DNA of 64,000 nt from a virus. The position numbers and the translations under genes were made by a program. The notes beneath the pieces were generated by a model. It saw only the letters and a program-made list of their open reading frames with translations, was not told the origin of the DNA and searched no databases. The stretch spans positions 1-64,000 of IMG/VR virus record IMGVR_UViG_3300010354_006541, one strand, 5' to 3'. How positions within the stretch are numbered: the first letter of the stretch is position 1; each line of letters starts with the position of its first letter. Shown here in pieces: positions 1 to 64,000 of the stretch.

Positions 1-635
1 ATTTTAATATTACCACCTAATAATGCATCCCATAAGTTTATATTATGATTGTAATATAGGTCATCCTGTTCTCTATTAAATCTGGGATGTCGTTTTATGA
101 ATATGTTTACAATTAGATCGCCTGCAGGCATATGATGAATTGATGTATCGCCCATGCCCTGATAACGGATTTGTTGTCTATCTCCTATACCTGCAGGGAT
201 ATGAACATTTATAACTTTGTTGTTGCCGTTAGGTAAGTTTACTTCTGCTGTTATGTCTTTACCTGTGAGTACTTCTTCGAGAGAAATTTCAACATTTATA
301 CTAACAGTTCTATTTCTTCTTGGCGAATGCCCGAACGGGCCGAATCCAAAATTATCAAATATATCTTGAAAATTTCCGGTATTAAAATGAAACTCAAATG
401 GTCCCTGGTTATGAAAACCACCGCCCATATGGCGAGCGTTAGGGTCTCCGCCCATGTCAATAATCTTCTTTTTTTCCGGGTCGCTTAAGGCTTCGTAAGC
501 AGCAGATATCTCTTTGAATTTTTTTTCGTCGCCCCCACGATCTGGGTGATGTTTCATTGCGAGGCTACGATACGCTTTTTTAATTTCGTCGTCGTTTGCA
601 CCTCTTCTTAAACCTAATGTACTGTAATAATCCAT
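1..635 (-). CDS. dnaJ: DnaJ-like co-chaperone, C-terminus cut off by the window edge
   Basis: This frame is open from the ATG at 633-635 to the left edge, so the C-terminal part is missing. The first 70 residues are a J domain with the HPD motif (MKHHPDRGG) that stimulates Hsp70 ATPase activity. A Gly/Phe-rich linker (GGGFHNQGPFEFHF) follows, then the start of the substrate-binding C-terminal domain (ISLEEVLTGK, VHIPAGIGDRQQIRY). No CxxCxGxG zinc finger lies between linker and C-terminal domain, so this is a type-II, CbpA-like DnaJ. It probably recruits host DnaK for replication or virion assembly (inference). The start is preceded by a strong hairpin (639-670) with no free Shine-Dalgarno. 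Confidence 0.9.
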   Translation of the reverse strand, partial: MDYYSTLGLRRGANDDEIKKAYRSLAMKHHPDRGGDEKKFKEISAAYEALSDPEKKKIIDMGGDPNARHMGGGFHNQGPFEFHFNTGNFQDIFDNFGFGPFGHSPRRNRTVSINVEISLEEVLTGKDITAEVNLPNGNNKVINVHIPAGIGDRQQIRYQGMGDTSIHHMPAGDLIVNIFIKRHPRFNREQDDLYYNHNINLWDALLGGNIK

Positions 636-638
636 AGA

Positions 639-670
639 AAATAAAAGGACCTTATGTGGTCCTTTTATTT
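639..670 (-). terminator. Hairpin terminator between the small secreted protein gene and dnaJ
   Basis: A perfect 13-bp stem (639-651 with 658-670) closes a 6-base loop. On the minus strand it ends in a T-rich run, which is the form of a rho-independent terminator for the upstream lysis block. It ends only three bases before the dnaJ ATG, so it also buries the only AAGG sequences that could serve as the dnaJ ribosome-binding site. Confidence 0.75.
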
Positions 671-690
671 AATATCGTAACTTAGTGAAG

Positions 691-918
691 TTACTTTTTC
701 TTGGCATCTTCTACTTTGGTAGCCTCATGCTTTTTATGCTTTTTAACTTCTTTGCATTCTTGCTTTGGCTTCTTAGTCTTTGGATCAATTACAGGTTTAC
801 CGTCTTTGCCCTGAACGTCAACGCATACTTTAGTTGTTTCTGGTTTCTTATCATCGGCTGCATATGCAGGATATGATAGTGCTAACGCTAGACCTGCTAC
901 AAAAATTACGTGTTTCAT
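691..918 (-). CDS. Small secreted Lys-rich protein
   Basis: This 75-residue protein starts with a clear signal peptide (MKHVIFVAGLALALSYPAYA, cleavage likely after AYA). The mature part is about 55 residues, very rich in Lys and acidic residues. It has two cysteines about 20 residues apart that could form a disulfide in the periplasm. It is the last gene of the lysis block and is followed by a strong terminator. No family is recognised; a periplasmic or envelope-associated role is inferred from the signal peptide and the neighbours only. Confidence 0.7.
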   Translation of the reverse strand: MKHVIFVAGLALALSYPAYAADDKKPETTKVCVDVQGKDGKPVIDPKTKKPKQECKEVKKHKKHEATKVEDAKKK

Positions 919-929
919 TTGAACTCTCC

Positions 930-1454
930 TTATAGTTCTGGTTGTGTTGGTTGTACAGGCATCGGTTTGCCTGTGCTACTCATTGCTGGTGCTGCTGGAG
1001 TACTTGGGGCTCCGAAACTGGCCGGCGCACTAGGTGTGCTTCCAAAGCCGCCTCCGCCAAAGCCACTTGGGGAACTTGGCGCTCCAAATCCACTTGGCGC
1101 AGGTGATGCACCGAAACCGCCTGTTGGCGCAGAGCCAAATGCTGGAGTGCTAGTTGTTGTCTGTAGTCCGCCATTATTTGCTCCTCCTAGTTTTTCTTGT
1201 GTACGACCCCATGCTGCTAGACCTAGAACTGCGCCCATAGCAATATGGAATAATCCGGCACCTTGTAAGGTTAATGGATTCCACTGTGTGATAGGCTGAT
1301 GATGGAATGTTTGTAGTAGACTCCACAAGATTGGGAATATAACCATGTCCATGGTACACACAACCATGTACATCCATCCCATCATTGGACGCCATTTAGA
1401 ATTCATCCAATCTTCTTTTTTCTTTTCGCTTTCGCTTTTAACGTCTTCGCTCAT
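930..1454 (-). CDS. Holin-like membrane protein with Gly/Pro-rich tail
   Basis: The first 90 residues (NSKWRPMMGWMYMVVCTMD, then WNPLTLQGAGLFHIAMGAV and AAWGRTQEK) look like the phage 3TM-holin type. Two strong hydrophobic segments are visible, the second ending in AWGR. The last 80 residues form a low-complexity tail of Gly, Pro, Ser and Ala with repeated FGAP/GFG units. The gene sits in a block with a DUF4337 membrane protein, two spanins and a GH19 endolysin, which supports a role in permeabilising the inner membrane at lysis. The long flexible tail is unusual for a holin. Assignment rests on the motif pattern and context. Confidence 0.65.
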   Translation of the reverse strand: MSEDVKSESEKKKEDWMNSKWRPMMGWMYMVVCTMDMVIFPILWSLLQTFHHQPITQWNPLTLQGAGLFHIAMGAVLGLAAWGRTQEKLGGANNGGLQTTTSTPAFGSAPTGGFGASPAPSGFGAPSSPSGFGGGGFGSTPSAPASFGAPSTPAAPAMSSTGKPMPVQPTQPEL

Positions 1455-1472
1455 ATACCGCTCCTTAATCTG

Positions 1473-2036
1473 TTAGAACCAAAGGAATATTCCGTTGGCT
1501 GATAGTAATATACCTACACCTGCTACTGCAAAACTGCTCCAAAACATTGGCATACTAACAGCAAGAATACTTGCTGATAAAACAACAATGGCCAACTGAT
1601 ACGCTGTAGAAGCATATCCAATCCATGGACTTGATTTTTTAGCCAGTTCGCGATCGGCTTCCATCTTACGTGCATTGACAGCAATCTCTTTCTTGTCGCT
1701 GTCCATGCGTTCTGCTTCTGCCTTAAACTCTGCTTTTAGTTTAGGATCGCTAGTTGTCTTTGATGCGATCTCATAACTAACTAAACGATTGTTCTTTGCT
1801 TGATACTGTGCCCAAGCATTGTTAGCACCTAGTGTATTGTTTAATACTGTGCTAGATAACTTACCACCGTACCAACTATTAACGGCTAAGAACAAAGCAA
1901 ACACAGAAATAACCATACCGGCTTTGTCTTTGATCTTTGCTTCGCGCTCACTACGGCTACCTGCCGGCGGCTTTGGTGCATCCGGATCTTTGGGTTCTTT
2001 GTTTATTAGTTTAAGAACTGAATCTACTACGCTCAT
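1473..2036 (-). CDS. DUF4337-type membrane protein
   Basis: The protein has 187 residues. A charged, Pro-rich N-terminus is followed by a hydrophobic segment near residues 40-57 (GMVISVFALFLAVNSWYGG). A polar, probably helical middle carries the pattern NNAWAQYQAKNNR, which is typical of DUF4337. The C-terminus has two membrane segments around residues 145-187. DUF4337 proteins are predicted inner-membrane proteins of unknown function. Its place between the holin and the spanins suggests a role in lysis timing, but nothing in the sequence proves that. Confidence 0.6.
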   Translation of the reverse strand: MSVVDSVLKLINKEPKDPDAPKPPAGSRSEREAKIKDKAGMVISVFALFLAVNSWYGGKLSSTVLNNTLGANNAWAQYQAKNNRLVSYEIASKTTSDPKLKAEFKAEAERMDSDKKEIAVNARKMEADRELAKKSSPWIGYASTAYQLAIVVLSASILAVSMPMFWSSFAVAGVGILLSANGIFLWF

Positions 2037-2060
2037 TTAGGCTCCTTTCAATATCTACGG

Positions 2061-2324
2061 TTATTTAACACTTTCGTAAATTTTTTTATTTGCATTGTAC
2101 CATTCTTGCCAACCTTCAATTTTAATTCGACAATTATGATATCTACTGTAATTTCTAATTACAACTTCTGCGGTTACACTTAATTGTTTAGTATCAGCAG
2201 GTACTTTTTCTAGATCTTCGCACTTACTCATTAGTTCCGGTGGAACTTCAGGAAATTTCATTACAACCGGTGCTGTAGAACAGCCAGTTAGTAATACTGC
2301 AAATGCTAGAATTATGTATTTCAT
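2061..2324 (-). CDS. Outer-membrane spanin-like lipoprotein (o-spanin)
   Basis: The 87-residue protein begins with a lipoprotein signal (MKYIILAFAVLLTGCS) with lipobox LTGC, so the mature protein would be a lipid-anchored outer-membrane protein. The mature part has a Pro-containing segment (KFPEVPPELMSKCEDLEKV) and ends in a Trp/Tyr-rich helix (RIKIEGWQEWYNANKKIYE). The gene starts within the last codons of the i-spanin candidate (4-base overlap), the usual arrangement of Rz/Rz1 pairs. It should link to the i-spanin across the periplasm and fuse the membranes at the last lysis step. This implies a Gram-negative host. Confidence 0.75.
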   Translation of the reverse strand: MKYIILAFAVLLTGCSTAPVVMKFPEVPPELMSKCEDLEKVPADTKQLSVTAEVVIRNYSRYHNCRIKIEGWQEWYNANKKIYESVK

Positions 2325-2788
2325 TTAGTAATCTCTTTAGTAGGATCTTCGGAGGCCTTGTTTAATTGTTCTATTACTCGAGGATCTACCTCGCATTTAG
2401 CATCAACTTCTTTGGCTATTTCTTTTATACGATCTACATAAACAGTTTCTTTTTCTTTTACAACCTTAGTTTTATAAACTATTTTTTCCTGTATTTGTAT
2501 CTTAACTTCTTGGCTCTTTGTTTCTGCGGCCTTGACTTTTTCTTCTAATTCTCGAACCTTGTCACGCCAACTCATTTCAACACCATAACCTCCAAACAGA
2601 TATGTTCCAAACAGTAAAACTAAAATTCCTATAAGTTCTGCAGGCAACTTGTATTGGCCCATTAGCGGAATCCATTTTACTAATTTGCTGGCAACGTATA
2701 GACCAGCACCTGCTATCATTAAAATATATGTAATCCACACAAACAGACTATCAGGGATCAAACTAAGAATCCACTGAAGTTGCCACAT
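2321..2788 (-). CDS. Inner-membrane spanin-like protein (i-spanin)
   Basis: This 155-residue protein has two hydrophobic segments (about 15-32 and 45-68). A long, highly charged helix rich in Lys, Glu and Gln follows (about 72-140), as expected for the periplasmic coiled coil of an i-spanin. It overlaps the o-spanin lipoprotein gene by 4 bases and lies directly downstream of the endolysin. Having two membrane segments rather than one is different from lambda Rz, though seen in other phages. The assignment is from architecture and context. Confidence 0.65.
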   Translation of the reverse strand: MWQLQWILSLIPDSLFVWITYILMIAGAGLYVASKLVKWIPLMGQYKLPAELIGILVLLFGTYLFGGYGVEMSWRDKVRELEEKVKAAETKSQEVKIQIQEKIVYKTKVVKEKETVYVDRIKEIAKEVDAKCEVDPRVIEQLNKASEDPTKEITK

Positions 2789-2789
2789 T

Positions 2790-3422
2790 TTAGTGTGCTC
2801 CTAGTACATGTTTGGCATGTTCGTAGTGTTTAATACGATCCTCTAAACCAATAGTTCCGCCATTAATTCTCTTGGTCATAGTGAGAATATCACCGTTGTC
2901 TGCAAATTGATTTAGTTTGTTCTGCTCCCAGAAGAAACAGGCTGACTGTACAGCACCTTCGAATGTCTCTAAGTATTCGCTGGCTTCTTCTAACGGAATA
3001 TCTAATGAACCTGCAAAAAATGTGTAGTTATTTTTTCCGGTTAATTGAATTAATCCGCGCCCGCAGAACTTCCATCCATCACCGCTTTCTTCCGGACCGT
3101 TCCCCATTCTATTCGCATAAACTCTATTAGCAATTCTTTCTGGTTTATTAGCATACGAAGCGGCAGTAGCATCATCTGTGAAATACTTAGGGAATACTCT
3201 ACGTAGACTTGCTGCTTTATAATTTAAATTTTCTTTTAAAAACTTGAATCCGCCACTCTCGTGAGCGCATTGTGCTAACCATGCTGCTAGCCGTTGTGGA
3301 GTGTTTATTTCATACTCTGGACAAATTTCACAAATAGCATCATACCAATAATCTAAGTAAGCATTCTTACCGATAATTTCACTCAGGTGTGCTTTTGAAA
3401 ATTCAAAGTTAAATCCGCTCAT
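2790..3422 (-). CDS. GH19 chitinase-like endolysin
   Basis: A 210-residue glycoside hydrolase family 19 protein of the endolysin type. The catalytic-Glu region is AAWLAQCAHESGGF (Glu near residue 55), followed by ENLNY, KYFTDDATA and the family signature GDGWKFCGRGLIQLTGKNNY. It ends with TKRINGGTIGLEDR. Such enzymes cut the glycan strand of peptidoglycan. There is no signal peptide, so export through the adjacent holin is expected. Length matches stand-alone phage GH19 lysins. It lies upstream of the spanins in the lysis block, whose last gene is followed by the hairpin at 639-670. Confidence 0.9.
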   Translation of the reverse strand: MSGFNFEFSKAHLSEIIGKNAYLDYWYDAICEICPEYEINTPQRLAAWLAQCAHESGGFKFLKENLNYKAASLRRVFPKYFTDDATAASYANKPERIANRVYANRMGNGPEESGDGWKFCGRGLIQLTGKNNYTFFAGSLDIPLEEASEYLETFEGAVQSACFFWEQNKLNQFADNGDILTMTKRINGGTIGLEDRIKHYEHAKHVLGAH

Positions 3423-4159
3423 TATTCTATCCTTTGTAAGTAAATGGTGTCACCTTCATTATGAAATGCGAATGTGTCACCTAATTTTGTGATATCATAA
3501 TCACCTAACACTTTTGTTAGCCAAAAAATTTCGCTCATAGATCTTTCATCTATTGATAAAGATGTTTCACTGATTGTTTGTTCGTCGACTTTTCTAAACC
3601 TATATTTGTTATCAAACGGTTTATGAAATATAATGATATCATTTTCTAGAGTGAGGTCATCCATTAATGTTTTGTTAAAGAATTTTTTAACACTTTCAGT
3701 TTTAACATTATTAAGAAACTTGATATAGGTGTTTGGTGTACTAGGAACGAATTTTGAAACGTTATCTTCAGTTAAATCATGTATACTAGAATCTTTATGA
3801 TATTTGAATTTAAAACTGTCAACACCCGTAAGTTTTTTAATGCCGTATTCTAGTTCTTTAATATTTTCTGATAATTGTGGAGTTCTCGAAAGTTCTACGA
3901 AAACATTATATTTTCCTTTAGAATTTTCTCCGCTGCTGATATCTGCATCTAAAACAAAATGATAACCCTTTTCTATAAATTCCATGAGGTCTTTGGCGGG
4001 GAATCGATCATCTACTACAAATCCAAGGACGCAGACATCTTTGTCTTCTCCCATTTTAGATTTGTATACATCTATTTCTATAATTTCTTCTATTAGCCCT
4101 TTAAGGTCTAAGGCTCTTAACCCTTCGTCAAGCCGCTGGTTGTTCTGCTGGTTGTGCAT
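3422..4159 (-). CDS. Conserved-type phage protein of unknown function
   Basis: A 245-residue soluble protein with no signal peptide or membrane segment. It has an acidic, mixed alpha/beta composition and no motif I recognise. Its stop overlaps the endolysin start by one base, and its ATG lies 32 bases inside the preceding gene, so the three are co-translated. An internal start further in is possible, because the N-terminal stretch (MHNQQNNQRLDEGLR) is encoded where the upstream gene encodes its low-complexity tail. Function unknown. Confidence 0.55.
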   Translation of the reverse strand: MHNQQNNQRLDEGLRALDLKGLIEEIIEIDVYKSKMGEDKDVCVLGFVVDDRFPAKDLMEFIEKGYHFVLDADISSGENSKGKYNVFVELSRTPQLSENIKELEYGIKKLTGVDSFKFKYHKDSSIHDLTEDNVSKFVPSTPNTYIKFLNNVKTESVKKFFNKTLMDDLTLENDIIIFHKPFDNKYRFRKVDEQTISETSLSIDERSMSEIFWLTKVLGDYDITKLGDTFAFHNEGDTIYLQRIE

Positions 4160-4670
4160 TTGCTAAATCCTGAACTTGTTGTTCGCTGGCATCCGGGCCA
4201 ACGCTTTTAAGAAAATTTTGATTAACTATATCTTCTATTTTATTAAGATCTAAATTTTTAGATCCTTTCTGAATATCGGTCATTAATTTTTTAGGCATTA
4301 TAATCTTTACCAGCCATATTTCTTTTCTATCAATTTTGCCTTTTTTAGTTCCCGGTCGAATATCGTCGGGACTTTTAATTTTTCTAACATAGTGTAAGTG
4401 GCTTTCTGCAAACTGCACTTTACACCCGTAATCGGATAATCTTTTCGCACCTGTTGGATCCGGCATCTTTTCGTAGTCCCACATAAACGTACATTCTACG
4501 AAGTATTTGTTTTCTTTAGGACCCTCTACAAGTTCTCCGTCTATCCAGTTATCAAACACGTACAGATCTAGTTCGTCAATAACACGCTCAAAATCCTTAA
4601 GGATATTCAGGCTGTTATTTGACCCGTAGATCGTTTCGATATTCTGTATAATTGATTTTAAATCTACCAT
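4128..4670 (-). CDS. Conserved-type phage protein of unknown function
   Basis: A 180-residue soluble protein with an aromatic-rich core (YFVECTFMWDYEKMPD, GCKVQFAESHLHYVRKIK) and an Ala/Gln/Pro-rich C-terminal tail. It is the first gene of the leftward lysis operon. Upstream on the minus strand are a late-type box (GCTAAATAC, about 4686-4694) and a good Shine-Dalgarno (GGAGG, 9 bases before the ATG), so its start is well supported. The placement suggests late expression and possibly a virion role, but no family is recognised. Confidence 0.6.
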   Translation of the reverse strand: MVDLKSIIQNIETIYGSNNSLNILKDFERVIDELDLYVFDNWIDGELVEGPKENKYFVECTFMWDYEKMPDPTGAKRLSDYGCKVQFAESHLHYVRKIKSPDDIRPGTKKGKIDRKEIWLVKIIMPKKLMTDIQKGSKNLDLNKIEDIVNQNFLKSVGPDASEQQVQDLANAQPAEQPAA

Positions 4671-4812
4671 AGTGCCTCCGCTAGTATTTAGCCCGTTTTC
4701 TTAAACATATCATTTATCTTTTTTCAAACCAAGTTAAATACTTTTGTGCTCGGTACGGGCACTACGGTCCAAGGTCCGTGCCTGATCACGTTAAAAGGAG
4801 GGCTAACCTTAT
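4671..4812. promoter_or_regulatory. Divergent promoter region between the lysis operon and phoH
   Basis: This 142-base region separates divergent genes. Leftward, GCTAAATAC lies 16-24 bases before the ATG of the unknown gene. Rightward, AAGTTAAATAC (about 4732-4742) is a second late-type -10 box. It is followed by a leader with an imperfect GC-rich hairpin (about 4757-4785, GGGCA pairing with TGCCT and CGG with CCG) and the strong Shine-Dalgarno AAAAGGAGGG at 4793-4802 for phoH. Confidence 0.45.
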
Positions 4813-5553
4813 ATGAAGCGTAAAAGAGCGCAACAACAGCAAACTCAGCAGTATGACCCACGTTTTGATAGCAACGTTATAAATATCGACCAAAAACTCC
4901 AACGTAAACGTAAACACGTTCAGATATATCCCAAGAATCTTAGCCAAGAAAATTACCTACTTAAACTAAACGATGTGCAAAAAATGATTGTTTTTGCTAT
5001 CGGGCCAGCCGGTACGGGTAAAACTATGTTGGCAGTACAGTGGGCTATTCAGCAGTTAAATTGGGGAGATATTACTAAAATTGTAATCACAAGACCTGCG
5101 GTTTCAGTAGATGAGCAGCATGGATTCCTACCAGGAGATCTTAATCAAAAAATGGAACCATGGACCAAGCCTATAATGGACGTTTTCTCAGAGAATTACG
5201 GTGCTAGAGAAATAGAACATATGTTATTAGAGGGGGTGATTGAAATCAGTCCTCTAGCATATATGAGAGGACGTACATTTAAGAATGCCATCGTTATTGC
5301 TGACGAGATGCAAAACGCGACTCCTAGTCAGATGAAAATGTTACTTACTAGACTAGGTCAAGGATCAAAAATGATAGTAACAGGGGACCTCCAACAAGCA
5401 GATAGACCTTCTAATAATGGCCTGTTGGAATTTTTACAATTATATAATGACTTTAGGGATCACAGATATGTAGATATTTGTCAATTTACAATCGGTGATG
5501 TAGAAAGACATGAAGCCGTAAAGGAGATTCTAGCGATTTATAAAGATAGTTAG
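4813..5553 (+). CDS. phoH: PhoH-like P-loop ATPase
   Basis: A 246-residue PhoH family NTPase. Walker A is GPAGTGKT at residues 64-71 and Walker B is IVIADEMQN near 160-168. The family motifs GFLPGDL (residues 104-110) and TGDLQQ are also present. The N-terminal 35 residues are a basic, Gln-rich extension. PhoH-like genes are common in marine phages; the protein is related to RNA helicase/ribonuclease systems, and its role in infection is not settled. It stands alone on the plus strand with its own leader and Shine-Dalgarno and is closed by a terminator at 5558-5580. Confidence 0.93.
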   Translation: MKRKRAQQQQTQQYDPRFDSNVINIDQKLQRKRKHVQIYPKNLSQENYLLKLNDVQKMIVFAIGPAGTGKTMLAVQWAIQQLNWGDITKIVITRPAVSVDEQHGFLPGDLNQKMEPWTKPIMDVFSENYGAREIEHMLLEGVIEISPLAYMRGRTFKNAIVIADEMQNATPSQMKMLLTRLGQGSKMIVTGDLQQADRPSNNGLLEFLQLYNDFRDHRYVDICQFTIGDVERHEAVKEILAIYKDS

Positions 5554-5557
5554 TACC

Positions 5558-5580
5558 TGAAGGGGCATTACGCCCCTTCA
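5558..5580. terminator. Terminator hairpin shared by phoH and the dCMP deaminase gene end
   Basis: A perfect 9-bp GC-rich stem (5558-5566 with 5572-5580) encloses ATTAC. It lies just after the phoH stop and overlaps the last codons of the convergent dCMP deaminase gene. It can stop rightward transcription from phoH. For the leftward transcript it sits at the stop codon, so it may be bidirectional. Confidence 0.75.
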
Positions 5581-6089
5581 TCTATCTGTTCTACAGTAAC
5601 TCCTGACTTTTTCAAAAAGTCTAGTCCTGTATTATCTCTGTAATGTTGCCCAAAGACAACATGGTTTATTCCGCTCTGAAAGATTAATTTCGCACAATCT
5701 AAGCACGGAGAGTGGGTAACAAACAATGTTGCGTTATTTCCAGATTCTGTTGATTTCGCTAACTTAGCAATAGCATTCGATTCGGCATGTAGAACTTCGG
5801 ATTTAGTCACTAGTTTATATCTTAGTACAGAATCTGTGTTAGAATCCCATTCAGCCAATGGCCAGCGTTCTTCTATTTCGTTAGGATCTAACCATCCTCC
5901 AGCATCACTATCCATGTATTGTCTATCTTCGCAAGTATTATCCCAACCTGCCGGCATGCCATTGTAACCAATACTGATAATTCTATCATCTTTAACAATG
6001 ATGGCGCCCACGTGCAATCTTTTAGCGTGACTAAGTTCTGCGAATATCTTTGCAGTTTTCATGTACGCATTTTTTAATTTTGTTTTCAT
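5568..6089 (-). CDS. dCMP deaminase
   Basis: A 173-residue zinc-dependent deoxycytidylate deaminase that makes dUMP, the substrate for thymidylate synthase. The zinc site is visible: HAESNA (His ligand and catalytic Glu) and SPCLDCAK (two Cys ligands). The N-terminal MKTAKIFAELSHAKRLHVGA and IGYNGMPAG match the family. Together with ThyX (40534-41223) it forms a dTMP supply route. It is the last gene of the leftward replication operon and overlaps its upstream neighbour by 4 bases; its 3' end is inside the terminator hairpin shared with phoH. Confidence 0.9.
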   Translation of the reverse strand: MKTKLKNAYMKTAKIFAELSHAKRLHVGAIIVKDDRIISIGYNGMPAGWDNTCEDRQYMDSDAGGWLDPNEIEERWPLAEWDSNTDSVLRYKLVTKSEVLHAESNAIAKLAKSTESGNNATLFVTHSPCLDCAKLIFQSGINHVVFGQHYRDNTGLDFLKKSGVTVEQIDEGA

Positions 6090-6580
6090 TCTACCGGATT
6101 TCCTTCGTCATCAACTTCTACCCATGTATAATCGCCTAACCATTTTACTTTGCAGATATATTGATAAGTTAGAGGTGCTCCAGTACTCCAATCATTCGGC
6201 CCCATATGGCAAAGTATAGTTCTATCTTTGTTTGTTTCGTAGGCTAACCAATATATTTTACCATGAAAGGTTTGAAAATCATACTTAGCAGCATGAACAG
6301 CATCTGTTATTTCTAATCTACGTTTTATACTTGCCGCTTGTTTTTGTAGAACAGCCACTAATTCCATGATGCGATTATATTCTTGCTGTCCGTGCATACG
6401 GGCAACGTTAACCATTATGTCTTTTTGTTTTTCTACAGGAATTAAATCAAAGGCAGGACCGCCTACTTCAGTAGGATAGGGAGTTACATTTTTGTTGAAA
6501 AATGCAACAAGACTATCTCCAATCTCAGCATCAAAACTATCTTTGCCTTTGGCGAGATTAGATTTATCTTTTTCAGTCAT
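6086..6580 (-). CDS. DUF2452-type protein
   Basis: A 164-residue protein with the DUF2452 signature: [49 protein letters not shown] and [10 protein letters not shown]. This family is found in bacteria, some eukaryotes and many marine T4-like phages, and has no known function. The first third is disordered and charged, the middle helical, and the end beta-rich. It overlaps both neighbours by 4 bases, so it is translationally coupled to the ferredoxin and the dCMP deaminase. Confidence 0.75.
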
Positions 6581-6894
6581 TCTTCTAGATATTGTTTTTT
6601 ACCCGAAACACCTTTCCAATTGTCGGCATCGGGCAATGACAGTTTTCTTTTAGTGATGTTTGGCCATTGTTGGCTGTATTTGATATTTAAAGGTAACCAT
6701 TCCTCGGCCGAAGGATCATTGTCTGCTACGATAGCCTCTGCTGGACATTCAGGTACACATACGGCACAGTCAATACACTCGTCCGGATTAATTACCAGAA
6801 AATTAGGTCCTTCATAGAAACAATCAACTGGACATACCTCTACACAATCGGTATATTTGCATTTTACACACTGCTCTGTTACTACGTATGTCAT
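6577..6894 (-). CDS. FdxA-type 7Fe ferredoxin
   Basis: A 105-residue ferredoxin of the FdxA type, carrying a [3Fe-4S] and a [4Fe-4S] cluster. The ligands are visible as [20 protein letters not shown] near the N-terminus and [18 protein letters not shown] near residues 38-55. The C-terminal extension ([19 protein letters not shown]) is typical of FdxA rather than of short bacterial ferredoxins. It could supply electrons to phage-encoded redox enzymes. In this genome the eight radical-SAM proteins, which need a reductant, are obvious candidates, but that link is inference. It is embedded in the replication operon. Confidence 0.9.
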
Positions 6895-7808
6895 TCGATT
6901 CTCGATAGTTTAATTAGAGTAGCAGCCAGGTTTATTTCTGGATCAGCACAAAGAGGATGATCAACAATGCCTTGTTTTATAACTAGCACAGCAGTATCTT
7001 GTTGTCGCTCATCGCCAAAGATTTCAATGTTGTTATAAAGCCATGAATAGATTTCTAGAATTTCTTCTGCTCTTACTTTACCGCAGAGTAATTTTCTTGC
7101 TTCCATTATTTTTCCTGCTTTAAATAAACCTACCATATCAAACTTCCAATCAGATTCACCTTCATCGCCTTTAGAAGGTGCAACTAATTTATTTCCGATA
7201 GAATTTTGTTGTACTAATTGTATACATTTTCTTAGATCTGGATACGCTACCTTAACATATAAATCTAAGGTATCGAGATCAAATTCTACATTTTCTTCAA
7301 CCAATATCGTAGCCACCCTAGCAGTATATTCAGTTTGGTCTGTTTTTTCAAAATGTAAAGTTTGAGTTCTACTATGAATCGCAGGAATGATCATGTGCGG
7401 GTAATTGCAGGTCAAAATAAATCTTGCAGTCTGATGAAATTCTTCCATGACACCTCGTAATGCTGCTTGTGCGTTAGGTGATAGATAATCGGCCTCATCC
7501 AGCAACACTACCTTGAACGGACCAAACGGAATCATCTGCACAAAATTAGTGATTTTATTTCGAACATCATCTACTGAATTAGTTCGAGAAGCATTCATCT
7601 CTAATACATCATATTCTTCAATACCTAGTTCATTAATTAAAATCTTTGCTAAGGTAGTTTTACCGATACCGGCATTACCACTTAATAATAGATGAGGAAT
7701 ACTTTTATCTTTAACCCATGTTTCGATTTGCTTTCTCTGATGATCATCTCTAAACACATAACCTTCTAGTGTTTTAGGTCGATACTTTTCTACCCAAAGT
7801 TCTTTCAT
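6891..7808 (-). CDS. Sliding-clamp loader subunit (T4 gp44 / RFC small subunit type)
   Basis: A 305-residue AAA+ clamp loader ATPase, close in length to T4 gp44. Walker A is [10 protein letters not shown] (from residue 44) and Walker B is [10 protein letters not shown]. The sensor/arginine-finger region is [19 protein letters not shown]. The N-terminus [14 protein letters not shown] is the RFC-box opening. It would load the phage sliding clamp on DNA for the replicative polymerase. No gp62-like partner or clamp gene was seen in the window. It overlaps both neighbours by 4 bases. Confidence 0.92.
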
Positions 7809-8005
7809 TTTGTATCCTTGTTTGTACTTGCATTCGGCACCGGCGGATTAAATGCCTTCCAACTTTCTGGAGTGAATATACTTACCGGTTTCCAATATCT
7901 ATGTAATATGTTGTTAACAAATACTGCGGCAGCAATTACAACAGTAAATCCTACTGCTATTAAAATACTTCCGGCTAAAAATACAGCCGCTTGATCCATA
8001 GTCAT
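7805..8005 (-). CDS. Small single-pass membrane protein
   Basis: A 66-residue protein with one long hydrophobic stretch (about residues 6-33) and a polar C-terminal half with a Pro-rich segment. The upstream AAGGAC sequence can serve either the first ATG or the one two codons later. It overlaps the clamp loader start and the cytidylyltransferase stop by 4 bases each. No family is recognised. Confidence 0.6.
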   Translation of the reverse strand: MTMDQAAVFLAGSILIAVGFTVVIAAAVFVNNILHRYWKPVSIFTPESWKAFNPPVPNASTNKDTK

Positions 8006-8436
8006 GCTTTAAGTCCTTTTTCTATCTCAGCCGCCACTACTCTGCCTCTGAGTTCTGTTGTTGAAAAACTATGTTCTCTTTTATTAAAATAAAATTCTAT
8101 GCCTTTGTTGATACATTCCCATTTACCAGTAAACTCTTTTTCAGCATATTCATCTCCTAATATTCTAACATTAATAGGATAAGATAGCAAGATATCTACC
8201 AATTCTTTTTCAGTGGTATAGGGAATAACTTCATCAATATATTTGCAGGCTTTGAGTTGAACGAATCTTTCAAATACTGATTGCACCGGTTTATTTTTTT
8301 CTGTCGGGCGATCTATAGTCGGGTCAGTTTGTAAACCGACTATTAGATAGTCGCATTGTTTTTTTGCTTCCTCTAGCATTAGCAAATGTCCTGCATGAAA
8401 TAGATCAAAAGTAGAACATGTGAATCCGATTTTCAT
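8002..8436 (-). CDS. Cytidylyltransferase-like nucleotidyltransferase
   Basis: A 144-residue member of the HxGH nucleotidyltransferase fold. The nucleotide-binding motif is STFDLFHAGHLLMLEEA (residues 8-24) and the second signature is FSTTELRGRV near the C-terminus. It is about the size of TagD-type glycerol-3-phosphate cytidylyltransferases and matches them best. Related folds activate heptose or FMN, so the substrate cannot be fixed from sequence. The product would be a CDP- or ADP-activated small molecule, possibly for surface-glycan work. It sits in the replication operon with 4-base overlaps. Confidence 0.8.
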   Translation of the reverse strand: MKIGFTCSTFDLFHAGHLLMLEEAKKQCDYLIVGLQTDPTIDRPTEKNKPVQSVFERFVQLKACKYIDEVIPYTTEKELVDILLSYPINVRILGDEYAEKEFTGKWECINKGIEFYFNKREHSFSTTELRGRVVAAEIEKGLKA

Positions 8437-8834
8437 TGTTCGAATCCCTGTTTGATCAATGCCTCTTCTTTACTAACATACGGTTTAAGATTAGGTGGTT
8501 CCCAACCTACAGGTTTTAAAACTTTACCATCTTCACGCTTACGAACTTTACCTGTGTCTTTGTCAATCTTAGCAAAGTTAGTACGCATCACTTCTTTCCA
8601 CGCACCTTCGGCATCTGCGCCCATGGAATGTATAGCACCTATAGTAACGACCAGCATGTCGATAAGTGCGTCAAGCATCTCTACTTTATTATGATTAATT
8701 ATGGCTTGATTTAACTCTTCGGCTTCCTCTTCAATCAATTTCAAATACATATTGAATTGATCTCTGTTACCTGAATCAACTGATTGATCACAGGCCCGCA
8801 TGAATTTTTCTTGATCACGAAATGGATTGGTCAT
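8433..8834 (-). CDS. MazG-like nucleotide pyrophosphohydrolase
   Basis: A 133-residue all-alpha NTP pyrophosphohydrolase-like protein. The metal-binding pattern is visible as KLIEEEAEELNQAI and, 20 residues later, EMLDALIDMLVVTIG. Phage MazG-like proteins hydrolyse (d)NTPs or alarmones and are common in marine phages. The C-terminal 45 residues, with KDTGKVRKREDGKV and WEPPNL, are a family-specific extension. It overlaps the cytidylyltransferase by 4 bases and is separated by 17 bases from the small upstream gene. Confidence 0.8.
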   Translation of the reverse strand: MTNPFRDQEKFMRACDQSVDSGNRDQFNMYLKLIEEEAEELNQAIINHNKVEMLDALIDMLVVTIGAIHSMGADAEGAWKEVMRTNFAKIDKDTGKVRKREDGKVLKPVGWEPPNLKPYVSKEEALIKQGFEQ

Positions 8835-8851
8835 AAACTTCCTTTAAGAAT

Positions 8852-9091
8852 TTAATCTTTTAGAAGTTTAATTATACGCTTTTGTTCTTGCTCTTTCAAC
8901 CACTGTTTCTCCATATTGCCGAAGTCTGGAGCAACTTTAAATGCGTGGTCTAAAGCATCTTTGATAACATACAGATCTTGTTTAAGATACCAACCTGTGA
9001 ATCCATCATTGTACGGACTGGCACATTCTCTGGCTAGGTTGTTAATTTGGGTAGCGATATCTGCTGTGTCCCAGTTTTTTTTGAAACCCAT
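8852..9091 (-). CDS. Small conserved-type phage protein
   Basis: A 79-residue helical protein with several aromatic residues (GFTGWYLKQDLYVIKD) and a basic C-terminus (KEQEQKRIIKLLKD). There is no membrane segment or recognised motif. Its start overlaps the stop of the GroES-like gene by one base, so the two are coupled. Function unknown. Confidence 0.55.
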   Translation of the reverse strand: MGFKKNWDTADIATQINNLARECASPYNDGFTGWYLKQDLYVIKDALDHAFKVAPDFGNMEKQWLKEQEQKRIIKLLKD

Positions 9092-9486
9092 TATCTTATA
9101 AAATCTTCAGGACGAATATCAACACCTGTTCCGTGTGCGTACTCTTGTCCTATATAAGCATCGTTTGGTCTTTCCGGAGATGTGGCTAAAATACAATTTA
9201 CGTCAACTTTCTGTACTTCTTTCACTCCGTTGCCGTCATCGATTTTCATTTTCCTAGTCCATCGACCGTGTTCAATTAATATCCAGTCGCCTACTTTGAT
9301 GTCTTGTTGTTCGGGCCCTACACAATATACTCGGGCCCATCTAGGTTTAATACCATGAACTTTACCGTCGTCACTTTGAATTACGATTCCTGACGATGTG
9401 GTAATTTCTCCAAAATCCATGTCAGAGACTAATACATTATCGTGTAGCGCATTTATTTTGGTTACTTTAATAGGATCATAAGTCAT
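9091..9486 (-). CDS. GroES-like co-chaperonin (T4 gp31 analogue)
   Basis: A 131-residue protein whose core matches the 10-kDa co-chaperonin fold: INALHDNVLVSDMDFGE, SSGIVIQSDDGK and WARVYCVGPEQQDIKVGDW followed by ILIEHGRW. The GroEL-contacting mobile loop would be around EITTSSGIVI. In T4 the gp31 co-chaperonin replaces GroES so that the large major capsid protein can fold; a like role is the simplest reading here. It is longer than bacterial GroES (about 97 residues) because of a C-terminal extension. Confidence 0.82.
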   Translation of the reverse strand: MTYDPIKVTKINALHDNVLVSDMDFGEITTSSGIVIQSDDGKVHGIKPRWARVYCVGPEQQDIKVGDWILIEHGRWTRKMKIDDGNGVKEVQKVDVNCILATSPERPNDAYIGQEYAHGTGVDIRPEDFIR

Positions 9487-9488
9487 AG

Positions 9489-9713
9489 TTATTTCTTTCT
9501 GGATACTAATTCTTCCTTCACTGCACCCGGATTTGTAGCATAGTAATCTTGTAGCATCTGCTCTTTGGTTTTGACAATCTTCCCGCCCGGCCCTAGTTGG
9601 TCGCCACGTGCATTTACTCTAACATTTCCTACAGCAGGTGTTAGTTCGTTTTGTAGAGTTAATTTTTCCATATCTACAGATTTGCCTCGCATACTTGTAT
9701 ATGTTTTACCCAT
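9489..9713 (-). CDS. Small conserved-type phage protein
   Basis: A 74-residue hydrophilic protein with the sequence pattern MGKTYTSMRGKSVDMEKL, NELTPAVGNVRVNARGD and LGPGGKIVKTKEQ. The pattern looks like small conserved proteins of marine T4-like phages, but I know of no assigned function. It lies 2 bases upstream of the GroES-like gene and abuts the DnaE-like fragment gene. Confidence 0.6.
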   Translation of the reverse strand: MGKTYTSMRGKSVDMEKLTLQNELTPAVGNVRVNARGDQLGPGGKIVKTKEQMLQDYYATNPGAVKEELVSRKK

Positions 9714-10181
9714 TTAAATCTCCTTAAAGAATTCTTCTATTGGTAAGTTGTATTTAATGCTGTCGATCATGTGTAACCCTAGAAGATGAAGAGCATAACT
9801 GGCTACACTTGAACCTCGTCCTACTCCCCATATAATGTTGTTTTTTTCAAAAGTATCAACTAGATATTTGACTATTTTGAGCAGATCTAGCATATTATTT
9901 TTTTTATAGAGATCGAGTTCTAGTAATAATCTATCACGATTTTCCGAAGGACATTTATCTAATAAAAATTTTTCTATATCCTCGTCGAAATAATTCCTAG
10001 GAACTAACCATCTATTTTCATTGTTTTCTATTTTTGGAAGAGGATACGGAAGTTTTTCTAAATCAATTTGATTGAGATAATTTATAATCCAATCTTCCTT
10101 GATCGAAAAAAGTTCTAAAGCATTAGGACCGTGTCGTAGAATAGTCTCTGTTATTTGATCTTGTGTGTGTTCAGTCGACAT
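9714..10181 (-). CDS. Stand-alone fragment of a DNA polymerase III alpha-like (C-family) protein
   Basis: A 155-residue protein whose C-terminal half resembles the PHP/palm junction of bacterial DnaE. The pattern is KYLVDTFEKNNIIWGVGRGS, SVASYALHLLGL and DSIKYNLPIEEFF, matching the DnaE segment with PxGRGSGAGSLVAYxLGIT and DPLxYxLLFERF. The full enzyme is about 1100 residues, and the catalytic aspartates further on are absent, so this cannot be a polymerase. It overlaps its upstream neighbour by 11 bases and has a clean reading frame, so it is maintained as a short gene. Its role is unknown. Confidence 0.7.
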   Translation of the reverse strand: MSTEHTQDQITETILRHGPNALELFSIKEDWIINYLNQIDLEKLPYPLPKIENNENRWLVPRNYFDEDIEKFLLDKCPSENRDRLLLELDLYKKNNMLDLLKIVKYLVDTFEKNNIIWGVGRGSSVASYALHLLGLHMIDSIKYNLPIEEFFKEI

Positions 10182-10401
10182 TAATCAGTTGATCCAAATC
10201 ATTATCTAAGTCAGTTTTTTTAATCTGCGATCTTTTAAATCGCTCTTCCTTATACATTATAATGGCTGTTTGGATCTGTGTCAAGTATTCTGGTTTACCT
10301 AATCTTGCTGCCGTGAAATATTTTTTAGAAAGTTCTAAAATTTTCTGTTCTAATTCAGCATCGCTTAATTCATGTAAATTGTCGATTAATGGATTAAACA
10401 T
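10171..10401 (-). CDS. Small conserved-type phage protein
   Basis: A 76-residue, charged, probably all-helical protein (LSDAELEQKILELSKKYF, YKEERFKRSQIKK) with an acidic C-terminus. It overlaps the DnaE-like fragment by 11 bases, and its start touches the stop of the virion protein upstream. This makes it the hinge between the fibre operon and the replication operon. No family is recognised. Confidence 0.55.
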   Translation of the reverse strand: MFNPLIDNLHELSDAELEQKILELSKKYFTAARLGKPEYLTQIQTAIIMYKEERFKRSQIKKTDLDNDLDQLINVD

Positions 10402-11174
10402 TAATTAAGATCAGTCCAGACTACAGACGGAGTAATTTGTGTTGCTACCTGTACTTTGGTTGTTGTGGTATTCAAAATAATCATACCAACTTCGACACCG
10501 ACAAGAGCATTTCTTTGCGTGGTAGTTAATGATTTTAATTTTGACACGCTGTCAATGTTTGAGTAGGTACTGCTGTCCTTAAATGTTCCTAGATATTTTA
10601 TAAAGATATCGTCTTTATTGTGACGTATGATTTCTACCATTACAGGTTTTGTTTCGTTGTCAACAGTTAGTTGTAAGGGGTAAGAGGGAAAATCGTTAAG
10701 ATAGATTTTACTTACCCCTGATCCTGTTGATAAAAATTCTACTGTGATATTACTAGCACCAACCTGTTTATAAAGTTCTAATGTAACTCTCCCGCCACTT
10801 TCATAAGGAGAAACATCCTCGCCGGGATCTCCAGGAAAAAGTGTAAACGTAAAATTAGTCGATTGGCTTAATGAATAAACTTGATAATGTGCGGTCTGAA
10901 ATTCAATTCCCTGAGTAGCGGCGGCCGGAGTTTGTCTTGTTTGAACAGCGAATCTAGTATTTGCCAAAACAGCATTTGTGATTTTATTTTTATTAAAATC
11001 AGTTACTTGATCGTTCGTTTTAGCAGTATTATTTTGAAGACTTTCGATTTCTTCTTGGGCGTACCTGAAGTTTGTTTTAATAGAATCAAAATTTCTTCTA
11101 AAAGTTTCTGTATCATTATCCTGACCTGCTACAGGAAATGTTTCGTCTATAATTGCGTAGTTAATATTGCTCAC
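10401..11174 (-). CDS. Virion fibre/adhesin-type protein with shared N-terminal module
   Basis: A 257-residue protein. The N-terminal part (VAGQDNDTETFRRNFDSIKT then NF) resembles the attachment module seen at the start of four other genes in this operon. The rest is beta-rich, Thr/Ser/Asn-rich and free of cysteine, as in tail-fibre and adhesin proteins. The end (QRNALVGVEVGMIILNTTTT) is like fibre C-termini such as that of the 19296-21800 product. It is the last gene of the 18-kb fibre operon and overlaps the preceding gene by 4 bases. Confidence 0.65.
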   Translation of the reverse strand: MSNINYAIIDETFPVAGQDNDTETFRRNFDSIKTNFRYAQEEIESLQNNTAKTNDQVTDFNKNKITNAVLANTRFAVQTRQTPAAATQGIEFQTAHYQVYSLSQSTNFTFTLFPGDPGEDVSPYESGGRVTLELYKQVGASNITVEFLSTGSGVSKIYLNDFPSYPLQLTVDNETKPVMVEIIRHNKDDIFIKYLGTFKDSSTYSNIDSVSKLKSLTTTQRNALVGVEVGMIILNTTTTKVQVATQITPSVVWTDLN

Positions 11175-13825
11175 GGTAATTTTTCTCCAATCTGCGGGAA
11201 TGCTAGATATTTATTTTCTATTTCATTACCTAATATGTCAATTAGGTATCTATCAATTTCAAAATCGAGTTGATTAAAATTGAAATTTTTTGACCAGATA
11301 TTAGGTGAAATATCCGGTCGTTGTCCTGCTGTAGCGGCTATAGCGCAGGTATATACTGATCCTTTATAAGACACGGTATCGTCTACGTTATAAGAATTTG
11401 TAGAAATCCATTCACCTCTTGATGCTACTGATGTTTTTATATTGATTCTATCAATTATACTTTGGGCTGATCCTGGTTTAGCATAGCATAATGGTACTGC
11501 TTCAACAAATCCGCTTTCAAAACTATTGTTGTCTTGTAGGCTACGCATCCAGAGTGGAAGATAACTTCTATCTCTTTCTCCTAATACTTTTATTCTATTC
11601 CTCATGTTTTTAATAGAATTTGGAAATAATCTTTGATGGTCTTTATCGCTAACGAAGGGTATATTGCTATCAACCTTGATAGCATCGTAACTTACAATAA
11701 TAGGGCTGTTTATTCTGTCATCTAGATTGACAACTGAAGAGATAGACTTTCCTTTTGAGTTTGTTTTTTCATCTCTAATTTCAACATATACAACTTCGTA
11801 TATAGTCTCTTGAGTTATAGGATCCTTGGCCTTAGAATATCTAACATCACCGAATCTAATTTTTTTCCTATAATGATTTCGACTCATAGCCTGTACAAAA
11901 TTTACTGCATCCACAGTCTCGATACCGGCATACATTAATATTTTTAATTCGGATTGTACTCCGAAGTTTACATCTCCGTATCTAAAAATATCTTCTGGTC
12001 TAAATATATTAGAATCTGTAATAAAGTTAAACCATAATAATCTTTTGTTCTTTGGTTGTAATGCCTTTGCGTAAAGATTAGAAAAAGTTTTATTTGTGAC
12101 AGAGTTTACTTTTAGGATGAATTGTTTGTCTGATTGTGCAAATCTTGAAGCATCTCTTGCTCTGATTACAAATTTAAATTGATTATCAAATGATGTTTGT
12201 TCACCATCGAATGTTACATTAAATGATCTAGATGCGGCCGAATCTACAGTAGCACTGTCTATTTTTTCATAGAATCTAGTTAATCCCGGTCCTTTTGAAT
12301 CTGCGAATTGTTTTACTTTGCCTTGCAATATTCCTGAACCAGAAAGGGTTAGACCTGGCGGAAGCGTTCCTGAAATAAGTTCGTAACTGGTTGTGTTACC
12401 ATACAATAAACTTTGTGCTTTTACCGAAACAGTACTTGGCTTATTCGGCTCTATCGAACCTAAGTCTGAATCGGTCAACCACTCTATAGCACTTTCTATT
12501 TCTCCTATTAGAGATATTGTAAAAGTTTTTTTGCTAGTACTTACACTACTAGTCCAAGTATCTGGATATTCTGTTGGTACCCTATTCCTGTTTTCTTCTT
12601 GTGCAATATAAACAAATCCTTCATACACTACTGCCTGATTCGCCGTATACGTGATTGAAGCACTCCAATTTCCAACTAGAGTATATGATGCAGATAAAGT
12701 TTCAGTTAAGAAATTAACAGCATTAACTGTAAATTTATAATTTTTTGTAACTGCGGCTTGATAAGGAATACGTCCTGCTATTTCCCCAGTGAGTTGGTCT
12801 ATGAACATTCCCGGAGGCAATACACTAGGACTACCGTCGTCTGGATTAGTTGTTTCTAAAAAATAAACCAACGATCCTGCTATTCCCGGCGCCCTATATA
12901 CATCTAGATAAATTGTTAGATAATTGTTTGCTCTTTGTCTACCAAGGTCACTAGGAGTAATCCACAACGGTACTCTATTTGAACTTGAATCTGCTGTGAA
13001 TACGTTTGTATCAACTTGTACTATAGAGTTATCTGATTTTAAAAATTCTTCAGTAACTACCCACATTCTAAACAGTCTTTTTGTTTCGTTTCTTCCGTCT
13101 GTAACTGTTACAACAAATGTATAAGATCTGCTCAATCTTCTAGGAGTATTACTAGGTTCGTTATAATCAAAAGTTAAAATATCGTAAGTGAAAGTATCAA
13201 AACCGTTTGGTCTTGCCTCAAGTTTATCTAATGGTGTTGTATCAAATGATGCAGTGTCGTAGGCTCCTGATCCTTTATTAATAGATTCAATAGAAAAGAT
13301 TGGATCTGTAAATCCTGTAATTTTTCCTGATTTTGATAAACTGAGTCCAGGCGGAAGTTCGCCTCCCATAGGACCAATGTAATATTCTAATATATCGCCG
13401 GCAACTATGTCGGGATCTTCTGCTTCTAATTGAAAATCAACTCTAGCATTATCAAGTACAAAATATGATTTACCTTGTCCTACATTAAGAAATCCTTCTC
13501 TGGTAATCCATATAGGGGCATCTGAACCGTCTACTGATAAACTAAATGTACGATCTTCTATATCTGTTCCGTCGTCGGCCCTTATAACAAATTTGCTAGT
13601 AACGAATGTCTTTACTTCAGCAGGACTTCCGATAATCCGCATTGTCGAGACAGAACTATCATGTTGTACAATGGGATCGAGTCTCAATCCTCGTGGTAAT
13701 CTCCCAGCAATTATACTGAAAGTAATAGGTCCTCTATTAGAAGAAGCATCAATCGGAATATTAACTGCTATTCTTTCGGTTAATGTTCCAAGGTCTCCGT
13801 TTTCGACTTGCCAAGAGATTGTCAC
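11171..13825 (-). CDS. Large adhesin with putative Ig-like (He_PIG-type) repeats and two chitin-binding-like modules
   Basis: An 884-residue structural protein. At least four Ig-like repeats carry the He_PIG hallmark LPPGLxLxxxGxIxG: LPRGLRLDP, LPPGLSLSKSGKITG, LPPGMFIDQLTGEIAG and LPPGLTLSGSGILQG. Two copies of a carbohydrate-binding-like module are also present: WSASITYTANQAVVYEGFVY (middle) and WISTNSYNVDDTVSYKGSVY (near the C-terminus). Both resemble CBM5/12 folds. It probably sits on the tail or capsid and binds host-surface sugars. No signal peptide. It overlaps the 10401-11174 gene by 4 bases. Confidence 0.75.
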   Translation of the reverse strand: MTISWQVENGDLGTLTERIAVNIPIDASSNRGPITFSIIAGRLPRGLRLDPIVQHDSSVSTMRIIGSPAEVKTFVTSKFVIRADDGTDIEDRTFSLSVDGSDAPIWITREGFLNVGQGKSYFVLDNARVDFQLEAEDPDIVAGDILEYYIGPMGGELPPGLSLSKSGKITGFTDPIFSIESINKGSGAYDTASFDTTPLDKLEARPNGFDTFTYDILTFDYNEPSNTPRRLSRSYTFVVTVTDGRNETKRLFRMWVVTEEFLKSDNSIVQVDTNVFTADSSSNRVPLWITPSDLGRQRANNYLTIYLDVYRAPGIAGSLVYFLETTNPDDGSPSVLPPGMFIDQLTGEIAGRIPYQAAVTKNYKFTVNAVNFLTETLSASYTLVGNWSASITYTANQAVVYEGFVYIAQEENRNRVPTEYPDTWTSSVSTSKKTFTISLIGEIESAIEWLTDSDLGSIEPNKPSTVSVKAQSLLYGNTTSYELISGTLPPGLTLSGSGILQGKVKQFADSKGPGLTRFYEKIDSATVDSAASRSFNVTFDGEQTSFDNQFKFVIRARDASRFAQSDKQFILKVNSVTNKTFSNLYAKALQPKNKRLLWFNFITDSNIFRPEDIFRYGDVNFGVQSELKILMYAGIETVDAVNFVQAMSRNHYRKKIRFGDVRYSKAKDPITQETIYEVVYVEIRDEKTNSKGKSISSVVNLDDRINSPIIVSYDAIKVDSNIPFVSDKDHQRLFPNSIKNMRNRIKVLGERDRSYLPLWMRSLQDNNSFESGFVEAVPLCYAKPGSAQSIIDRINIKTSVASRGEWISTNSYNVDDTVSYKGSVYTCAIAATAGQRPDISPNIWSKNFNFNQLDFEIDRYLIDILGNEIENKYLAFPQIGEKLP

Positions 13826-13834
13826 AACAGTTCC

Positions 13835-14380
13835 TTAAGAAAGTATTCCTAGGTCTAAATTTATATTTCCAGGACGTTCTACAGTGCCGAAATCAACATT
13901 AGAGTTAGCAATAGCGAATTGAATAGGATTTGGATACGATCCGGTAATAGGACCAAAATCCACAGTCCTTAAAATTTGATTTAAATCCAGTACAGTATCA
14001 ACAGTAATAACTCCACCTGACGCACTAGTTGAAATATTTCTTGTACCTTGCAGAGTGATATCAGTTTCGGCATCGGCTTCGGCTACACCACTACCGGTGG
14101 TGATACTTGTAAATGCATCGGGCTGGGTCGAACTTATTACTAATCCTTGTGGACGGTCTTCTATTAAGATTTTTGTACTAGGAATTAGACTTTTGAATTC
14201 TAGATTAGATCCTACTTTCTGCTTATAAACGCCAAACCCGCTACCAACATTAGATGCTGTTACTGTTAAAAAACTCTGTAATTCTGCGAAGTTAGCATTT
14301 ACCTTTTGAAACGCAGTGCGCAGATCATCACCTAGTCCGTCGTTGACTACATTTCCGATATTGATTGTTTGTATGGCCAT
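13835..14380 (-). CDS. Short fibre protein with the shared N-terminal module
   Basis: A 181-residue protein opening with INIGNVVNDGLGDDLRTAFQ then KVNANFAELQ, almost the same module as the start of the 881- and 2258-residue fibres. The rest is Gly/Thr/Ser-rich beta structure ending FGTVERPGNINLDLG. It probably docks to the same virion site as the longer fibres. A Shine-Dalgarno-like GAGAG precedes the ATG, and a TAAATA box lies 20 bases upstream, so it may begin its own late transcript. Confidence 0.7.
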   Translation of the reverse strand: MAIQTINIGNVVNDGLGDDLRTAFQKVNANFAELQSFLTVTASNVGSGFGVYKQKVGSNLEFKSLIPSTKILIEDRPQGLVISSTQPDAFTSITTGSGVAEADAETDITLQGTRNISTSASGGVITVDTVLDLNQILRTVDFGPITGSYPNPIQFAIANSNVDFGTVERPGNINLDLGILS

Positions 14381-14400
14381 AATTTACGCTCTCTTTTGTA

Positions 14401-14406
14401 TATTTA
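14401..14406 (-). promoter_or_regulatory. Late-type -10 box upstream of the short fibre gene
   Basis: On the minus strand GGTAAATATAC lies 20 bases before the ATG at 14380, with GAGAG as Shine-Dalgarno between them. It matches the T4-like late-promoter core, but a single short box in AT-rich DNA is weak evidence. Confidence 0.35.
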
Positions 14407-14409
14407 CCG

Positions 14410-15114
14410 TTATAATCCGTACTTGCTTTTGGTAACATTGTAGTTACGTAGTACCTGTTGTGCTGTCAGTGCGTTTCCGTAGCAATAAACTTCAGCAATT
14501 TTTCCGTTTAGCAGATTACCGCCAGGAGCAAAACAGGCCAAGTTAACCGATCCATCGCCACCGTGTCCTCCTGCGCTGTAGGTAGGATCAAAATCGTTCT
14601 GGACACCATTTATATAAAGATAGATCTGCGGGTCTGAAAACACTACTGTAGCACAGTACCAAGTGTCAGCATTAAATGATGTGACGCTGCCAAATCCGGG
14701 AATATAAGGCGGGCCTACGTTGGAGTTGCCGGCATACAAGGTGGATGTACCACCAAAAAACATATAGTGTCCACCCGCATCACTGCTGACAAGATTGTTG
14801 TCTGCACCTGGAGTTATTTGGAACCACACCATCTTAGTATAGGTATTAGGTGGACATACATATGGCGTTGAGCCAGTGCTGTATTGGGTGAATCCGTCAA
14901 ATGTAAAGTAACTGGGAGAACCTGAAACATAAGTTGGTGAACCCACTAAAGTTTGATCAGAATTGCCTGTAAGATCATACCAGGTTGATCCAATACCGTT
15001 ATAACTTGCAGGATCGTTAGCATCAAGATGCATGGTCAATCCTGAAGTGACTATACTATTATATTTGACCACTCTACGACCAAACTTGCCAACACCTGTA
15101 AACGAACTTAACAT
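14410..15114 (-). CDS. LamG/concanavalin-A-like virion adhesin
   Basis: The chosen ATG at 15114 is one base after the upstream stop and has AGGA seven bases before it; a start at 15138 would overlap the fibre gene by 23 bases. The 234-residue product is a single LamG/ConA-like beta-sandwich: GLTMHLDANDPASYNG, WYDLTGNS, YFTFDGFTQY, NADTWYCATVVFSD and IYLYINGVQND are the usual strands, with NGKIAEVYCYGNAL at the end. Such domains bind glycans. Placement between fibres suggests a receptor-binding decoration protein. Confidence 0.8.
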   Translation of the reverse strand: MLSSFTGVGKFGRRVVKYNSIVTSGLTMHLDANDPASYNGIGSTWYDLTGNSDQTLVGSPTYVSGSPSYFTFDGFTQYSTGSTPYVCPPNTYTKMVWFQITPGADNNLVSSDAGGHYMFFGGTSTLYAGNSNVGPPYIPGFGSVTSFNADTWYCATVVFSDPQIYLYINGVQNDFDPTYSAGGHGGDGSVNLACFAPGGNLLNGKIAEVYCYGNALTAQQVLRNYNVTKSKYGL

Positions 15115-15115
15115 C

Positions 15116-17761
15116 TTAGAATCCTGTGAGTTGTCCAAGCACAGTATATGTACCTGAGTTGTTTATGATGCTTAATGTCACTACATCAGTTCTATTTGTG
15201 CTAGGTGTTGGAGTTGCATTGCCCTGCCAATTTAAAGTTTGTGCTGCGCCGCCTATCTGTACAGCCGATGGATAGTATCCAGTGCCGCCTTGAACAATGA
15301 CCAGTGTCACTGCTGTGGCATAACCTGAGGCTAAATTTAAGTTAGTTAAGTTAACGGTCCAATTGGCATCTGGGCTTGTATGATAAAATATGTGTCCCAG
15401 AGAACAATCGTGCGTTACAACACCTGTGGCATCTGCCTTAGTTTGAAACTGTTCGTGTACGCCATCTTCTACCTTGAGAATACCTGGTAAAGTTAAACTA
15501 CCGTCAAAACCAAATGTCCAATCTTTATTCACAGTAGCATTGACTGTTCTTAATCTTATCGTACCTGGATCACCACCACTGATATTGTCTCCAGCAGTTA
15601 AGTTTATATCCCCACCATTACCAGTTATTGTAGTTCCAGCAGTGAGATTTATATTTCCGCCGTCACCTGTGACTGTGCCTTTGGCCGCAATATTAATATT
15701 TCCTGCTGTGCCTGTGACAGCCTCTCCGGATTCAATTATGACATCGCCACCATCGCCAGTGACTGTATTTCCGGCTCTTATTTCTACAGGACCACCGTCA
15801 CCTGTTGTTGCGGAACCGGCTGTGACATAGGCCTGACCACCCGTACCTGCTGTTGTATTTCCACCTAAGAGTTCAGCATAACCACCATTGCCTGTGACTG
15901 TGCTGCCTGCTCGAAGAACTGCCCAACCACTATTTCTTGGAGTACCCACAGAACCTATGGTATCGCCGCCCCTTAGAATTAGATTTCCACCAACTTGAGT
16001 TTCGCTGTCCCCTGCTCTTACTGTGAGCGGATTACCAGCAGTAGTGGTTGATTCTAGTGGTCTAACAGTACCGGTAGCAGGAGTTATCAGTGTACCATCG
16101 TTGGCGAATGTGAACTTATCGCTGGTTCCGGGATTAGGCTGTATTTCAACTCTCAACCTGTCTGGACTGGTCACCGTCACAGGATAGAAACCTGAGGTGC
16201 TGCTGGCCGCTGCTGTTAGGTTGACTCGAATGACTCCGGGATATCCCGCTACAGGATATGTTACACTGCTGACTGTGGTATTGGCTGTGCCACCGACCAC
16301 TGTCCATCCTGCTGCTATATTTGCGTTAGTAGTGTTATAGGCAACAAAGAAGTAGTTGGTGCTTTCACTGCTGGTCGAACCGGTAAAGTAACCGTCAGTG
16401 GCGAATGTGTATTGATAGCCTGCTGTACCTTTGATAGTGTCTTTGTCCAGGTCGAGGTATCCAAAATCTGCAGCAGTGGTCTGTGTTGTACCATCACCGA
16501 ACCTTACATAGTTTCCAGGTGTGTCCAGTATGAAGTTGCCTATGGTGTTGAGATCCCCACCGAACTTAGCACCTGCCTGTACAACCAACCATCCACCGTA
16601 GTTTGTGTTTAGTCCGCCATTGTTTGAAGGCAATGAAGAACCTACAAACAGGCTACCATCCATTACTACGCTCATAGTACCAGCACCGTTGGCACCAAAT
16701 GTAAATAGCGAATTGTTAGCGTTATTGGCAGTTTTGTAAACACCTGCCTTGTTGATAGTTCCTGTACCGTCAGCGAATGTTGGCTTCCAGAAATTATTAC
16801 CTGTGCCACCGTCAGTGCGAACACCAGAATCACCAAAATTAGTGTAAGTCAATGCCGCTGTGGTCTGTGCAGTTCCATCTGCAAATTGTAAATCCCCTGC
16901 CAAATTTAGAACACCGTCCTCACCAAACTGCCATCTGCGCAGTGTTGAGTCGCCTAAGTTGATATCTATGTTGATCGCTTGTTCGCTGCGGATATCGCCA
17001 GGTATAGTTAAACTACCATCTGCGCCAAATGTCCACGACTTTGATCCGCCGGGTGCTGTACCAGACCCATTTGATATAATATTTAGATTATCTTGTGATG
17101 TAAGAGCAAGATGGCCAGACACTGAACTAACTTCAGCACCTTGTATTATTAGTTGATCGCCACCTGTTATCGCAGGAAAAGTCACATAAGGATTAGCACC
17201 ACCTACCAGAACAACCTCATCACCTTCACTGTGTAATCTATCCTCTCTGAAAGGAACATTGACGTATTGACTGCCCATCCAGACTAGTGTATCTCCAGCG
17301 TTAGGACTGGGGGCATTTACATCAGTAAGAGCGTCTAATCTAATAAACTCGCCATCGGCATGAGCAAGAGTGCTGCCATTCCACGCAAGGTTGCCTTCGT
17401 TGTCTAACCCTAATGTATTGCCGCCAATGTAGATAGTTGAACCACTGACATACAAACTCTTCCAAGGTTTAGCCGCACTTCCTAAATCACCACCGTTGGC
17501 TATGCTAGGTAGTAGGTCTCCGCCTACTGTTAGGTTGCTCGAGATAGTAGTTGCTTGATCTATTGTAATAGCAGAACTATCTGTAGTACTCAGTGTACTA
17601 CCCGAAAATTCAAATGCTCCTAGATTTAACGGAGCCGTATCTAATCCTAATGCGGTATATAGTTCTGTGAAATTAGCATTAACCTTTTGGAACGCTAGGC
17701 GTAAACTGTCACCTGATCGATCATTCGCTGAGGAACCTACGTTAATTGATTGTTTTGCCAT
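15116..17761 (-). CDS. Tail fibre with repeated Gly-rich beta-helix region
   Basis: An 881-residue fibre. Residues 1-40 are the shared module (INVGSSANDRSGDSLRLAFQ, KVNANFTELY). Many segments then repeat the phrase WTFGxDGSLTxPG, typical of phage fibre shafts. Around residues 610-735 there is a run of short repeats of the type TVTGDGGxxxxxAG and GNGGDINLTAGD, which should form a left- or right-handed beta-helix. The C-terminal 90 residues (HDCSLGHIFYHTSPDANW on) form a separate globular tip. It is followed 1 base later by the LamG protein, which may form the receptor-binding end. Confidence 0.8.
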   Translation of the reverse strand: MAKQSINVGSSANDRSGDSLRLAFQKVNANFTELYTALGLDTAPLNLGAFEFSGSTLSTTDSSAITIDQATTISSNLTVGGDLLPSIANGGDLGSAAKPWKSLYVSGSTIYIGGNTLGLDNEGNLAWNGSTLAHADGEFIRLDALTDVNAPSPNAGDTLVWMGSQYVNVPFREDRLHSEGDEVVLVGGANPYVTFPAITGGDQLIIQGAEVSSVSGHLALTSQDNLNIISNGSGTAPGGSKSWTFGADGSLTIPGDIRSEQAINIDINLGDSTLRRWQFGEDGVLNLAGDLQFADGTAQTTAALTYTNFGDSGVRTDGGTGNNFWKPTFADGTGTINKAGVYKTANNANNSLFTFGANGAGTMSVVMDGSLFVGSSLPSNNGGLNTNYGGWLVVQAGAKFGGDLNTIGNFILDTPGNYVRFGDGTTQTTAADFGYLDLDKDTIKGTAGYQYTFATDGYFTGSTSSESTNYFFVAYNTTNANIAAGWTVVGGTANTTVSSVTYPVAGYPGVIRVNLTAAASSTSGFYPVTVTSPDRLRVEIQPNPGTSDKFTFANDGTLITPATGTVRPLESTTTAGNPLTVRAGDSETQVGGNLILRGGDTIGSVGTPRNSGWAVLRAGSTVTGNGGYAELLGGNTTAGTGGQAYVTAGSATTGDGGPVEIRAGNTVTGDGGDVIIESGEAVTGTAGNINIAAKGTVTGDGGNINLTAGTTITGNGGDINLTAGDNISGGDPGTIRLRTVNATVNKDWTFGFDGSLTLPGILKVEDGVHEQFQTKADATGVVTHDCSLGHIFYHTSPDANWTVNLTNLNLASGYATAVTLVIVQGGTGYYPSAVQIGGAAQTLNWQGNATPTPSTNRTDVVTLSIINNSGTYTVLGQLTGF

Positions 17762-17772
17762 TTATCGCTCCA

Positions 17773-19296
17773 TTATTTTCTGCGGATCCCGCCGGAATTA
17801 TTAAAGCCTATGTCTTTAGCATAGGGCCAATAAAGAAACTTATTCTGTTGACCTTGTAGGCTTCTTGAGTTAGTGTAGTCATTGTCTAGACCTGTCGAAT
17901 ACATTTTACCATCCTTAGATCCAAAATTATTAAGCCAATTTTTACATTGCTGTGCAGTAGCACCTGGATTCATCTGTAAAAACAAGGCTAACATACCGGT
18001 AACCTGGGGAGACGCCATTGATGTTCCGCTTATTCGAGATATTTTATAACTTGGATTGAATGGATATGTACTATCTGCTCCTATGCCAAATCCCGAACTA
18101 TTGGTAGAACTAGTTATGTCGTCACCGGGCGCTGCAATATGAACACCGGGACCTCTTTCGGAATCTTGTCGTACTTGTTCGAGAGTACCGCCGTTTAATT
18201 GGCTATCGCAATTGGCAACCAATATCGTATCTAAACTCCACGGACTACCTCCACGATGGTAATAGATAGGTTGTCCTGCCGGTACAGTTCCTATTGCCCA
18301 GTCGGTAGACCATGTATAATAGTTGTCCCAATCGCTGCCAGCAGGAACATCTATTTTATGATAGTAGTTTCCGGCGGCCCTCACGCAGATTACTCCAGCA
18401 TCAGTTAATTCTTGTTGATCGATATCTGCAGGTGTGTAGGTAAAATTATGTGTGTTGTTGACATTGCCGTACTGAGTTCCGGTCGTTCCTCGATTAGTTC
18501 CTCTATAATACAAGGTTGTTAGAGAACCCCCATATCCACCATTGTTATAATACCAACGATAGCCCCAACTGGCATTTAGAATAGTAGGTCTTCGATATCC
18601 TGTTTTAGGATCTACGGGTTTACGTTGGTGCCATGCTTTGACAAGATCAAATGCTTCTGAATCGAATAAATCGTATCTAATAGAATATATGTTAGCGCCT
18701 TTGGCCCAACCGTAGGTTTTGCCAGCAGCGATTCCGGCGACGTGTGTTCCGTGATTTCCTACATCGCCGTAATGTCCTGCAGGCATAGTACCGCTGACTC
18801 CAGCAGCCGTAAACCAGTTATGTTCGATAAGTCTGCTGACTCCGTTTGAATCCTGCCATTCAGGATGACCGCTCATTACACCGTTGTCTTGAATAACAAT
18901 GTCTACTCCAGTTCCGTCAACACAATACGGATATTGAGTTCCTACAGATAACTCGGGAGATTCTAATATGCATCTCCTTAAAGCCCAATTGACCCATGTA
19001 TTAGTATTACCGCCGTTGTTTCTACTAAAGTTTCCGGTTTGAATTAAATTATGTGCTTTCAGATCTGGAGGTGCAACTAAAGAAACAGTAGCCACTCTAG
19101 GATCTTGTCTTAATATCTCTGCTTCAGCATCTGATAATGCATAATGGCAACACCTAACGCTTAGATCCCTGTTATTGACGATGTCAACAGATCTATCGGG
19201 AATGTATGTATGACCGTTAGTAGATGATTCCATCTCATGCCAAAACTGGCCGTAGTCTACATCTTTATGCAATCCGACAATGTATTCTTTTTCCAT
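17773..19296 (-). CDS. Subtilisin-like serine protease (S8 family) in the fibre operon
   Basis: The chosen start at 19296 makes a TAATG overlap with the upstream stop, giving 507 residues. The catalytic triad is intact: Asp in DIVIQDNGVM (about residue 137), His in NHGTHVAGIAAG (about 182) and Ser in ISGTSMASPQVTG (about 426). The oxyanion Asn is in RAAGN (about 310). A roughly 75-residue N-terminal part could be an I9-like propeptide. No signal peptide is seen, so it acts in the cytoplasm or on the virion. Its place between two giant fibre genes suggests processing of fibres or of host-surface proteins. Confidence 0.9.
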   Translation of the reverse strand: MEKEYIVGLHKDVDYGQFWHEMESSTNGHTYIPDRSVDIVNNRDLSVRCCHYALSDAEAEILRQDPRVATVSLVAPPDLKAHNLIQTGNFSRNNGGNTNTWVNWALRRCILESPELSVGTQYPYCVDGTGVDIVIQDNGVMSGHPEWQDSNGVSRLIEHNWFTAAGVSGTMPAGHYGDVGNHGTHVAGIAAGKTYGWAKGANIYSIRYDLFDSEAFDLVKAWHQRKPVDPKTGYRRPTILNASWGYRWYYNNGGYGGSLTTLYYRGTNRGTTGTQYGNVNNTHNFTYTPADIDQQELTDAGVICVRAAGNYYHKIDVPAGSDWDNYYTWSTDWAIGTVPAGQPIYYHRGGSPWSLDTILVANCDSQLNGGTLEQVRQDSERGPGVHIAAPGDDITSSTNSSGFGIGADSTYPFNPSYKISRISGTSMASPQVTGMLALFLQMNPGATAQQCKNWLNNFGSKDGKMYSTGLDNDYTNSRSLQGQQNKFLYWPYAKDIGFNNSGGIRRK

Positions 19297-21800
19297 TAGT
19301 GTAGATCCACCCAAGTGCTATTAGCATATCCTTGGAATTTATTAGTATCAAGATTGTAAATCATATCACCGTTTTGCGCAGTTAAAAGATTTCTTTGAGC
19401 AGTTGTATACTTTGCTAAACGTAAAGGACTCTGTGTAATTACAACAGCATTGCCTGCTGTAAGATTTAAATTTGTTACACTTGAAACTTCTGGAACGCCT
19501 ACTGAATCTGTAATAAATTCTTTAGCACGTACAGAGTTTCTTACAATTAATTCGTTTTCTATTTCTACATCCGAATTAAACAACATTTTAGGTATAACAG
19601 TAATAGCACTAGAATCTAAAGTATCTATGTTGTTAATCATTGCTGTTGTTGCAGTTACTTGTGTAGAAGAAACAAAAGTTGCAGTTAAAACATTTCCGGA
19701 CGGATTGTAAGTTAATGCTGTGTCAGTTCTAACGTTTTCGTTGCCCGATGCTGTATCAACAAAAGTAATATAGTGTGTAGAGTTTGTTGAATCAGTCGGA
19801 ACTAATGCTACTGTTGTGGCAGTTGTTGCAGTAGACGCATTGCCACTAATGTTATTTGGACCAGTAATAGTAATTAGACCTTCACCGTCTGATGCTGTGG
19901 ATATGCCGTTGGAACCGACAAATTTTAATGTTTCACCAGAGAAGATTCTACGTAGTGTAGAATCGTCGCCTGCAACGTTTAATTCAAAATCGCCCCCACC
20001 ACCACCCCCACCACCACCGCCTGCTGGTACAGGTCCCCATGTAATTTCTTTGTTAGATGGATCGTAATATAGTACCTGTGGTCCTAGAATTTCTCTAATA
20101 GGCGTTACAAAAAATCCTGCCGCTGCCGCGTCTAATGTAGATCCGCTGGCATTTATAACAATACTATTGGCAGATTGATTATTAGCACCAGCATACCTGC
20201 CAATAGCAATAGCATTAGTGCCATGATTACTCAAACCAGCATTTTCTCCTATGGCGATACCATTGATACCTTGACTAGAAGCACCTGCGGTCTCGCCTAT
20301 AGCAATAGCATTAGTGCCTTGATTTGCGTTAGCCGCAGCCTGCCCAATAGCAATTCCTCGCACACCTTGGTTCAGTAATCCTGCCTGGAATCCTATGGCT
20401 AACGCTCTATTACCCTGTGTATATTGACCTGCCATTTCACCTATAGCGATGGCGTTTATGCCGGCACCACCGGCATCTAAGCCTAATATAATTTTTGTTT
20501 CAAGGGTTCGTAGTGTTGATGTATAAACAGGACCAACTACTCTGCCAGAAGTTCCGTCAATGATCATTGAAGAGTCTTGTGCGAACACTGATCCTTTAAG
20601 GTCTCCGCTTACGTTTCCTGTTAGGTTACCAGTTACATTTCCGTTTACATTTCCATTCAAAGTTCCATTAACAGTAGCATTGTTAATAGTTACAGTATTA
20701 CCACCGTGGCCGATGGTAACAGGACCTGATGTGGTACCTGACGATCCTGCTCCTAGATAAACAGGAGCACCTGCTGCACCAATCACCTGAGCACCGCCGG
20801 TGCCTCCAATGATAACACCGCTAGGAGTCATGCTGATACTATTTGCTCCGTCGAACGAATTTATTGGCCCTACAATCTTTCCACCGGTACCGTCTACTAG
20901 CATAGTAGAGTCGTCGGCGAAGATTGATCCAATAATATCCTGTCTGTTAGGAGAACTGATTAATACTGTATTAGTTAATGAGTCTATACTGATTTCAATA
21001 TTAGATCCGGCACCAAAAGTTAGAGTTGAGTTCGGCGAGGCTGGATCTAATGTATCTTGGCCCGAAACAGCAATGAATCTCCATAAGTTTTGATTTATGT
21101 TAGGTGAACCATTGGTAATTGTAATGGCACCAGTTGAATTACTTAAAATTATATTAGAGCCGGCTATCAGTTCTGTGACTCCAGTATTAGATATAGTCAC
21201 CGATCCAGTACCTGCACTTATTCCAATTCCTGTTCCGTTAGCAATACTAGTAACTCCGGTGTTAGTGATTGTCACGGCACCAGTAGAAGCACTCACTGAT
21301 ATACCTGCGCCGGCTGCGGTGCTTAACACACCTGCATTGGTAAATGAAATAGTGTCTGTAGATGCATTGGTTCCAATAGTGATTCCATTGCCTACAAAAT
21401 TTAGGGTGTCTTTTAGATTTTCTGCAACAACAGTTTGTTGTCCAAAGACCTCGATGTTTTTAAATGAGCCTTCAGTTGGATCTTTAACTAATACACCACC
21501 AACTTTGGTTCCGAACGGTAATTCTAATGTTGTGCCTGTAGCAGTAATAGGAGCATTATCTACATAGATAGCACCACCACCTATATACAGTCGACGCCAG
21601 CGATTCGTAGGAGTACCTAAATCGTAGGTCATACTTTCTGAAGGACTAATACTAGAACTTATGTTAGAAAGATCAACAGCGCCGCCGCCACCTACGGTCA
21701 AGTATAGTTCTGTAAAATTATCATTTATTTTACCAAACGCATCCTCTATGGTATCCCATAGTATCGGTGGTCTTTTTGGATCAATATATTTTTTAACCAT
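19296..21800 (-). CDS. Tail fibre with trimeric-adhesin-head-like repeats
   Basis: An 834-residue fibre that starts in a TAATG overlap with the giant fibre stop. The N-terminus (ILWDTIEDAFGKINDNFTEL) is a divergent copy of the shared module. Middle: repeats of GAGISVSASTGAVTITNTGV. Residues 447-547 hold about six near-identical repeats of the type NAIAIGExAGxxxQGxx, like the YadA/Hep_Hag heads of trimeric autotransporters. A ten-Gly linker (PAGGGG...) follows near residue 597. The C-terminal end (YTTAQRNLLTAQNGDMIYN) is a known fibre-tip style. It likely forms a trimeric fibre. Confidence 0.8.
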   Translation of the reverse strand: MVKKYIDPKRPPILWDTIEDAFGKINDNFTELYLTVGGGGAVDLSNISSSISPSESMTYDLGTPTNRWRRLYIGGGAIYVDNAPITATGTTLELPFGTKVGGVLVKDPTEGSFKNIEVFGQQTVVAENLKDTLNFVGNGITIGTNASTDTISFTNAGVLSTAAGAGISVSASTGAVTITNTGVTSIANGTGIGISAGTGSVTISNTGVTELIAGSNIILSNSTGAITITNGSPNINQNLWRFIAVSGQDTLDPASPNSTLTFGAGSNIEISIDSLTNTVLISSPNRQDIIGSIFADDSTMLVDGTGGKIVGPINSFDGANSISMTPSGVIIGGTGGAQVIGAAGAPVYLGAGSSGTTSGPVTIGHGGNTVTINNATVNGTLNGNVNGNVTGNLTGNVSGDLKGSVFAQDSSMIIDGTSGRVVGPVYTSTLRTLETKIILGLDAGGAGINAIAIGEMAGQYTQGNRALAIGFQAGLLNQGVRGIAIGQAAANANQGTNAIAIGETAGASSQGINGIAIGENAGLSNHGTNAIAIGRYAGANNQSANSIVINASGSTLDAAAAGFFVTPIREILGPQVLYYDPSNKEITWGPVPAGGGGGGGGGGDFELNVAGDDSTLRRIFSGETLKFVGSNGISTASDGEGLITITGPNNISGNASTATTATTVALVPTDSTNSTHYITFVDTASGNENVRTDTALTYNPSGNVLTATFVSSTQVTATTAMINNIDTLDSSAITVIPKMLFNSDVEIENELIVRNSVRAKEFITDSVGVPEVSSVTNLNLTAGNAVVITQSPLRLAKYTTAQRNLLTAQNGDMIYNLDTNKFQGYANSTWVDLH

Positions 21801-24800
21801 TATGTCCTTCCTACGGCAACTTCAATAGTGCCGATATGATCTGAATCGTAATCTTGTAGTGCTTTACCAATTAATGTTCCCGGTTTAGGATCCTTGGCAA
21901 GACCTGCAACTCCTGGTATCCCGCTGGTACACAATAGATCTCCTTTGTTAATCTTGCCTACTACTTTACAAGGTACACGACCTTGCAGTGCTATTTGATT
22001 TTTAAATCCAGGACATGCACCGTACATAGAATATGCAGCATTATCTGAAACAACTCCTGCGACTTTTGAATCTCCTCTTATGTTACTGGTTGTGACTTCT
22101 TTGTCACCGCCAAATACTAAAACAGTGCCTGTTTCGTATTCTTTATCACCTTCGTAGAATTCTGCTAAGTCTGCCGCATAGGTTGCCTGAAGCCTAGAAT
22201 TACCTTTAACTCCACCGCCGGGAACATTGGCTAAAATCCATTGACCTGTAATTGTTCCGGGTGTGGTGTCAGATCCTGTGCTGATAGCAGTTGCAGTAAG
22301 AGTTGAACAACTGATAGGTGCAGGATTAAAACTGTCTTGTGTTCTAAACACATGACTGTTATTGTCATAATAGGTTACATTTTCATTGGCTACAGTACTG
22401 TTGCCTATTAACACACCTCCATTGCCTAAGAAACCAAATAATCTAGTGGTGCCGCCACCTCCTGACGAAACCCTGTTCAGTGTGTTTGTAGAGGTAACTT
22501 CTGAAGATAATTTTAATTTTAAATCTTGTACTGTAACTGTTCTTGCTGCAAAATCACCGTTGTTATCTCTGATAACCAAAGTATTTGCAGCCAATGTAGC
22601 AGAATCTTGGATGACAGTATACGAACCGTCTAAGAGTTCTGCACCGGCCCCTGTGGTTGATCTTTTTAGATACCCAACAGCGGTGTACAATGATTTTTTA
22701 ACAGCAGCACCTTGATCAACAATGGTTGCATAAGAAACAGTGGATACATTGTCAGTGGCTACACCATTATTGCCTAATACTGTCTTAGAAGCAATCTGTG
22801 CTAGTTTGCCTATAGTGATTCCATTATCCTTAATAGATAACCAACCGTTGGTAGCATTAAATTGATTAGAATCAAATACTGACAGTCCCTTCAATGGTTC
22901 TATAGTTCCTGTTCCTACCGCAGGAGTAACAGGTAACGTCCATGAAGGTTGGCTCGCCGCATAAGCATTTGAACCTAGGCTAATATCATATGTTATCTGT
23001 GTGGCTGTACAACTAATAACCGTAAATGTACCGTTATATTTTGTCGTACTAAAGCCAGTTACAACTATACCACGACCTGCAGTGAATACCGGATTAGTCG
23101 TAGTTGCGAAAGTCAGCGTAACAGTATTTCCCACTCTTGTAGCGGTAGCGCCGACGATATTGTTAACACTAGATGCATAAGCATTGGCCAAAGAAAGTTT
23201 AAATTGATCGATAGCAGCATTGGAACTTACATCTGCGGTATTAATACTTTCTGCAGAAATTTGTAAATCTATTGTATGAGCAGTACTGTCTATGTTTGCA
23301 GATATATCTCCAACCAATGTTGTATTAGTAATCTGAGTACCAACCCCAGTGAACACAGCGAAGTCATTGGCTTTTACATTATCGAAACTAGCATCTGCAA
23401 AATTACCGAGAACTAAACTTCTTAAATTGACAGCATCAGTAGGACTTACTGGATCTGCTAAATTTTGTATACGATTGTTATCTAAATTTAAAGTAGATAT
23501 CATTGGCGTTGTGCCGTCCAAGGCTAAAAAACCACCTGTTATAGCAGGTATCCTGTTAACAGGATCTAGTATTTCGCCTGTGTGGGACACGCCTAATCTC
23601 TTATCAACATACGTTCTTACAGCGTATTCCGTCGGTACTGTATCTGTGGCATTATCTCCCATCGTAGCATCAACTGAAAATTCTGCGATAGGTACACCAC
23701 GTTTAAATCCAATACCGTCTAGATTTGATAGGGCAATGGCCGCTGAGAAAGTAACTGTTCCGGTTCCCTGGTCAACTCTAAAATAAGGACCTACTTTAAA
23801 ATTACCGAATTGATCAGTGGTAACGAAGAACACACGCCCTGAACCTCGTTCTTCAGTTTCAGTAGCCTCTGATAACGGATTTACAGCCAGTCCGTAAATT
23901 TCATTAGGATAGTTTGTGTCTGCGTATGATCCAGTACCAATTTCTAAAAGGTCGTGTGATGTGACACGAGTCAATGAAATTCTAATAGTCAAGGTTCCAG
24001 CAGCACCCGATGTACGTTTTGGTACACCTGCTTTTAATGTAGGTGGGGATGATAAACTGAGAACATTACCTGTTCCTGTTGTAGCATCTAATTGAAGAGG
24101 AGTATTTAAGGTTATTCTGCCTACTCCTTCAATTCCCGTAACATTTGATCCTTCATAATTTGTAATGGTATAATCAAACCCACACCAGGTTAATTTATAA
24201 TTTATTAACCTTGATAAATCACCCGGACCTGGAGCCACTATCTGAAATGAATTATCTCCTATACGTCCTTTAACTAACCCTACACTAAATGTCCCACTAC
24301 CTGCTGTAGTAGTAGCAGCAGCCGGGCCATTCGGTACAGCACTTAATCTAAATTGATTAGCACCTAGACCTGTAGATAACACGTGATAGTGTCTAGATGA
24401 ACTAAGTCCGTTAGGAAGGGTGCCCGTACTTGATAGTCTTACTACATCTCCTGCTATGAATCCATGAGAATTGCACGTGAATACAGCCGGATCTGCTACT
24501 GTTACTGTGAATGTTTTTGTTGACGCAGCATATTCATTTGGCTCGTATACTGTCAATTCTACATAGTCATAATTTTCCCTTAAGGTAGTTCTAGCCAATC
24601 CAGAATTCGCAAATGAATGTGTACCGCTGCCACCAGCAGTAGTATTGATCGGAGTGCCATTAGGACTAAGTGCTACCCTGAATGTATTCAAAGTTAAACT
24701 ATCTTCTAGCACATAATAATTTGTGTCTACGACAAGTCCGGTAGGTAAAGCACCTGTGGTATAAAATTTAATAATATAGTTGGCTAATAAACCGTGACCA

Positions 24801-27800
24801 GCGGAAGTTATAACCACCGGTGATCCAACACTTATAGTACATGCTGTGTTAGCAGCAGGATCTACGTATTCTTCAAACTGTAAAATTCTATATACGAATG
24901 ATGATTCGTTTAATAGAAGAGCAGTTGATGGTCTAGTAGCAACATCCACCACATCACCAGTCAATACTACTTGGCTGTTATTTCTAATTGATACAGGTGT
25001 GTCATTTGGTACCTGAATAGCCAAACCAGCAGTTGAAGCATTACCTGTGCTGCTGATTGTTAATTTAGCCACCCCTGCAGGTAGTCCAACTGTAGACACA
25101 GAATTAATCGAATATCTAGTTAATTGCGGTAGCAGGGTCGCCGGAGTTATATGTATAACTTCGAGTTCGCTTTTCGACAACGGAACATAGGTATAGTTAT
25201 ATACATAGATAGTAGTTTCGCCGGCATTGTTAGCATATAGAGAACTAGGGAAGTAACATTTAGCACCTTGGTTAAGATCATAAAATAGAGTTACCGGGGT
25301 TGGAATCTCTAACGGATCCGAACCCTCTGCTACTAAAGCATATGTTCCGTGAGCCGATGAACCGCCAACCGATCTAATTTGACCGCCGTTCAAAGAAAAA
25401 TAAGAAATATAACAGTAATATGTAAACACGGATACTGCTTCTAGCAGACCGCCGTTGTGTGTAACAAGACCGTACCCCATGTCGCATATTTGGGTAAAGT
25501 CGTTAGCCAACATAGATCTATTGCCAGGCATTAGGACTTCATAAATTCTTTCATATGACAGTGTCCCTGTACCTAAAGTAGTAAGTGATATTCCAGTGTT
25601 AGATCCTGCGATAGCAGAGACTCTAAAACTGTTTAGACTAAAACCATCAGCAATCACGTAGTATTCTTTGCCTGCTATCAGAGGACTAGGTAAAACTCCT
25701 GTACTTGAAAATACCAGTGTGGCTCCTTGTTCTAGATTATGAGATGTTTTGTTAAAAGTTCCCGGAGTACCGGTAACTACTGTAAAAGTCTGTGCACCGA
25801 TGGCTAATGGAAATGGAGTTACTTCGTCCAATACAAACTGTGCTGTAGATCCTGCTGGATTATAAACATAATCTCTAACGTAGTTTATACGGTATACTGC
25901 ATCGTTGACAATAAATGATGCTGGTAGATTCGGTGGACGAACCAAGTTACTGACTCTTAATCTAGAATTGCTAGGTACTCCGTCTACGATTACTCTTTCT
26001 GTGATTTTAAATTGTAGGTTGCCGGTAAAGCCATCGACGAACATACCGCCCGCAAATCTTTTCCTTCCTGAACTCTTTGAAAAAGTAGCACACTCTTGAG
26101 CATAGGGCGATTTAGCCAGTATCTGTCCTTCCGGATCTAATACCATAGTAAATCCGCCAGATCCTTGCGATGTTAGTGCTCTAACAATAGTAGCATCGTT
26201 ACATAAAAATACATCAATATTGTCATTGTTTTTAGGATAGTTAACAGCACCCGAATTAGAAATGACATCAATGAGTGCACCGAACAATTCGTCAATAACA
26301 TCATCTGATCCCGTTTCTGCGATAAATGCTTCATCTATTATTTGACTTCTTATGGTGTTATAAACAGGATCAATTTCAGTATTATCAATGATATCTTGTA
26401 TCAGTGCTTTAACATGATTCAATGCTGCCACAGTTTGACTTAATTGAGTTGTGATAGCAATAAGTCCGCTGGCATTGCTTCTATATTTTAGTGCTGCAGA
26501 AACAGTTCTATTATATCCCCCGTATTTGAGATCGAAAATCATTGCATCAACAATTAAGCCCACGTCTCTAGAACAAGTGCTAATGTCGTAGTCAAAACTT
26601 GATGTAAATGGGGCGATAACGTTATTGATTTGATAATTAATCCATGCAATAGTTTCTTGCTGCAAGAAAATTTTATTCAACCCTATAAGTGATGCTGCTG
26701 CTCTGTAAGACCCTTTATTGTTGATTGGTGGGTACACCGGTAGTGTTGGATCAGCAAGATAATGCCAACCAAACAATTGTTCTGCTGTTGTATTGCCGTC
26801 TATAGTAAGATCGCGTCTAAATTTTTGAAATGCCCAAGGGCTAGAACTTTCTCCCGTCTTAGGTCTTACTATAACTCGTCTAAATTCATCTCCGATCAGA
26901 GCAACGTTTTGTGGAATCTTAAGAGGAAGATTTTCTTCATATATTCCGGTTTCGATCAACACACTGATCTGTTGTGTTCTAGTTACATCACCATAAGAAA
27001 TAACTTCGCCTATTTCAAATGCGCCATATTTAATATCAACATCAAACAATTCATTAGGACCATCTAACGCCCCCGAGTGTCCTAGTATTTGAGCCAATGC
27101 TCCTGAGGTCTCTCCTCTTAGATATAGACCTTCTCTAACATCTCTACTTCTAACTGCGGTAGGATCTGGAGATAAAACGTTGCCGGTAAAATCTGTTCTT
27201 AACCCATTAGTGAAAATTCTAAATCTTGGTAGATCGACAGTTACGGTTGGTAAAGCCGTGAATGAATTTCCAGGATCATCTACCGTGATGCTTACTACGG
27301 CTCCCGAAACAACATCGGCTGTACCGAATGCTCCAGAGCCTGTGGTATCTCCTACTGCTGGTAGTATCCTCACGGAAACTAGACCGTAATCTACACCACC
27401 GCTGACTACATCAATTTTATTCACTTTGTAGTTTAAATCAAACCTAGCCCCGCCTCCGAATTCGCTGTTGCTGGTTGTAATTACATTGGTGTTTCCTGGT
27501 AATACTGTATAAACTCCAGAACTTACTGGGCGGAAAGATAAAACAGCACCAGGATTTCCAATTGTTGCTAAAACTTCTACAGTTGCAGCAGTACCAACTC
27601 CACCACCAATAGAAATTATATCACCAACTCGATAGTTGGTTCCAGGAACAGTAAGAGTGAAAGAGTCGACACTCATGTATACCTGTCCGATAAATCCTGT
27701 TCCAGATTCCGGAGATGCTGTGATAGAAGTTAATGTACATTCTCCTGCACCTTCGCTATATGTCAATACCTTTTTGTAAGGTCCAATTTCTAGTCTAGAT

Positions 27801-28576
27801 TCTAATAATATTTCTTCAGCACGTTTAAGAGCCGCTTCTAAAGTACGATAAGCGTAGGCTAATGCTCTACCTTGAAGACTAGAATTAATACCAGGTCTTT
27901 CATCTTGGCCGCTAGTAGCAACATATAGATTAATACTACTACCGAAAGCAGAACCATCGACGTATCTTTTTGTAGCAGCGATTAATCCGCCGTAGACTTC
28001 GTCGTCTGCATCAACTGGATCTCTAGAAAGAATGAGAGGTCCGGTCATTGTTCCAAATGTCGGATTGGATGAACCGGTAGAGGGATCAACAGCATCAACA
28101 CCTGCAAGAGACACCTTGCTGTCTGCATAGGCTTTGTTTACCGCTTCGTGTTTAAAAATTGGCAGTAGCGGTGAAGAAGTAGTTCCTAAATTTAGTATTC
28201 TGTATTGGGTGGCTCCGCTTCGTGTAGAGAGATTTCCTCCTAGTTGCGGAGTCGGATCCCCAGAAATAGAAGAAAACAATGTTGAAATAGCAATTTCGTT
28301 TGGATTAGTAGTGAAGTCGATCTGGACTCCGTTACCTGCTTTAAGTTGTTTAAAAACTAAACCAGTTTCAGTAGTGTTTACGCTGACTAATGAATTTTCC
28401 TGTCCTGAATAAGATGACGGTGTATCGTCTAGACCTTTGAAAGAAAGTCTATCACCTAATCCTAAAGAACTGTATAATTCTCGGAAATTTTCATTAACTT
28501 TTCTAAAAGCGTCGCGAATACTATCGCCGGTGCCGTCATTACCGATAGCGCCAATTTCAATCTGTCGTCTAGTCAT
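21800..28576 (-). CDS. Giant tail fibre (2258 residues) with C-terminal peptidase-G2-like domain
   Basis: This is the largest gene in the window. Residues 1-40 are the shared module (IEIGAIGNDGTGDSIRDAFR, KVNENFRELYSSLGLG). A beta-rich body follows, with a helical insert around residues 640-770 (LIGLNKIFLQQETIAWINYQ). Three copies of a module with the pattern HGLxxGDxVxxxSTGxLPxGL and YYVL lie near residues 927-1007, 1244-1320 and 1352-1430. The last 135 residues (LQATYAADLAEFYEGDKEYE, VAGVVSDNAAY, VPCKVVGKINKGD) resemble the peptidase G2/intramolecular-chaperone domain that self-cleaves after fibre trimerisation. It leads the 18-kb fibre operon. Confidence 0.85.
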   Translation of the reverse strand: MTRRQIEIGAIGNDGTGDSIRDAFRKVNENFRELYSSLGLGDRLSFKGLDDTPSSYSGQENSLVSVNTTETGLVFKQLKAGNGVQIDFTTNPNEIAISTLFSSISGDPTPQLGGNLSTRSGATQYRILNLGTTSSPLLPIFKHEAVNKAYADSKVSLAGVDAVDPSTGSSNPTFGTMTGPLILSRDPVDADDEVYGGLIAATKRYVDGSAFGSSINLYVATSGQDERPGINSSLQGRALAYAYRTLEAALKRAEEILLESRLEIGPYKKVLTYSEGAGECTLTSITASPESGTGFIGQVYMSVDSFTLTVPGTNYRVGDIISIGGGVGTAATVEVLATIGNPGAVLSFRPVSSGVYTVLPGNTNVITTSNSEFGGGARFDLNYKVNKIDVVSGGVDYGLVSVRILPAVGDTTGSGAFGTADVVSGAVVSITVDDPGNSFTALPTVTVDLPRFRIFTNGLRTDFTGNVLSPDPTAVRSRDVREGLYLRGETSGALAQILGHSGALDGPNELFDVDIKYGAFEIGEVISYGDVTRTQQISVLIETGIYEENLPLKIPQNVALIGDEFRRVIVRPKTGESSSPWAFQKFRRDLTIDGNTTAEQLFGWHYLADPTLPVYPPINNKGSYRAAASLIGLNKIFLQQETIAWINYQINNVIAPFTSSFDYDISTCSRDVGLIVDAMIFDLKYGGYNRTVSAALKYRSNASGLIAITTQLSQTVAALNHVKALIQDIIDNTEIDPVYNTIRSQIIDEAFIAETGSDDVIDELFGALIDVISNSGAVNYPKNNDNIDVFLCNDATIVRALTSQGSGGFTMVLDPEGQILAKSPYAQECATFSKSSGRKRFAGGMFVDGFTGNLQFKITERVIVDGVPSNSRLRVSNLVRPPNLPASFIVNDAVYRINYVRDYVYNPAGSTAQFVLDEVTPFPLAIGAQTFTVVTGTPGTFNKTSHNLEQGATLVFSSTGVLPSPLIAGKEYYVIADGFSLNSFRVSAIAGSNTGISLTTLGTGTLSYERIYEVLMPGNRSMLANDFTQICDMGYGLVTHNGGLLEAVSVFTYYCYISYFSLNGGQIRSVGGSSAHGTYALVAEGSDPLEIPTPVTLFYDLNQGAKCYFPSSLYANNAGETTIYVYNYTYVPLSKSELEVIHITPATLLPQLTRYSINSVSTVGLPAGVAKLTISSTGNASTAGLAIQVPNDTPVSIRNNSQVVLTGDVVDVATRPSTALLLNESSFVYRILQFEEYVDPAANTACTISVGSPVVITSAGHGLLANYIIKFYTTGALPTGLVVDTNYYVLEDSLTLNTFRVALSPNGTPINTTAGGSGTHSFANSGLARTTLRENYDYVELTVYEPNEYAASTKTFTVTVADPAVFTCNSHGFIAGDVVRLSSTGTLPNGLSSSRHYHVLSTGLGANQFRLSAVPNGPAAATTTAGSGTFSVGLVKGRIGDNSFQIVAPGPGDLSRLINYKLTWCGFDYTITNYEGSNVTGIEGVGRITLNTPLQLDATTGTGNVLSLSSPPTLKAGVPKRTSGAAGTLTIRISLTRVTSHDLLEIGTGSYADTNYPNEIYGLAVNPLSEATETEERGSGRVFFVTTDQFGNFKVGPYFRVDQGTGTVTFSAAIALSNLDGIGFKRGVPIAEFSVDATMGDNATDTVPTEYAVRTYVDKRLGVSHTGEILDPVNRIPAITGGFLALDGTTPMISTLNLDNNRIQNLADPVSPTDAVNLRSLVLGNFADASFDNVKANDFAVFTGVGTQITNTTLVGDISANIDSTAHTIDLQISAESINTADVSSNAAIDQFKLSLANAYASSVNNIVGATATRVGNTVTLTFATTTNPVFTAGRGIVVTGFSTTKYNGTFTVISCTATQITYDISLGSNAYAASQPSWTLPVTPAVGTGTIEPLKGLSVFDSNQFNATNGWLSIKDNGITIGKLAQIASKTVLGNNGVATDNVSTVSYATIVDQGAAVKKSLYTAVGYLKRSTTGAGAELLDGSYTVIQDSATLAANTLVIRDNNGDFAARTVTVQDLKLKLSSEVTSTNTLNRVSSGGGGTTRLFGFLGNGGVLIGNSTVANENVTYYDNNSHVFRTQDSFNPAPISCSTLTATAISTGSDTTPGTITGQWILANVPGGGVKGNSRLQATYAADLAEFYEGDKEYETGTVLVFGGDKEVTTSNIRGDSKVAGVVSDNAAYSMYGACPGFKNQIALQGRVPCKVVGKINKGDLLCTSGIPGVAGLAKDPKPGTLIGKALQDYDSDHIGTIEVAVGRT

Positions 28577-28602
28577 AGTGTTTGTCCAATAGGTTGACTA
28601 CA

Positions 28603-28610
28603 TATTTATC
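28603..28610 (-). promoter_or_regulatory. Late-type -10 box for the fibre operon
   Basis: On the minus strand CGATAAATATG lies 26 bases before the ATG of the giant fibre gene. This is the TATAAATA-like core of T4-type late promoters at the head of an 18-kb structural operon, where a late promoter is expected. No strong Shine-Dalgarno separates it from the ATG. Confidence 0.45.
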
Positions 28611-28632
28611 GTTCAATTTTATAAGCCGTATG

Positions 28633-28638
28633 TAAATA
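28633..28638 (+). promoter_or_regulatory. Late-type box 4 bases before the ATG of the zinc-ribbon gene
   Basis: TGTAAATA-ATGT-ATG: the box ends 4 bases before the first ATG and there is no Shine-Dalgarno. This is one of a set of TAA(A/G)TA boxes at fixed distance from a start codon in this window (see findings). Confidence 0.4.
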
Positions 28639-28642
28639 ATGT

Positions 28643-28930
28643 ATGTTCATGACTACAAAGATAGTTACTAACGAATATACTAGATGCAGTAAGACAGGTA
28701 TATTGCATACCTATAAAAGAAAAAAGACCTTTGCGGTCTTTGCGTGTGATAATTGCGGATCTGAGTTTGAAAGATGTCTAAAAAATATTCAAAAAAAGCG
28801 GTTAAGTAATAATTATTTTCATTGCTGCCCTGCTTGTGACTCTAAAAGATTTGCACAAAGAAAGGGAGTTGAACGCAAAAAAATATGGGATATGCCCGCC
28901 GGATTGGATCTACCTATTAATAAGTACTAG
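28643..28930 (+). CDS. Small zinc-ribbon-like protein
   Basis: A 95-residue basic protein with two cysteine pairs, CDNCG (near residue 35) and CCPACD (near residue 63), spaced like a zinc ribbon. The surrounding sequence is Lys/Arg-rich ([33 protein letters not shown]), suggesting nucleic-acid binding. It could start at the second ATG (28649). It is a lone plus-strand gene whose stop overlaps the convergent IscA-like gene by 4 bases. The exact family is not recognised. Confidence 0.6.
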
Positions 28931-29247
28931 ACTCGAAAACTTTCGCCGCAACCACAGCGATCACGTTCGTTGGGATTACGAAATTCGAAACCTTCGTTAA
29001 GTCCGTTGCGCACCCAATCCATCTCAATTCCGCTCAGATACGTTATGCTTTTACTATCTATATAGATATGCACCCCATTGCTTTCGTATATATGATCGCT
29101 ATCATATACTGTGTCCACAAACTCTAAAACATATTGTAGACCCGAACAGCCTGTAGTTTTTACACCTAAACGAATTCCTAAACCTTTGCCTCGTTTTTCT
29201 AGTTGATTTTTTACTTTTAGTGCTGCCGATTCAGTTAGCGATATCAT
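28927..29247 (-). CDS. A-type Fe-S cluster carrier (IscA/ErpA-like)
   Basis: A 106-residue HesB/IscA family protein. The three cluster-binding cysteines are at the expected places: TTGCSGLQY (C34) and RCGCGESF (C98, C100). The fold signatures [17 protein letters not shown] and [11 protein letters not shown] also match. A-type carriers take a cluster from a scaffold and hand it to apo-proteins. It overlaps the upstream IscU-like scaffold gene by 17 bases, so the two form a minimal scaffold-carrier pair. Candidate clients in this genome are the ferredoxin and the radical-SAM proteins (inference). Confidence 0.92.
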
Positions 29248-29620
29248 GCTTTTCTTTGTAATCTCTTATAGCAGCCTTGATAGCATCTTCTGCCAGTATT
29301 GAGCAGTGAATCTTAACGGGCGGTAGCGCAAGTTCCTCAGCGATATCTGAGTTTTTGATTGCGGTTGCCTGATCCAGTGTGCGCCCCTTGAGCCACTCTG
29401 TAGCGAGGCTAGAACTAGCAATAGCACTACCACAACCGTACGTCTTAAACTTAGCATCAGTTATAACACCATCCTCGTTGACTTTGATCTGTAGTTTCAT
29501 AACATCCCCGCAGGCAGGAGCACCTACCATACCAGTTCCCACCTCGGGGTCGTCCTTAGAGAAACTACCGACATTACGTGGGTTTTCGTAGTGATCAATA
29601 ACTTTCTCTGAGTATGCCAT
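29231..29620 (-). CDS. iscU: IscU-type Fe-S cluster assembly scaffold
   Basis: A 129-residue complete IscU. All ligands are present: C37 and D39 in APACGDVM, C63 in [11 protein letters not shown], and H105/C106 in [11 protein letters not shown]. The LPPVK motif recognised by the HscA chaperone is also present (LALPPVKIH). IscU receives sulfur from a host cysteine desulfurase (IscS), as no such gene is seen here. The gene is coupled to the A-type carrier downstream. Full conservation argues that the phage protein is active and plugs into the host Isc machinery. Confidence 0.95.
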
Positions 29621-29622
29621 AA

Positions 29623-29922
29623 TTAACCTCTCACTAAAACTTCTGTTTCTATACCGTTTATAATCATAATTTGTTTCGTATAAACAATACCATCGATTAT
29701 TACTTGATTTGGTTGTAAAACAATGTTTGGTTGGTGAACAACAATCGGTGTTGGTCTAGTAGCAGCATAGACTACTGCACCCCCTATTACAGCCGGTAAT
29801 ACCCAGTGAGTGTTTGCATGCCAGTGTTTGTGATGATGTCTGAAATGTCCGTGATGTCCACGACCCTGTGCAAATGCGGTTGAACTGAGTGTTAGGACTA
29901 ATATTGCGATCAACGTTTTCAT
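29623..29922 (-). CDS. Small secreted His-rich protein
   Basis: A 99-residue protein with a signal peptide (MKTLIAILVLTLSSTAFAQG, cleavage after AFA). A His cluster follows directly (RGHHGHFRHHHKHWHANTHW), then a hydrophobic segment (VLPAVIGGAVVYAATR) and a beta-rich end. The His cluster should bind metal such as Ni, Cu, Zn or Fe in the periplasm. A good AGGAG precedes the ATG. It lies just upstream of IscU and downstream of a superoxide dismutase gene, so a link to metal handling is plausible but unproven. Confidence 0.65.
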   Translation of the reverse strand: MKTLIAILVLTLSSTAFAQGRGHHGHFRHHHKHWHANTHWVLPAVIGGAVVYAATRPTPIVVHQPNIVLQPNQVIIDGIVYTKQIMIINGIETEVLVRG

Positions 29923-29953
29923 GTTGTTCTCCTTTATTACTATAACGCCTTAA

Positions 29954-30076
29954 TTATTCTTTTGGCTTACTGACCATACTTAAAACTTTGGCTTTGATAA
30001 TCTTAGCCCAACTAGGTTCAGGAAAGTGCCAACCAATAAATGCACCTACTAATAATATTAAAATTGTATCTAACAT
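29954..30076 (-). CDS. 40-residue membrane protein
   Basis: This is a short ORF with the sequence start MLDTILILLVGAFIGWHFPE and an end rich in Lys (AKIIKAKVLSMVSKPKE). One membrane helix occupies residues 1-18, followed by an amphipathic basic tail. Its Shine-Dalgarno (AAGGAG) is encoded in the last codons of the superoxide dismutase gene, and its ATG starts 1 base after that stop, so it is coupled to it. The spacing and the membrane-then-basic layout support a real gene. Function unknown. Confidence 0.65.
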   Translation of the reverse strand: MLDTILILLVGAFIGWHFPEPSWAKIIKAKVLSMVSKPKE

Positions 30077-30077
30077 T

Positions 30078-30638
30078 TTACACTCCTTGTAGTCTAATAT
30101 CAACTGTGTCCCAGTTGATGATTCGCCAAATATTGTTTAGGTACTTGGCTTTGTCCTGTTGATAGTCTAACGCCCAGGCGTGTTCCCACCAATCTATCAA
30201 CAGAGCAATCTTCATGTTCTTCTTATACTCGTGATTGCGTATAGTTTTTATTTCTCCGGTGGTATCCATATATAGCCACCCGCTACCTTGAATTGACATA
30301 GCAGTTTTTTCAATTTCGTCTTTAAACTCGTCAAAACTTCCCCATTTATTTTCTATCAAAGACTTACTGAGCCCCGTTGGTTTATTAGCGGCTCTGGGAG
30401 GGGTAAGATTTGCAAAAAAAATATTATGCAATATTGCTCCACCAAAATTGAAATCCGGATCACCCTCGCCTTTATTATAGCGTTCAGAATACTTGGCGGC
30501 CAGCCCGTCATAATGGTATTTTACTGTGGCTTCGCTCATAACAGGTTCTAATTGATTTTTATCAAATTTAAGTTTATCTTGATAAATTTCTCTAGAATCG
30601 GTGTTTTCGTTTAAAAACTTAATAAAATGTAGCGTCAT
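30078..30638 (-). CDS. Iron/manganese superoxide dismutase
   Basis: A 186-residue Fe/Mn-type SOD, near the usual length of 190-200. The four metal ligands can be placed: H42 (VKYHYDGL), H71 (GAILHNIFF), D149 and H153 (LIDWWEHAWALDY). The Gln in SIQGSGWLY favours the Fe form. It has no signal peptide, so it acts in the cytoplasm. The family detoxifies superoxide, which also destroys Fe-S clusters. Its position next to IscU/IscA genes fits protection or supply of Fe-S enzymes. Its ATG follows TAAATA at a 5-base distance with no Shine-Dalgarno. Confidence 0.92.
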   Translation of the reverse strand: MTLHFIKFLNENTDSREIYQDKLKFDKNQLEPVMSEATVKYHYDGLAAKYSERYNKGEGDPDFNFGGAILHNIFFANLTPPRAANKPTGLSKSLIENKWGSFDEFKDEIEKTAMSIQGSGWLYMDTTGEIKTIRNHEYKKNMKIALLIDWWEHAWALDYQQDKAKYLNNIWRIINWDTVDIRLQGV

Positions 30639-30677
30639 ACCTATATTTAGTGTAAATAAGGCACAGGAGGAATTTCC
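30639..30677. promoter_or_regulatory. Compact divergent late-type promoter pair (SOD / dockerin-like gene)
   Basis: Only 39 bases separate the two divergent genes. The minus strand carries ACTAAATA (TAAATA at 30644-30649) exactly 5 bases before the SOD ATG, with no Shine-Dalgarno. The plus strand carries GTAAATA (30653-30658), then AGGAGG and the ATG at 30678. The two starts thus use different initiation modes from one spot. Confidence 0.5.
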
Positions 30678-31001
30678 ATGGAAATCGTACTAGTTGCATT
30701 AGTTTTAGTTGCAGTTGGCGCATTTTGGTATTATAATAGAAATACCAAAAGTTTTGATGTGAATCAAGATGGCAAAGTTGATTCTGCTGATGTAAAAGCA
30801 GCCGTTCAAAATGTAGTCTGCGGAGTTAAAGAAACTGCAGATGTAAACAAAGACGGAAAAGTTGATGCTGCCGATGCTAAGGTCGTAGTAGAAAAAGCAA
30901 AGACCGAAGTAAAGAAAGCCGCTACAAAAACTAAGGCCGCTGCTAAGAAAGTTGCAGACAAGGCCAAGACATCAAAAACATCAAAAACCAAGGCAAATTA
31001 A
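30678..31001 (+). CDS. Membrane-anchored protein with two dockerin-type Ca-binding repeats and a Lys/Ala-rich tail
   Basis: A 107-residue protein in three parts. Residues 1-20 form an N-terminal membrane anchor (MEIVLVALVLVAVGAFWYYN). Two repeats follow, FDVNQDGKVDSADVKAAV and ADVNKDGKVDAADAKVVV, each with the D-x-N-x-D-G-x-(V)-D-x-x-D calcium loop of type-I dockerins or EF-hands. The last 40 residues are almost only Lys, Ala and Thr (KTKAAAKKVADKAKTSK), like a histone H1 tail. The Shine-Dalgarno AGGAGG is optimal. Function is unknown; anchoring something to the membrane or to DNA is a guess. Confidence 0.75.
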   Translation: MEIVLVALVLVAVGAFWYYNRNTKSFDVNQDGKVDSADVKAAVQNVVCGVKETADVNKDGKVDAADAKVVVEKAKTEVKKAATKTKAAAKKVADKAKTSKTSKTKAN

Positions 31002-31255
31002 ATTACACCTTTAATACGCTGGATGAGAAATTCATTTTTCTCAATCCAGCGATATTCAAAGATGGGTTCACCGGGACCGGTAAGCATACTCACACCCAAG
31101 TACGCTCTTTTTAACCATAGTAATTTTTTACTGTAGTAGCATCTCCGCGGCAAAAAAGAAATGCGGAATTCCCATCCAATGCATCTTCTTTTAAATGCTT
31201 CATCGGCAGTTTCTTGCCACATAAGACTATCTAGTGGCATGTCGGTAAAAATCAA
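30998..31255 (-). CDS. Small protein of unknown function
   Basis: An 85-residue protein rich in aromatic and basic residues (FLPRRCYYSKKLLWLKRAYL). It overlaps the uvdE stop by 29 bases and the convergent dockerin-like gene by 4 bases. Its last codons contain the long inverted repeat at 31017-31051. No family or motif is recognised, and no signal peptide is seen. Confidence 0.5.
   Translation of the reverse strand: MIFTDMPLDSLMWQETADEAFKRRCIGWEFRISFLPRRCYYSKKLLWLKRAYLGVSMLTGPGEPIFEYRWIEKNEFLIQRIKGVI
31017..31051. terminator. Long stem-loop downstream of the dockerin-like gene
   Basis: A 14-bp stem with a single bulged base (arms 31017-31030 and 31037-31051, loop TTCATT) starts 15 bases after the plus-strand stop. 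It lies inside the 3' end of the convergent coding sequence. It is a plausible terminator or 3' stabiliser for the plus transcript, though no T-run follows. Confidence 0.5.
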
Positions 31256-32243
31256 AACTGGCTAGATTCTTAGCCTTGCTTTCGCACATGATGTCGGCCC
31301 ACTCCCAGTGTGTAGCGGCCCAATCGTTACAATCTTTGTTCCAATAAAAGTTAGAGTGTGCTCTGAGTTTTGCTTTCTTATGTCCGGATTCTAAGAGGGT
31401 CTGAAGAGTGGGACGGGTGTCTCTGGAATGTTCTCTAAGTATATCTTCCCTAGAAACAGAGTAGTGTATGACAGGGCGAACACCACGCCAACTATCAATA
31501 ACCCTTTTAATACGATCGTCAGATGCTTCAATATATTCTCCAGTTTTAATCCAATGATGATGAATGTCTAATACCAATGCACAATGATCTACAAGTTCGA
31601 GGCTGTCTTCTAGACCCCATGTCATTTCGTCATTTTCGATCGTAAGTGTATTACGAGCCTCGGGTGTCATGCGAGCCAACGCAGCAACGATTCCCATTGG
31701 GCCTTGTCTACCTGCGATGTGAACGTTGATTTTAAAGTCTTGAAACGTCTTGCCAAATCCCATCCAGCGAGCCATGTCCACATGATATTCAAACTCCTCT
31801 ATGCTACGTTGAACAATGTCTTGATTATCACTAGCAAGAACAGTAAACTGACCAGGATGAAAAGAAAGACGGACATTGCACCGACGAGCACTATCCCCAA
31901 CAGTGCTAAAATGGCGTTCAAGATAAGCACGAACATCTGACCTGCGCCAGAAATAACTGTAAGTGGGTTCAGTATAAACAGGAAGAATATCACTGCTAAG
32001 ACGAACCATCCTAAGTGATTCATTTTGTTCTCCTACTTTTTCTACAAGTTTTCTAACAGACTCGATGTTCTGTACCATAAGGTCCCAGAGTTTTTGTTCG
32101 GCAACATCTCTGGTCTGTCTATTTAACCATGCTACAGTAGTTGAACCTGTGTTGTATTTTTTACAGTCGTCTTTGGTTTTGATACCATTCATTTGATCGG
32201 GAAGATCAATCCATTTACAGGCAAAGCCGATACGATTAGTCAT
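31227..32243 (-). CDS. uvdE: UV damage endonuclease (UvdE/UVDE family)
   Basis: A 338-residue UvdE with the TIM-barrel and three-metal layout of the family: IGFACKWIDLP at the start, RLSSDILPVYTEPTYSYFW, RLSFHPGQFTVLAS, INVHIAGRQG, LTIENDEMTWG, LVLDIHHHWI and PVIHYSVSRED. The enzyme nicks DNA 5' to pyrimidine dimers and other lesions and starts repair without photolyase. A near-perfect sigma-70 promoter (32272-32300) and an inverted repeat (32248-32271) lie upstream, which fits early expression. No Shine-Dalgarno is evident. Confidence 0.93.
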   Translation of the reverse strand: MTNRIGFACKWIDLPDQMNGIKTKDDCKKYNTGSTTVAWLNRQTRDVAEQKLWDLMVQNIESVRKLVEKVGEQNESLRMVRLSSDILPVYTEPTYSYFWRRSDVRAYLERHFSTVGDSARRCNVRLSFHPGQFTVLASDNQDIVQRSIEEFEYHVDMARWMGFGKTFQDFKINVHIAGRQGPMGIVAALARMTPEARNTLTIENDEMTWGLEDSLELVDHCALVLDIHHHWIKTGEYIEASDDRIKRVIDSWRGVRPVIHYSVSREDILREHSRDTRPTLQTLLESGHKKAKLRAHSNFYWNKDCNDWAATHWEWADIMCESKAKNLASFDFYRHATR

Positions 32244-32247
32244 TTTG

Positions 32248-32271
32248 AGTAGTATACTTGATCATACTACT
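32248..32271. repeat. Inverted repeat just before the uvdE start
   Basis: AGTAGTAT and ATACTACT are perfect 8-bp arms around an 8-base spacer. The repeat lies right after the -10 box and covers the expected transcription start of uvdE, four bases before the ATG. It could be a repressor operator or a 5' hairpin controlling translation. Confidence 0.5.
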
Positions 32272-32300
32272 AGTATAACACAGTCAATGCCAGTTGTCAA
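32272..32300 (-). promoter_or_regulatory. Sigma-70-type promoter for uvdE
   Basis: On the minus strand TTGACA (32295-32300), a 17-base spacer and TATACT (32272-32277). It differs from the consensus by one base. Host RNA polymerase should read it early in infection. Confidence 0.75.
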
Positions 32301-32976
32301 CTACCAAAGGATCTTGTACATCTTCAGGTTTTGGATCACCATGGAACACCGCAACACAGCAGTCGTCGGGTATTTCTGGATTTTTTATATCATAGAATGT
32401 TCTTTTAGGTCCGGAAAAATTGATTTCGTTTCTTTTTCGGATTTCCCATTTGTAACTCATCAGCCATTGATCGGGCCAATATCTAATACGTGTTCCTGCT
32501 ATTTTATAAATCCAATCTTGATCACCGTGTAGTTGCATAGCATTAGTTCGATTTTTAATAAACATTTCGTAAATATCGTGTTCTTTATTGCCCATCCAAC
32601 TCATTACAGAACTGTTTAATATTTTCCACTTAGGGTTAAACTGTCTATTAAAATCTCGTATACCGTAAAAAGTTTCTCCGTTACCCAATATTAGTTTATC
32701 TATGTTTTTATGTATTACAACGTCTAAATCGAAATATAAGATCCTATCATCTAAACCCAATGAAGGATTAAACATATGAACCTTATGCCACCATGCTTTG
32801 GAATATCCATGATTGGTTTCGTGTATAATCTTTACACCTTTAATGGATCTATGGTCATCTGTCAAACATGCGAATTCATAAGGAACAGTTAGATTTCGCG
32901 AAACCATATTACGTAGTCTTTCTACATATTCTGGGCCGTACTTGTTTCCGAATCTAACACACAATACAGTTAACAT
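32284..32976 (-). CDS. Glycosyltransferase, GT-A fold with DxD motif
   Basis: A 230-residue GT8-like glycosyltransferase. The DxD sugar-nucleotide motif is in [16 protein letters not shown]. Other matching features are [39 protein letters not shown] and the C-terminal [15 protein letters not shown]. It overlaps kdsA by 7 bases, so a role in making or decorating an LPS-type glycan is likely. Acceptor and donor cannot be read from sequence. Confidence 0.8.
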
Positions 32977-33794
32977 TTTACCGCCTGTTCAATTGCTACT
33001 AGTTTACTCAATATATTTTTTAGATCTTGCAATTTTATCATATTAGGTCCATCACTAGGCGCATTATCTGGATCTTCGTGTACTTCCATGAATACCGCAG
33101 AAACACAGCCTGTGGCTACAGCAGCCCTCGCCAAGTAGGGCACCATTTCGCGATCTCCGCCTGAGACCGTTCCCATTCCTCCAGGCTGTTGCACAGAATG
33201 AGTGGCATCAAAGACCACTGGATACCCGGTGCTAGCCATAATGGGTAAACTACGCATATCAACAACAAGATTATTATATCCATGAGTGTATCCTCTTTCG
33301 CATAACATTATTCTATCATTGCCAGTCGAAGCAATTTTAGACGCGACATTTTTCATATCATGTGGTGCTAAGAACTGACCTTTCTTGACATTAATAGCCT
33401 TGCCTGTAGCACCTGCAGCCAACAAAAGATCTGTTTGTCTGCAAAGAAAGGCAGGTATCTGTAGAACATCTATGCCAGCCCCGGCAACCAATTCTGCCTG
33501 CCATGTCTCGTGGATGTCTGTGAGAACAGGTACTCCTATAGATTGTTTGACACTAGTTAGAATTTTAAGACCTTCTTCTAGACCTAGACCTCTTTTAGTT
33601 GTTATACTGGATCTATTGGCTTTGTCAAAACTACTTTTATAAATTAAATCTATACTTAGACTGTCGCAGATTTCTTTAATACGACCAGCAGTTTCGTGTG
33701 CATGATCAAGACTTTCGATTTGACAGGGACCAGCGATTAAGACAAATTTATTTTTGCCACCGATGGGGATATTGTGGATATTAAAAGTGCGCAT
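32970..33794 (-). CDS. kdsA: 2-dehydro-3-deoxyphosphooctonate aldolase (KDO-8-P synthase)
   Basis: The ATG at 33794 ([15 protein letters not shown]) gives 274 residues, normal for KdsA; an upstream TTG would add five residues. The family motifs are present: [74 protein letters not shown] and [15 protein letters not shown]. It condenses phosphoenolpyruvate with arabinose-5-phosphate in the KDO branch of LPS synthesis. This implies a Gram-negative host. TAAATA lies 5 bases before this ATG and there is no Shine-Dalgarno. Confidence 0.95.
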
Positions 33795-33799
33795 ATTAT

Positions 33800-33805
33800 T
33801 ATTTA
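33800..33805 (-). promoter_or_regulatory. Late-type box 5 bases before the kdsA ATG
   Basis: Minus strand GGTAAATA-ATAAT-ATG, inside the end of the upstream small gene. It is a member of the fixed-spacing TAA(A/G)TA set. It would let kdsA and the glycosyltransferase be transcribed apart from queD. Confidence 0.45.
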
Positions 33806-33994
33806 CCAATGTCTAATGACGTTGGCAATAATAAAAAGACAGGTAATCACATGTATAATTACCCAAAAGGTTTTTAAGAATAGTGCTATACGTGCTTCAC
33901 GAACAGTTAAAATAGGGACATCCGGACGATCTTCATCCGTTTGCCCCATCAGGTGACCAGTGGCTCTGGCCCATATTTTTTCTAAACTGTTCAT
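33803..33994 (-). CDS. Small membrane protein
   Basis: A 63-residue protein with a conserved-looking N-terminus ([20 protein letters not shown]) and a membrane helix in the last third ([21 protein letters not shown]). It overlaps queD by 4 bases. This type of small membrane protein is seen next to metabolic genes in marine T4-like phages; no function is known. Confidence 0.6.
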
Positions 33995-34518
33995 CCTTCG
34001 TAGGTCGCTGAATTAGCACCATGTTCAAATACTTCTACAGATTTAATACGGACACTTGGGTTGATAGGATAACGCATGTTACCACTGCCCAGTAATTCTG
34101 CCATTTTGTCATAGCACATCTTAGCAAACATTTCGCATCCGACAGCAGGAACAATACGCAAGTCGCAGATACCCTGTCGACGATATGGCTCTACCTGTAC
34201 ACGTTCTGGATTTCCGTCATGCTCTGGATTTGAACTCCAGCCTGACATTTCTTTGAATCGATCTAACATTGGATCATCTTCGGCGATTACCAAAGTGTGA
34301 TCAAACATATGATCGGCCCATGCTTTGAATTCTTTGAGACCGCCGAAGTCCATACACCAGTTTTTGTCATCTAGTGTATCACATTCAAATATTAGTTTGA
34401 TACCGATTGAGTAACCATGTAGTGTTGAACAATGACTGTGTGTGGCACGCCACTGTCTAAAGCAACATGACAGACCTCTGTCATTGCCGTAAGTTTTTGT
34501 TGAATAGAATTTCGCCAT
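33991..34518 (-). CDS. queD: 6-pyruvoyl-tetrahydropterin synthase / QueD family enzyme
   Basis: A 175-residue PTPS/QueD family protein. The catalytic Cys region is ATHSHCSTLHGYS; the usual HGH zinc motif reads HGY here, so one of the three zinc histidines is replaced. Other signatures are WCMDFGGLKEF, FDHTLVIAEDDP and the C-terminal VEVFEHGANSATYE with the purine-binding Glu. QueD makes carboxy-tetrahydropterin on the way to preQ0 and queuosine, or to 7-deazaguanine DNA bases in phages. The start has an ideal AGGAGG. Its leader folds as a pseudoknot (34555-34602). Confidence 0.88.
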   Translation of the reverse strand: MAKFYSTKTYGNDRGLSCCFRQWRATHSHCSTLHGYSIGIKLIFECDTLDDKNWCMDFGGLKEFKAWADHMFDHTLVIAEDDPMLDRFKEMSGWSSNPEHDGNPERVQVEPYRRQGICDLRIVPAVGCEMFAKMCYDKMAELLGSGNMRYPINPSVRIKSVEVFEHGANSATYEG

Positions 34519-34554
34519 CTCTTGCCTCCTGTAAAAATTAAGCGAGTAAGTTTG

Positions 34555-34602
34555 ATGACACGCAGAGTATTTAAAGAGGGTTGAGCGTCATGTAAGTCCT
34601 CT
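34555..34602 (-). ncRNA. Candidate H-type pseudoknot leader of queD (riboswitch-like)
   Basis: The predicted 5' leader begins about here. Stem 1 is AGAGG (34598-34602) with CCTCT (34575-34579). Stem 2 is ATGACGC (34585-34591), which lies in the loop of stem 1, with GTGTCAT (34555-34561); all 7 positions pair, one as G-T. This gives an H-type pseudoknot about 25 bases before the Shine-Dalgarno. PreQ1 riboswitches have such topology and control que genes, but the sequence is not a standard preQ1-I, so the ligand is open. Confidence 0.4.
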
Positions 34603-34610
34603 ATAGGATT

Positions 34611-34639
34611 ATTATACTACAGAGATATTTATTTTACTA
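34611..34639 (-). promoter_or_regulatory. Sigma-70-type promoter for queD
   Basis: Minus strand TAGTAA (34634-34639), 17-base spacer and a perfect TATAAT (34611-34616). Transcription would begin near 34604, so the leader would start right at the first arm of the pseudoknot. The -35 box is weak. Confidence 0.55.
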
Positions 34640-35228
34640 GAGAGAAGTCAGAAATTTTTTTCAATTTAACATTTGGCAACTGCCATTCGATAGGCTGTTT
34701 CCAATCTTCTGAATTAATAATATAAAAAATTGTGTTTCGATACTGATTAAAAATTTTCGATTTTTGAAGTATCCAGTAGGAATAATCTACACTTGGTCGA
34801 TCGTCTTTAAGATAGTGTTCTGTATTTTTATAAATGTTATTGACTAAACCATTTTGAGAATACAAATCAAAACCTGCTATGAAGATTTCTTCAAATCCTA
34901 ATTTTGCAGCAGTTAATAATGCATAACTGCCGCTGCCCCAGTGTATTGGTTGCATGTGTCTATCTTTTTCCTGCCAGGGAAGATCTGGCACTCCTGCCAA
35001 TCGGTCGCAATTAAAATGTGATAACCAATCTTTTCTTGTTAGTATTATTTCTAAAGAATTGTTTGCGATAGATTCTGTAACCATTTTCCGATCGCAGCAA
35101 ACTAATATGTTGGGTGTGAAATCTCTATGTACAGCATTACAACCTATGGTTGTAACACCTTTAGACAATTTCTGTAGATCTAAAACTGATCGGCTTTCAC
35201 CGTTTCCTAGAACTAATGCTGAAGGCAT
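34629..35228 (-). CDS. Rossmann-like protein, DUF115/MptE-like or surface-glycan enzyme
   Basis: A 199-residue protein opening with a nucleotide-binding-type turn (SALVLGNGESRSVLDLQKL). CNAVHRDFTPNILVCCDRK and the Gly-rich HWGSGSYALLTAAKLGFEEI, then FIAGFDLYS, follow. This order is like DUF115/MptE-like proteins and some GT42-type sugar transferases of phage and surface-glycan loci. It overlaps the fibre-like gene upstream by one base. Function is inferred only loosely. Confidence 0.45.
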   Translation of the reverse strand: MPSALVLGNGESRSVLDLQKLSKGVTTIGCNAVHRDFTPNILVCCDRKMVTESIANNSLEIILTRKDWLSHFNCDRLAGVPDLPWQEKDRHMQPIHWGSGSYALLTAAKLGFEEIFIAGFDLYSQNGLVNNIYKNTEHYLKDDRPSVDYSYWILQKSKIFNQYRNTIFYIINSEDWKQPIEWQLPNVKLKKISDFSLVK

Positions 35229-36109
35229 CAGTTACCTGTTTCTTTGATATCCCCGAACGGATTCCACATTCCTGGATTGCCGCCCCGTGTGCATACCCAA
35301 CCAATCGGTGTACCTGATCTTGGAGCACTGTTCCAAACAATATCTCCGATACTAAAAGTACCTTCAACTGGTGGTGCTGAAGAGCAGATCTGTAAACGAT
35401 TGTTAAGTCTGACTGAACCGGCTACATGTAGATCCACAGACGGATCCGCTGTTTTAACCCCGATTGACATTTTACCGTGAACCGCAACGTTAATAGGACT
35501 GTTCTGAGGATTGCCAAGAACAATATTACCGTTTGCTTTTACAGTAAATCTAGGAGTATCGTCAGTGACTATATCGAAATCGTGACTGGCAAAAGTTCCT
35601 ATCATACCATGTCCTGTTTCGAACACAGTACCTATCATAACTTCTATGGCATTTTCTGCAACACTAAAAGCCGCGTTTGGTGCATCAGTACCTAGGCCTA
35701 GCCTATCAGCAGTTGAGTTATAAAAAAGATAGTTGTTAACAGTTACTGAGCCGTCAACCGTTAAACCTTTCAATCTTCCTAATTCTCGAAGATTACTCTT
35801 AACAACAGTTCTACCTAGTGATGATGCATTAAGAACTTCTACATTTGCAATGTGGTAAGACCTATCAGTATCAAGATTTAGATTTTCGGATACGAAAAAA
35901 CTCTGTAAATCTGAACCTAAAACCAATTGTTTGGTATGTCCCTGCCCGCTGAAAATCAGCCCTTTACCGGCATTACTTTCGTCTTTTTTAGATTTGAATT
36001 CTAAAAAACGTAGGTCACTAAATACCGCATCAGTAGAAGTGCGGTGTTTAGCAAGATCTGCAAGGGCTTGACTTATAGTTTCTAATGGATTTGAGGTTTG
36101 ATCGTTCAT
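35228..36109 (-). CDS. Fibre-type virion protein
   Basis: The ATG at 36109 (MNDQTSNPLETISQAL) is preferred over a TTG five codons upstream; it gives 293 residues. The N-terminal helix is followed by beta-rich sequence with fibre phrases: LTVDGSVTVNNYLFYNSTAD, RLGLGTDAPNAAFSV, DDTPRFTVKANGNIVLGN and SIGVKTADPSVDLHVAGSVR. The C-terminal tip is GTFSIGDIVWNSAPRSG and GWVCTRGGNPGMWNPFG, a common phage fibre or baseplate-decoration ending. TAAATA lies 5 bases before the ATG. Confidence 0.7.
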   Translation of the reverse strand: MNDQTSNPLETISQALADLAKHRTSTDAVFSDLRFLEFKSKKDESNAGKGLIFSGQGHTKQLVLGSDLQSFFVSENLNLDTDRSYHIANVEVLNASSLGRTVVKSNLRELGRLKGLTVDGSVTVNNYLFYNSTADRLGLGTDAPNAAFSVAENAIEVMIGTVFETGHGMIGTFASHDFDIVTDDTPRFTVKANGNIVLGNPQNSPINVAVHGKMSIGVKTADPSVDLHVAGSVRLNNRLQICSSAPPVEGTFSIGDIVWNSAPRSGTPIGWVCTRGGNPGMWNPFGDIKETGN

Positions 36110-36114
36110 AACGA

Positions 36115-36120
36115 TATTTA
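36115..36120 (-). promoter_or_regulatory. Late-type box 5 bases before the fibre-like gene ATG
   Basis: Minus strand GATAAATA-TCGTT-ATG. The nearest GAGG is 16 bases upstream of the ATG, too far for a normal Shine-Dalgarno, so this again predicts a leaderless late transcript. Confidence 0.45.
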
Positions 36121-36139
36121 TCAAACCTCAAGGATTTGA

Positions 36140-37330
36140 TTAAGACACTTTTAATAAAATAGTATCTTCGTTGATTCGCCCATTGAGTTTAATATCTACT
36201 GCTTTAATGTCTTCTAAAAACTTACGAAGGGTAACTTTGCCAGCATTTTTGAACTCTTTTAATTGTTCTTCGGGCTTGCGCAGGGTTTTCTGAACACTCT
36301 TACTCTCACTGAACCCAATAATTGTAGTGCCTTTAACAGCCAAATCTTTGAAGTCTTCAGCAATATATTTGCCTAACTTACGAGTTTTAGTGTTATAAAC
36401 CCACAGTTCCTTGCTGCCAATAATATCAGCAGGGTTAACTGAGACTAGTTTCAATTGATCGTGAGTCTTAGCGTACTTCATCTTAGCAATAAGTTTATCC
36501 TTACTAATTGCTTTGACTTTGCGAGGCTTACGATTAATTTTGGCTTCCTGCATCAGCATATCACAGGCGCTGAGTATTTCTTGGTGAAACGCAAAAATTT
36601 TCTTTATCTGTGATTTGGTGCGATGACTATAAGCCTCTTTGAGTTGTTCGCATTTACCTTCGAGCAACTCTGCATATTCATCATACTGCCGCTGATAGTA
36701 GTCCTTGATAATCCTAGCATGAGCCGCTTTGACCTGTTTGCCCTTTAATAGATTTACAAGTTTGAAAGCCTTTGGATCAAATGCTTCGGGATCTGTAGAG
36801 AAAGATTCGATAGCATCTTCTATTTCTTCAGTCATTTTAAACGTGGCTTCGCGAACACGATCTTGAATAGTTACTATAGGACCAGTATCTTTTTTCTCAG
36901 AATCTTCTTCAACAACGTCATCCTTGCCCGCCTCGATTACATTATTAATCTGTTCACTTAACCACTGAGCAGTGTTTCTACCGTGATTGAAATCGGCACG
37001 ATAAGGAGGCATACCTTTGAGTAGACACGCAGCAATGGCCCCCATAGTGACATTAGAACGCCAGTCTTTGGTATCTTTGAATGCTTTAATTTGATCTTTA
37101 GTAAACCCGTTAACACTCATCCAATTGATGACTTTGGGTTTTAGATCTTTGCCGCTGGATTCCATACGATACCAATCCATGCTGGATCGGAAATGTTTAA
37201 GGAAAGTATCAATGTCCCAAGTTTCGCAACCATCCCATTTTGGGCTTAGATCGCGACCAACTTTTGCACGGTGTTCTGCAACTTCTTTAGCAGTAACTCG
37301 GGTTTTCTTAACAGCGGCTTTAGTGGCCAT
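36140..37330 (-). CDS. Conserved-type phage protein of unknown function (396 residues)
   Basis: A soluble, Lys-rich, mostly helical protein. The first 35 residues are basic (TKAAVKKTRVTAKEVAEHRA). Helical coiled stretches follow (ARIIKDYYQRQYDEYAELLE), then a beta-rich C-terminal part (SKELWVYNTKTRKLGKYIAE, TTIIGFSESKSV). It has a strong Shine-Dalgarno (AGGAGCAAGGA) and a consensus sigma-70 promoter 32 bases upstream, so it should be strongly and early expressed. I know of no function. Confidence 0.65.
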   Translation of the reverse strand: MATKAAVKKTRVTAKEVAEHRAKVGRDLSPKWDGCETWDIDTFLKHFRSSMDWYRMESSGKDLKPKVINWMSVNGFTKDQIKAFKDTKDWRSNVTMGAIAACLLKGMPPYRADFNHGRNTAQWLSEQINNVIEAGKDDVVEEDSEKKDTGPIVTIQDRVREATFKMTEEIEDAIESFSTDPEAFDPKAFKLVNLLKGKQVKAAHARIIKDYYQRQYDEYAELLEGKCEQLKEAYSHRTKSQIKKIFAFHQEILSACDMLMQEAKINRKPRKVKAISKDKLIAKMKYAKTHDQLKLVSVNPADIIGSKELWVYNTKTRKLGKYIAEDFKDLAVKGTTIIGFSESKSVQKTLRKPEEQLKEFKNAGKVTLRKFLEDIKAVDIKLNGRINEDTILLKVS

Positions 37331-37361
37331 TCCTTGCTCCTAAATTGTTTACGATTTATAT

Positions 37362-37390
37362 ATTATACCATCTTTGATAAGTTTTGTCAA
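37362..37390 (-). promoter_or_regulatory. Perfect sigma-70 promoter
   Basis: Minus strand TTGACA (37385-37390), 17-base spacer, TATAAT (37362-37367): full consensus with optimal spacing. It drives the 396-residue gene and overlaps the stop codon of the gene before it. Confidence 0.88.
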
Positions 37391-37581
37391 TCGGAACTTA
37401 TAATTTCAATTTCCTCATAATCACCATCTTCGGTTTCTCTAAACACTTTGGCTAATACCGAACCTTCATTTACGGTTTTTCTTGCCAAACCAATCGCTTC
37501 TTTTCTGCTTTTGGTAGTATCTACTAAACGCTCATGGCCATCCTCATCCTCGGCCCAGACCTCATAAAGTTCCCAGGTCAT
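37387..37581 (-). CDS. Small acidic protein
   Basis: A 64-residue acidic protein (TWELYEVWAEDEDGHERLVD, FRETEDGDYEEIEI) with a beta-alpha-beta look and no cysteine or membrane segment. It lies in an operon of small phage genes and overlaps the promoter of the next gene. Function unknown. Confidence 0.55.
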   Translation of the reverse strand: MTWELYEVWAEDEDGHERLVDTTKSRKEAIGLARKTVNEGSVLAKVFRETEDGDYEEIEIISSD

Positions 37582-37606
37582 GATATATTATTAATCTCCT
37601 ATTAGG

Positions 37607-38197
37607 TTATTCAAAATTTTTCCAATCTCCATCGGGCGCCAAAACCCAACCAAGACTTTGGAGATCATTCCGGACCTCGACGGATACACAGCCTTCTGGC
37701 ACGTATCTTTTTGTTACTTCTAATCTGTCTAATTGTTCTCTGGTACATTGTTCTTCATCGGCAGAATATTGATAACTGTCTCTAATACCAGAACAGTACC
37801 AATCAATATAATCGCCTTGTTGTCGCATATCGGCGATTATACCCCCAGCATAACGCCAAGAGCAACTCCATTCTTCTTGTTTAAGGATAGGAATGACATC
37901 CATTTTAATAAAGCCGTTATTACACATAGCCGCATATAAATTTTGAGCGTATGCTTCGTCGGAACGAACTTTCTTCAAGATCCAATCTGAAGTTAACAGG
38001 TCGTATTCCATGTTATTGATTCTGCTTTTGGGATCTTCAAACTTGTGTTTATTATCTTCGATTATCTTTTGAAAATAATCAAGATATGATTCATTGACAG
38101 GTTCGCCTTTTTCTTGCATACGCTTGATATAACCTTGCTTTTGGAAGGTATGTCTCTCAGGACTTTTTGACACGCTCTTGTTTGAATTGTCGGACAT
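37607..38197 (-). CDS. Conserved-type phage protein of unknown function
   Basis: A 196-residue soluble protein with motifs YDLLTSDWILKKVRSDEAYA, NLYAAMCNNGF and EEWSCSWRYAGGIIADMRQ, ending VRNDLQSLGWVLAPDGDW. The pattern resembles hypothetical proteins of T4-like marine phages. It overlaps the next gene upstream by 41 bases, and an internal start is possible but no better one is seen. Function unknown. Confidence 0.6.
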   Translation of the reverse strand: MSDNSNKSVSKSPERHTFQKQGYIKRMQEKGEPVNESYLDYFQKIIEDNKHKFEDPKSRINNMEYDLLTSDWILKKVRSDEAYAQNLYAAMCNNGFIKMDVIPILKQEEWSCSWRYAGGIIADMRQQGDYIDWYCSGIRDSYQYSADEEQCTREQLDRLEVTKRYVPEGCVSVEVRNDLQSLGWVLAPDGDWKNFE

Positions 38198-38504
38198 CGT
38201 CTATGGCTTTCTCTAGTGTCTTGCTGTAGTTGTATGCTGTTTGTTCATTCATAGTTAGAACAGTTTGATGTTCTAGATATCCCTTGGTCAACAATTTCCA
38301 GATCTGTTTAATACGATTCATAGACCACCAAGGTGATTTTACGGTTGCATATATTGTAACATTGACACCTATATCTTCTGCTTCTATCCAAATATCATGG
38401 GTATGGTCTTCCGAACCACATTCACAAACAACGTGATACATTTTGGTATCACCCCAATCATTTTTTTTAAGGATTCCTTCTGCGGGAGTTTGCAATTTCA
38501 TCAA
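38157..38504 (-). CDS. Conserved-type phage protein of unknown function
   Basis: A 115-residue protein with CECGSEDHTHDIWIEAED near the middle, then ATVKSPWWSMNRIKQIWKLL and a basic helical end (DDVRQFKQERVKKS). The Cys/His group could bind metal, though only two cysteines are present. Similar small genes occur in marine myoviruses. It overlaps its neighbours at both ends. Confidence 0.6.
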   Translation of the reverse strand: MMKLQTPAEGILKKNDWGDTKMYHVVCECGSEDHTHDIWIEAEDIGVNVTIYATVKSPWWSMNRIKQIWKLLTKGYLEHQTVLTMNEQTAYNYSKTLEKAIDDVRQFKQERVKKS

Positions 38505-38746
38505 TGTAGTATACCCATGTCAGGAGTTAATTTCAAGACTTTTTGGCTCGATTCTAAAATACTAGTTACCATTTTTTCATAGTCTTCTTCGTCTAACACT
38601 GTACGATAAAGAGTTAGACCTTGCGCAATCAGAATAGCAGCGATTTCAATAGGACTATAGTCTTTATCAAACATGGTGCCATGAAAATTCCAATACTCTT
38701 GATATAGTTTTTCTAGTTCTTCAGTCATGTGATTTTCTTCAGACAT
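38501..38746 (-). CDS. Small acidic helical protein
   Basis: An 81-residue acidic protein (TEELEKLYQEYWNFHGTMFD, EIAAILIAQGLTLYRTVLDE) likely to be a helical bundle. It may start at the second Met (residue 7). It overlaps neighbours by 4 and 8 bases in the operon read from the promoter at 39757-39785. Function unknown. Confidence 0.55.
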   Translation of the reverse strand: MSEENHMTEELEKLYQEYWNFHGTMFDKDYSPIEIAAILIAQGLTLYRTVLDEEDYEKMVTSILESSQKVLKLTPDMGILH

Positions 38747-38903
38747 TTTTCATCCTTTGATGTTTATATTCTCGTTTTAACCACCACTTAAACTTATTGA
38801 AATATTCTGCATGTGTGTATCTAGGTTCTTTTACTTCGGTATGTTCTTCGCAGTTAGCATACCATAATTCTCTAACCCATGTTCTAAATGCAGAAGTTTT
38901 CAT
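38739..38903 (-). CDS. Small aromatic-rich protein
   Basis: The ATG at 38903 is one base after the upstream stop and is preferred to the GTG-type start at 38924 inside that gene. The 54-residue protein (TSAFRTWVRELWYANCEEHT, YFNKFKWWLKREYKHQRMKN) is rich in Trp, Tyr and Arg. It looks like other very small phage proteins of unknown use. Confidence 0.5.
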   Translation of the reverse strand: MKTSAFRTWVRELWYANCEEHTEVKEPRYTHAEYFNKFKWWLKREYKHQRMKNV

Positions 38904-38904
38904 G

Positions 38905-39729
38905 CTAGGTCCAAAGGCTCTCACGAACTTTGATAAGACGAATCATCATAGCCTCGTCTTCGTCATTATATGCTTTTTCAATCTCTTGAGTTTTATTAAG
39001 AGCGATTCTGCACATTTCTGCTTCTTCTGGAGTTTTATCTTCCATGTCTAGAAGATGATATCCTTTTTCACGGCGCATTTCACAATAGTCATGCCAACCA
39101 CTAGCATCGTGTACGTCTGGTCGCTTTGGATAGACTTCTTTCCACCAGGTGTAGAGTTCTAGGATTTCCTTAGCGGCTTTGGCCTGATAAGTAGGTTCGG
39201 CTTTGTGCTTTTCACCTTCTTCTAGGAATTCTTCGTTGGTAAGAGTGCTGGCCCACTTAAGATAGTCAATACCTGCTTCTGGACAGCGCCAAGTTCTCCA
39301 ACGTAGCCAACCACTGCGCCACCAAGGTGTGCGATACTTTTTACGGGATTCGTCGTCCCACATACAGTGATGCCAGGCCTGTTCTACTTCAACAAAATCC
39401 ACAAGTTCGTTAAAAAGACATGGAAGAAAACGGTTGCCAACATCACGCCACTCGCCGCGAGGAATATCGCTTGGATGAGCAGTAAGAGCGTGGGTTTTAG
39501 ATACCCAGCGATTGTTGATATAGTAGCGTACATCATTTAACCTTTCAGGTATGTAACACCAAACGTCCTGTAGTTTGTCCAAACCTTCCTCAGCAATCCA
39601 CCAGCGAATAGGATATCGAGCCTTAGCGGCTTCTTCCCATTCACGCCATTCTTTTCCTGTGCCACACTTTAATTTGGTAGTGCCACGGATCCAATCTGCA
39701 AATTTTGAGCAAGTCCAATAATTTCTCAT
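38905..39729 (-). CDS. Conserved-type phage protein of unknown function (274 residues)
   Basis: A Trp-rich soluble protein (MRNYWTCSKFADWIRGTTK, RYPIRWWIAEEGLDKLQDVW, TPWWRSGWLRWRTW). The C-terminal half is helical and acidic and carries MRREKGYHLLDMEDKTPEEA. It is the first gene of a six-gene operon under a perfect sigma-70 promoter, so early expression is likely. Similar proteins occur in marine phages but I know of no function. Confidence 0.6.
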   Translation of the reverse strand: MRNYWTCSKFADWIRGTTKLKCGTGKEWREWEEAAKARYPIRWWIAEEGLDKLQDVWCYIPERLNDVRYYINNRWVSKTHALTAHPSDIPRGEWRDVGNRFLPCLFNELVDFVEVEQAWHHCMWDDESRKKYRTPWWRSGWLRWRTWRCPEAGIDYLKWASTLTNEEFLEEGEKHKAEPTYQAKAAKEILELYTWWKEVYPKRPDVHDASGWHDYCEMRREKGYHLLDMEDKTPEEAEMCRIALNKTQEIEKAYNDEDEAMMIRLIKVRESLWT

Positions 39730-39756
39730 AATATTTTCTTTCTGTCGAACAACTTA

Positions 39757-39785
39757 ATTATACGAGATTTCAAAAAACTTGTCAA
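39757..39785 (-). promoter_or_regulatory. Perfect sigma-70 promoter
   Basis: Minus strand TTGACA (39780-39785), 17-base spacer, TATAAT (39757-39762). It serves the operon 39729 to 37387. Consensus boxes and optimal spacing make this one of the best-supported sites in the window. Confidence 0.88.
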
Positions 39786-39807
39786 TATGATTCATTTTTG
39801 AATCTTT

Positions 39808-40161
39808 TTATTTGATTAAATTTTGTGCCAAAACCATACAACTGATCCAAACCCAAATAGTATTAAAGCCTACTAAAGTAGGCAATAATTTTTTATTGCT
39901 GGCCCAAATTAATGTTAGACTAGTAAACAATGTTAAGAAAAAAAACCACCAAATTTGAATTCCAAAAATTAAACCTGGCACAATGATCACGGCTTTTGCA
40001 GCCCAACTTGCAAATTCAACTATATTATAATCTGTCCAATATTCTCGAGTGAACCACAAACTATAACATTTTCTGATCTCTGACCATTTTGAATGTGCGT
40101 AAACCACAGAAATAAGAATAATAAAACTGACGTTCGCCCAAATTATCTGTTCAACAGTCAT
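39808..40161 (-). CDS. Multi-pass membrane protein
   Basis: A 117-residue protein with about four hydrophobic segments (residues 5-22, 50-68, 70-84, 92-113). The Trp-rich loop (SKWSEIRKCYSLWFTREYWT) lies between the first two. It overlaps the upstream gene by 4 bases. No family is recognised. Confidence 0.55.
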   Translation of the reverse strand: MTVEQIIWANVSFIILISVVYAHSKWSEIRKCYSLWFTREYWTDYNIVEFASWAAKAVIIVPGLIFGIQIWWFFFLTLFTSLTLIWASNKKLLPTLVGFNTIWVWISCMVLAQNLIK

Positions 40162-40541
40162 ATTTTTCTTTGATATCCTGCTAAATTAAGCATGATAGAA
40201 TACTGCTCATAGGCTTTTTGGACTGCGGGATTAGTTTGGCGATGGTACGCTTCTTCACGTTCTTTTTCCATTAGAGTTTGAAACATATCAATTTGACCGT
40301 GATCATGTCTATGAAATCGGAAGAACTTTTGTTCTAACTCAACCAAAGCACGTAATCTTCCCTCCGGTATTTCTAAAGTATAGACTTTTTCTGTTTCATA
40401 TTCTACAACATCATTGCGAATGATATCGGCACGTTCTGGGTCTGTAAAAAATTTTGGAGGATGATATTTTGCTCTACGTTTTTGATCGTTTAATATACGG
40501 GCTTCGTAGTTCTTACAGAATATGTGAAGTTCATCAGTCAT
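40158..40541 (-). CDS. Conserved-type phage protein of unknown function
   Basis: A 127-residue charged helical protein with a His/Phe-rich patch (LVELEQKFFRFHRHDHGQID) and an N-terminal KNYEARILNDQKRRAKYHPP. It overlaps thyX by 8 bases and is co-translated with it. Function unknown. Confidence 0.55.
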   Translation of the reverse strand: MTDELHIFCKNYEARILNDQKRRAKYHPPKFFTDPERADIIRNDVVEYETEKVYTLEIPEGRLRALVELEQKFFRFHRHDHGQIDMFQTLMEKEREEAYHRQTNPAVQKAYEQYSIMLNLAGYQRKI

Positions 40542-41223
40542 TGCTAATCAAACTCTCGCTCATAGGAAAAATTGCTGCGATTACCCTAGCACACTCGAGA
40601 GCGATCAACTGATGTTCTTTTTGTGTACCGTTTCCGGACCTCAGTTCGATAAAATGTACCCAAGAGCGCAATGTACCATTCATGTAAAGTTTACTTTCAA
40701 TAAGTCCTTCTGGCAATACTGCACGAGCCTGCTCTTTGGCTATGCCATTAGAAACAGCCCAGGTGTAGGCTTCTCTGGCTGTGCGTATAACTTCTTGCTG
40801 TTTCTCCAACCATAGTTTGGCTGTTTCTCTATGGTCGAGGTTGCTGACAACATCAAGTTCGACGGAGTTTTGTCTGTTCTTTGGATCTTGGAGTCGTGCT
40901 TCTCTATGTACGAACGAGAGATCTTTAGTAGGGTCAGCATATCGCTGACTGAACTCTTGAAAGGAGAATGATCTGTGTCGCAAGATTTGTCTTGCAATAT
41001 CTCTAGTTGTGGTAATTTCGAGGCATGCTGAGACCATTTCGAGTGGTGACCAGTGTGCGTGTTTGACCAAGTATTTGATGAGTTTCTCGCTTGTGTCTGT
41101 GTTGAATTGGTTGCTAGGGTTTGAGACACGGGCGCAATACGCAATGAGTTCCTGAGCATCCGAGATCCCCATATCGGAGAACTCGGCGGTAGGTTGTGAG
41201 TATGAGACAAGTTTAACATTCAT
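40534..41223 (-). CDS. thyX: Flavin-dependent thymidylate synthase
   Basis: A 229-residue ThyX. The signature RHRxxxxxxxS is present as RHRSFSFQEFSQRY at residues 82-95. Other family features are ARVSNPSNQ, KHAHWSPLEM at the N-terminus and YMNGTLRSWVHFIELRSGNG, TQKEHQLIAL at the C-terminus. It methylates dUMP to dTMP using methylene-tetrahydrofolate and NADPH/FAD, downstream of the dCMP deaminase. Overlaps both neighbours (4 and 8 bases). Confidence 0.95.
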   Translation of the reverse strand: MNVKLVSYSQPTAEFSDMGISDAQELIAYCARVSNPSNQFNTDTSEKLIKYLVKHAHWSPLEMVSACLEITTTRDIARQILRHRSFSFQEFSQRYADPTKDLSFVHREARLQDPKNRQNSVELDVVSNLDHRETAKLWLEKQQEVIRTAREAYTWAVSNGIAKEQARAVLPEGLIESKLYMNGTLRSWVHFIELRSGNGTQKEHQLIALECARVIAAIFPMSESLISND

Positions 41224-41807
41224 TTATTTTCTTCATCTTTTGGTTCGTCGAAGCAAAGACTTTCCATTGTTTTGTAATGTTCGTATGCTTTCTTTAATGC
41301 TTCGAACTTTTCGAGTTTTGCAGGATCGGGGACTAGTATAGCAAGTCGCTGTTCCATCTTAGTCATAAAATCTTTAAGACTTTTTCCGTCGACCTTTATA
41401 TCTCCGCCTTCTTTAATTTCAATACCATCAGTATTAATATGAACTGTTGAAGGACTAATACCAATTCCAGTATTGTATGAGTAAGTTCCTGTACCTGTGG
41501 TAGTCCAAGTAGGGTAGCAATTTGAGCCTGATATCGTTGTATTTCCATAATTAACTCCACCACTGCCTGTGTAAGAAACAGATGGCAAGGTGATTGTAGA
41601 AATAGATGATGTATCAATTGTTGATAGTGTTGAACCACTGAGCGTTATGGTGTCTGCGGTAGTAAGACTATCAAAAGACAAAGTTTCACATGCAGCACCG
41701 TAACCGCTTAGATCTATAGTTGTAATCTCGGATGATTGTAGATCATCCAAGATTTTTTTCTGCTCCTCGGTTAACACTTTATTTCGCCTTGGCTTCTTTG
41801 CGGGCAT
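41220..41807 (-). CDS. Fibre- or baseplate-type phage protein
   Basis: The ATG at 41807 (MPAKKPRRNKVLTEEQKKIL) is chosen; the frame stays open upstream to 41918 but that part lies in the coding sequence of the histone-like gene. The 195-residue protein has a basic start, a Ser/Thr/Ile-rich beta middle (TADTITLSGSTLSTIDTSSI) like a short fibre shaft, and a C-terminal helix VDGKSLKDFMTKMEQRLAIL followed by VPDPAKLEKFEALKKAYEHY. This C-terminal form is common in large-phage structural proteins. Confidence 0.6.
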   Translation of the reverse strand: MPAKKPRRNKVLTEEQKKILDDLQSSEITTIDLSGYGAACETLSFDSLTTADTITLSGSTLSTIDTSSISTITLPSVSYTGSGGVNYGNTTISGSNCYPTWTTTGTGTYSYNTGIGISPSTVHINTDGIEIKEGGDIKVDGKSLKDFMTKMEQRLAILVPDPAKLEKFEALKKAYEHYKTMESLCFDEPKDEENK

Positions 41808-41973
41808 TTTTTTCAGCAGTAATTTCGTTACGGCGTGCCTTAACAAGTTTACCAACTTCTTGTAGTGCTTTACGACTACGAGTTCCGGCAGCGTTATTAC
41901 CGCCTGCAAATTTTGCATCTTCTGCTAGAAAGTTTTCAAATGCTGTTTTTAGTTGTTCTACTGTGTTTGACAT
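41779..41973 (-). CDS. Histone H1-like (Hc1-type) DNA-binding protein
   Basis: A 64-residue, Lys/Ala/Arg-rich protein: SNTVEQLKTAFENFLAEDAK, GNNAAGTRSRKALQEVGKLV and KARRNEITAEKNARKEAKAK. The pattern matches Hc1/histone-H1-like proteins found in chlamydiae and many T4-like phages. It may coat or condense DNA. A Shine-Dalgarno-like AGAGG precedes the ATG, and the tRNA-like gene lies 43 bases upstream. Confidence 0.75.
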   Translation of the reverse strand: MSNTVEQLKTAFENFLAEDAKFAGGNNAAGTRSRKALQEVGKLVKARRNEITAEKNARKEAKAK

Positions 41974-42015
41974 ATATGTTCCTCTTGTTAGTAGTATTCT
42001 ACTTATTCTAGAATA

Positions 42016-42125
42016 TGGTGTGGTCGGTAGGATTCGAACCTACAAAGATTTTAGGCTATGCCAAAATCCAATCCCAAGTGCGTTTCGCAACGGACAGGAG
42101 GTCTACCAATTCCACTGACGACCAC
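42016..42125 (-). tRNA. tRNA-like gene with aberrant anticodon region
   Basis: The minus strand shows a perfect 7-bp acceptor stem (GTGGTCG with CGACCAC), discriminator A and encoded CCA. The T arm is perfect (GTAGG TTCGAAT CCTAC) and the D-loop is Leu-like (AATTGGTAGA). A long variable-arm hairpin is also present (GATTTTGGC with GCC-T-AAAATC). No 5-bp/7-base anticodon stem-loop can be drawn between D and variable arms. Instead a 17-base loop containing TGCG-AAA-CGCA sits on an imperfect stem (CCTGTCC with GGATTGG). The gene is about 20 bases too long for tRNA-Leu. Anticodon not assignable by eye. Confidence 0.6.
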
Positions 42126-42131
42126 AAGTAC

Positions 42132-42160
42132 ATTATATAAGTCTTTATACAAATAATCAA
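42132..42160 (-). promoter_or_regulatory. Sigma-70-type promoter for the tRNA-like gene
   Basis: Minus strand TTGATT (42155-42160), 17-base spacer, TATAAT (42132-42137). Transcription would start close to the first base of the tRNA-like gene (42125), which suggests the gene is expressed rather than decayed. Confidence 0.65.
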
Positions 42161-42229
42161 ATATTTTTGTGTCAAATATAGCAGTTTTCGACCTCTGCAA
42201 CGCATATATACTTCGAATCGAGATAAACA

Positions 42230-42982
42230 ATGACCCTTAGTAACGACTATTTTGGAATAATTGGCTACGGATATGTCGGCCGCGGAACACATTACGGACT
42301 GTTGAAAAAACAAGTAGTAACCATTCACGACACCCTTTTGAATACTAAAAGATCAGATCTTAAGGCGTGTAAATTCGTTTTCATCTGTATTCCAACAGAA
42401 AACTATCAACATATAGAAATACTTAAAAAAGAAATATCTCTGTTAATACATCAAAATTCAAAAGTGCAAATCGTAATTAGAAGCACCTTGCCAATTGGAA
42501 CCTCGGATCAAATCGAAAAAGAATTTGGTATCAAACTAATTTATATTCCGGAATTTTTGCGAGAACGATTTTGGGAAGAGGACTGCCAGAATCGTCCTTT
42601 AATAGTTGGACATAATTCAGTTAATTTACCCGATTGGTTGCTATCCGATGATATCATTCAGTGTTCGACTAGCGAAGCGGAGTTGGTTAAAATGTTTTCT
42701 AACAACTTCGCTGTGATGAGAATAGCATTTGCTAACATATTTTACGATATGTCGCAAAAAGCAGATGCCAATTACGACAAAGTAAAGAGCATGTATTTTA
42801 AAGTAGCACACAGTCAAACATACATGGAGGTGCCGGGGCATGACGGAACAAGAGGATTCGGTGGAAAATGTTTGCCTAAAGACTTAGATTTTTTGATAGA
42901 TTCAATAGATAAAGAACAACTCGATAGCCAATGGTTTAAACATATTAGAGATCTTAATAAAGAATGGCAGAAAAAATTTTAG
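42230..42982 (+). CDS. Truncated UDP-glucose/GDP-mannose dehydrogenase-like protein
   Basis: A 250-residue protein with the NAD-binding Rossmann turn (FGIIGYGYVGRG), RSTLPIGTSD, YIPEFLRERFW and the central domain SEAELVKMFSNNFAVMRIAF. The catalytic Cys is present in GFGGKCLPKD (C214). Family enzymes have 390-450 residues; here the C-terminal UDP-sugar-binding domain is absent. It could act on a smaller or protein-bound sugar. First gene of the plus-strand part of the biosynthetic island; it overlaps the epimerase by 19 bases. Confidence 0.82.
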   Translation: MTLSNDYFGIIGYGYVGRGTHYGLLKKQVVTIHDTLLNTKRSDLKACKFVFICIPTENYQHIEILKKEISLLIHQNSKVQIVIRSTLPIGTSDQIEKEFGIKLIYIPEFLRERFWEEDCQNRPLIVGHNSVNLPDWLLSDDIIQCSTSEAELVKMFSNNFAVMRIAFANIFYDMSQKADANYDKVKSMYFKVAHSQTYMEVPGHDGTRGFGGKCLPKDLDFLIDSIDKEQLDSQWFKHIRDLNKEWQKKF

Positions 42983-43839
42983 TCACTGGTGCTTCGGGCC
43001 TAATAGGCAGAGAAATATGCAGACAACTATCTGGTCGTTTTTTAGTAGTAGGTGTAGATAATAATTTTAGATACCCTTCGTATGTTCCTGAATGCACATT
43101 TATCAAATCAGACTTGATTGAATATTTGAATAATACTACAAATAATTTCAAGTTTGTGTTTCACATGGCTGCTATAAACGGTACTGAGTATTTTTATAAG
43201 ATTCCAAATACACTTATAGAAAACAATGTTAGCAATGATATAGCAATTTTTAATTTTGTTAAAAAGAATAAATCGTGCAAGTTAATCTATGCTAGTAGTA
43301 GCGAAGTAATAGCAGGTACAGATAATTTTCCTACAGCAGAAGAAACTGACGTTCACATAGAGAATATACATAACCCTCGATGGAGTTATAGGATTCCTAA
43401 AATTTTATCAGAAAATTATTTGTTTAACAGCGATATTGATTTTCTAATTGCAAGGTTCTTTAATGTCTATAGTGAGCACAGCGGCCCAGGGCACTTTGTT
43501 TACGATATTATAAACAAGATAAAAGGCAGCGATTATACGATAATCGGTCATGACGAGACTAGATCCTTTTGTTATGTTGAAGATGCTGTCACGGCATTAT
43601 TGCACATATACCGACAGACCAACAGAGAAGTGATCAATATAGGCAGCGATGAAGAAATAAACATCTTAGAAGCCGCTAACATTCTAGCAGACAAACTAGG
43701 CTATAAAATACAATGGAGACTGACTCCTGGCAGAGAAGGTAGCGTTAAAAGACGTATGCCTAATATAACAAAGTTAAAGAATATTCATCCTGAGTATAGT
43801 CCAAGGTCTTTTAAACAGGTAGTTGAGGAAAAATTTTAA
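42964..43839 (+). CDS. NAD-dependent sugar epimerase/dehydratase (extended SDR)
   Basis: A 291-residue extended SDR. The NAD motif is VTGASGLIGREI at the N-terminus, the catalytic Ser lies in YASSSEVI, and the YxxxK pair is SYRIPKILSE (Y142, K146). RFFNVYSEHSGPGHF and the C-terminal PRSFKQVVEEKF are typical of sugar-nucleotide epimerases of the GalE/WbpP group. Substrate unknown. It overlaps the radical-SAM gene by one base (TAATG). Confidence 0.9.
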   Translation: MAEKILVTGASGLIGREICRQLSGRFLVVGVDNNFRYPSYVPECTFIKSDLIEYLNNTTNNFKFVFHMAAINGTEYFYKIPNTLIENNVSNDIAIFNFVKKNKSCKLIYASSSEVIAGTDNFPTAEETDVHIENIHNPRWSYRIPKILSENYLFNSDIDFLIARFFNVYSEHSGPGHFVYDIINKIKGSDYTIIGHDETRSFCYVEDAVTALLHIYRQTNREVINIGSDEEINILEAANILADKLGYKIQWRLTPGREGSVKRRMPNITKLKNIHPEYSPRSFKQVVEEKF

Positions 43840-44819
43840 TGCAGAACTTTGAATCTATTCCGTTTGAGCGCATAGTAAAGTTTGGGCAACGCACTATGAT
43901 GGAAAGACCTTTGTTTTCTGTCAGTTGGATACTAGGGCGATTCTGTAATTATAACTGTTCGTACTGTTGGCCTTATGCTAGGTCTGATAGACAAGACTAT
44001 CAAACTATAGAAGCCTACAAAAAGACTATAGATGAAATCAAAAGTCAAGCAAGACAAAACGGATTTACACAATTTCATTGGAGTTTCAGTGGCGGCGAAC
44101 CTACAGCCTATAAAGGTCTTTTAGAGTTAATTGCACATTTAGACGACGGGATGCAAACACCATATCAAAGTTTGCATATGACTACTAATCTCAGTCCAGG
44201 ATCTAAATGGTGGAAGTCGTGGTGCTCTGCTTCTGAAATGAATGCTCGACGAAGTATTACAGCGAGTTATCATTCTGAATTTGCTAAAGAACAAGAATTT
44301 GGAGATAAGTGTCTCCAATTAATGTATGATGGTGTTTATGTAACTATAAATCAGGTCATGGTACCTGAGCAATTTTTTCAATTGTATGAACGATGTGCGA
44401 GATTTGTTGAAAGAGGTATTAATGTTACTCTTAAACCTCAGAGTGATCCTACCGCTAGTTTTGTAGTCGATGGTTATACTGAAGAGATGCTTAAATTAAT
44501 GCGGACTGGGTTCCCTCAAGAATTTCGAGGAGAAGAAATTTATCAAATAGCATTGTACGATAATGATAATGTTGAACATCTGTTTGATCAGGCTGAAAGG
44601 TTTAATGCTTTTGGATTTAATAAATTTAAAGGATGGACCTGTAACAGCGGTTATCAAAGTATGATTATTAGAGGCAATGAAGTTAAAAGATCTTACAGTT
44701 GCCACGATCAACCATTAGGAACATTAACAGAAGGATTCAAATTGTTTACAGAACCTCAAGCATGTATGACTCCAAGTTGTGTTAGTTCCGCAGATTCGAA
44801 GATACCAAAATGCAAATAG
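43839..44819 (+). CDS. Radical SAM protein 1
   Basis: A 326-residue radical SAM enzyme. The [4Fe-4S] motif is FCNYNCSYCW (C36, C40, C43), and the SAM-binding GGEP follows in WSFSGGEPTAYKG. The C-terminal part has further cysteines (GWTCNSG, RSYSCHDQPLG, CMTPSCVSS, KC at the end), like a SPASM-type auxiliary cluster. Enzymes with this layout often modify peptides or sugars. It overlaps the next gene, a methyltransferase-like protein, by 10 bases. Confidence 0.9.
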   Translation: MQNFESIPFERIVKFGQRTMMERPLFSVSWILGRFCNYNCSYCWPYARSDRQDYQTIEAYKKTIDEIKSQARQNGFTQFHWSFSGGEPTAYKGLLELIAHLDDGMQTPYQSLHMTTNLSPGSKWWKSWCSASEMNARRSITASYHSEFAKEQEFGDKCLQLMYDGVYVTINQVMVPEQFFQLYERCARFVERGINVTLKPQSDPTASFVVDGYTEEMLKLMRTGFPQEFRGEEIYQIALYDNDNVEHLFDQAERFNAFGFNKFKGWTCNSGYQSMIIRGNEVKRSYSCHDQPLGTLTEGFKLFTEPQACMTPSCVSSADSKIPKCK

Positions 44820-45430
44820 ACCTCGAACACCTACACTATTGGATGTGTGCTATCCGTGAAAGCAAAGATCCACTTCGTACCCTTGACGCCTTCTGGAAAG
44901 GACAGTTAAAAAGCAAAGAGTGGCTGATAGAGAATTTGGTATGTTACATCTATCCAGAGCGCAACAAAGAATTGAATTTTCCGTTAACTGTTGATATTCA
45001 CGGCGGATGGGTAGGGGTGTTAGCCAGTATGTTATTCCAAAGTGCTATTCCTATCAAACATATTCGCAGTATTGACATAGATCCTGAGTGCGAATCTGTG
45101 GCCACAATGATGAATAAAAAAGAAGAAATGGAAGGAAAGTTTCGTGCAGTAACCGCAGACATGTGTATGTTTCGTAGCGATGCTGATATTATTATTAATA
45201 CAAGTTGTGAACATATAACGCAAGATAAGTATGACATATGGCTCAGCGGCCATCCTCAAAACAGCCTATTAGTCCTTCAAAGTAACGATTACAATATTCC
45301 AGAACATGTAAGGATTGCTAATTCTTTAGAAGAATTTATAGAACAATCGAATGTTGATGTGCTATGGGCCAGAGAATTAGAACTACCGTTGTATAAAAGA
45401 TTTATGATCATAGGAAAGAAAAATGTTTGA
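44810..45430 (+). CDS. Methyltransferase-like Rossmann protein
   Basis: A 206-residue protein. The sequence TVDIHGGWVGVLASMLF followed by HIRSIDIDPECESVATMM has the spacing of motifs I and II of class-I SAM methyltransferases. ADIIINTSCEHI would be motif IV. The first glycine motif is unusual (HGGWVG). The partner genes, an rSAM upstream and a 2OG oxygenase downstream, suggest a shared substrate. It overlaps both (10 and 8 bases). The methyl acceptor is unknown. Confidence 0.65.
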   Translation: MQIDLEHLHYWMCAIRESKDPLRTLDAFWKGQLKSKEWLIENLVCYIYPERNKELNFPLTVDIHGGWVGVLASMLFQSAIPIKHIRSIDIDPECESVATMMNKKEEMEGKFRAVTADMCMFRSDADIIINTSCEHITQDKYDIWLSGHPQNSLLVLQSNDYNIPEHVRIANSLEEFIEQSNVDVLWARELELPLYKRFMIIGKKNV

Positions 45431-46022
45431 AGAAATAAAATATCTAGAGTACCCAAAAATTTCTGTTTTCAGAAACGTACTTACGCCAGAAGAATGTAAA
45501 CACTTTGTTGAAAAATATGATAATGCTATGAATCCTAACGCAGGATTAGAATCTAGAGAGCAGACCTACGGACAGATCACTGAAGAAGTTGAACAACGAT
45601 CTATTAGCGAAAATACCGACCCCCTAGATAGAGAATTTTTCAAGCAGAAAATAGTAGAAATGATAGGAGTACCTATTTCTCACATTGAAGCAGGCGACAT
45701 CTATAGATACAATACTAATCAATATTTCGGCCTACATCATGACTATCCTTACGATACCAAAGTCGTTCCTTACTATGCAAAGGGGGGAGACCGTAAGGCT
45801 ACAGCAATTTTTTGGTTGAACGAAGGCTATGAAGGTGGTAGGTGTACCTGGCCAGAGTTAAATGTTACAGTAGAGCCTGAGTTAGGCGGAGTAATGTATT
45901 TTGAATATGATTATCCGGATGAAAAGGTAAATTGGTCCACCATCCACGAATCATTGCCCGTCACTAAAGGAATAAAATGGATCGCCGCCTTCTTTCTAGC
46001 CAACGGACCTAGAGTAGAATGA
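45423..46022 (+). CDS. 2OG-Fe(II) oxygenase, prolyl-4-hydroxylase type
   Basis: A 199-residue P4H-like dioxygenase. The iron ligands are H105 and D107 (YFGLHHDYPYD) and H175 (TIHESLPVTKG), with K182 as probable 2-oxoglutarate anchor. GDRKATAIFWLNEGYEGGRC and FEYDYPDE are typical core strands. It would hydroxylate a protein or small-molecule substrate with O2. It overlaps neighbours by 8 and 4 bases. Confidence 0.88.
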   Translation: MFEEIKYLEYPKISVFRNVLTPEECKHFVEKYDNAMNPNAGLESREQTYGQITEEVEQRSISENTDPLDREFFKQKIVEMIGVPISHIEAGDIYRYNTNQYFGLHHDYPYDTKVVPYYAKGGDRKATAIFWLNEGYEGGRCTWPELNVTVEPELGGVMYFEYDYPDEKVNWSTIHESLPVTKGIKWIAAFFLANGPRVE

Positions 46023-46720
46023 ACATAGATAATTGGAAGCCTTTTTTCAAATTAGATGCTGCTGGGACTGAATGTATGTCGCAGCAAACTTACGAACCTT
46101 TGTTTAATCCCGAAGGTACTGTGTTTTGTGCTAATTATGACTGGCTTAACAAATATCAACGATTAGAGGATTCTATAAGGCCGCTTTACACCAAGGAGGC
46201 TGTGGATTATTTCTTTGATCAAGAAGTAAAATATATTTTAGAGTATAGAGATCATTATTTTATGCCTAAACTTTTAGACATAGACTATCTCAAAAAAAGA
46301 ATCTTTTTCCAATGGCATGGCGAAAGTTGTAATCATATGCTGTATGGCAGCAAGAATTTAGATTATGTTTGCCCTGATTGGAAAGAACAGATTAAAAATA
46401 TTTTAGTAGATCTACACAAATCCGGAACGTACAAGTTAACCATGTACCCTCATTGTCATTTTATAGATACTGACGGAATCATGAAGTCAATAGACTGGTA
46501 CGGTTGTATTCCTGTTAAAAATTATTGGGTAGATGCTGTATGGATGGATAGTATTATTCATCATACAGCCAAGTTTAGATTAGAAGAAACCGGCGATATA
46601 ATAGATGGAAAATATAATCTAGAACGAATGTTTAAAGGTTCTATGGGCAAACATGTAGTATGGGGCGATCAGGATATGAAATATATCTACAAAGAAATTT
46701 TTGGAACAGACCCCGAATGA
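46019..46720 (+). CDS. Kinase-like-fold protein, paralogue A
   Basis: A 233-residue protein related to the 56323-57018 product. Shared order: an acidic helix with EVKYILEYRDHYFMPKLLDI, a hydrophobic strand (RIFFQWHGES), PDWKEQIKNILVDLHKSGTY and YPHCHFIDTDGIMKSIDWYG. The last part looks like the catalytic and metal-binding loops of aminoglycoside/LPS kinase folds (xxNFxxxDGxxKxID), with key residues changed. A kinase or a kinase-like binding role is only inferred. It overlaps both neighbours by 4 bases (ATGA). Confidence 0.5.
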   Translation: MNIDNWKPFFKLDAAGTECMSQQTYEPLFNPEGTVFCANYDWLNKYQRLEDSIRPLYTKEAVDYFFDQEVKYILEYRDHYFMPKLLDIDYLKKRIFFQWHGESCNHMLYGSKNLDYVCPDWKEQIKNILVDLHKSGTYKLTMYPHCHFIDTDGIMKSIDWYGCIPVKNYWVDAVWMDSIIHHTAKFRLEETGDIIDGKYNLERMFKGSMGKHVVWGDQDMKYIYKEIFGTDPE

Positions 46721-47292
46721 CTATCTACATCGGTAATACTGGCGATCTGATTGATTGGGATACAGTTATTAGAACTTGCCAGTCCAGAAACGACCCAGAT
46801 GTTAATACCGTTACATCTGTAGTAGATCGTTCCGAAGCACAATTTCATACAGATGAAAAGTTATTAGGATCCTACCACAATGTAATAGGTACGTGGCAAA
46901 AAGCAGGTTATAGATTAGATGATATCAGTTGGCTAGATTATTATCCTGGGCAGCATTTTCCTTTAGAAGTTCAAACAATATTTTCTGAAATTATCAAGGC
47001 CAACCCATTAAGAGTCTTTATCAGCGAAGTATTTCCTGGAAAGATTATTCCTTATCATTGGGATGTAGAGGATAAGGAAGAAGAATGGTTAGCGCAATAC
47101 GGAATGCTTTATAGATACGTATGTTGTATAGACAAGCCAAGACCGGCTAGTGTTTTAGTTTTTGATAAAGAGGCATTATACTATAATAAGCAGGGAGATA
47201 TCTTTCAATGGGACAGTTACAAAGATTATCACTCGGCAGCAAATGGTGGTGAGTTCCCTCAATACTATTTCCACTTTTTAGGTTATAAATGA
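46717..47292 (+). CDS. Aspartyl-hydroxylase-like 2OG-Fe(II) oxygenase A
   Basis: The ATG at 46717 overlaps the upstream TGA (ATGA) and replaces an earlier in-frame ATG inside the upstream gene. The 191-residue product has the HxD pair H114/D116 (IPYHWDVED) and distal H172 (DYHSAANGGE), with the core strand VFISEVFPGKI. It resembles the cupin-like Asp/Asn beta-hydroxylase group. It is adjacent to a paralogue (47289-47831), and the two share N-termini with IGNTGDLIDW and IGICDVIDW. Confidence 0.8.
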   Translation: MTIYIGNTGDLIDWDTVIRTCQSRNDPDVNTVTSVVDRSEAQFHTDEKLLGSYHNVIGTWQKAGYRLDDISWLDYYPGQHFPLEVQTIFSEIIKANPLRVFISEVFPGKIIPYHWDVEDKEEEWLAQYGMLYRYVCCIDKPRPASVLVFDKEALYYNKQGDIFQWDSYKDYHSAANGGEFPQYYFHFLGYK

Positions 47293-47831
47293 TCAAGCAT
47301 ATTGGAATATGTGATGTTATAGATTGGAATAATCTAATAAAACACTTAGAGAATACCTCTCCTACGTATGTTGGACCTAGTCACAAGGAAGGAGATCCTA
47401 TACCTGGATTGAACGAAGTTACAGATATATGGAAACGTGCAAATTTTAAAACCGTACACGAGGGCGGCAATGTAGGTTGGGATATGTTTGTTTCTGGGGA
47501 TAGTTTTAGTAAAGAGATACCTGAAAAATTTTGTGAGTTTGTAGGATTAACTTCATATAACAGTTGCTGGATCAGTCGAATACATATAGGACATTTTAGT
47601 CCTTGGCATTGGGATGTTAATGACGACGAAGTTGAGTTATCTCTTAGAACGGATATAAGAAGGTTTCACTGCCATATTAGTCCACCTGCACATGGGCATA
47701 TTTTAATAGTTGAAGATCAATGTTTCTATAATCAACAACAGGGATCAGTCTATGAGTGGCCTAGTAGAAAAAGTTGGCATGCTGGAATGAATTCAGGTTT
47801 GACCCCTAAGTATCTTTTTAATATTTGGTAA
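47289..47831 (+). CDS. Aspartyl-hydroxylase-like 2OG-Fe(II) oxygenase B
   Basis: A 180-residue paralogue of the gene just upstream. The HxD pair is H107/D109 (SPWHWDVND) and the distal His is H164 (SWHAGMNSG). The core is RIHIGHFSPWH and RRFHCHISPPAHGHILIVED. The stop of this gene is 1 base from the start of the next rSAM. Substrate unknown. Confidence 0.8.
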   Translation: MIKHIGICDVIDWNNLIKHLENTSPTYVGPSHKEGDPIPGLNEVTDIWKRANFKTVHEGGNVGWDMFVSGDSFSKEIPEKFCEFVGLTSYNSCWISRIHIGHFSPWHWDVNDDEVELSLRTDIRRFHCHISPPAHGHILIVEDQCFYNQQQGSVYEWPSRKSWHAGMNSGLTPKYLFNIW

Positions 47832-47832
47832 T

Positions 47833-48858
47833 ATGTATCCTAACAATATCACAGATCTTCATATAGAGTTAACTGACCGATGTCAGGCCAGTTGTCCTAT
47901 GTGTGCTAGGAATGTAAATGGTGGGAAAGAAAGATCGTTCGTGGGGCAACACGAAATAAAATTAGATGTTTTTAAACAATGGTTTCCTGAAAACTTTTTA
48001 ACTAGTTTAAAAAATTTTTATTCGTGCGGTAATTACGGAGATCCTATAATTGCACAAGACTGTTTAGAGATACATGACTATGTAAGATCTGTGAATGATA
48101 CATGCCATATTGGAATACACACTAACGGAAGTGCTAGAGACACCGGATGGTGGAAAGAACTTGCCGGCTCTTTAGGACAGAATCATATGTGTACTTTTGG
48201 TATAGACGGTTTTGAAAACAGTCATGTCTTATATCGAAGAGGAACTAATTGGAGAAAAATTATAGATAACGCTTCTGCATTTATTTCTGCAGGCGGCAAG
48301 GCATCTATAGATTGTTTAGTATTCAAACATAATCAAAAAGAATTAGATGAATTCAAGAAACAGATGTTAGATCTAGGATTTCTTAATATTAATTTTAAGT
48401 ATACTAGAAGATTCTATGACATGCAGACATATCCTGTAGAAGATAAACAAGGAAATATAGAATATTATCTAGAACCTGCTGTACAAGAATCTGTTGTAGA
48501 ATTTTTACCTTTAGAAAAAATTAGTAAAGATATTTCATTATGGGAAAAGAAAGTTTCCGAAACCGCAATAGATCCTGCCTGTATTAAGAAAAAAGAAATT
48601 TATGTGGACAGTAGAGGAAATGTATTTCCCTGCTGCTGGATAGGTTCTGATTGGGTAGAACAACCTATCAAAGAGTCTTTACCTATACAAAAATTAAGAA
48701 ACTTAGTAGTTCAAGATACCAAATTAAAATTTAAAGATTTAGGTGTACCGAATTTATCATTCAATAGTGTTTACGATTTACCATGGAATGATCTAAATAA
48801 CGAACTACAGAGATTAAAACCCTGGACCTGTGTGAAGAATTGCAATGGAAGAAAATGA
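47833..48858 (+). CDS. Radical SAM protein 2 with SPASM-like C-terminus
   Basis: A 341-residue rSAM. The cluster motif is DRCQASCPMCARN (C17, C21, C24). The C-terminal third has YVDSRGNVFPCCWIGSDW and WTCVKNCNGRK, which fits a SPASM/twitch auxiliary Fe-S site. Proteins of this group act on peptides, carbohydrates or protein-bound groups. It overlaps the next rSAM by 14 bases. Confidence 0.9.
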   Translation: MYPNNITDLHIELTDRCQASCPMCARNVNGGKERSFVGQHEIKLDVFKQWFPENFLTSLKNFYSCGNYGDPIIAQDCLEIHDYVRSVNDTCHIGIHTNGSARDTGWWKELAGSLGQNHMCTFGIDGFENSHVLYRRGTNWRKIIDNASAFISAGGKASIDCLVFKHNQKELDEFKKQMLDLGFLNINFKYTRRFYDMQTYPVEDKQGNIEYYLEPAVQESVVEFLPLEKISKDISLWEKKVSETAIDPACIKKKEIYVDSRGNVFPCCWIGSDWVEQPIKESLPIQKLRNLVVQDTKLKFKDLGVPNLSFNSVYDLPWNDLNNELQRLKPWTCVKNCNGRK

Positions 48859-50263
48859 AATTTATTGGATGCAGTCTGGAACTACTAAGTTAGGATTGTG
48901 GCAAAACAAAATAGCAGAAGCAAGCGGAAGTAAAACATTTTGTATACTTCCTTGGATACATTTTGCTACTCGCCCTAACGGAGATATGCGTCTATGCTGC
49001 TCAGCAAATGCCAGCGGTGCAGGTAATGATCATACAGTAGGACTTGTAAAAAACGAAAACGGAGTTCCTGCTAACTTCGGAAAAGAAACACCTATGAGCG
49101 CATGGAACAACGAATATATGAAATCAGTTCGTAGGATCATGTTAGAAGGAAACATTCCTACAAGTTGTTCTAAGTGTTTTCAAGAAGAAGGCAAAGGTGT
49201 GGCCAGTAAACGTGTATGGGAAACCGGCACGTGGATGGAAGAAGGTATAGATATCGACGACCTACTTACAAACACTCAAGAAGATGGTACTATTCCGGAT
49301 AGATTAGTTTATTTAGATCTTAGATTGGGACATACCTGCAATTTAAAATGTGTTATGTGTTCCCCACATGACAGCAGCCAATGGGTCGGGGATCACAAAA
49401 AGATATATCCTCTGTTTCAACACAAGGCCCTTCAACAACAGATGGCTTGGAACAGAAAAGATTTTAACAACTTTTGGCATGAAAATCCAGATTTCTGGGA
49501 TGAGATGTACAAACAAATACCTAATCTCAAACAGGTATATTTTGCAGGTGGCGAACCTTTAATGATCAGAGAACATAAAATGTTCTTAGAAGAAATTATC
49601 AGACAAGGATATGCAGATAAAATTTTAATTCGTTATAATACCAACGGATTGTTAGTAGATGAAGATATAATCGATCTTTGGACTAAGTTTAAAAAAGTCA
49701 AAGTAGGTTTTAGTATCGATGCTTGTAGCGATAGAAACTATTACATAAGATATCCCAGTGACTGGGCGACCATCGAAAAGAATCTGCACAGGCTAGATAA
49801 CACACCAGCCAATATACATGTTAGTGTAGCCACTGCCATACAGATCTTAAACATTAAACATTTACCAGATTTTGCTCGTTGGAAGATACAGCAGAACTTC
49901 AAGAAAGTAAATTTTGACAATGTTACAGGCGGAATACAGGCAGGTGGCGGTATCTTCAATATGCATCTGTTGTATATTCCTACTTTCCTTAGCATCAGAT
50001 GTTTGCCGCCTGAGGATAAAGCAGAAGTAAGACGCAAGTTTGCAGAGTTCGCTAATTGGCTGTATGTTAATTATAGACAGGACGAGGACTTCTGGAAAGT
50101 AAATCCATACGGATGGAAGCGATGGCAAGCGGTTTTAGATTTTATGGATGCGGAAGATCATACGCATTTACTTCCTGCATTTAAAGAGTACATCGATAGA
50201 TTAGATCAACTAAGAAATACAAATTTTAAAAATGTATTTCCAGAATTACAACATTTAACATGA
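48845..50263 (+). CDS. Radical SAM protein 3, twitch type with N-terminal Cys cluster
   Basis: A 472-residue rSAM. The main motif is HTCNLKCVMCSP (C165, C169, C172). Before it lies a separate N-terminal segment: SKTFCILPWIHFATRPNGDM, RLCCSAN and a later CSKCFQEE pair. That gives C33, C51/C52, C108 and C111, a twitch-like auxiliary cluster placed N-terminal. AGGEPLM is the SAM-binding loop. It is a paralogue of the 52113-53378 gene. Overlap with the next gene: 4 bases. Confidence 0.9.
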   Translation: MEENEIYWMQSGTTKLGLWQNKIAEASGSKTFCILPWIHFATRPNGDMRLCCSANASGAGNDHTVGLVKNENGVPANFGKETPMSAWNNEYMKSVRRIMLEGNIPTSCSKCFQEEGKGVASKRVWETGTWMEEGIDIDDLLTNTQEDGTIPDRLVYLDLRLGHTCNLKCVMCSPHDSSQWVGDHKKIYPLFQHKALQQQMAWNRKDFNNFWHENPDFWDEMYKQIPNLKQVYFAGGEPLMIREHKMFLEEIIRQGYADKILIRYNTNGLLVDEDIIDLWTKFKKVKVGFSIDACSDRNYYIRYPSDWATIEKNLHRLDNTPANIHVSVATAIQILNIKHLPDFARWKIQQNFKKVNFDNVTGGIQAGGGIFNMHLLYIPTFLSIRCLPPEDKAEVRRKFAEFANWLYVNYRQDEDFWKVNPYGWKRWQAVLDFMDAEDHTHLLPAFKEYIDRLDQLRNTNFKNVFPELQHLT

Positions 50264-51243
50264 ACGAAATTATAAGAATAGATTCAAATGTTGATTCTAA
50301 TTTTTTAAGAATAGAATTGTTTCTTAGCAATGTTTGTAATTATAAATGCTGGTACTGTTTTCCTGGCAGTAATGAAGGAACACATAGGTGGCCGAATTTA
50401 GAACCGTTAACTAAAAATCTTTCATTTTTATTAAATTACTATAAAAATAATCAAAATAAAACAAAATTTTTATTACATATAATCGGCGGAGAGCCTACAG
50501 TATGGCCTAACATAGGGCCTTTTATTAAACACTTCAAAGATAACTTTGACGTTTTAGTGAGTATATCAACAAATGGTAGTAGAACACTACGATGGTGGGA
50601 CGACAATGCACAGTTATTTGATCACGTAATGATTAGTTGCCATCATCAGTATGTTAATACTGATCATATAATATCAGTGGCAGATTTACTTTATAAAAAA
50701 AATATTAATCTTACAACTATGGTTTTGATGGATCCTCACAAATGGGATACATGTCTTGAAATAATTGATCAATTAAAATGCAGTAAGTACAGGTGGCCTA
50801 TCACTGTGATAGAGGTATTTCATAAAACTATAACATATACTGACGATCAGAAGAAATTCATTTCTAGGTCATTAAAAAGAATACCAAATCTTTTTTATTG
50901 GTTTAGATCTAAAAAAATACCTGACACAAAATCTACTGTGGTATATGACAATTACAAAAAAATTAAAGTTTCAAATAATTGGCTGTCTTTAAACGATCTA
51001 AATAGATTTAAAGATTGGAAATGTAATCTAGGAATAGATACATTTTTTATTAACAAGGTCGGAGATCTACAAGGCGCCTGCGGCGAAAATCTATATGACT
51101 TAAACTACAAGTTTAATATATTAGATGAAAACTTCATAGAGAAATTCTCGCCTACTATTCTTCCTACTACCTGCCACAAAGAAATTTGCTACTGCCAACC
51201 TGAAATTAATACAACAAAATATATTCCTATAACGCCTGTTTAG
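50260..51243 (+). CDS. Radical SAM protein 4
   Basis: A 327-residue rSAM with NVCNYKCWYCFPG (C26, C30, C33) and IIGGEPTVWP. The C-terminus has DWKCNLGIDTFF, GACGENLYDL and TCHKEICYCQPE, probably auxiliary-cluster ligands. It resembles rSAM 1 and the 51227-52120 gene. Its 3' end overlaps the convergent rSAM 5 by 17 bases; no terminator is visible. Confidence 0.9.
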   Translation: MNEIIRIDSNVDSNFLRIELFLSNVCNYKCWYCFPGSNEGTHRWPNLEPLTKNLSFLLNYYKNNQNKTKFLLHIIGGEPTVWPNIGPFIKHFKDNFDVLVSISTNGSRTLRWWDDNAQLFDHVMISCHHQYVNTDHIISVADLLYKKNINLTTMVLMDPHKWDTCLEIIDQLKCSKYRWPITVIEVFHKTITYTDDQKKFISRSLKRIPNLFYWFRSKKIPDTKSTVVYDNYKKIKVSNNWLSLNDLNRFKDWKCNLGIDTFFINKVGDLQGACGENLYDLNYKFNILDENFIEKFSPTILPTTCHKEICYCQPEINTTKYIPITPV

Positions 51244-52120
51244 TTAACGGAATATCAGCAGCACATGTACACCAATTTCTGGTACATATAATAGGATCTT
51301 TAGGAGCAGCAAACGTACCTTTGTATATGTTGCCTAGGCTACCGCCCACTCTACAGGTAGCACGATGTACCTCGCCATCCCAATTAATCATAAGACTTTC
51401 AAGACCAGCATTACAAGTCCAACCTTTGAACTGATTCATATGTTGTTTAATTACATCATTGGCGTGAATGATCTGTTCGTCGTTTATACGACAATTAGGT
51501 TTCGCTGTAGCATCTTGCTCTAAGATCCATTCTAAGTCTTTCCCCTCATACCGAAGATCGTCAAATACGTTATGATCTCCTTCAGTCCAGCGTATACGAC
51601 GAACAGCAAATTTAATTCCTATGTCTTTAAATGCTTTAACGACATTTCGAACATGATCCATCTTATTATGGTGCGCCATTACGTTAACAAAAAATTCTCT
51701 TTCTGTGTTATCGTAATACTTCATAATTGTATCGACTATTCTAGTCCAATCATGTTCGAAATGCAAACTAAACACAAGATGGTTGAAATACATTTCATTT
51801 TCTAGATACCATCGATAGCCTCGTGTTCCGTTTGTTGTTATGTTAACCCAAAAAATATTTTTGCGTTTAAAATAATCTAGTAGAGATTCTATGTCAGGGT
51901 GAACACAAGGCTCACCGCCTGTAAGACTGATCCTTAATGGCTTATCCAGTTCGCAGAGTCTGTCAACAGCCGATTCTAAAATATTAATATCGGTATGAGG
52001 ACTAAAATTATCATGTATTTCTGATGGACAGTAACTACAGTCGTAGTTGCAACGTTTTCCAATATTCCATTCTACTTTAACCTGATCTTGATGTGGCCAT
52101 ACTGAAGTTATCTTATGCAT
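51227..52120 (-). CDS. Radical SAM protein 5
   Basis: The ATG at 52120 (MHKITSVWPHQDQVKVEW) overlaps the upstream stop by 8 bases and gives 297 residues. The cluster motif is RCNYDCSYCPSE (C24, C28, C31) with LTGGEPCVHPD as SAM loop. C-terminal GWTCNAGLESLMINWDGEVH, TCRVGG and CTRNWCTCAAD give SPASM-type ligands. First of the two genes read leftward from rSAM 6. Confidence 0.9.
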   Translation of the reverse strand: MHKITSVWPHQDQVKVEWNIGKRCNYDCSYCPSEIHDNFSPHTDINILESAVDRLCELDKPLRISLTGGEPCVHPDIESLLDYFKRKNIFWVNITTNGTRGYRWYLENEMYFNHLVFSLHFEHDWTRIVDTIMKYYDNTEREFFVNVMAHHNKMDHVRNVVKAFKDIGIKFAVRRIRWTEGDHNVFDDLRYEGKDLEWILEQDATAKPNCRINDEQIIHANDVIKQHMNQFKGWTCNAGLESLMINWDGEVHRATCRVGGSLGNIYKGTFAAPKDPIICTRNWCTCAADIPLTKQAL

Positions 52121-53378
52121 AGGCAGCAAACTCCGGAACAGCATCGAGCAAACTTTGATTTCTTGTTATGTCTAATTTACGATTAAAGTCTAAGAATTCT
52201 AACCATAAATGGCTTTGGTCTTTGGCGTTAAGATAGTTAATGTTGTCCTTGATCTGTTGTCTTGTTATTTTTTCTAACAACGCATTCTCAGTTATAGCAG
52301 GAAAACTAAACAGTCGTTGTTCGACTGATTTTAATCTATTAATTGCTTCTTCTTTTAAGGGTTGAGGTAAAACCTGAGCAGATAATACATTGGGATAACT
52401 CACACGATGACTATAGAATACTATGCCCATTTCATTGATAAAATAATCGATGCACTCAGCGGCTTGTAATATGTTTCCGGCCTGTGCGGTAAATGCTCCT
52501 ACTATTCTACTAATGTTAGGCAATGATTTTATTTCTTTGATATTTTTTTCAACTTCGCTAAAATTACTGTTACTGCGAATGTAATTGTAAACATCGTGAA
52601 TGCCGTCAATAGAGACGTTAACGGCAATGCTTCTAAAATGTGGCCAATAGTCATGTATGGTTCTTCCTTTGCTTATGCCCAACGTGGTTCCGTTTGTTGC
52701 ATATTTTAATTCAATATTCTTACCATAGGGTTTAAGCATGTCTAGTATCTTATAATGCTGAGGATCCATTAGAGGCTCCCCGCCAGCAAATTCTACTCTA
52801 CGGAAATAAGGAATTAATTTTTCAAAATCTTTCCACCAGTTATCTGTATTGTCAAAAGGTCCTATATATTGACCCGGAACTCTTACCAGTTTAGAAACTG
52901 TAGGAACTAGATAATTATTTTCTTTTTCGTAGAACGGTTTAACTTCGTCCCAATCTTTCCAACTAGTACTATCTAAAGGATTGCACATTCTACATTTAAG
53001 ATTGCAAAGATTGTTCAATTTGATTTCCATCGTTGGAAATTCAAAAGGCATAGTGTAGTTTTCAGTTAACTGGTCTAAGGCATTTGGATATAGATTAATA
53101 CGTGCCTCAGGAATAACACCATTAATATGTCGTTGACGTAAACTCTCAACACCTTGGTCTTCTAAATCGAAGCAGGGTTTACAAACTTCAGGACGTTCGT
53201 TGTTAAGTATCTGCTTGCGAACATTTTTCATAGTTTCGTTGTTCCATACAGACTCTAAACTTTCTTCTTGAATCCAACCTATAGGAAGGCTACGGCAACA
53301 AATTTTAATTGCACCATCTTCTCTGGTTGCCAACCCTGTAAAAGGGTGCATACAAAATGTTTTACTTTGATTGTTCAA
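52113..53378 (-). CDS. Radical SAM protein 6, twitch type with N-terminal Cys cluster
   Basis: A 421-residue paralogue of rSAM 3. N-terminal segment: SKTFCMHPFTGLATREDGAI, KICCRS and CKPCFDLEDQG. Main motif: NNLCNLKCRMCNP (C125, C129, C132), with FAGGEPLMDPQ as SAM loop. Having two twitch-type rSAM in one island suggests two related reactions. Overlaps the PP-loop gene upstream by 17 bases and rSAM 5 by 8. Confidence 0.9.
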   Translation of the reverse strand: MNNQSKTFCMHPFTGLATREDGAIKICCRSLPIGWIQEESLESVWNNETMKNVRKQILNNERPEVCKPCFDLEDQGVESLRQRHINGVIPEARINLYPNALDQLTENYTMPFEFPTMEIKLNNLCNLKCRMCNPLDSTSWKDWDEVKPFYEKENNYLVPTVSKLVRVPGQYIGPFDNTDNWWKDFEKLIPYFRRVEFAGGEPLMDPQHYKILDMLKPYGKNIELKYATNGTTLGISKGRTIHDYWPHFRSIAVNVSIDGIHDVYNYIRSNSNFSEVEKNIKEIKSLPNISRIVGAFTAQAGNILQAAECIDYFINEMGIVFYSHRVSYPNVLSAQVLPQPLKEEAINRLKSVEQRLFSFPAITENALLEKITRQQIKDNINYLNAKDQSHLWLEFLDFNRKLDITRNQSLLDAVPEFAAYA

Positions 53379-54042
53379 TGGCCCACGACCTTTCTTTGCA
53401 CCAGAAGCAGTTTTCGCAAATGGGAATATTCTGTCCCGGTAAGTATGTTTTATAATTTATACCCTCGAATTCACCTTCACAACTTCTTGTAATTTTTAAC
53501 AAGTCTAAAATATCATTCTTATAATACTGATTAATGATCCAATCTTTTTTAGTATTAACAAATGGATGACAGATAGCAACACCGTCGTGTAGAAAATATG
53601 GAGGGATGTGTCCCTGATTACGATCTTCTAATGCACCTTGTATTTCTATATCCGGATTCTGATTGATACCTCCATACAACGCATCTAATTTATATTTGTG
53701 CGCTATGTACTCGTTGTGTGATCGTAATATGATTTGATTACCGCTTTTTAGTTTGCCATACTCGTCTATAATATTTGGACCTTTATCAGCCCATTCTAGT
53801 TCAGGCGGTATTAAATTTCTATGAACAAAAAATTTATTTTTAAATCGAGTTTTAAACCAATCGATAACTTGATCGGCTACATATTCCTGCCAAGGCCTCG
53901 TTTTCCATAATCTTATTTGATTGGTAAAATGGATTTCTGCGGTGGTACTAGAACATATTAGATACGAAAGTAAAGCACTATCTGCTCCACCGCTAATACT
54001 AATGCCAATTTTAGTCCATTCTGGTCTTAGGTAAAGTTCCAT
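53362..54042 (-). CDS. PP-loop ATP pyrophosphatase (QueC/asparagine-synthase-like)
   Basis: The ATG at 54042 (MELYLRPEWTKIGISISGGA) is preferred over an in-frame upstream ATG because it is 5 bases after a TAAATA box. The 226-residue enzyme has the PP-loop SGGADSALLS. At the C-terminus SCEGEF and ICENCFWCKERSW give a C-x(n)-CxxCxxC pattern as in the zinc site of QueC. It activates a carbonyl or carboxylate with ATP to add nitrogen or sulfur. QueC itself makes preQ0, but the short length and sequence leave amidation of another substrate open. Confidence 0.78.
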   Translation of the reverse strand: MELYLRPEWTKIGISISGGADSALLSYLICSSTTAEIHFTNQIRLWKTRPWQEYVADQVIDWFKTRFKNKFFVHRNLIPPELEWADKGPNIIDEYGKLKSGNQIILRSHNEYIAHKYKLDALYGGINQNPDIEIQGALEDRNQGHIPPYFLHDGVAICHPFVNTKKDWIINQYYKNDILDLLKITRSCEGEFEGINYKTYLPGQNIPICENCFWCKERSWAIEQSK

Positions 54043-54081
54043 GAATATATTTAATCCATTATAGTAGCATATAAATATTTC
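54043..54081. promoter_or_regulatory. Back-to-back late-type promoters of a divergent pair
   Basis: 39 bases separate the divergent start codons. Minus strand: TAAATA (54048-54053), 5 bases, ATG at 54042. Plus strand: TATAAATA (54070-54077), 4 bases, ATG at 54082. There is no Shine-Dalgarno on either side. The two halves form an imperfect inverted repeat (CATGAA...TTCATG at the edges). Confidence 0.55.
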
Positions 54082-54753
54082 ATGATTTCCGAAACCGAAT
54101 ACTGTGTTGATTCTAATATCATCGAACTCGCCAGGCAAGAGTTAAAAAACTTTGAAGGTAAGACTGCTCTTAATCAGCCAACAGGAAATTTTTTCTATGA
54201 TCCGTGGGTCATAAAGGATCAATTTAAAAAAACTGTTTGGGAAGAAATACTTTCAACATTAAACTTCGATCACGGAGAGGCTAGAATAATTGTCTTAGCC
54301 CCAGGCGAAAGTTACATGGCACATGCAGATATTGACGATCGATATCATTTAAATTTGCAGGGGAACTATAGTTTCTTAATAGATGTTTTGAATCAACATA
54401 TGTATCCTACAGTTTCCGATAACAGGTGGTATGAAATGAATGCTGGACAGATTCATGCTGCTACCAATTATGGAGAAACGATCAGGGCTCAACTTGTGGT
54501 AAGAAAACTATTAGTCCGGACACAATTAGATAAATTTGTACATATTTCGATTACTCCGGCAAGTGAACGTTATGATTATAGGTATAGGTTTGATAATGAT
54601 ATCAGTCCATGGTTGAATTCTATGAATAAGTTGAATAAAATAAACAATTTTCAATTTAGTAATGCTTCAGTAGAATTTGATGCCGCCGAAGAATTAATTT
54701 ATGATCTTGTAAATTTTGATAAAAATATATTTGCTATAACTTATGAATTTTAA
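54082..54753 (+). CDS. 2OG-Fe(II) oxygenase-like protein
   Basis: A 223-residue protein. The HxD pair is H81/D83 (GESYMAHADIDDRYH), the distal His is H125 (GQIHAATNYGE) and R135 is the likely 2-oxoglutarate anchor (IRAQLVV). The strand RIIVLAPGESYM precedes it, as in Asp-hydroxylase-like folds. The C-terminal 80 residues are an extra helical and acidic region. It overlaps the first mini-SDR by 11 bases. Confidence 0.75.
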   Translation: MISETEYCVDSNIIELARQELKNFEGKTALNQPTGNFFYDPWVIKDQFKKTVWEEILSTLNFDHGEARIIVLAPGESYMAHADIDDRYHLNLQGNYSFLIDVLNQHMYPTVSDNRWYEMNAGQIHAATNYGETIRAQLVVRKLLVRTQLDKFVHISITPASERYDYRYRFDNDISPWLNSMNKLNKINNFQFSNASVEFDAAEELIYDLVNFDKNIFAITYEF

Positions 54754-55207
54754 ATGCGTAATTACTGGCGATACTAGAGGTATAGGAAAAACTTTCAAAG
54801 ATCATTTTTTATCTAAGGGTTGGGAAGTTATAGGTTTTAATAGCAAGACAGGTCTAGAGAAAGTTGTTGATGCGGCAGTGGGTTGTGATCTTTTTATCAA
54901 TAATGCTTATGCAGACGGTATTCAGATAAAATTTCTTAATCAATTATACAATAGTGTCGGAAAGATGATTGTATGTGGAAGTGTTGCAGCATTTTATCCT
55001 GATCCTAAATTACCTGTTTATACATATCATAAAAAAGAATTAGCAGAAAGAGTAAAAGAATTAGCCAGATCGAATATCTTGATGCTACATCTTAGTGCCA
55101 AGGGTTATAATAATAAAGAAGCATTGATAAAAATTATTGATCTATGGCTAGAATTTCCAATAATAAATGAAGTGTCTTTTGATCCTACAGGAAAACCAAA
55201 TGAATAA
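54743..55207 (+). CDS. Mini-SDR oxidoreductase A
   Basis: A 154-residue, shortened classical SDR. It keeps the NAD(P) turn (VITGDTRGIGKTF), the NNAY strand end (DLFINNAYADG), the catalytic Ser (MIVCGSVAAFY) and a YxxxK pair (YTYHKKEL). SDRs normally have about 250 residues; here the linkers and C-terminal lobe are trimmed. It is the tandem paralogue of the next gene, with an 8-base overlap. Confidence 0.8.
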   Translation: MNFKCVITGDTRGIGKTFKDHFLSKGWEVIGFNSKTGLEKVVDAAVGCDLFINNAYADGIQIKFLNQLYNSVGKMIVCGSVAAFYPDPKLPVYTYHKKELAERVKELARSNILMLHLSAKGYNNKEALIKIIDLWLEFPIINEVSFDPTGKPNE

Positions 55208-55799
55208 AAAGATTGTTATCACAGGTCATACAAGCGGAATTGGCAAAGCAATCTACGACAAATTTAAAGAAGTTAGTTGTAGAGATATCGTGGGACTCAG
55301 CAGAAGTAACGGATACGATATAGATAAGGACTTTGACAAAGTAATTGCCGAAGCAGAAGGTTGTGAACTGTTTATTAATAATGCATATAGGGATACGCAG
55401 CAATTAAAACTTTTTCACGCATTGAAAAATAAAGTTGATATGATGGTTGTAATGGGTAGTGTTAGTAGATTTTATCCCGAATTAATTCCTACTCAATATG
55501 TACATGATAAACAAGAATTAGCAGAAGCCTGCAGATTAGAAAGTATCAATCCTAACGGTATTCCTATACTACATCTAGATTTAAGTTTCATTGAAGGCAC
55601 AGTAGTGCCAGAAAATCATCCCACTGCATTTGTGAGTGATTATAATACATCGAAAGACGACATCGTCGACACTATTATATTTTGGGCTCAGAAGCCTTCT
55701 ATAAGACAGATCGAGTTTAGATGGAAACTTACACCTTATGTTTTGTCCGAACTAAAAAGAATTAATCCTAATTTAGATCCATCTAGGGTAGCGTTCTAG
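55200..55799 (+). CDS. Mini-SDR oxidoreductase B
   Basis: The ATG at 55200 (MNKKIVITGHTSGIGKAI) overlaps the end of the previous gene; 199 residues. Motifs: TGHTSGIG, LFINNAYRDTQ, VVMGSVSRFYP and the YxxxK pair in TQYVHDKQELAEAC. It is longer than its tandem paralogue by a C-terminal segment that ends RINPNLDPSRVAF. The 3' end overlaps the convergent GNAT-like gene by 27 bases. Confidence 0.8.
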   Translation: MNKKIVITGHTSGIGKAIYDKFKEVSCRDIVGLSRSNGYDIDKDFDKVIAEAEGCELFINNAYRDTQQLKLFHALKNKVDMMVVMGSVSRFYPELIPTQYVHDKQELAEACRLESINPNGIPILHLDLSFIEGTVVPENHPTAFVSDYNTSKDDIVDTIIFWAQKPSIRQIEFRWKLTPYVLSELKRINPNLDPSRVAF

Positions 55800-56330
55800 A
55801 TTTTCTAAAAATCTATCTCCGTGTATCTTCCATACAGTTTGATCTGTATGCCTATAATGAACTTCTTTAATACGTTCTACTATTCCTATTTTTTCTAAAG
55901 TAGGAAAATAATATCTATGTACTAGCCTCTGACTTGCTACTTTACTATCATTGGATGTAGCATAGATATTATCCTTACCTGCCCATGCAATACACGTAGG
56001 AAGTAGGAACTGATCTGTTAAGTTTTGATGTTCGGCAATTAATCGTTGAGGAGTTATCAACCCACCGTGTGGTCTTGCTGTACCAAATGTGCATGTTCTG
56101 GCCAACACTCTGAAACTACCATACCCCATGACATCATCAAAAGTGTGTGCAACAACACTACCTATGGCCTTTTCATCTTGATATAGTATCCATGCTTTCC
56201 ATAATTTTTCGTTACGAAAGCAATCTATCATAGCCTTTTGACTAGAATTGTTAGCGAACCCTCTTTCTCCGGCTTCTTTATAAAAATCGGAAAGTTCTAA
56301 CTCTGGAGTCCATTCAACGATATTATACAT
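55773..56330 (-). CDS. GNAT-like acyltransferase candidate
   Basis: A 185-residue protein. The N-terminal half reads as an acyltransferase core: AMIDCFRNEKLWKAWILYQD, EKAIGSVVAHTFDDVMGYGS and FRVLARTCTFG. The usual Q/RxxGxG/A acetyl-CoA loop is not clear (TARPHGGLITPQRL is the best match), so the assignment is weak. The C-terminal half (VWKIHGDRFLENLERYPRW) is unusual. It overlaps the kinase-like paralogue B by 8 bases. Confidence 0.45.
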   Translation of the reverse strand: MYNIVEWTPELELSDFYKEAGERGFANNSSQKAMIDCFRNEKLWKAWILYQDEKAIGSVVAHTFDDVMGYGSFRVLARTCTFGTARPHGGLITPQRLIAEHQNLTDQFLLPTCIAWAGKDNIYATSNDSKVASQRLVHRYYFPTLEKIGIVERIKEVHYRHTDQTVWKIHGDRFLENLERYPRWI

Positions 56331-57018
56331 ATAACTTCTTACATTCGTCCATGAAGTCTGCCGGAAAGTTTGTTTTAAAACTCTCGAATGCTAATAATTG
56401 TATATCTTTGAAAGGGGTCGGCCTATCTACATCGATGCCCATAGCAGACATCTTAGGAAATAGATCTGCTTGTCTGTCTTCGCTGATGTGACTCATTACG
56501 TCTCGTAAACTAATCATCGGATCGTTATCTTTGTAGCAGAAAAAATAGTTGATACTCTTTAGTTTACCATTGACTATAAAGTAACTGCTAGGATGCAGAC
56601 TATATTTGTAAATTCCTAACACCTTGTGTGCTTTAAAAATTTCAAACATTTGTTCACGCCAGTCGGGCAATACACTATCGTAATCTTGAACTATAGGACC
56701 GGCAAGTTGCCAGAAGTCTGCACCTTCGATATCAAAATATAATTTTCTTTTTTCCAAATCTATATTAGTGATATTCGGTACTAGGTCAGGATATGAGTTA
56801 CGCATCTGGGTGATAAAATTTACTTCTCGCAACCATTTTTCTTCCATTAACTCTGGATCAACAACTTGATTTTGACCTTTATGATAATCAGTATCGTTAT
56901 GATACCATTGACAAAATGTTTTTCTATCTTTACTGATAAGGCTAGTGTAAATCAAATTATTACGACACAGCCCTTTACCTGGAACATCATTATAGTAGTA
57001 TTCGAATTCTGTTTTCAT
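56323..57018 (-). CDS. Kinase-like-fold protein, paralogue B
   Basis: The ATG at 57018 (MKTEFEYYYNDVPGKGLC) lies 5 bases from a TAAGTA box; 231 residues. It shares with paralogue A (46019-46720) the order EVNFITQMRNSYPDLVPNIT, RKLYFDIEGADFW, LPDWREQMFEIFKAHKVLGI, YKYSLHPSSYF and NGKLKSINYFFC. The Asp of the metal loop is replaced by Asn. The shared design suggests two substrate-specific members of one small family. Function only inferred as kinase-like. Confidence 0.5.
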   Translation of the reverse strand: MKTEFEYYYNDVPGKGLCRNNLIYTSLISKDRKTFCQWYHNDTDYHKGQNQVVDPELMEEKWLREVNFITQMRNSYPDLVPNITNIDLEKRKLYFDIEGADFWQLAGPIVQDYDSVLPDWREQMFEIFKAHKVLGIYKYSLHPSSYFIVNGKLKSINYFFCYKDNDPMISLRDVMSHISEDRQADLFPKMSAMGIDVDRPTPFKDIQLLAFESFKTNFPADFMDECKKLYV

Positions 57019-57048
57019 GTACATACTTAGCGGATAAGTATGTACATG
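57016..57048. repeat. Perfect 14-bp inverted repeat holding both divergent start codons
   Basis: Arms 57016-57029 and 57035-57048 are exact reverse complements around a GCGGA spacer. Each arm carries TAAGTA-TGTAC-ATG reading outward, so both genes begin with the same element 27 bases apart. A second in-frame ATG lies inside each arm (57024 minus, 57040 plus). Confidence 0.8.
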
Positions 57049-57861
57049 ATTAGAGGTATTGGCGGTAAGCCCTACATAAATTTAGATCCTTTTTTGGATG
57101 TAAAAGGTTTTATAAATCTTCATGCAGAAATGTGTAAAGGATTCGCTTTGGCTAGAGATTATGCCAAAGAAGGAACTTGGATGAAGCCTGGCTTTGATCA
57201 AAGCAGAGGTAGTTATATTTGGAATTGGAAACCTATCTATAAAGCACATGAGGAGTATCTGGCATTACCAGACGATCATCCTATAAAGGTGCAGGGCAAA
57301 GAAATCTATCCTACAGATTTTAAGGACTATAAACAGCGCAATTTGTTTACACGTTATTTGAAAAGTTCTTTAGATGCCAATGATCCCTACATATATTATT
57401 TTTTATGGAACGAAGGCGATTGGAATGAACGTAATGCCGAACGTCAAAAGACTGAGGAAAGCCGATACTTTCCAGGTGTTGTCCGTTGGGTAGAAAATCT
57501 TCAGGAACAAGGTATCATAGATCGCATAGGTCGTGTGATATTTTTCCATTGTGATCATAATGGTAAAGCATTTGAACATAGAGATTTAGATGCAAATAAT
57601 GGTGTGTTTGAAAATGACTATTATACACCACACAATAATGAATTCATTCATATACGTTATAGAACTAGGCGAGGATTCTATATATGGGATCCGGATACCC
57701 AAGACAAACATTATGTAAACTCACATGCTACCTTTTGGAACGATCAAGATTGGCATGGAGGCGAATCAAGTCTTGAGCAAGAATACAGCCTACGAGTCGA
57801 CTGTAAATTTACACCCGAATTTAGACAGCGCATAGGTATAGATCATCTTAATTTTTACTAA
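57046..57861 (+). CDS. 2OG-Fe(II) oxygenase-like protein
   Basis: 271 residues from the ATG at 57046 (MIRGIGGKPYINLDPFLDVK). The HxD pair is H178/D180 (KAFEHRDLDANN), the distal His is H237 (QDWHGGESS) and R250 may bind 2-oxoglutarate (YSLRVDCKF). RVIFFHCDHNGKAFEH and the strand HIRYRTRRGFYIWDPD form the core. It is the largest of the eight oxygenases. It overlaps the next oxygenase by one base. Confidence 0.75.
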   Translation: MIRGIGGKPYINLDPFLDVKGFINLHAEMCKGFALARDYAKEGTWMKPGFDQSRGSYIWNWKPIYKAHEEYLALPDDHPIKVQGKEIYPTDFKDYKQRNLFTRYLKSSLDANDPYIYYFLWNEGDWNERNAERQKTEESRYFPGVVRWVENLQEQGIIDRIGRVIFFHCDHNGKAFEHRDLDANNGVFENDYYTPHNNEFIHIRYRTRRGFYIWDPDTQDKHYVNSHATFWNDQDWHGGESSLEQEYSLRVDCKFTPEFRQRIGIDHLNFY

Positions 57862-58355
57862 TGAAATACTTAGGTAATTATCAGTCATGGATTGATCCTC
57901 TCTGGGAACATTTAATAATGACCAGAGACGGTCAAGCCCGTCCCCGAGATTGGCCGCCGGCCACAGCGGTAGAATCTGCCGAATATTCTAAATATCAACT
58001 AGCAGGTTATGATCTAAATGCTGTTAATTGGTGGGTATATGAGTATGGGGACATATATGTAAATGTAAACCCTCCGTGGACCAAAGGAAAGATACACTGG
58101 TGGTTTACTAAAATGATGCCCGGACAGTTTATGCCAGTGCATACTGATCCTCATGCGCATGATCAAGAATGCTATAGATATTGGATTCCGTTACAAGACT
58201 TTCAAATCGGTCATATATTTCTATACGGAAATAAAATGATTAATGATTACAAGGCAGGGGATGTGTTTCAGTTTGAAAATGAAAGAGACCTTCATGGTGC
58301 AGCCAACATAGGTCATACTCCTAGGATTTCATTGCTGATTACCGAATATAAATAG
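57861..58355 (+). CDS. 2OG-Fe(II) oxygenase-like protein, compact type C
   Basis: A 164-residue protein: H94/D96 (GQFMPVHTDPH), H145 (RDLHGAANIG) and R155. The core is WWFTKMMPGQF, YRYWIPLQDFQIGHIFLYGN and DYKAGDVFQFENERD. It shares most motifs with the 59293-59772 gene (GQFMPMHVDPH, YWIPMQDYHPGHIF), a close paralogue on the other side of the rSAM. The stop codon region spells TATAAATAG, a possible late box for the next gene. Confidence 0.82.
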   Translation: MKYLGNYQSWIDPLWEHLIMTRDGQARPRDWPPATAVESAEYSKYQLAGYDLNAVNWWVYEYGDIYVNVNPPWTKGKIHWWFTKMMPGQFMPVHTDPHAHDQECYRYWIPLQDFQIGHIFLYGNKMINDYKAGDVFQFENERDLHGAANIGHTPRISLLITEYK

Positions 58356-58366
58356 ATTTCTAATCT

Positions 58367-59296
58367 ATGAATCAAAAAATCTATCTACCCAACAATGTAT
58401 CTATAATGGTCAATAATCTGTGCAACATGACTTGTAGTCATTGTGCAGGATTAGCCCTTTATGATTTTTTAGGCACATTTGACTGGGACGAATCTGCCGA
58501 GCGATACAAACGCTGGTCTGAAATTCTTGAAACAGAAAAACTTTCTATCTGCGGGGGTGAACCATATCTGCATCCGGATTTAGAAAACTGGTTTGACAAC
58601 ATTAGATCTTTATGGTCTAAAACTCCTATAGAGATTATGACCAACGGAACTAGATTATCAAAACGTATAGATTTATCTAGAAAGTTTATACAAGATGGTA
58701 ATTCGTGTATAGTAGTTTCCTGTCACGATTCTGCAACTTTTGATAGTATTCGTAATGATATTTTAGAAATACTAAAACCATGGAAAGAAAATTTTACATT
58801 CACAGAATCATCTAATGAAGGAATTAATTCGTGGAAAGGAATTAGTTATTTCATAGAGGGCAGAGAGGTAATAAAGTATCAATTAGTTGTAGATATGGTT
58901 CCGCCATATCATAAAAAGGTAGAACACGGAACAGTATATTTTGAAATGGGCGGAGATAGAGAAGCCAGTTATGCTAAATGTCCTTGGAGAGATGCGATAA
59001 CTTTTCAACACGGTATACTATACAAATGCCCCCCTGTGGTAAATTATGGTGAGGCTAAAACACAGGTAAAATATGAAGAAGCGGCTGCTATTGTTTTAGA
59101 CCAATACAAAGGCTGTGATCCATTTGATCAACAAGAAAATATAGAATATTTTTTTAACACTCTTCAACAATCTATTTCTGTATGTGAGTTATGTGCATTT
59201 GACAAACAGGAAGATACATTAAGTTTTAGTAGAAAGGTAGTGCTAGATCCTAGCATGAAGAAAAAATTCAGACAATTTAAAATACAAGAAATATGA
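58367..59296 (+). CDS. Radical SAM protein 7
   Basis: A 309-residue rSAM: NNLCNMTCSHCAG (C19, C23, C26) and LSICGGEPYLHPD. The C-terminus has AKCPWRDAITFQHGILYKCP and VCELCAFDKQ as auxiliary cluster ligands. It is sandwiched between the two compact oxygenases C and D, and overlaps D by 4 bases. The three probably act together. Confidence 0.9.
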   Translation: MNQKIYLPNNVSIMVNNLCNMTCSHCAGLALYDFLGTFDWDESAERYKRWSEILETEKLSICGGEPYLHPDLENWFDNIRSLWSKTPIEIMTNGTRLSKRIDLSRKFIQDGNSCIVVSCHDSATFDSIRNDILEILKPWKENFTFTESSNEGINSWKGISYFIEGREVIKYQLVVDMVPPYHKKVEHGTVYFEMGGDREASYAKCPWRDAITFQHGILYKCPPVVNYGEAKTQVKYEEAAAIVLDQYKGCDPFDQQENIEYFFNTLQQSISVCELCAFDKQEDTLSFSRKVVLDPSMKKKFRQFKIQEI

Positions 59297-59772
59297 AATA
59301 CATTGGTAATTTCTCAGAATACATAAAAGATGAATGGGTTGATGAAGTCTTAGCACTGCCTAGAGAATGGCCGAGACCTTTCTGTGAAAAAAGTAATGAG
59401 CATGAAAGATTGTCTAAAGCAGGCTACGATCTATCTCATTCTCATTGGGCTGTGGTTGAGCCGTATCATGTTAATTTTCAAATAGAATTTCCTTTTTTAA
59501 CACATATAACTCAATGGTGGATTGCCAGACTATTTCCTGGACAGTTTATGCCCATGCATGTCGACCCTCATCCCGATAACCAACAAGGGAATTTTTATTG
59601 GATTCCTATGCAGGATTATCATCCAGGACACATTTTTATTATCGAAGATGAATTTATCAAAGATTATAAAAAAGGTGATGTTTATGCATTTAATAATCTA
59701 AGAGACTATCACGGATCATCTAATATAGGAATGATTCCTAAACTGACTATATTGGTAGCAGAGTATTCATGA
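59293..59772 (+). CDS. 2OG-Fe(II) oxygenase-like protein, compact type D
   Basis: A 159-residue paralogue of type C: H89/D91 (GQFMPMHVDPHP), H140 (RDYHGSSNIG), K150 in place of the Arg. N-terminus MKYIGNFSEYIKDEWVDEVL matches MKYLGNYQSWIDPLWEHLI of type C. It overlaps neighbours by 4 bases each. Confidence 0.82.
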   Translation: MKYIGNFSEYIKDEWVDEVLALPREWPRPFCEKSNEHERLSKAGYDLSHSHWAVVEPYHVNFQIEFPFLTHITQWWIARLFPGQFMPMHVDPHPDNQQGNFYWIPMQDYHPGHIFIIEDEFIKDYKKGDVYAFNNLRDYHGSSNIGMIPKLTILVAEYS

Positions 59773-60422
59773 GAATAGGTTTTTTCGGTGACAGTTTTTG
59801 TATGGAGTTTGAAAACATACATAGTATAGAATATGGTTATGATACCTATCTTACTATGATAAAAGATTACTACTCTGCAGAAATAGTAAATCTAGGAGAA
59901 GGAGGAAGTTCAGTATGGGATGTAATCATCAACCAGTTTCCTTCATTTATAGATAATCCCCCGGACATTTGTTTTTTCTGTTGGACTGATCCAAATAGAA
60001 TATTTCATAGAACTTTTAGAAGTTTGACCGAGGGCAGTGTCTTACAATTAAAAGAAAAAGATATAACTGAAGATCATCAAAAACAAAAAGATGTCTTTGA
60101 AGCGGCTAAGCAGTATTTTTTAAAATTACACGATAACGAAAAATCTAAAATAGAAGCGATAGCCGCATTACATTATTTTGATGATTATATCTTAGAAAAA
60201 CTATCGCATAAAACTAAAATAGTACACATGTGGAGTTTTGAAAAGTACTACGATTGGAAACATGGTATTGGAATTAGTACTCCTCTTATAGAATTTACTA
60301 ATTTAAAAAATGAACACCCTCAAGAAGATTGGGCTCCTAATCACTTAGGCGATAGTGCAAAAAATCAAAAAGTATTTCAGTTGATTAAAGATACTATCGA
60401 TGCCCATCATCTGCTTGCATAG
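59769..60422 (+). CDS. SGNH/GDSL-like hydrolase
   Basis: A 217-residue protein: block I FFGDSFCMEF with the nucleophile Ser, block II IVNLGEGGSSVWD with the Gly, and a C-terminal PNHLGDSA that may hold the catalytic His. SGNH enzymes remove or add acyl groups on sugars, including O-antigen and peptidoglycan. It is the last plus-strand gene of its block, overlapping the convergent gene by 29 bases. Confidence 0.78.
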   Translation: MRIGFFGDSFCMEFENIHSIEYGYDTYLTMIKDYYSAEIVNLGEGGSSVWDVIINQFPSFIDNPPDICFFCWTDPNRIFHRTFRSLTEGSVLQLKEKDITEDHQKQKDVFEAAKQYFLKLHDNEKSKIEAIAALHYFDDYILEKLSHKTKIVHMWSFEKYYDWKHGIGISTPLIEFTNLKNEHPQEDWAPNHLGDSAKNQKVFQLIKDTIDAHHLLA

Positions 60423-61488
60423 TAAAGTTTATATCAACATTTTTAATTTTATTTTTTAAAGCAGAGACAACAGTATTTTGGGCTGTAAGTCTATGTTGTA
60501 AAGAATATTTCGCAGCAGTACCTTCATAACAAAAAATGTTTGATAAGTTGACTAGGGTTTTGAGATCGGGGTCAAGGTGATCGATTAATTCAAGATCGTT
60601 GAGCAGATCAGTTTTAATAAACTCATAATCTATACCATCTTTTTTAATACAGTTTTCTTTGTAATGGTCTAAAGACTTTTGATTATAATCATAGAAAACT
60701 ACAACACCACTAGTTATTAAATCCAGATATAGGGTACCGCTTGCAGGTATCACTACTTGATTATATCTTTCTGTAATACCAGTAGACCATTCTGTGTTTG
60801 TAGTATGAACAAACTCGTTTTTACAAAAATTAAATTTGTATTCTATATACTCCGAGTGTTTATAATATTCTTGTTCTACTTCGGGGTAGTAATGTTTTTT
60901 ATTGTTCCTAATAGATTCGTCAAATACTAATACAGGAAGATTGTTTTTGAAAGATAAACTTAATAGATTCCAACCGTGGCATCTATTATTATAAAGTTTT
61001 TCTGTTGTTCCTTTTGATACAGTCTTAGGAGTGTAATCGTCGTGAAAATTTTCTGTACTTCTTAACGGTTCTATCTGTTGATGCAGAACATTACATTCTA
61101 ATTTTCCCACTTCGGGGTAATTTAATTGTCTATAATATTTTAAATTAATAACATAACACTGATGATGTAGTTCGTAATAGGCATCGTATTTTGATCTATC
61201 TAATATATGACCTGCTAGAAAAAAATCATTTGTTATAAGATTGTTTAGAGAATCAAAAAATGCGTACCCGTTTATATACTCGGTTCCAGGGCTCATTATA
61301 ACAGCATAGTCGTAGTCAGCAAGTTTGCTTAAAAGACGATCTTCGTCTGTGTCTATTAATACTCTATATCCTTTGATATAGAGATTTGAGATTGTAAAAT
61401 CTAAAATATTTTGTATTGTGGTTTTAATTTCTTGGTTAGCATATGTTGAAATATCATTGACTATCCCAAAAATAATTTTATCGTTCAT
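60394..61488 (-). CDS. Protein of unknown function with a Rossmann-like C-terminal half
   Basis: A 364-residue protein. The N-terminal half (KIIFGIVNDISTYANQEIKT, YAVIMSPGTEYINGYAFFDS) looks like a glycosyltransferase-like or flavodoxin-like sheet. The C-terminal part (VVIPASGTLYLDLITSGVVV, FYDYNQKSLDHYKENC, LVNLSNIFCYEG) has the strand order of a methyltransferase-like fold, but no Gly-rich motif I is obvious. It overlaps rSAM 8 by 11 bases. Function not assigned. Confidence 0.5.
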   Translation of the reverse strand: MNDKIIFGIVNDISTYANQEIKTTIQNILDFTISNLYIKGYRVLIDTDEDRLLSKLADYDYAVIMSPGTEYINGYAFFDSLNNLITNDFFLAGHILDRSKYDAYYELHHQCYVINLKYYRQLNYPEVGKLECNVLHQQIEPLRSTENFHDDYTPKTVSKGTTEKLYNNRCHGWNLLSLSFKNNLPVLVFDESIRNNKKHYYPEVEQEYYKHSEYIEYKFNFCKNEFVHTTNTEWSTGITERYNQVVIPASGTLYLDLITSGVVVFYDYNQKSLDHYKENCIKKDGIDYEFIKTDLLNDLELIDHLDPDLKTLVNLSNIFCYEGTAAKYSLQHRLTAQNTVVSALKNKIKNVDINFTMQADDGHR

Positions 61489-62446
61489 CTTTATGAATTT
61501 TCAATACATTTATTTTATTCTTTTCGATCCCTATATATTCACCGGGACACATACTACATTCGTCTATACTACAATAATGTGTGGCAGCAAATCGATCCAA
61601 TTCTTCTTCGGTAGATGTTTCTAAATCTACAGGCTTATAGGCTAGATATTTCTGCCACTCGGGATCATCGACTAGATTATATTTTTCTAATAACCTTTTT
61701 AATGTGCCTAATGCGCCGCACTTATAAATTTTCTTATCGTGTAAAAAGGCACAGAACTGACTAGGACAACTATTTTTATATGCATCTGCAGGATTACTAT
61801 TGAAAGGTTTAGGTATTCCGTTTACTTTATTGACTATGGTTTGAAATACAGGAGATTCCATATAATGTATCCCCCAATTCTCTTTCATGTAGGTGATGTC
61901 GTTTGGATCTCTTGTCTCAAAGTTTATACCTTTGTTTTTAACATATTCTTTCCAGTTATCTGTTCCTGTTTCTAAGTTAAAAACATCATACCACCAAAGA
62001 TGAGCAGGCACGGTTTCTTCTAACCCTAGATTCTTTCCTATGGTGTGAACAGCATTGACCATTGCGTCTTTACTCATAAACAACGGAGTATGATTACAAA
62101 CCTGTACCCATACTCGATATTCCTTTACGAGGTCAACCACCCAGTCGATATTTTTATGCAATAACATGCCATTGGTAGACATGAAAATTGTTTTATTAGG
62201 TTCGATACTTCTTATACACTTGATAATTTCTAATATTTTATCTTTGTAAAGAAACGGTTCTCCACCAATCATACTCCAGTTTTCTACATCAAACTTTTCG
62301 TTGGCCAGTAGTATACTTTCTCTGATAGATTCTATACTAGGGCCTTCAAAATCTAATTCGTCACTTCTAGAGTCGCAATTGGAACAGGCTAGGTTACAGT
62401 TATTTCCGTAGAATGCATCTAATAATTTAATGTGTCTGTTTTTCAT
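61478..62446 (-). CDS. Radical SAM protein 8
   Basis: A 322-residue rSAM: GNNCNLACSNCDSRSDELDF (C17, C21, C24) and WSMIGGEPFLYKD. The C-terminus carries SCPSQFCAFL, KKIYKCGALG and HYCSIDECSMCPGEYIG, a rich set of auxiliary-cluster cysteines. It overlaps the oxygenase gene upstream by 20 bases. It ends the rSAM series in the window. Confidence 0.9.
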   Translation of the reverse strand: MKNRHIKLLDAFYGNNCNLACSNCDSRSDELDFEGPSIESIRESILLANEKFDVENWSMIGGEPFLYKDKILEIIKCIRSIEPNKTIFMSTNGMLLHKNIDWVVDLVKEYRVWVQVCNHTPLFMSKDAMVNAVHTIGKNLGLEETVPAHLWWYDVFNLETGTDNWKEYVKNKGINFETRDPNDITYMKENWGIHYMESPVFQTIVNKVNGIPKPFNSNPADAYKNSCPSQFCAFLHDKKIYKCGALGTLKRLLEKYNLVDDPEWQKYLAYKPVDLETSTEEELDRFAATHYCSIDECSMCPGEYIGIEKNKINVLKIHKDER

Positions 62447-63101
62447 ATTGTTTTCTGTAACTTCTTGCTACCAGTTCTACAAAATCGTTTTTTCGATTTC
62501 CGGGTATTCCGTGAGCGATCAAATGTATCCTAGACACATTAGAATTATTTACAAAACTATGTACGTTTCTAATATTAATAATAAATGCTTTACCTTCTGT
62601 AAAAGGCACTGTACCATGTCCTTCTAATGTCATAAAACAGTCTTGAGGATGTATAATGGCAATATTGATCGGTACTCCGAACTCAAGCATGTCTATGTCT
62701 TTTTCTCCCGGTAATCTTCCAGGAGCATCGCTGTGCGGGCGTATTCTTCCGCCAGGCTCTAATTCCATAAATCGAATTCGTCTATATTTTTCGTAAGGAA
62801 ATGCTTCCCAAAACTTTTTAATATTAGGGGTATGTTCGCTTATGCTAGTCCATTTATAAGGTACATCTTCCTCTTTGGTATACCCATAGTTTGTCCATGC
62901 TCCGGTCTTATCGACATCGATGCCATGTATACAACTACTGTTCCATCCCGGATGATCCGCTCCTCGATGATCTACAAACTTTGCCGCAGCGGTTTCTTTT
63001 TTCCATGCGTTCAGATCAAAATCAAGATCGAGTTCTAACCAACCAAAATTACTCTTATTCAATAGCCAATCTGCTATTTCGTACGAACTAGAATTTATCA
63101 T
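62427..63101 (-). CDS. Aspartyl/asparaginyl beta-hydroxylase-like oxygenase
   Basis: The ATG at 63101 (MINSSSYEIADWLLNKSN) is chosen because TAAGTA lies exactly 5 bases before it; the frame is open to 63155, but that would overlap the divergent gene. The 224-residue enzyme has H123/D125 (IRPHSDAPGRLPGE), H181 (NVHSFVNNSNVS) and R191. MELEPGGRIRPHSD followed by ITLEGHGTVPF-like sequence is characteristic of the Asp/Asn hydroxylase family. Confidence 0.85.
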   Translation of the reverse strand: MINSSSYEIADWLLNKSNFGWLELDLDFDLNAWKKETAAAKFVDHRGADHPGWNSSCIHGIDVDKTGAWTNYGYTKEEDVPYKWTSISEHTPNIKKFWEAFPYEKYRRIRFMELEPGGRIRPHSDAPGRLPGEKDIDMLEFGVPINIAIIHPQDCFMTLEGHGTVPFTEGKAFIINIRNVHSFVNNSNVSRIHLIAHGIPGNRKNDFVELVARSYRKQYEKQTH

Positions 63102-63140
63102 ATTATTACTTAGCACCATATTGTTTTCATAAGTAAGAGT
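63102..63140. promoter_or_regulatory. Back-to-back TAAGTA-N5-ATG elements of a divergent pair
   Basis: Minus strand TAAGTA (63107-63112), 5 bases, ATG at 63101. Plus strand TAAGTA (63130-63135), 5 bases, ATG at 63141. The halves form an imperfect inverted repeat (CATANTNTTACTTA against its complement). There is no Shine-Dalgarno on either side. Confidence 0.55.
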
Positions 63141-64000
63141 ATGACTGCTCCACATGATAAACGATCTCTGCCCTATGGAGGGGCCTTTTCTATTTTAGAT
63201 TCGGTAGTCATAGACTATATGAAAAGTCTGAATTTATTAGAAGGACTTTGGGAAGAAAATATTACTAAAGATTTTTGTACAGAGTACAAAGATTGGATAT
63301 CCAAAACTAAAAATAACGCAATAAAAGGATTAGATCTATTCCCTCATAGTGTCTATTCAAACGGTACTACGCAGGCTTTTGAAATGTTTTATATTAGAAA
63401 CAGGCACAGACGATTTAGATGTTTCAAAGGAGAATATCTGTACCATCAGTTGGCCTGGAGAAACAGTTGGACCGATTGGAAATTTATCGAAGACGATGCA
63501 TTGAGACCTAACGACGCTGTGGTTATCAGTTTACCTTTTTCTAATACAGGCAATGAACACGAACAGTTAGAATGGTTATTAGAGACCTGTACTAATTTAG
63601 GAATACCTGTACTAGTTGATTGTGCTTATTTCGGAGTATGCAATTATTTAAATTTTGATTTTACTTCGGTATGTATTACAGATGTAGTTTTTAGTTTAAG
63701 TAAAACTTTTCCTGTAGCACATGCTAGAATTGGCATGCGTTTGACTCGCACCGACGATGATGACCTAATGTTTGTCTACGATAAGATCAATTACAATAAT
63801 AGAATAGGTGCCAAACTGGGTTTAGAATTAATTAAGAATTTTAGTCCGGATTATATCTATGACAAATATGCCAACCAGCAAAAAGTAATCTGTGACGATC
63901 TTGACATAGAACCGTCTAATACAATATTGTTTGGATTAGACCATAAAGGCCGATATCCGGAGTATAGCAGAGGAACAAATACTAATCGTCTAGGTTTGTA
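63141..64000 (+). CDS. PLP-dependent aminotransferase-like protein, C-terminus cut off by the window edge
   Basis: The frame is open from the ATG at 63141 to the right edge (286 codons). The product reads as a fold-type-I aminotransferase. VYSNGTTQAFEMFY near residue 80 corresponds to the cofactor-phosphate turn. PVLVDCAYFGV supplies the Asp and Tyr that contact the PLP ring. DVVFSLSKTFPVAHARIGMR holds the Schiff-base Lys followed by the Arg-x-Gly typical of the family. It would transaminate or deaminate a sugar, amino acid or peptide-derived carbonyl. It shows the island continues past the window. Confidence 0.8.
   Translation, partial: MTAPHDKRSLPYGGAFSILDSVVIDYMKSLNLLEGLWEENITKDFCTEYKDWISKTKNNAIKGLDLFPHSVYSNGTTQAFEMFYIRNRHRRFRCFKGEYLYHQLAWRNSWTDWKFIEDDALRPNDAVVISLPFSNTGNEHEQLEWLLETCTNLGIPVLVDCAYFGVCNYLNFDFTSVCITDVVFSLSKTFPVAHARIGMRLTRTDDDDLMFVYDKINYNNRIGAKLGLELIKNFSPDYIYDKYANQQKVICDDLDIEPSNTILFGLDHKGRYPEYSRGTNTNRLGL

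What the first reader, a model, noticed from the sequence alone, without database searches (positions are those of the whole stretch)
34519..34620. H-type pseudoknot leader upstream of queD: candidate riboswitch
After a TATAAT box, the leader can form AGAGG/CCTCT with a second 7-bp stem from the loop (ATGACGC) to downstream GTGTCAT. The Shine-Dalgarno AGGAGG follows about 20 bases later. PreQ1-I and preQ1-III riboswitches are H-type pseudoknots that control queuosine genes. The loop and tail sequences do not match the preQ1-I consensus as I remember it, so a variant or new class is possible.
Basis: partly seen in the sequence, partly recalled or inferred. Interest (0 to 1): 0.66.

Follow-up and report, generated by a model that had tools for sequence, protein, structure and literature searches.

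The report
Phage RNA switch before queD
A short knotted RNA sits just in front of the queD gene in hundreds of uncultured phages, and one of its strands can instead pair with the gene's own start signal, so it is probably an unrecognised RNA switch controlling an enzyme of the pathway phages use to disguise their DNA.

Summary
The minus-strand leader of queD (33991-34518) holds an H-type pseudoknot at 34555-34602. All 79 complete leaders of QueD relatives, fetched by protein similarity alone, carry the same element. Both stems covary (score 0.42, shuffles 0.16, slid controls at most 0.07), and loop nucleotides NCU, UCA-C, A-A-A and UCUGC are conserved. Pattern scans that ignored genes led back to QueD (167 of 177 in a second set). 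The 3' strand of stem 2 is also complementary to the start codon or Shine-Dalgarno of the same gene in 141 of 145 distinct leaders, and tracks it: leaders of ATGACTT genes carry AAGTCAT, leaders of ATGGCA genes mostly TGYCAT. Pseudoknot and start-site hairpin share at least 2 nt in 124 of 145, so they mostly exclude each other. This is the anatomy of a translational riboswitch, most simply an ON switch. No Rfam family matches: preQ1-I gives at most 12.5 bits (threshold 39) and nothing in the window. The one hit in a bacterial genome collection was a phage contig; eight named queD phages lack it. FolE and QueE genes often lie nearby. Ligand and direction are inferred. I found no earlier report, but one key paper was not held.

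The parts
34611..34616 (-). -10 promoter box TATAAT, 8 nt before P1, so the mRNA should start at or just before P1
   Evidence: Sequence; among 97 AUG-type leaders a TATAAT-like box (at most 1 mismatch) ends 6-9 nt before P1 in 47. Transcription start inferred, not mapped.
34598..34602 (-). P1 5' strand AGAGG
   Evidence: Pairs with 34575-34579; P1 is 99.5% paired in the protein-selected set, with two-sided changes at 4 of 5 pairs.
34592..34597 (-). L1, ACUUAC; the CU after the first base is conserved
   Evidence: CU present in the leaders of the protein-selected listing.
34585..34591 (-). P2 5' strand AUGACGC; resembles the translation start sequence
   Evidence: P2 covaries; native pairing -7.8 against -6.5 (sd 0.16) with swapped partners.
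34580..34584 (-). L2, UCAAC; consensus UCA[U/A/C]C, the C before P1' conserved
   Evidence: C28 invariant and U24, C25, A26 at least 90% conserved in alignment A1, which was selected by protein only.
34575..34579 (-). P1 3' strand CCUCU
   Evidence: See P1 5' strand.
34562..34574 (-). L3, UUAAAUA-CUCUGC; consensus with three invariant A and invariant UCUGC
   Evidence: A36, A38, A40 and U42-C46 invariant in A1.
34555..34561 (-). P2 3' strand GUGUCAU = switching strand
   Evidence: Pairs either with 34585-34591 (P2) or, as UGUCAUC (34554-34560), with the start codon region.
34525..34530 (-). Shine-Dalgarno AGGAGG
   Evidence: Sequence. In this leader CCCUCUUU of P1'/L3 can also pair with it in the nested MFE fold.
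34513..34519 (-). GAUGGCG: start codon AUG plus flanks, partner of the switching strand in the sequestering hairpin
   Evidence: 7 pairs, stacking -11.0 in this leader; mean over 145 leaders -11.2 against -9.4 (sd 0.17, none of 200 swaps as low).
33991..34518 (-). queD-like gene (PTPS family), 175 aa
   Evidence: Pfam PF01242 E 5.5e-16; PHROG 2389 QueD-like E 9.7e-36.

Best explanation
The leader is a phage-specific cis-regulatory RNA that controls translation of queD, most likely a metabolite riboswitch. Shown by comparison: a P1-P2 H-type pseudoknot with conserved unpaired loops, and a P2 3' strand that is also complementary to the start codon (or SD) of the same mRNA, so that the two pairings mostly exclude each other. 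Inferred: a small molecule, probably a 7-deazaguanine or pterin compound of the preQ0 pathway, binds the junction of L2 (UCA-C) and L3 (UCUGC) and stabilises the pseudoknot. That holds the P2 3' strand away from the start site and lets ribosomes start (ON). Without ligand the strand sequesters the start site (OFF).
For: All 79 complete leaders chosen by QueD protein similarity carry the motif. Covariation: 45 cells changed on both sides, score 0.421 against 0.156, slid at most 0.074; P1 pairs 1-4 need at least 19, 10, 34 and 3 changes on a QueD tree. Conserved unpaired nucleotides as in aptamers. Gene-blind scans lead to QueD: QueD family in 181 of 186 loci of the combined first set and 167 of 177 in the second. 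Sequestering helix covers AUG in 95 and SD in 46 of 145 leaders and overlaps the P2 strand by at least 2 nt in 124; own partner beats swapped partners. P2 strand follows the start: AAGUCAUC with GAUGACUU, UGUCAUCU with AGAUGACA, CCUAUG with CAUAGG. FolE in 18 of 32 large contigs; QueE near 33 and FolE near 30 motif loci.
Against: Direction rests on the assumption that the bound state is the pseudoknot. An ON switch on a biosynthetic gene is less usual than feedback repression. Swap and shuffle controls do not correct for kinship; the set used for the tree and the helix tests required P1 pairing. Some leaders have weak or no detectable P2 (28 of 145 only 3 bp, 2 none); L003, L090 and L105 have P1 mismatches. 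A few motifs precede other genes.
Confidence: 0.57

Rival explanations
1. A protein-bound autoregulatory leader: QueD or another phage protein, rather than a metabolite, binds the pseudoknot, as T4 gp32 does on its own mRNA (from memory), and so controls translation.
For: Almost exclusive association with one gene; phages are known to use leader pseudoknots this way (own knowledge).
Against: The motif also precedes unrelated genes (radical SAM, cupin, methyltransferase) and QueD proteins of quite different subfamilies and N-termini with the same invariant loops. QueD is an enzyme family with no RNA-binding role that I know of.
Confidence: 0.15
2. A divergent subtype of the preQ1-I riboswitch that binds preQ1 or preQ0 in the same pocket.
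For: Same H-type topology, 5-bp P1, a conserved C just before P1' (in preQ1-I this base, in UC or AC, reads the ligand, PMC11625349), A-rich L3, same pathway. Best alignment to RF00522: AGUGGU-CUUAAgcgUCAUCCCACUCUAAA, 12.5 bits.
Against: Far under the gathering score of 39; no match in the window even at E 10; chance-level scores in other records. P1 is followed by NCU, not UU; L3 is 13 nt with invariant UCUGC; P2 is up to 7 bp and does not contain the SD.
Confidence: 0.2
3. A ligand-free timing or folding element: the pseudoknot forms during transcription and only delays or protects start-site sequestration, tuning expression without sensing a metabolite.
For: The two competing helices alone would give this; helix strengths are comparable (P2 about -7.8, sequestering -11.2 stacking).
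Against: It does not explain strictly conserved unpaired loop bases or why the element is tied to queD.
Confidence: 0.08

Closest known systems
preQ1-I riboswitch (Rfam RF00522; types I-III)
   Same: H-type pseudoknot in a leader of the queuosine pathway; about 5-bp P1; conserved C before the P1 3' strand; A-rich third loop; acts on translation in Gram-negatives.
   Different: Not recognised by the Rfam model (at most 12.5 bits of 39). L1 NCU in place of UU; UCUGC block in L3; longer covarying P2; the expression platform is a start-codon or SD hairpin that competes with P2, whereas in preQ1-I P2 itself takes up SD bases (PMC11625349, PMC10622847).
preQ1-II (RF01054) and preQ1-III (RF02680) riboswitches
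   Same: Sense preQ1; pseudoknotted; translational control.
   Different: HLout folds of four to five helices, about twice the size (PMC11625349). No match in the window; 16.3 bits, E 1.6 in L169, far below the cut-off of 47.
manA and wcaG RNA motifs of T4-like cyanophages
   Same: Structured leaders found mainly in phages and metagenomes, upstream of auxiliary metabolic genes (PMC2864571).
   Different: Other structures and genes. Both are Rfam families as far as I recall, and cmscan reported no match to any such family on the leader.

Membership tests
preQ1-I riboswitch (RF00522) | Score above the Rfam gathering threshold (39 bits) | tested here: not met
   Window: no match at E up to 10. 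Best at any motif examined 12.5 bits. Bacillus subtilis control rings.
preQ1-I riboswitch (RF00522) | H-type pseudoknot of P1 and P2 | tested here: met
   Covariation of both stems.
preQ1-I riboswitch (RF00522) | P1 3' strand preceded by UC (type I) or AC (types II, III) | tested here: met
   UC or AC in most leaders; a few have CC (L004, L012, L054).
preQ1-I riboswitch (RF00522) | UU directly after the P1 5' strand (types I and III) | tested here: not met
   Consensus is NCU.
preQ1-I riboswitch (RF00522) | SD bases taken up in P2 or pocket (translational members) | tested here: not met
   SD lies about 24 nt after P2 in the window; P2 does not contain it.
preQ1-I riboswitch (RF00522) | Binds preQ1 | not testable with these tools
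   Needs a binding assay.
preQ1-II / preQ1-III riboswitches | HLout pseudoknot and Rfam model score | tested here: not met
   No match in window; 16.3 bits E 1.6 in one relative.
Riboswitch (general) | Conserved, covarying leader structure with conserved unpaired bases | tested here: met
Riboswitch (general) | Consistent association with genes of one pathway | tested here: met
   QueD family in 181/186 loci and 167/177 motif hits; a handful of other genes.
Riboswitch (general) | Expression platform that is mutually exclusive with the aptamer fold | tested here: met
   Sequence level only.
Riboswitch (general) | Specific metabolite binding that changes expression | not testable with these tools
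   Needs probing and reporter assays.

The most novel reading that the evidence does not exclude
A new riboswitch class carried only by phages: a 45-50 nt pseudoknot aptamer for a precursor or product of 7-deazaguanine synthesis that turns queD translation ON. Its P2 5' strand imitates the gene's own start site, so the aptamer and the ribosome binding site compete for one RNA strand, and the aptamer's stem has co-evolved with the first codons of the gene.
Probability: 0.42. Interest if true: 0.86.

Novelty: new variant of a known kind. Interest (0 to 1): 0.76.

Why it matters
Phages use preQ0-derived bases to protect their DNA from host nucleases (PMC6884629), but I found no report of how phages regulate that pathway. 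This element is widespread in environmental phages, was missed by Rfam 15, and makes the question testable with a 50-nt RNA. If a ligand is found it would be a riboswitch class that belongs to viruses rather than cells. The strand shared by aptamer stem and start codon, with co-evolution between them, is an unusually clean example of how an expression platform evolves.

Tried and rejected
Single-sequence folding: z -0.45, uninformative for a pseudoknot. MAFFT alignments A1 and A2 misplace the P1 5' strand because L1 varies in length; a covariance model built on equal-length members (A3, R1) solved this. blastn of the leader against named phages: only chance matches to the RBS-like tail. Eight named queD phages: queD lies tightly packed among other genes (in six, next to other que/folE genes), no leader, no motif. 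TGT (PF01702) as the base-inserting enzyme: 0 of 20 records; DpdA-type enzymes may escape that model. Transcription terminator platform: not systematically tested; no hairpin with U-tract was apparent in the leaders, many of which lie close behind an upstream gene, so translational control is favoured. Literature: no report found in the held open-access library; the 224-candidate RNA paper of 2017 was not held, so prior description there is not excluded except through Rfam.

Full report
WHAT IS THERE. The window belongs to a 69.9-kb virus record. Gene 33991-34518 on the minus strand is a QueD-like member of the PTPS family. Its leader reads, 5' to 3': TATAAT-AATCCTAT-AGAGG-ACTTAC-ATGACGC-TCAAC-CCTCT-TTAAATA-CTCTGC-GTGTCAT-CAAACTTACTCGCTTAATTTTTAC-AGGAGG-CAAGAG-ATG.

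IS IT MORE THAN CHANCE. One sequence folded alone shows nothing. I fetched 80 viral loci by QueD protein similarity only. One was truncated; all other 79 carry the element at a similar distance before the start codon. In the alignment of these leaders, made without structure, three A of L3, UCUGC and the C before P1' are invariant and UCA of L2 is at least 90% conserved. Counting pairs on a model-guided alignment of this protein-selected set gives 92.7% standard pairs, 45 cells changed on both sides, and a covariation score of 0.421 against 0.156 in shuffles and at most 0.074 when partners are slid. That alignment was guided by a model containing P1, so it leans towards P1, but P2 was not in the model. 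On 24 equal-length members (A3, picked from motif-filtered leaders) the score is 0.632 against 0.214. P1 occurs as AGAGG/CCTCT, AGCGG/CCGCT, TGCGG/CCGCA, AGTGG/CCACT, ACCGG/CCGGT, ATCGG/CCGAT and AGTCG/CGACT. On a QueD protein tree these pairs need at least 19, 10, 34 and 3 changes at positions 1 to 4 (quick tree, and this set required P1 pairing).

WHICH GENES. A gene-blind pattern covering only L2, L3 and one base of P1' was scanned over IMG/VR. Of 120 hits, 108 had a perfect 5-bp P1 partner upstream against 6.7 in shuffled sequence. In the combined set (protein-selected plus pattern-selected), a QueD-family gene lies downstream in 181 of 186 loci. Two further scans gave 177 motif copies, 167 of them before QueD; three of the other ten are cut off. 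The remaining genes are radical SAM (L010, L264, L336), cupin (L155, L268), methyltransferase-like (L167, L244) and unknown (L231, L292, L448); some of these are overlapping copies of one contig. A covariance model finds one strong copy per record in 39 of 40 virus records; the fortieth (that of L010) has two.

HOW IT MOST LIKELY WORKS. The strand just after UCUGC, which forms the 3' side of P2, is also complementary to the ribosome start site of the same message. In 145 distinct leaders the best helix of that strand with the start region covers the AUG in 95 and the SD in 46. Its mean stacking is -11.2, against -9.4 (sd 0.17, none of 200) when start regions are swapped between leaders and -6.2 when the strand is shuffled. 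The pairing follows the gene: ATGACTT starts go with AAGTCATC, ATGACA starts with TGTCATC(T), ATGGCA starts mostly with TGTCATC or TGCCATTG, and another group uses CCTATG...CATAGG over the SD. In 124 of 145 leaders this helix and P2 share at least two nucleotides, so both cannot form fully. In ensemble folds without pseudoknots, shuffling the strand raises the AUG's unpaired probability from 0.24 to 0.42. Thus the pseudoknot state frees the start site and the alternative state hides it. H-type aptamers generally bind ligand in the pseudoknot state (knowledge of preQ1-I and SAM-II), so an ON switch is the simplest reading. That step and the identity of the ligand are inference.

LIGAND. QueD acts in the path from GTP to preQ0 (PMC10622847). 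FolE was found in 18 of 32 large motif-bearing records, and FolE and QueE genes lie within about 5 kb of the motif in 30 and 33 loci. QueC matches only weakly, but the window itself has a QueC-like gene at 53362-54138. The regulated step therefore belongs to 7-deazaguanine synthesis, and a compound of that path is the first candidate.

RELATION TO KNOWN FAMILIES. No Rfam family recognises the leader. PreQ1-I shares topology, the conserved C before P1' and the A-rich loop, and one relative aligns with it at 12.5 bits, far below the 39 needed. It lacks the UU after P1 and the SD within P2, and has an extra invariant UCUGC. I therefore do not file it as preQ1-I; common descent or convergence is open.

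WHERE IT LIVES. The strict pattern over 84,980 bacterial and archaeal species gave one hit, on a contig sharing tail-region and other genes with these phages. That pattern covers only the GCGG form of P1. Eight named queD phages have queD tightly packed among other genes and no motif. So far the element is known only from uncultured phage sequences.

LIMITS. No ligand, no expression data. Controls are not corrected for kinship. The set used for the tree and helix tests required P1 pairing and CU after it; the 79-leader set and the 120-hit scan did not. Weak points are leaders with short or absent P2 (30 of 145 have 3 bp or none) and occasional P1 mismatches (L003, L090, L105).

Noticed in passing
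window 43839-62446: Eight radical SAM proteins (43839, 47833, 48845, 50260 on plus; 51227, 52113, 61478 on minus; 58367 on plus) lie within 19 kb of this phage genome, some with SPASM or other Fe-S domains; an unusual density.
   Followed up: partly
window 53362-54138 (-): Divergent QueC-like PP-loop protein (PHROG 1550, E 5e-6; no Pfam hit) beside the radical SAM genes; together with queD it suggests a preQ0-type pathway split over the genome.
   Followed up: partly
L010:1347-1395 (also L264, L336): A second copy of the pseudoknot in one contig, upstream of a radical SAM gene read from a TTG start, about 1.6 kb before the queD copy.
   Followed up: partly
window 33994-34518 and all motif-linked QueD: Phage QueD proteins carry HGY where the cellular family has HGH (third zinc His, from memory); 179 of 180 motif-linked sequences with a readable motif and all 8 named phages checked.
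   Followed up: partly
window 34575-34579 and 34525-34530: In leaders with P1 = AGAGG the P1 3' strand CCCUCUUU can also pair with the AGGAGG Shine-Dalgarno, a further possible OFF fold.
   Followed up: partly
AUG-type leaders, e.g. window 34541-34554 (-): CAAACUUACUCGC or CAAACUUGCUAC after P2 is strongly conserved in one group of leaders without an obvious pairing partner.
   Followed up: no
25 motif loci, median about 570 nt before P1: A phosphoribosyltransferase gene recurs near queD; a xanthine-guanine phosphoribosyltransferase also lies next to queD in Synechococcus phage BUCT-ZZ01.
   Followed up: no
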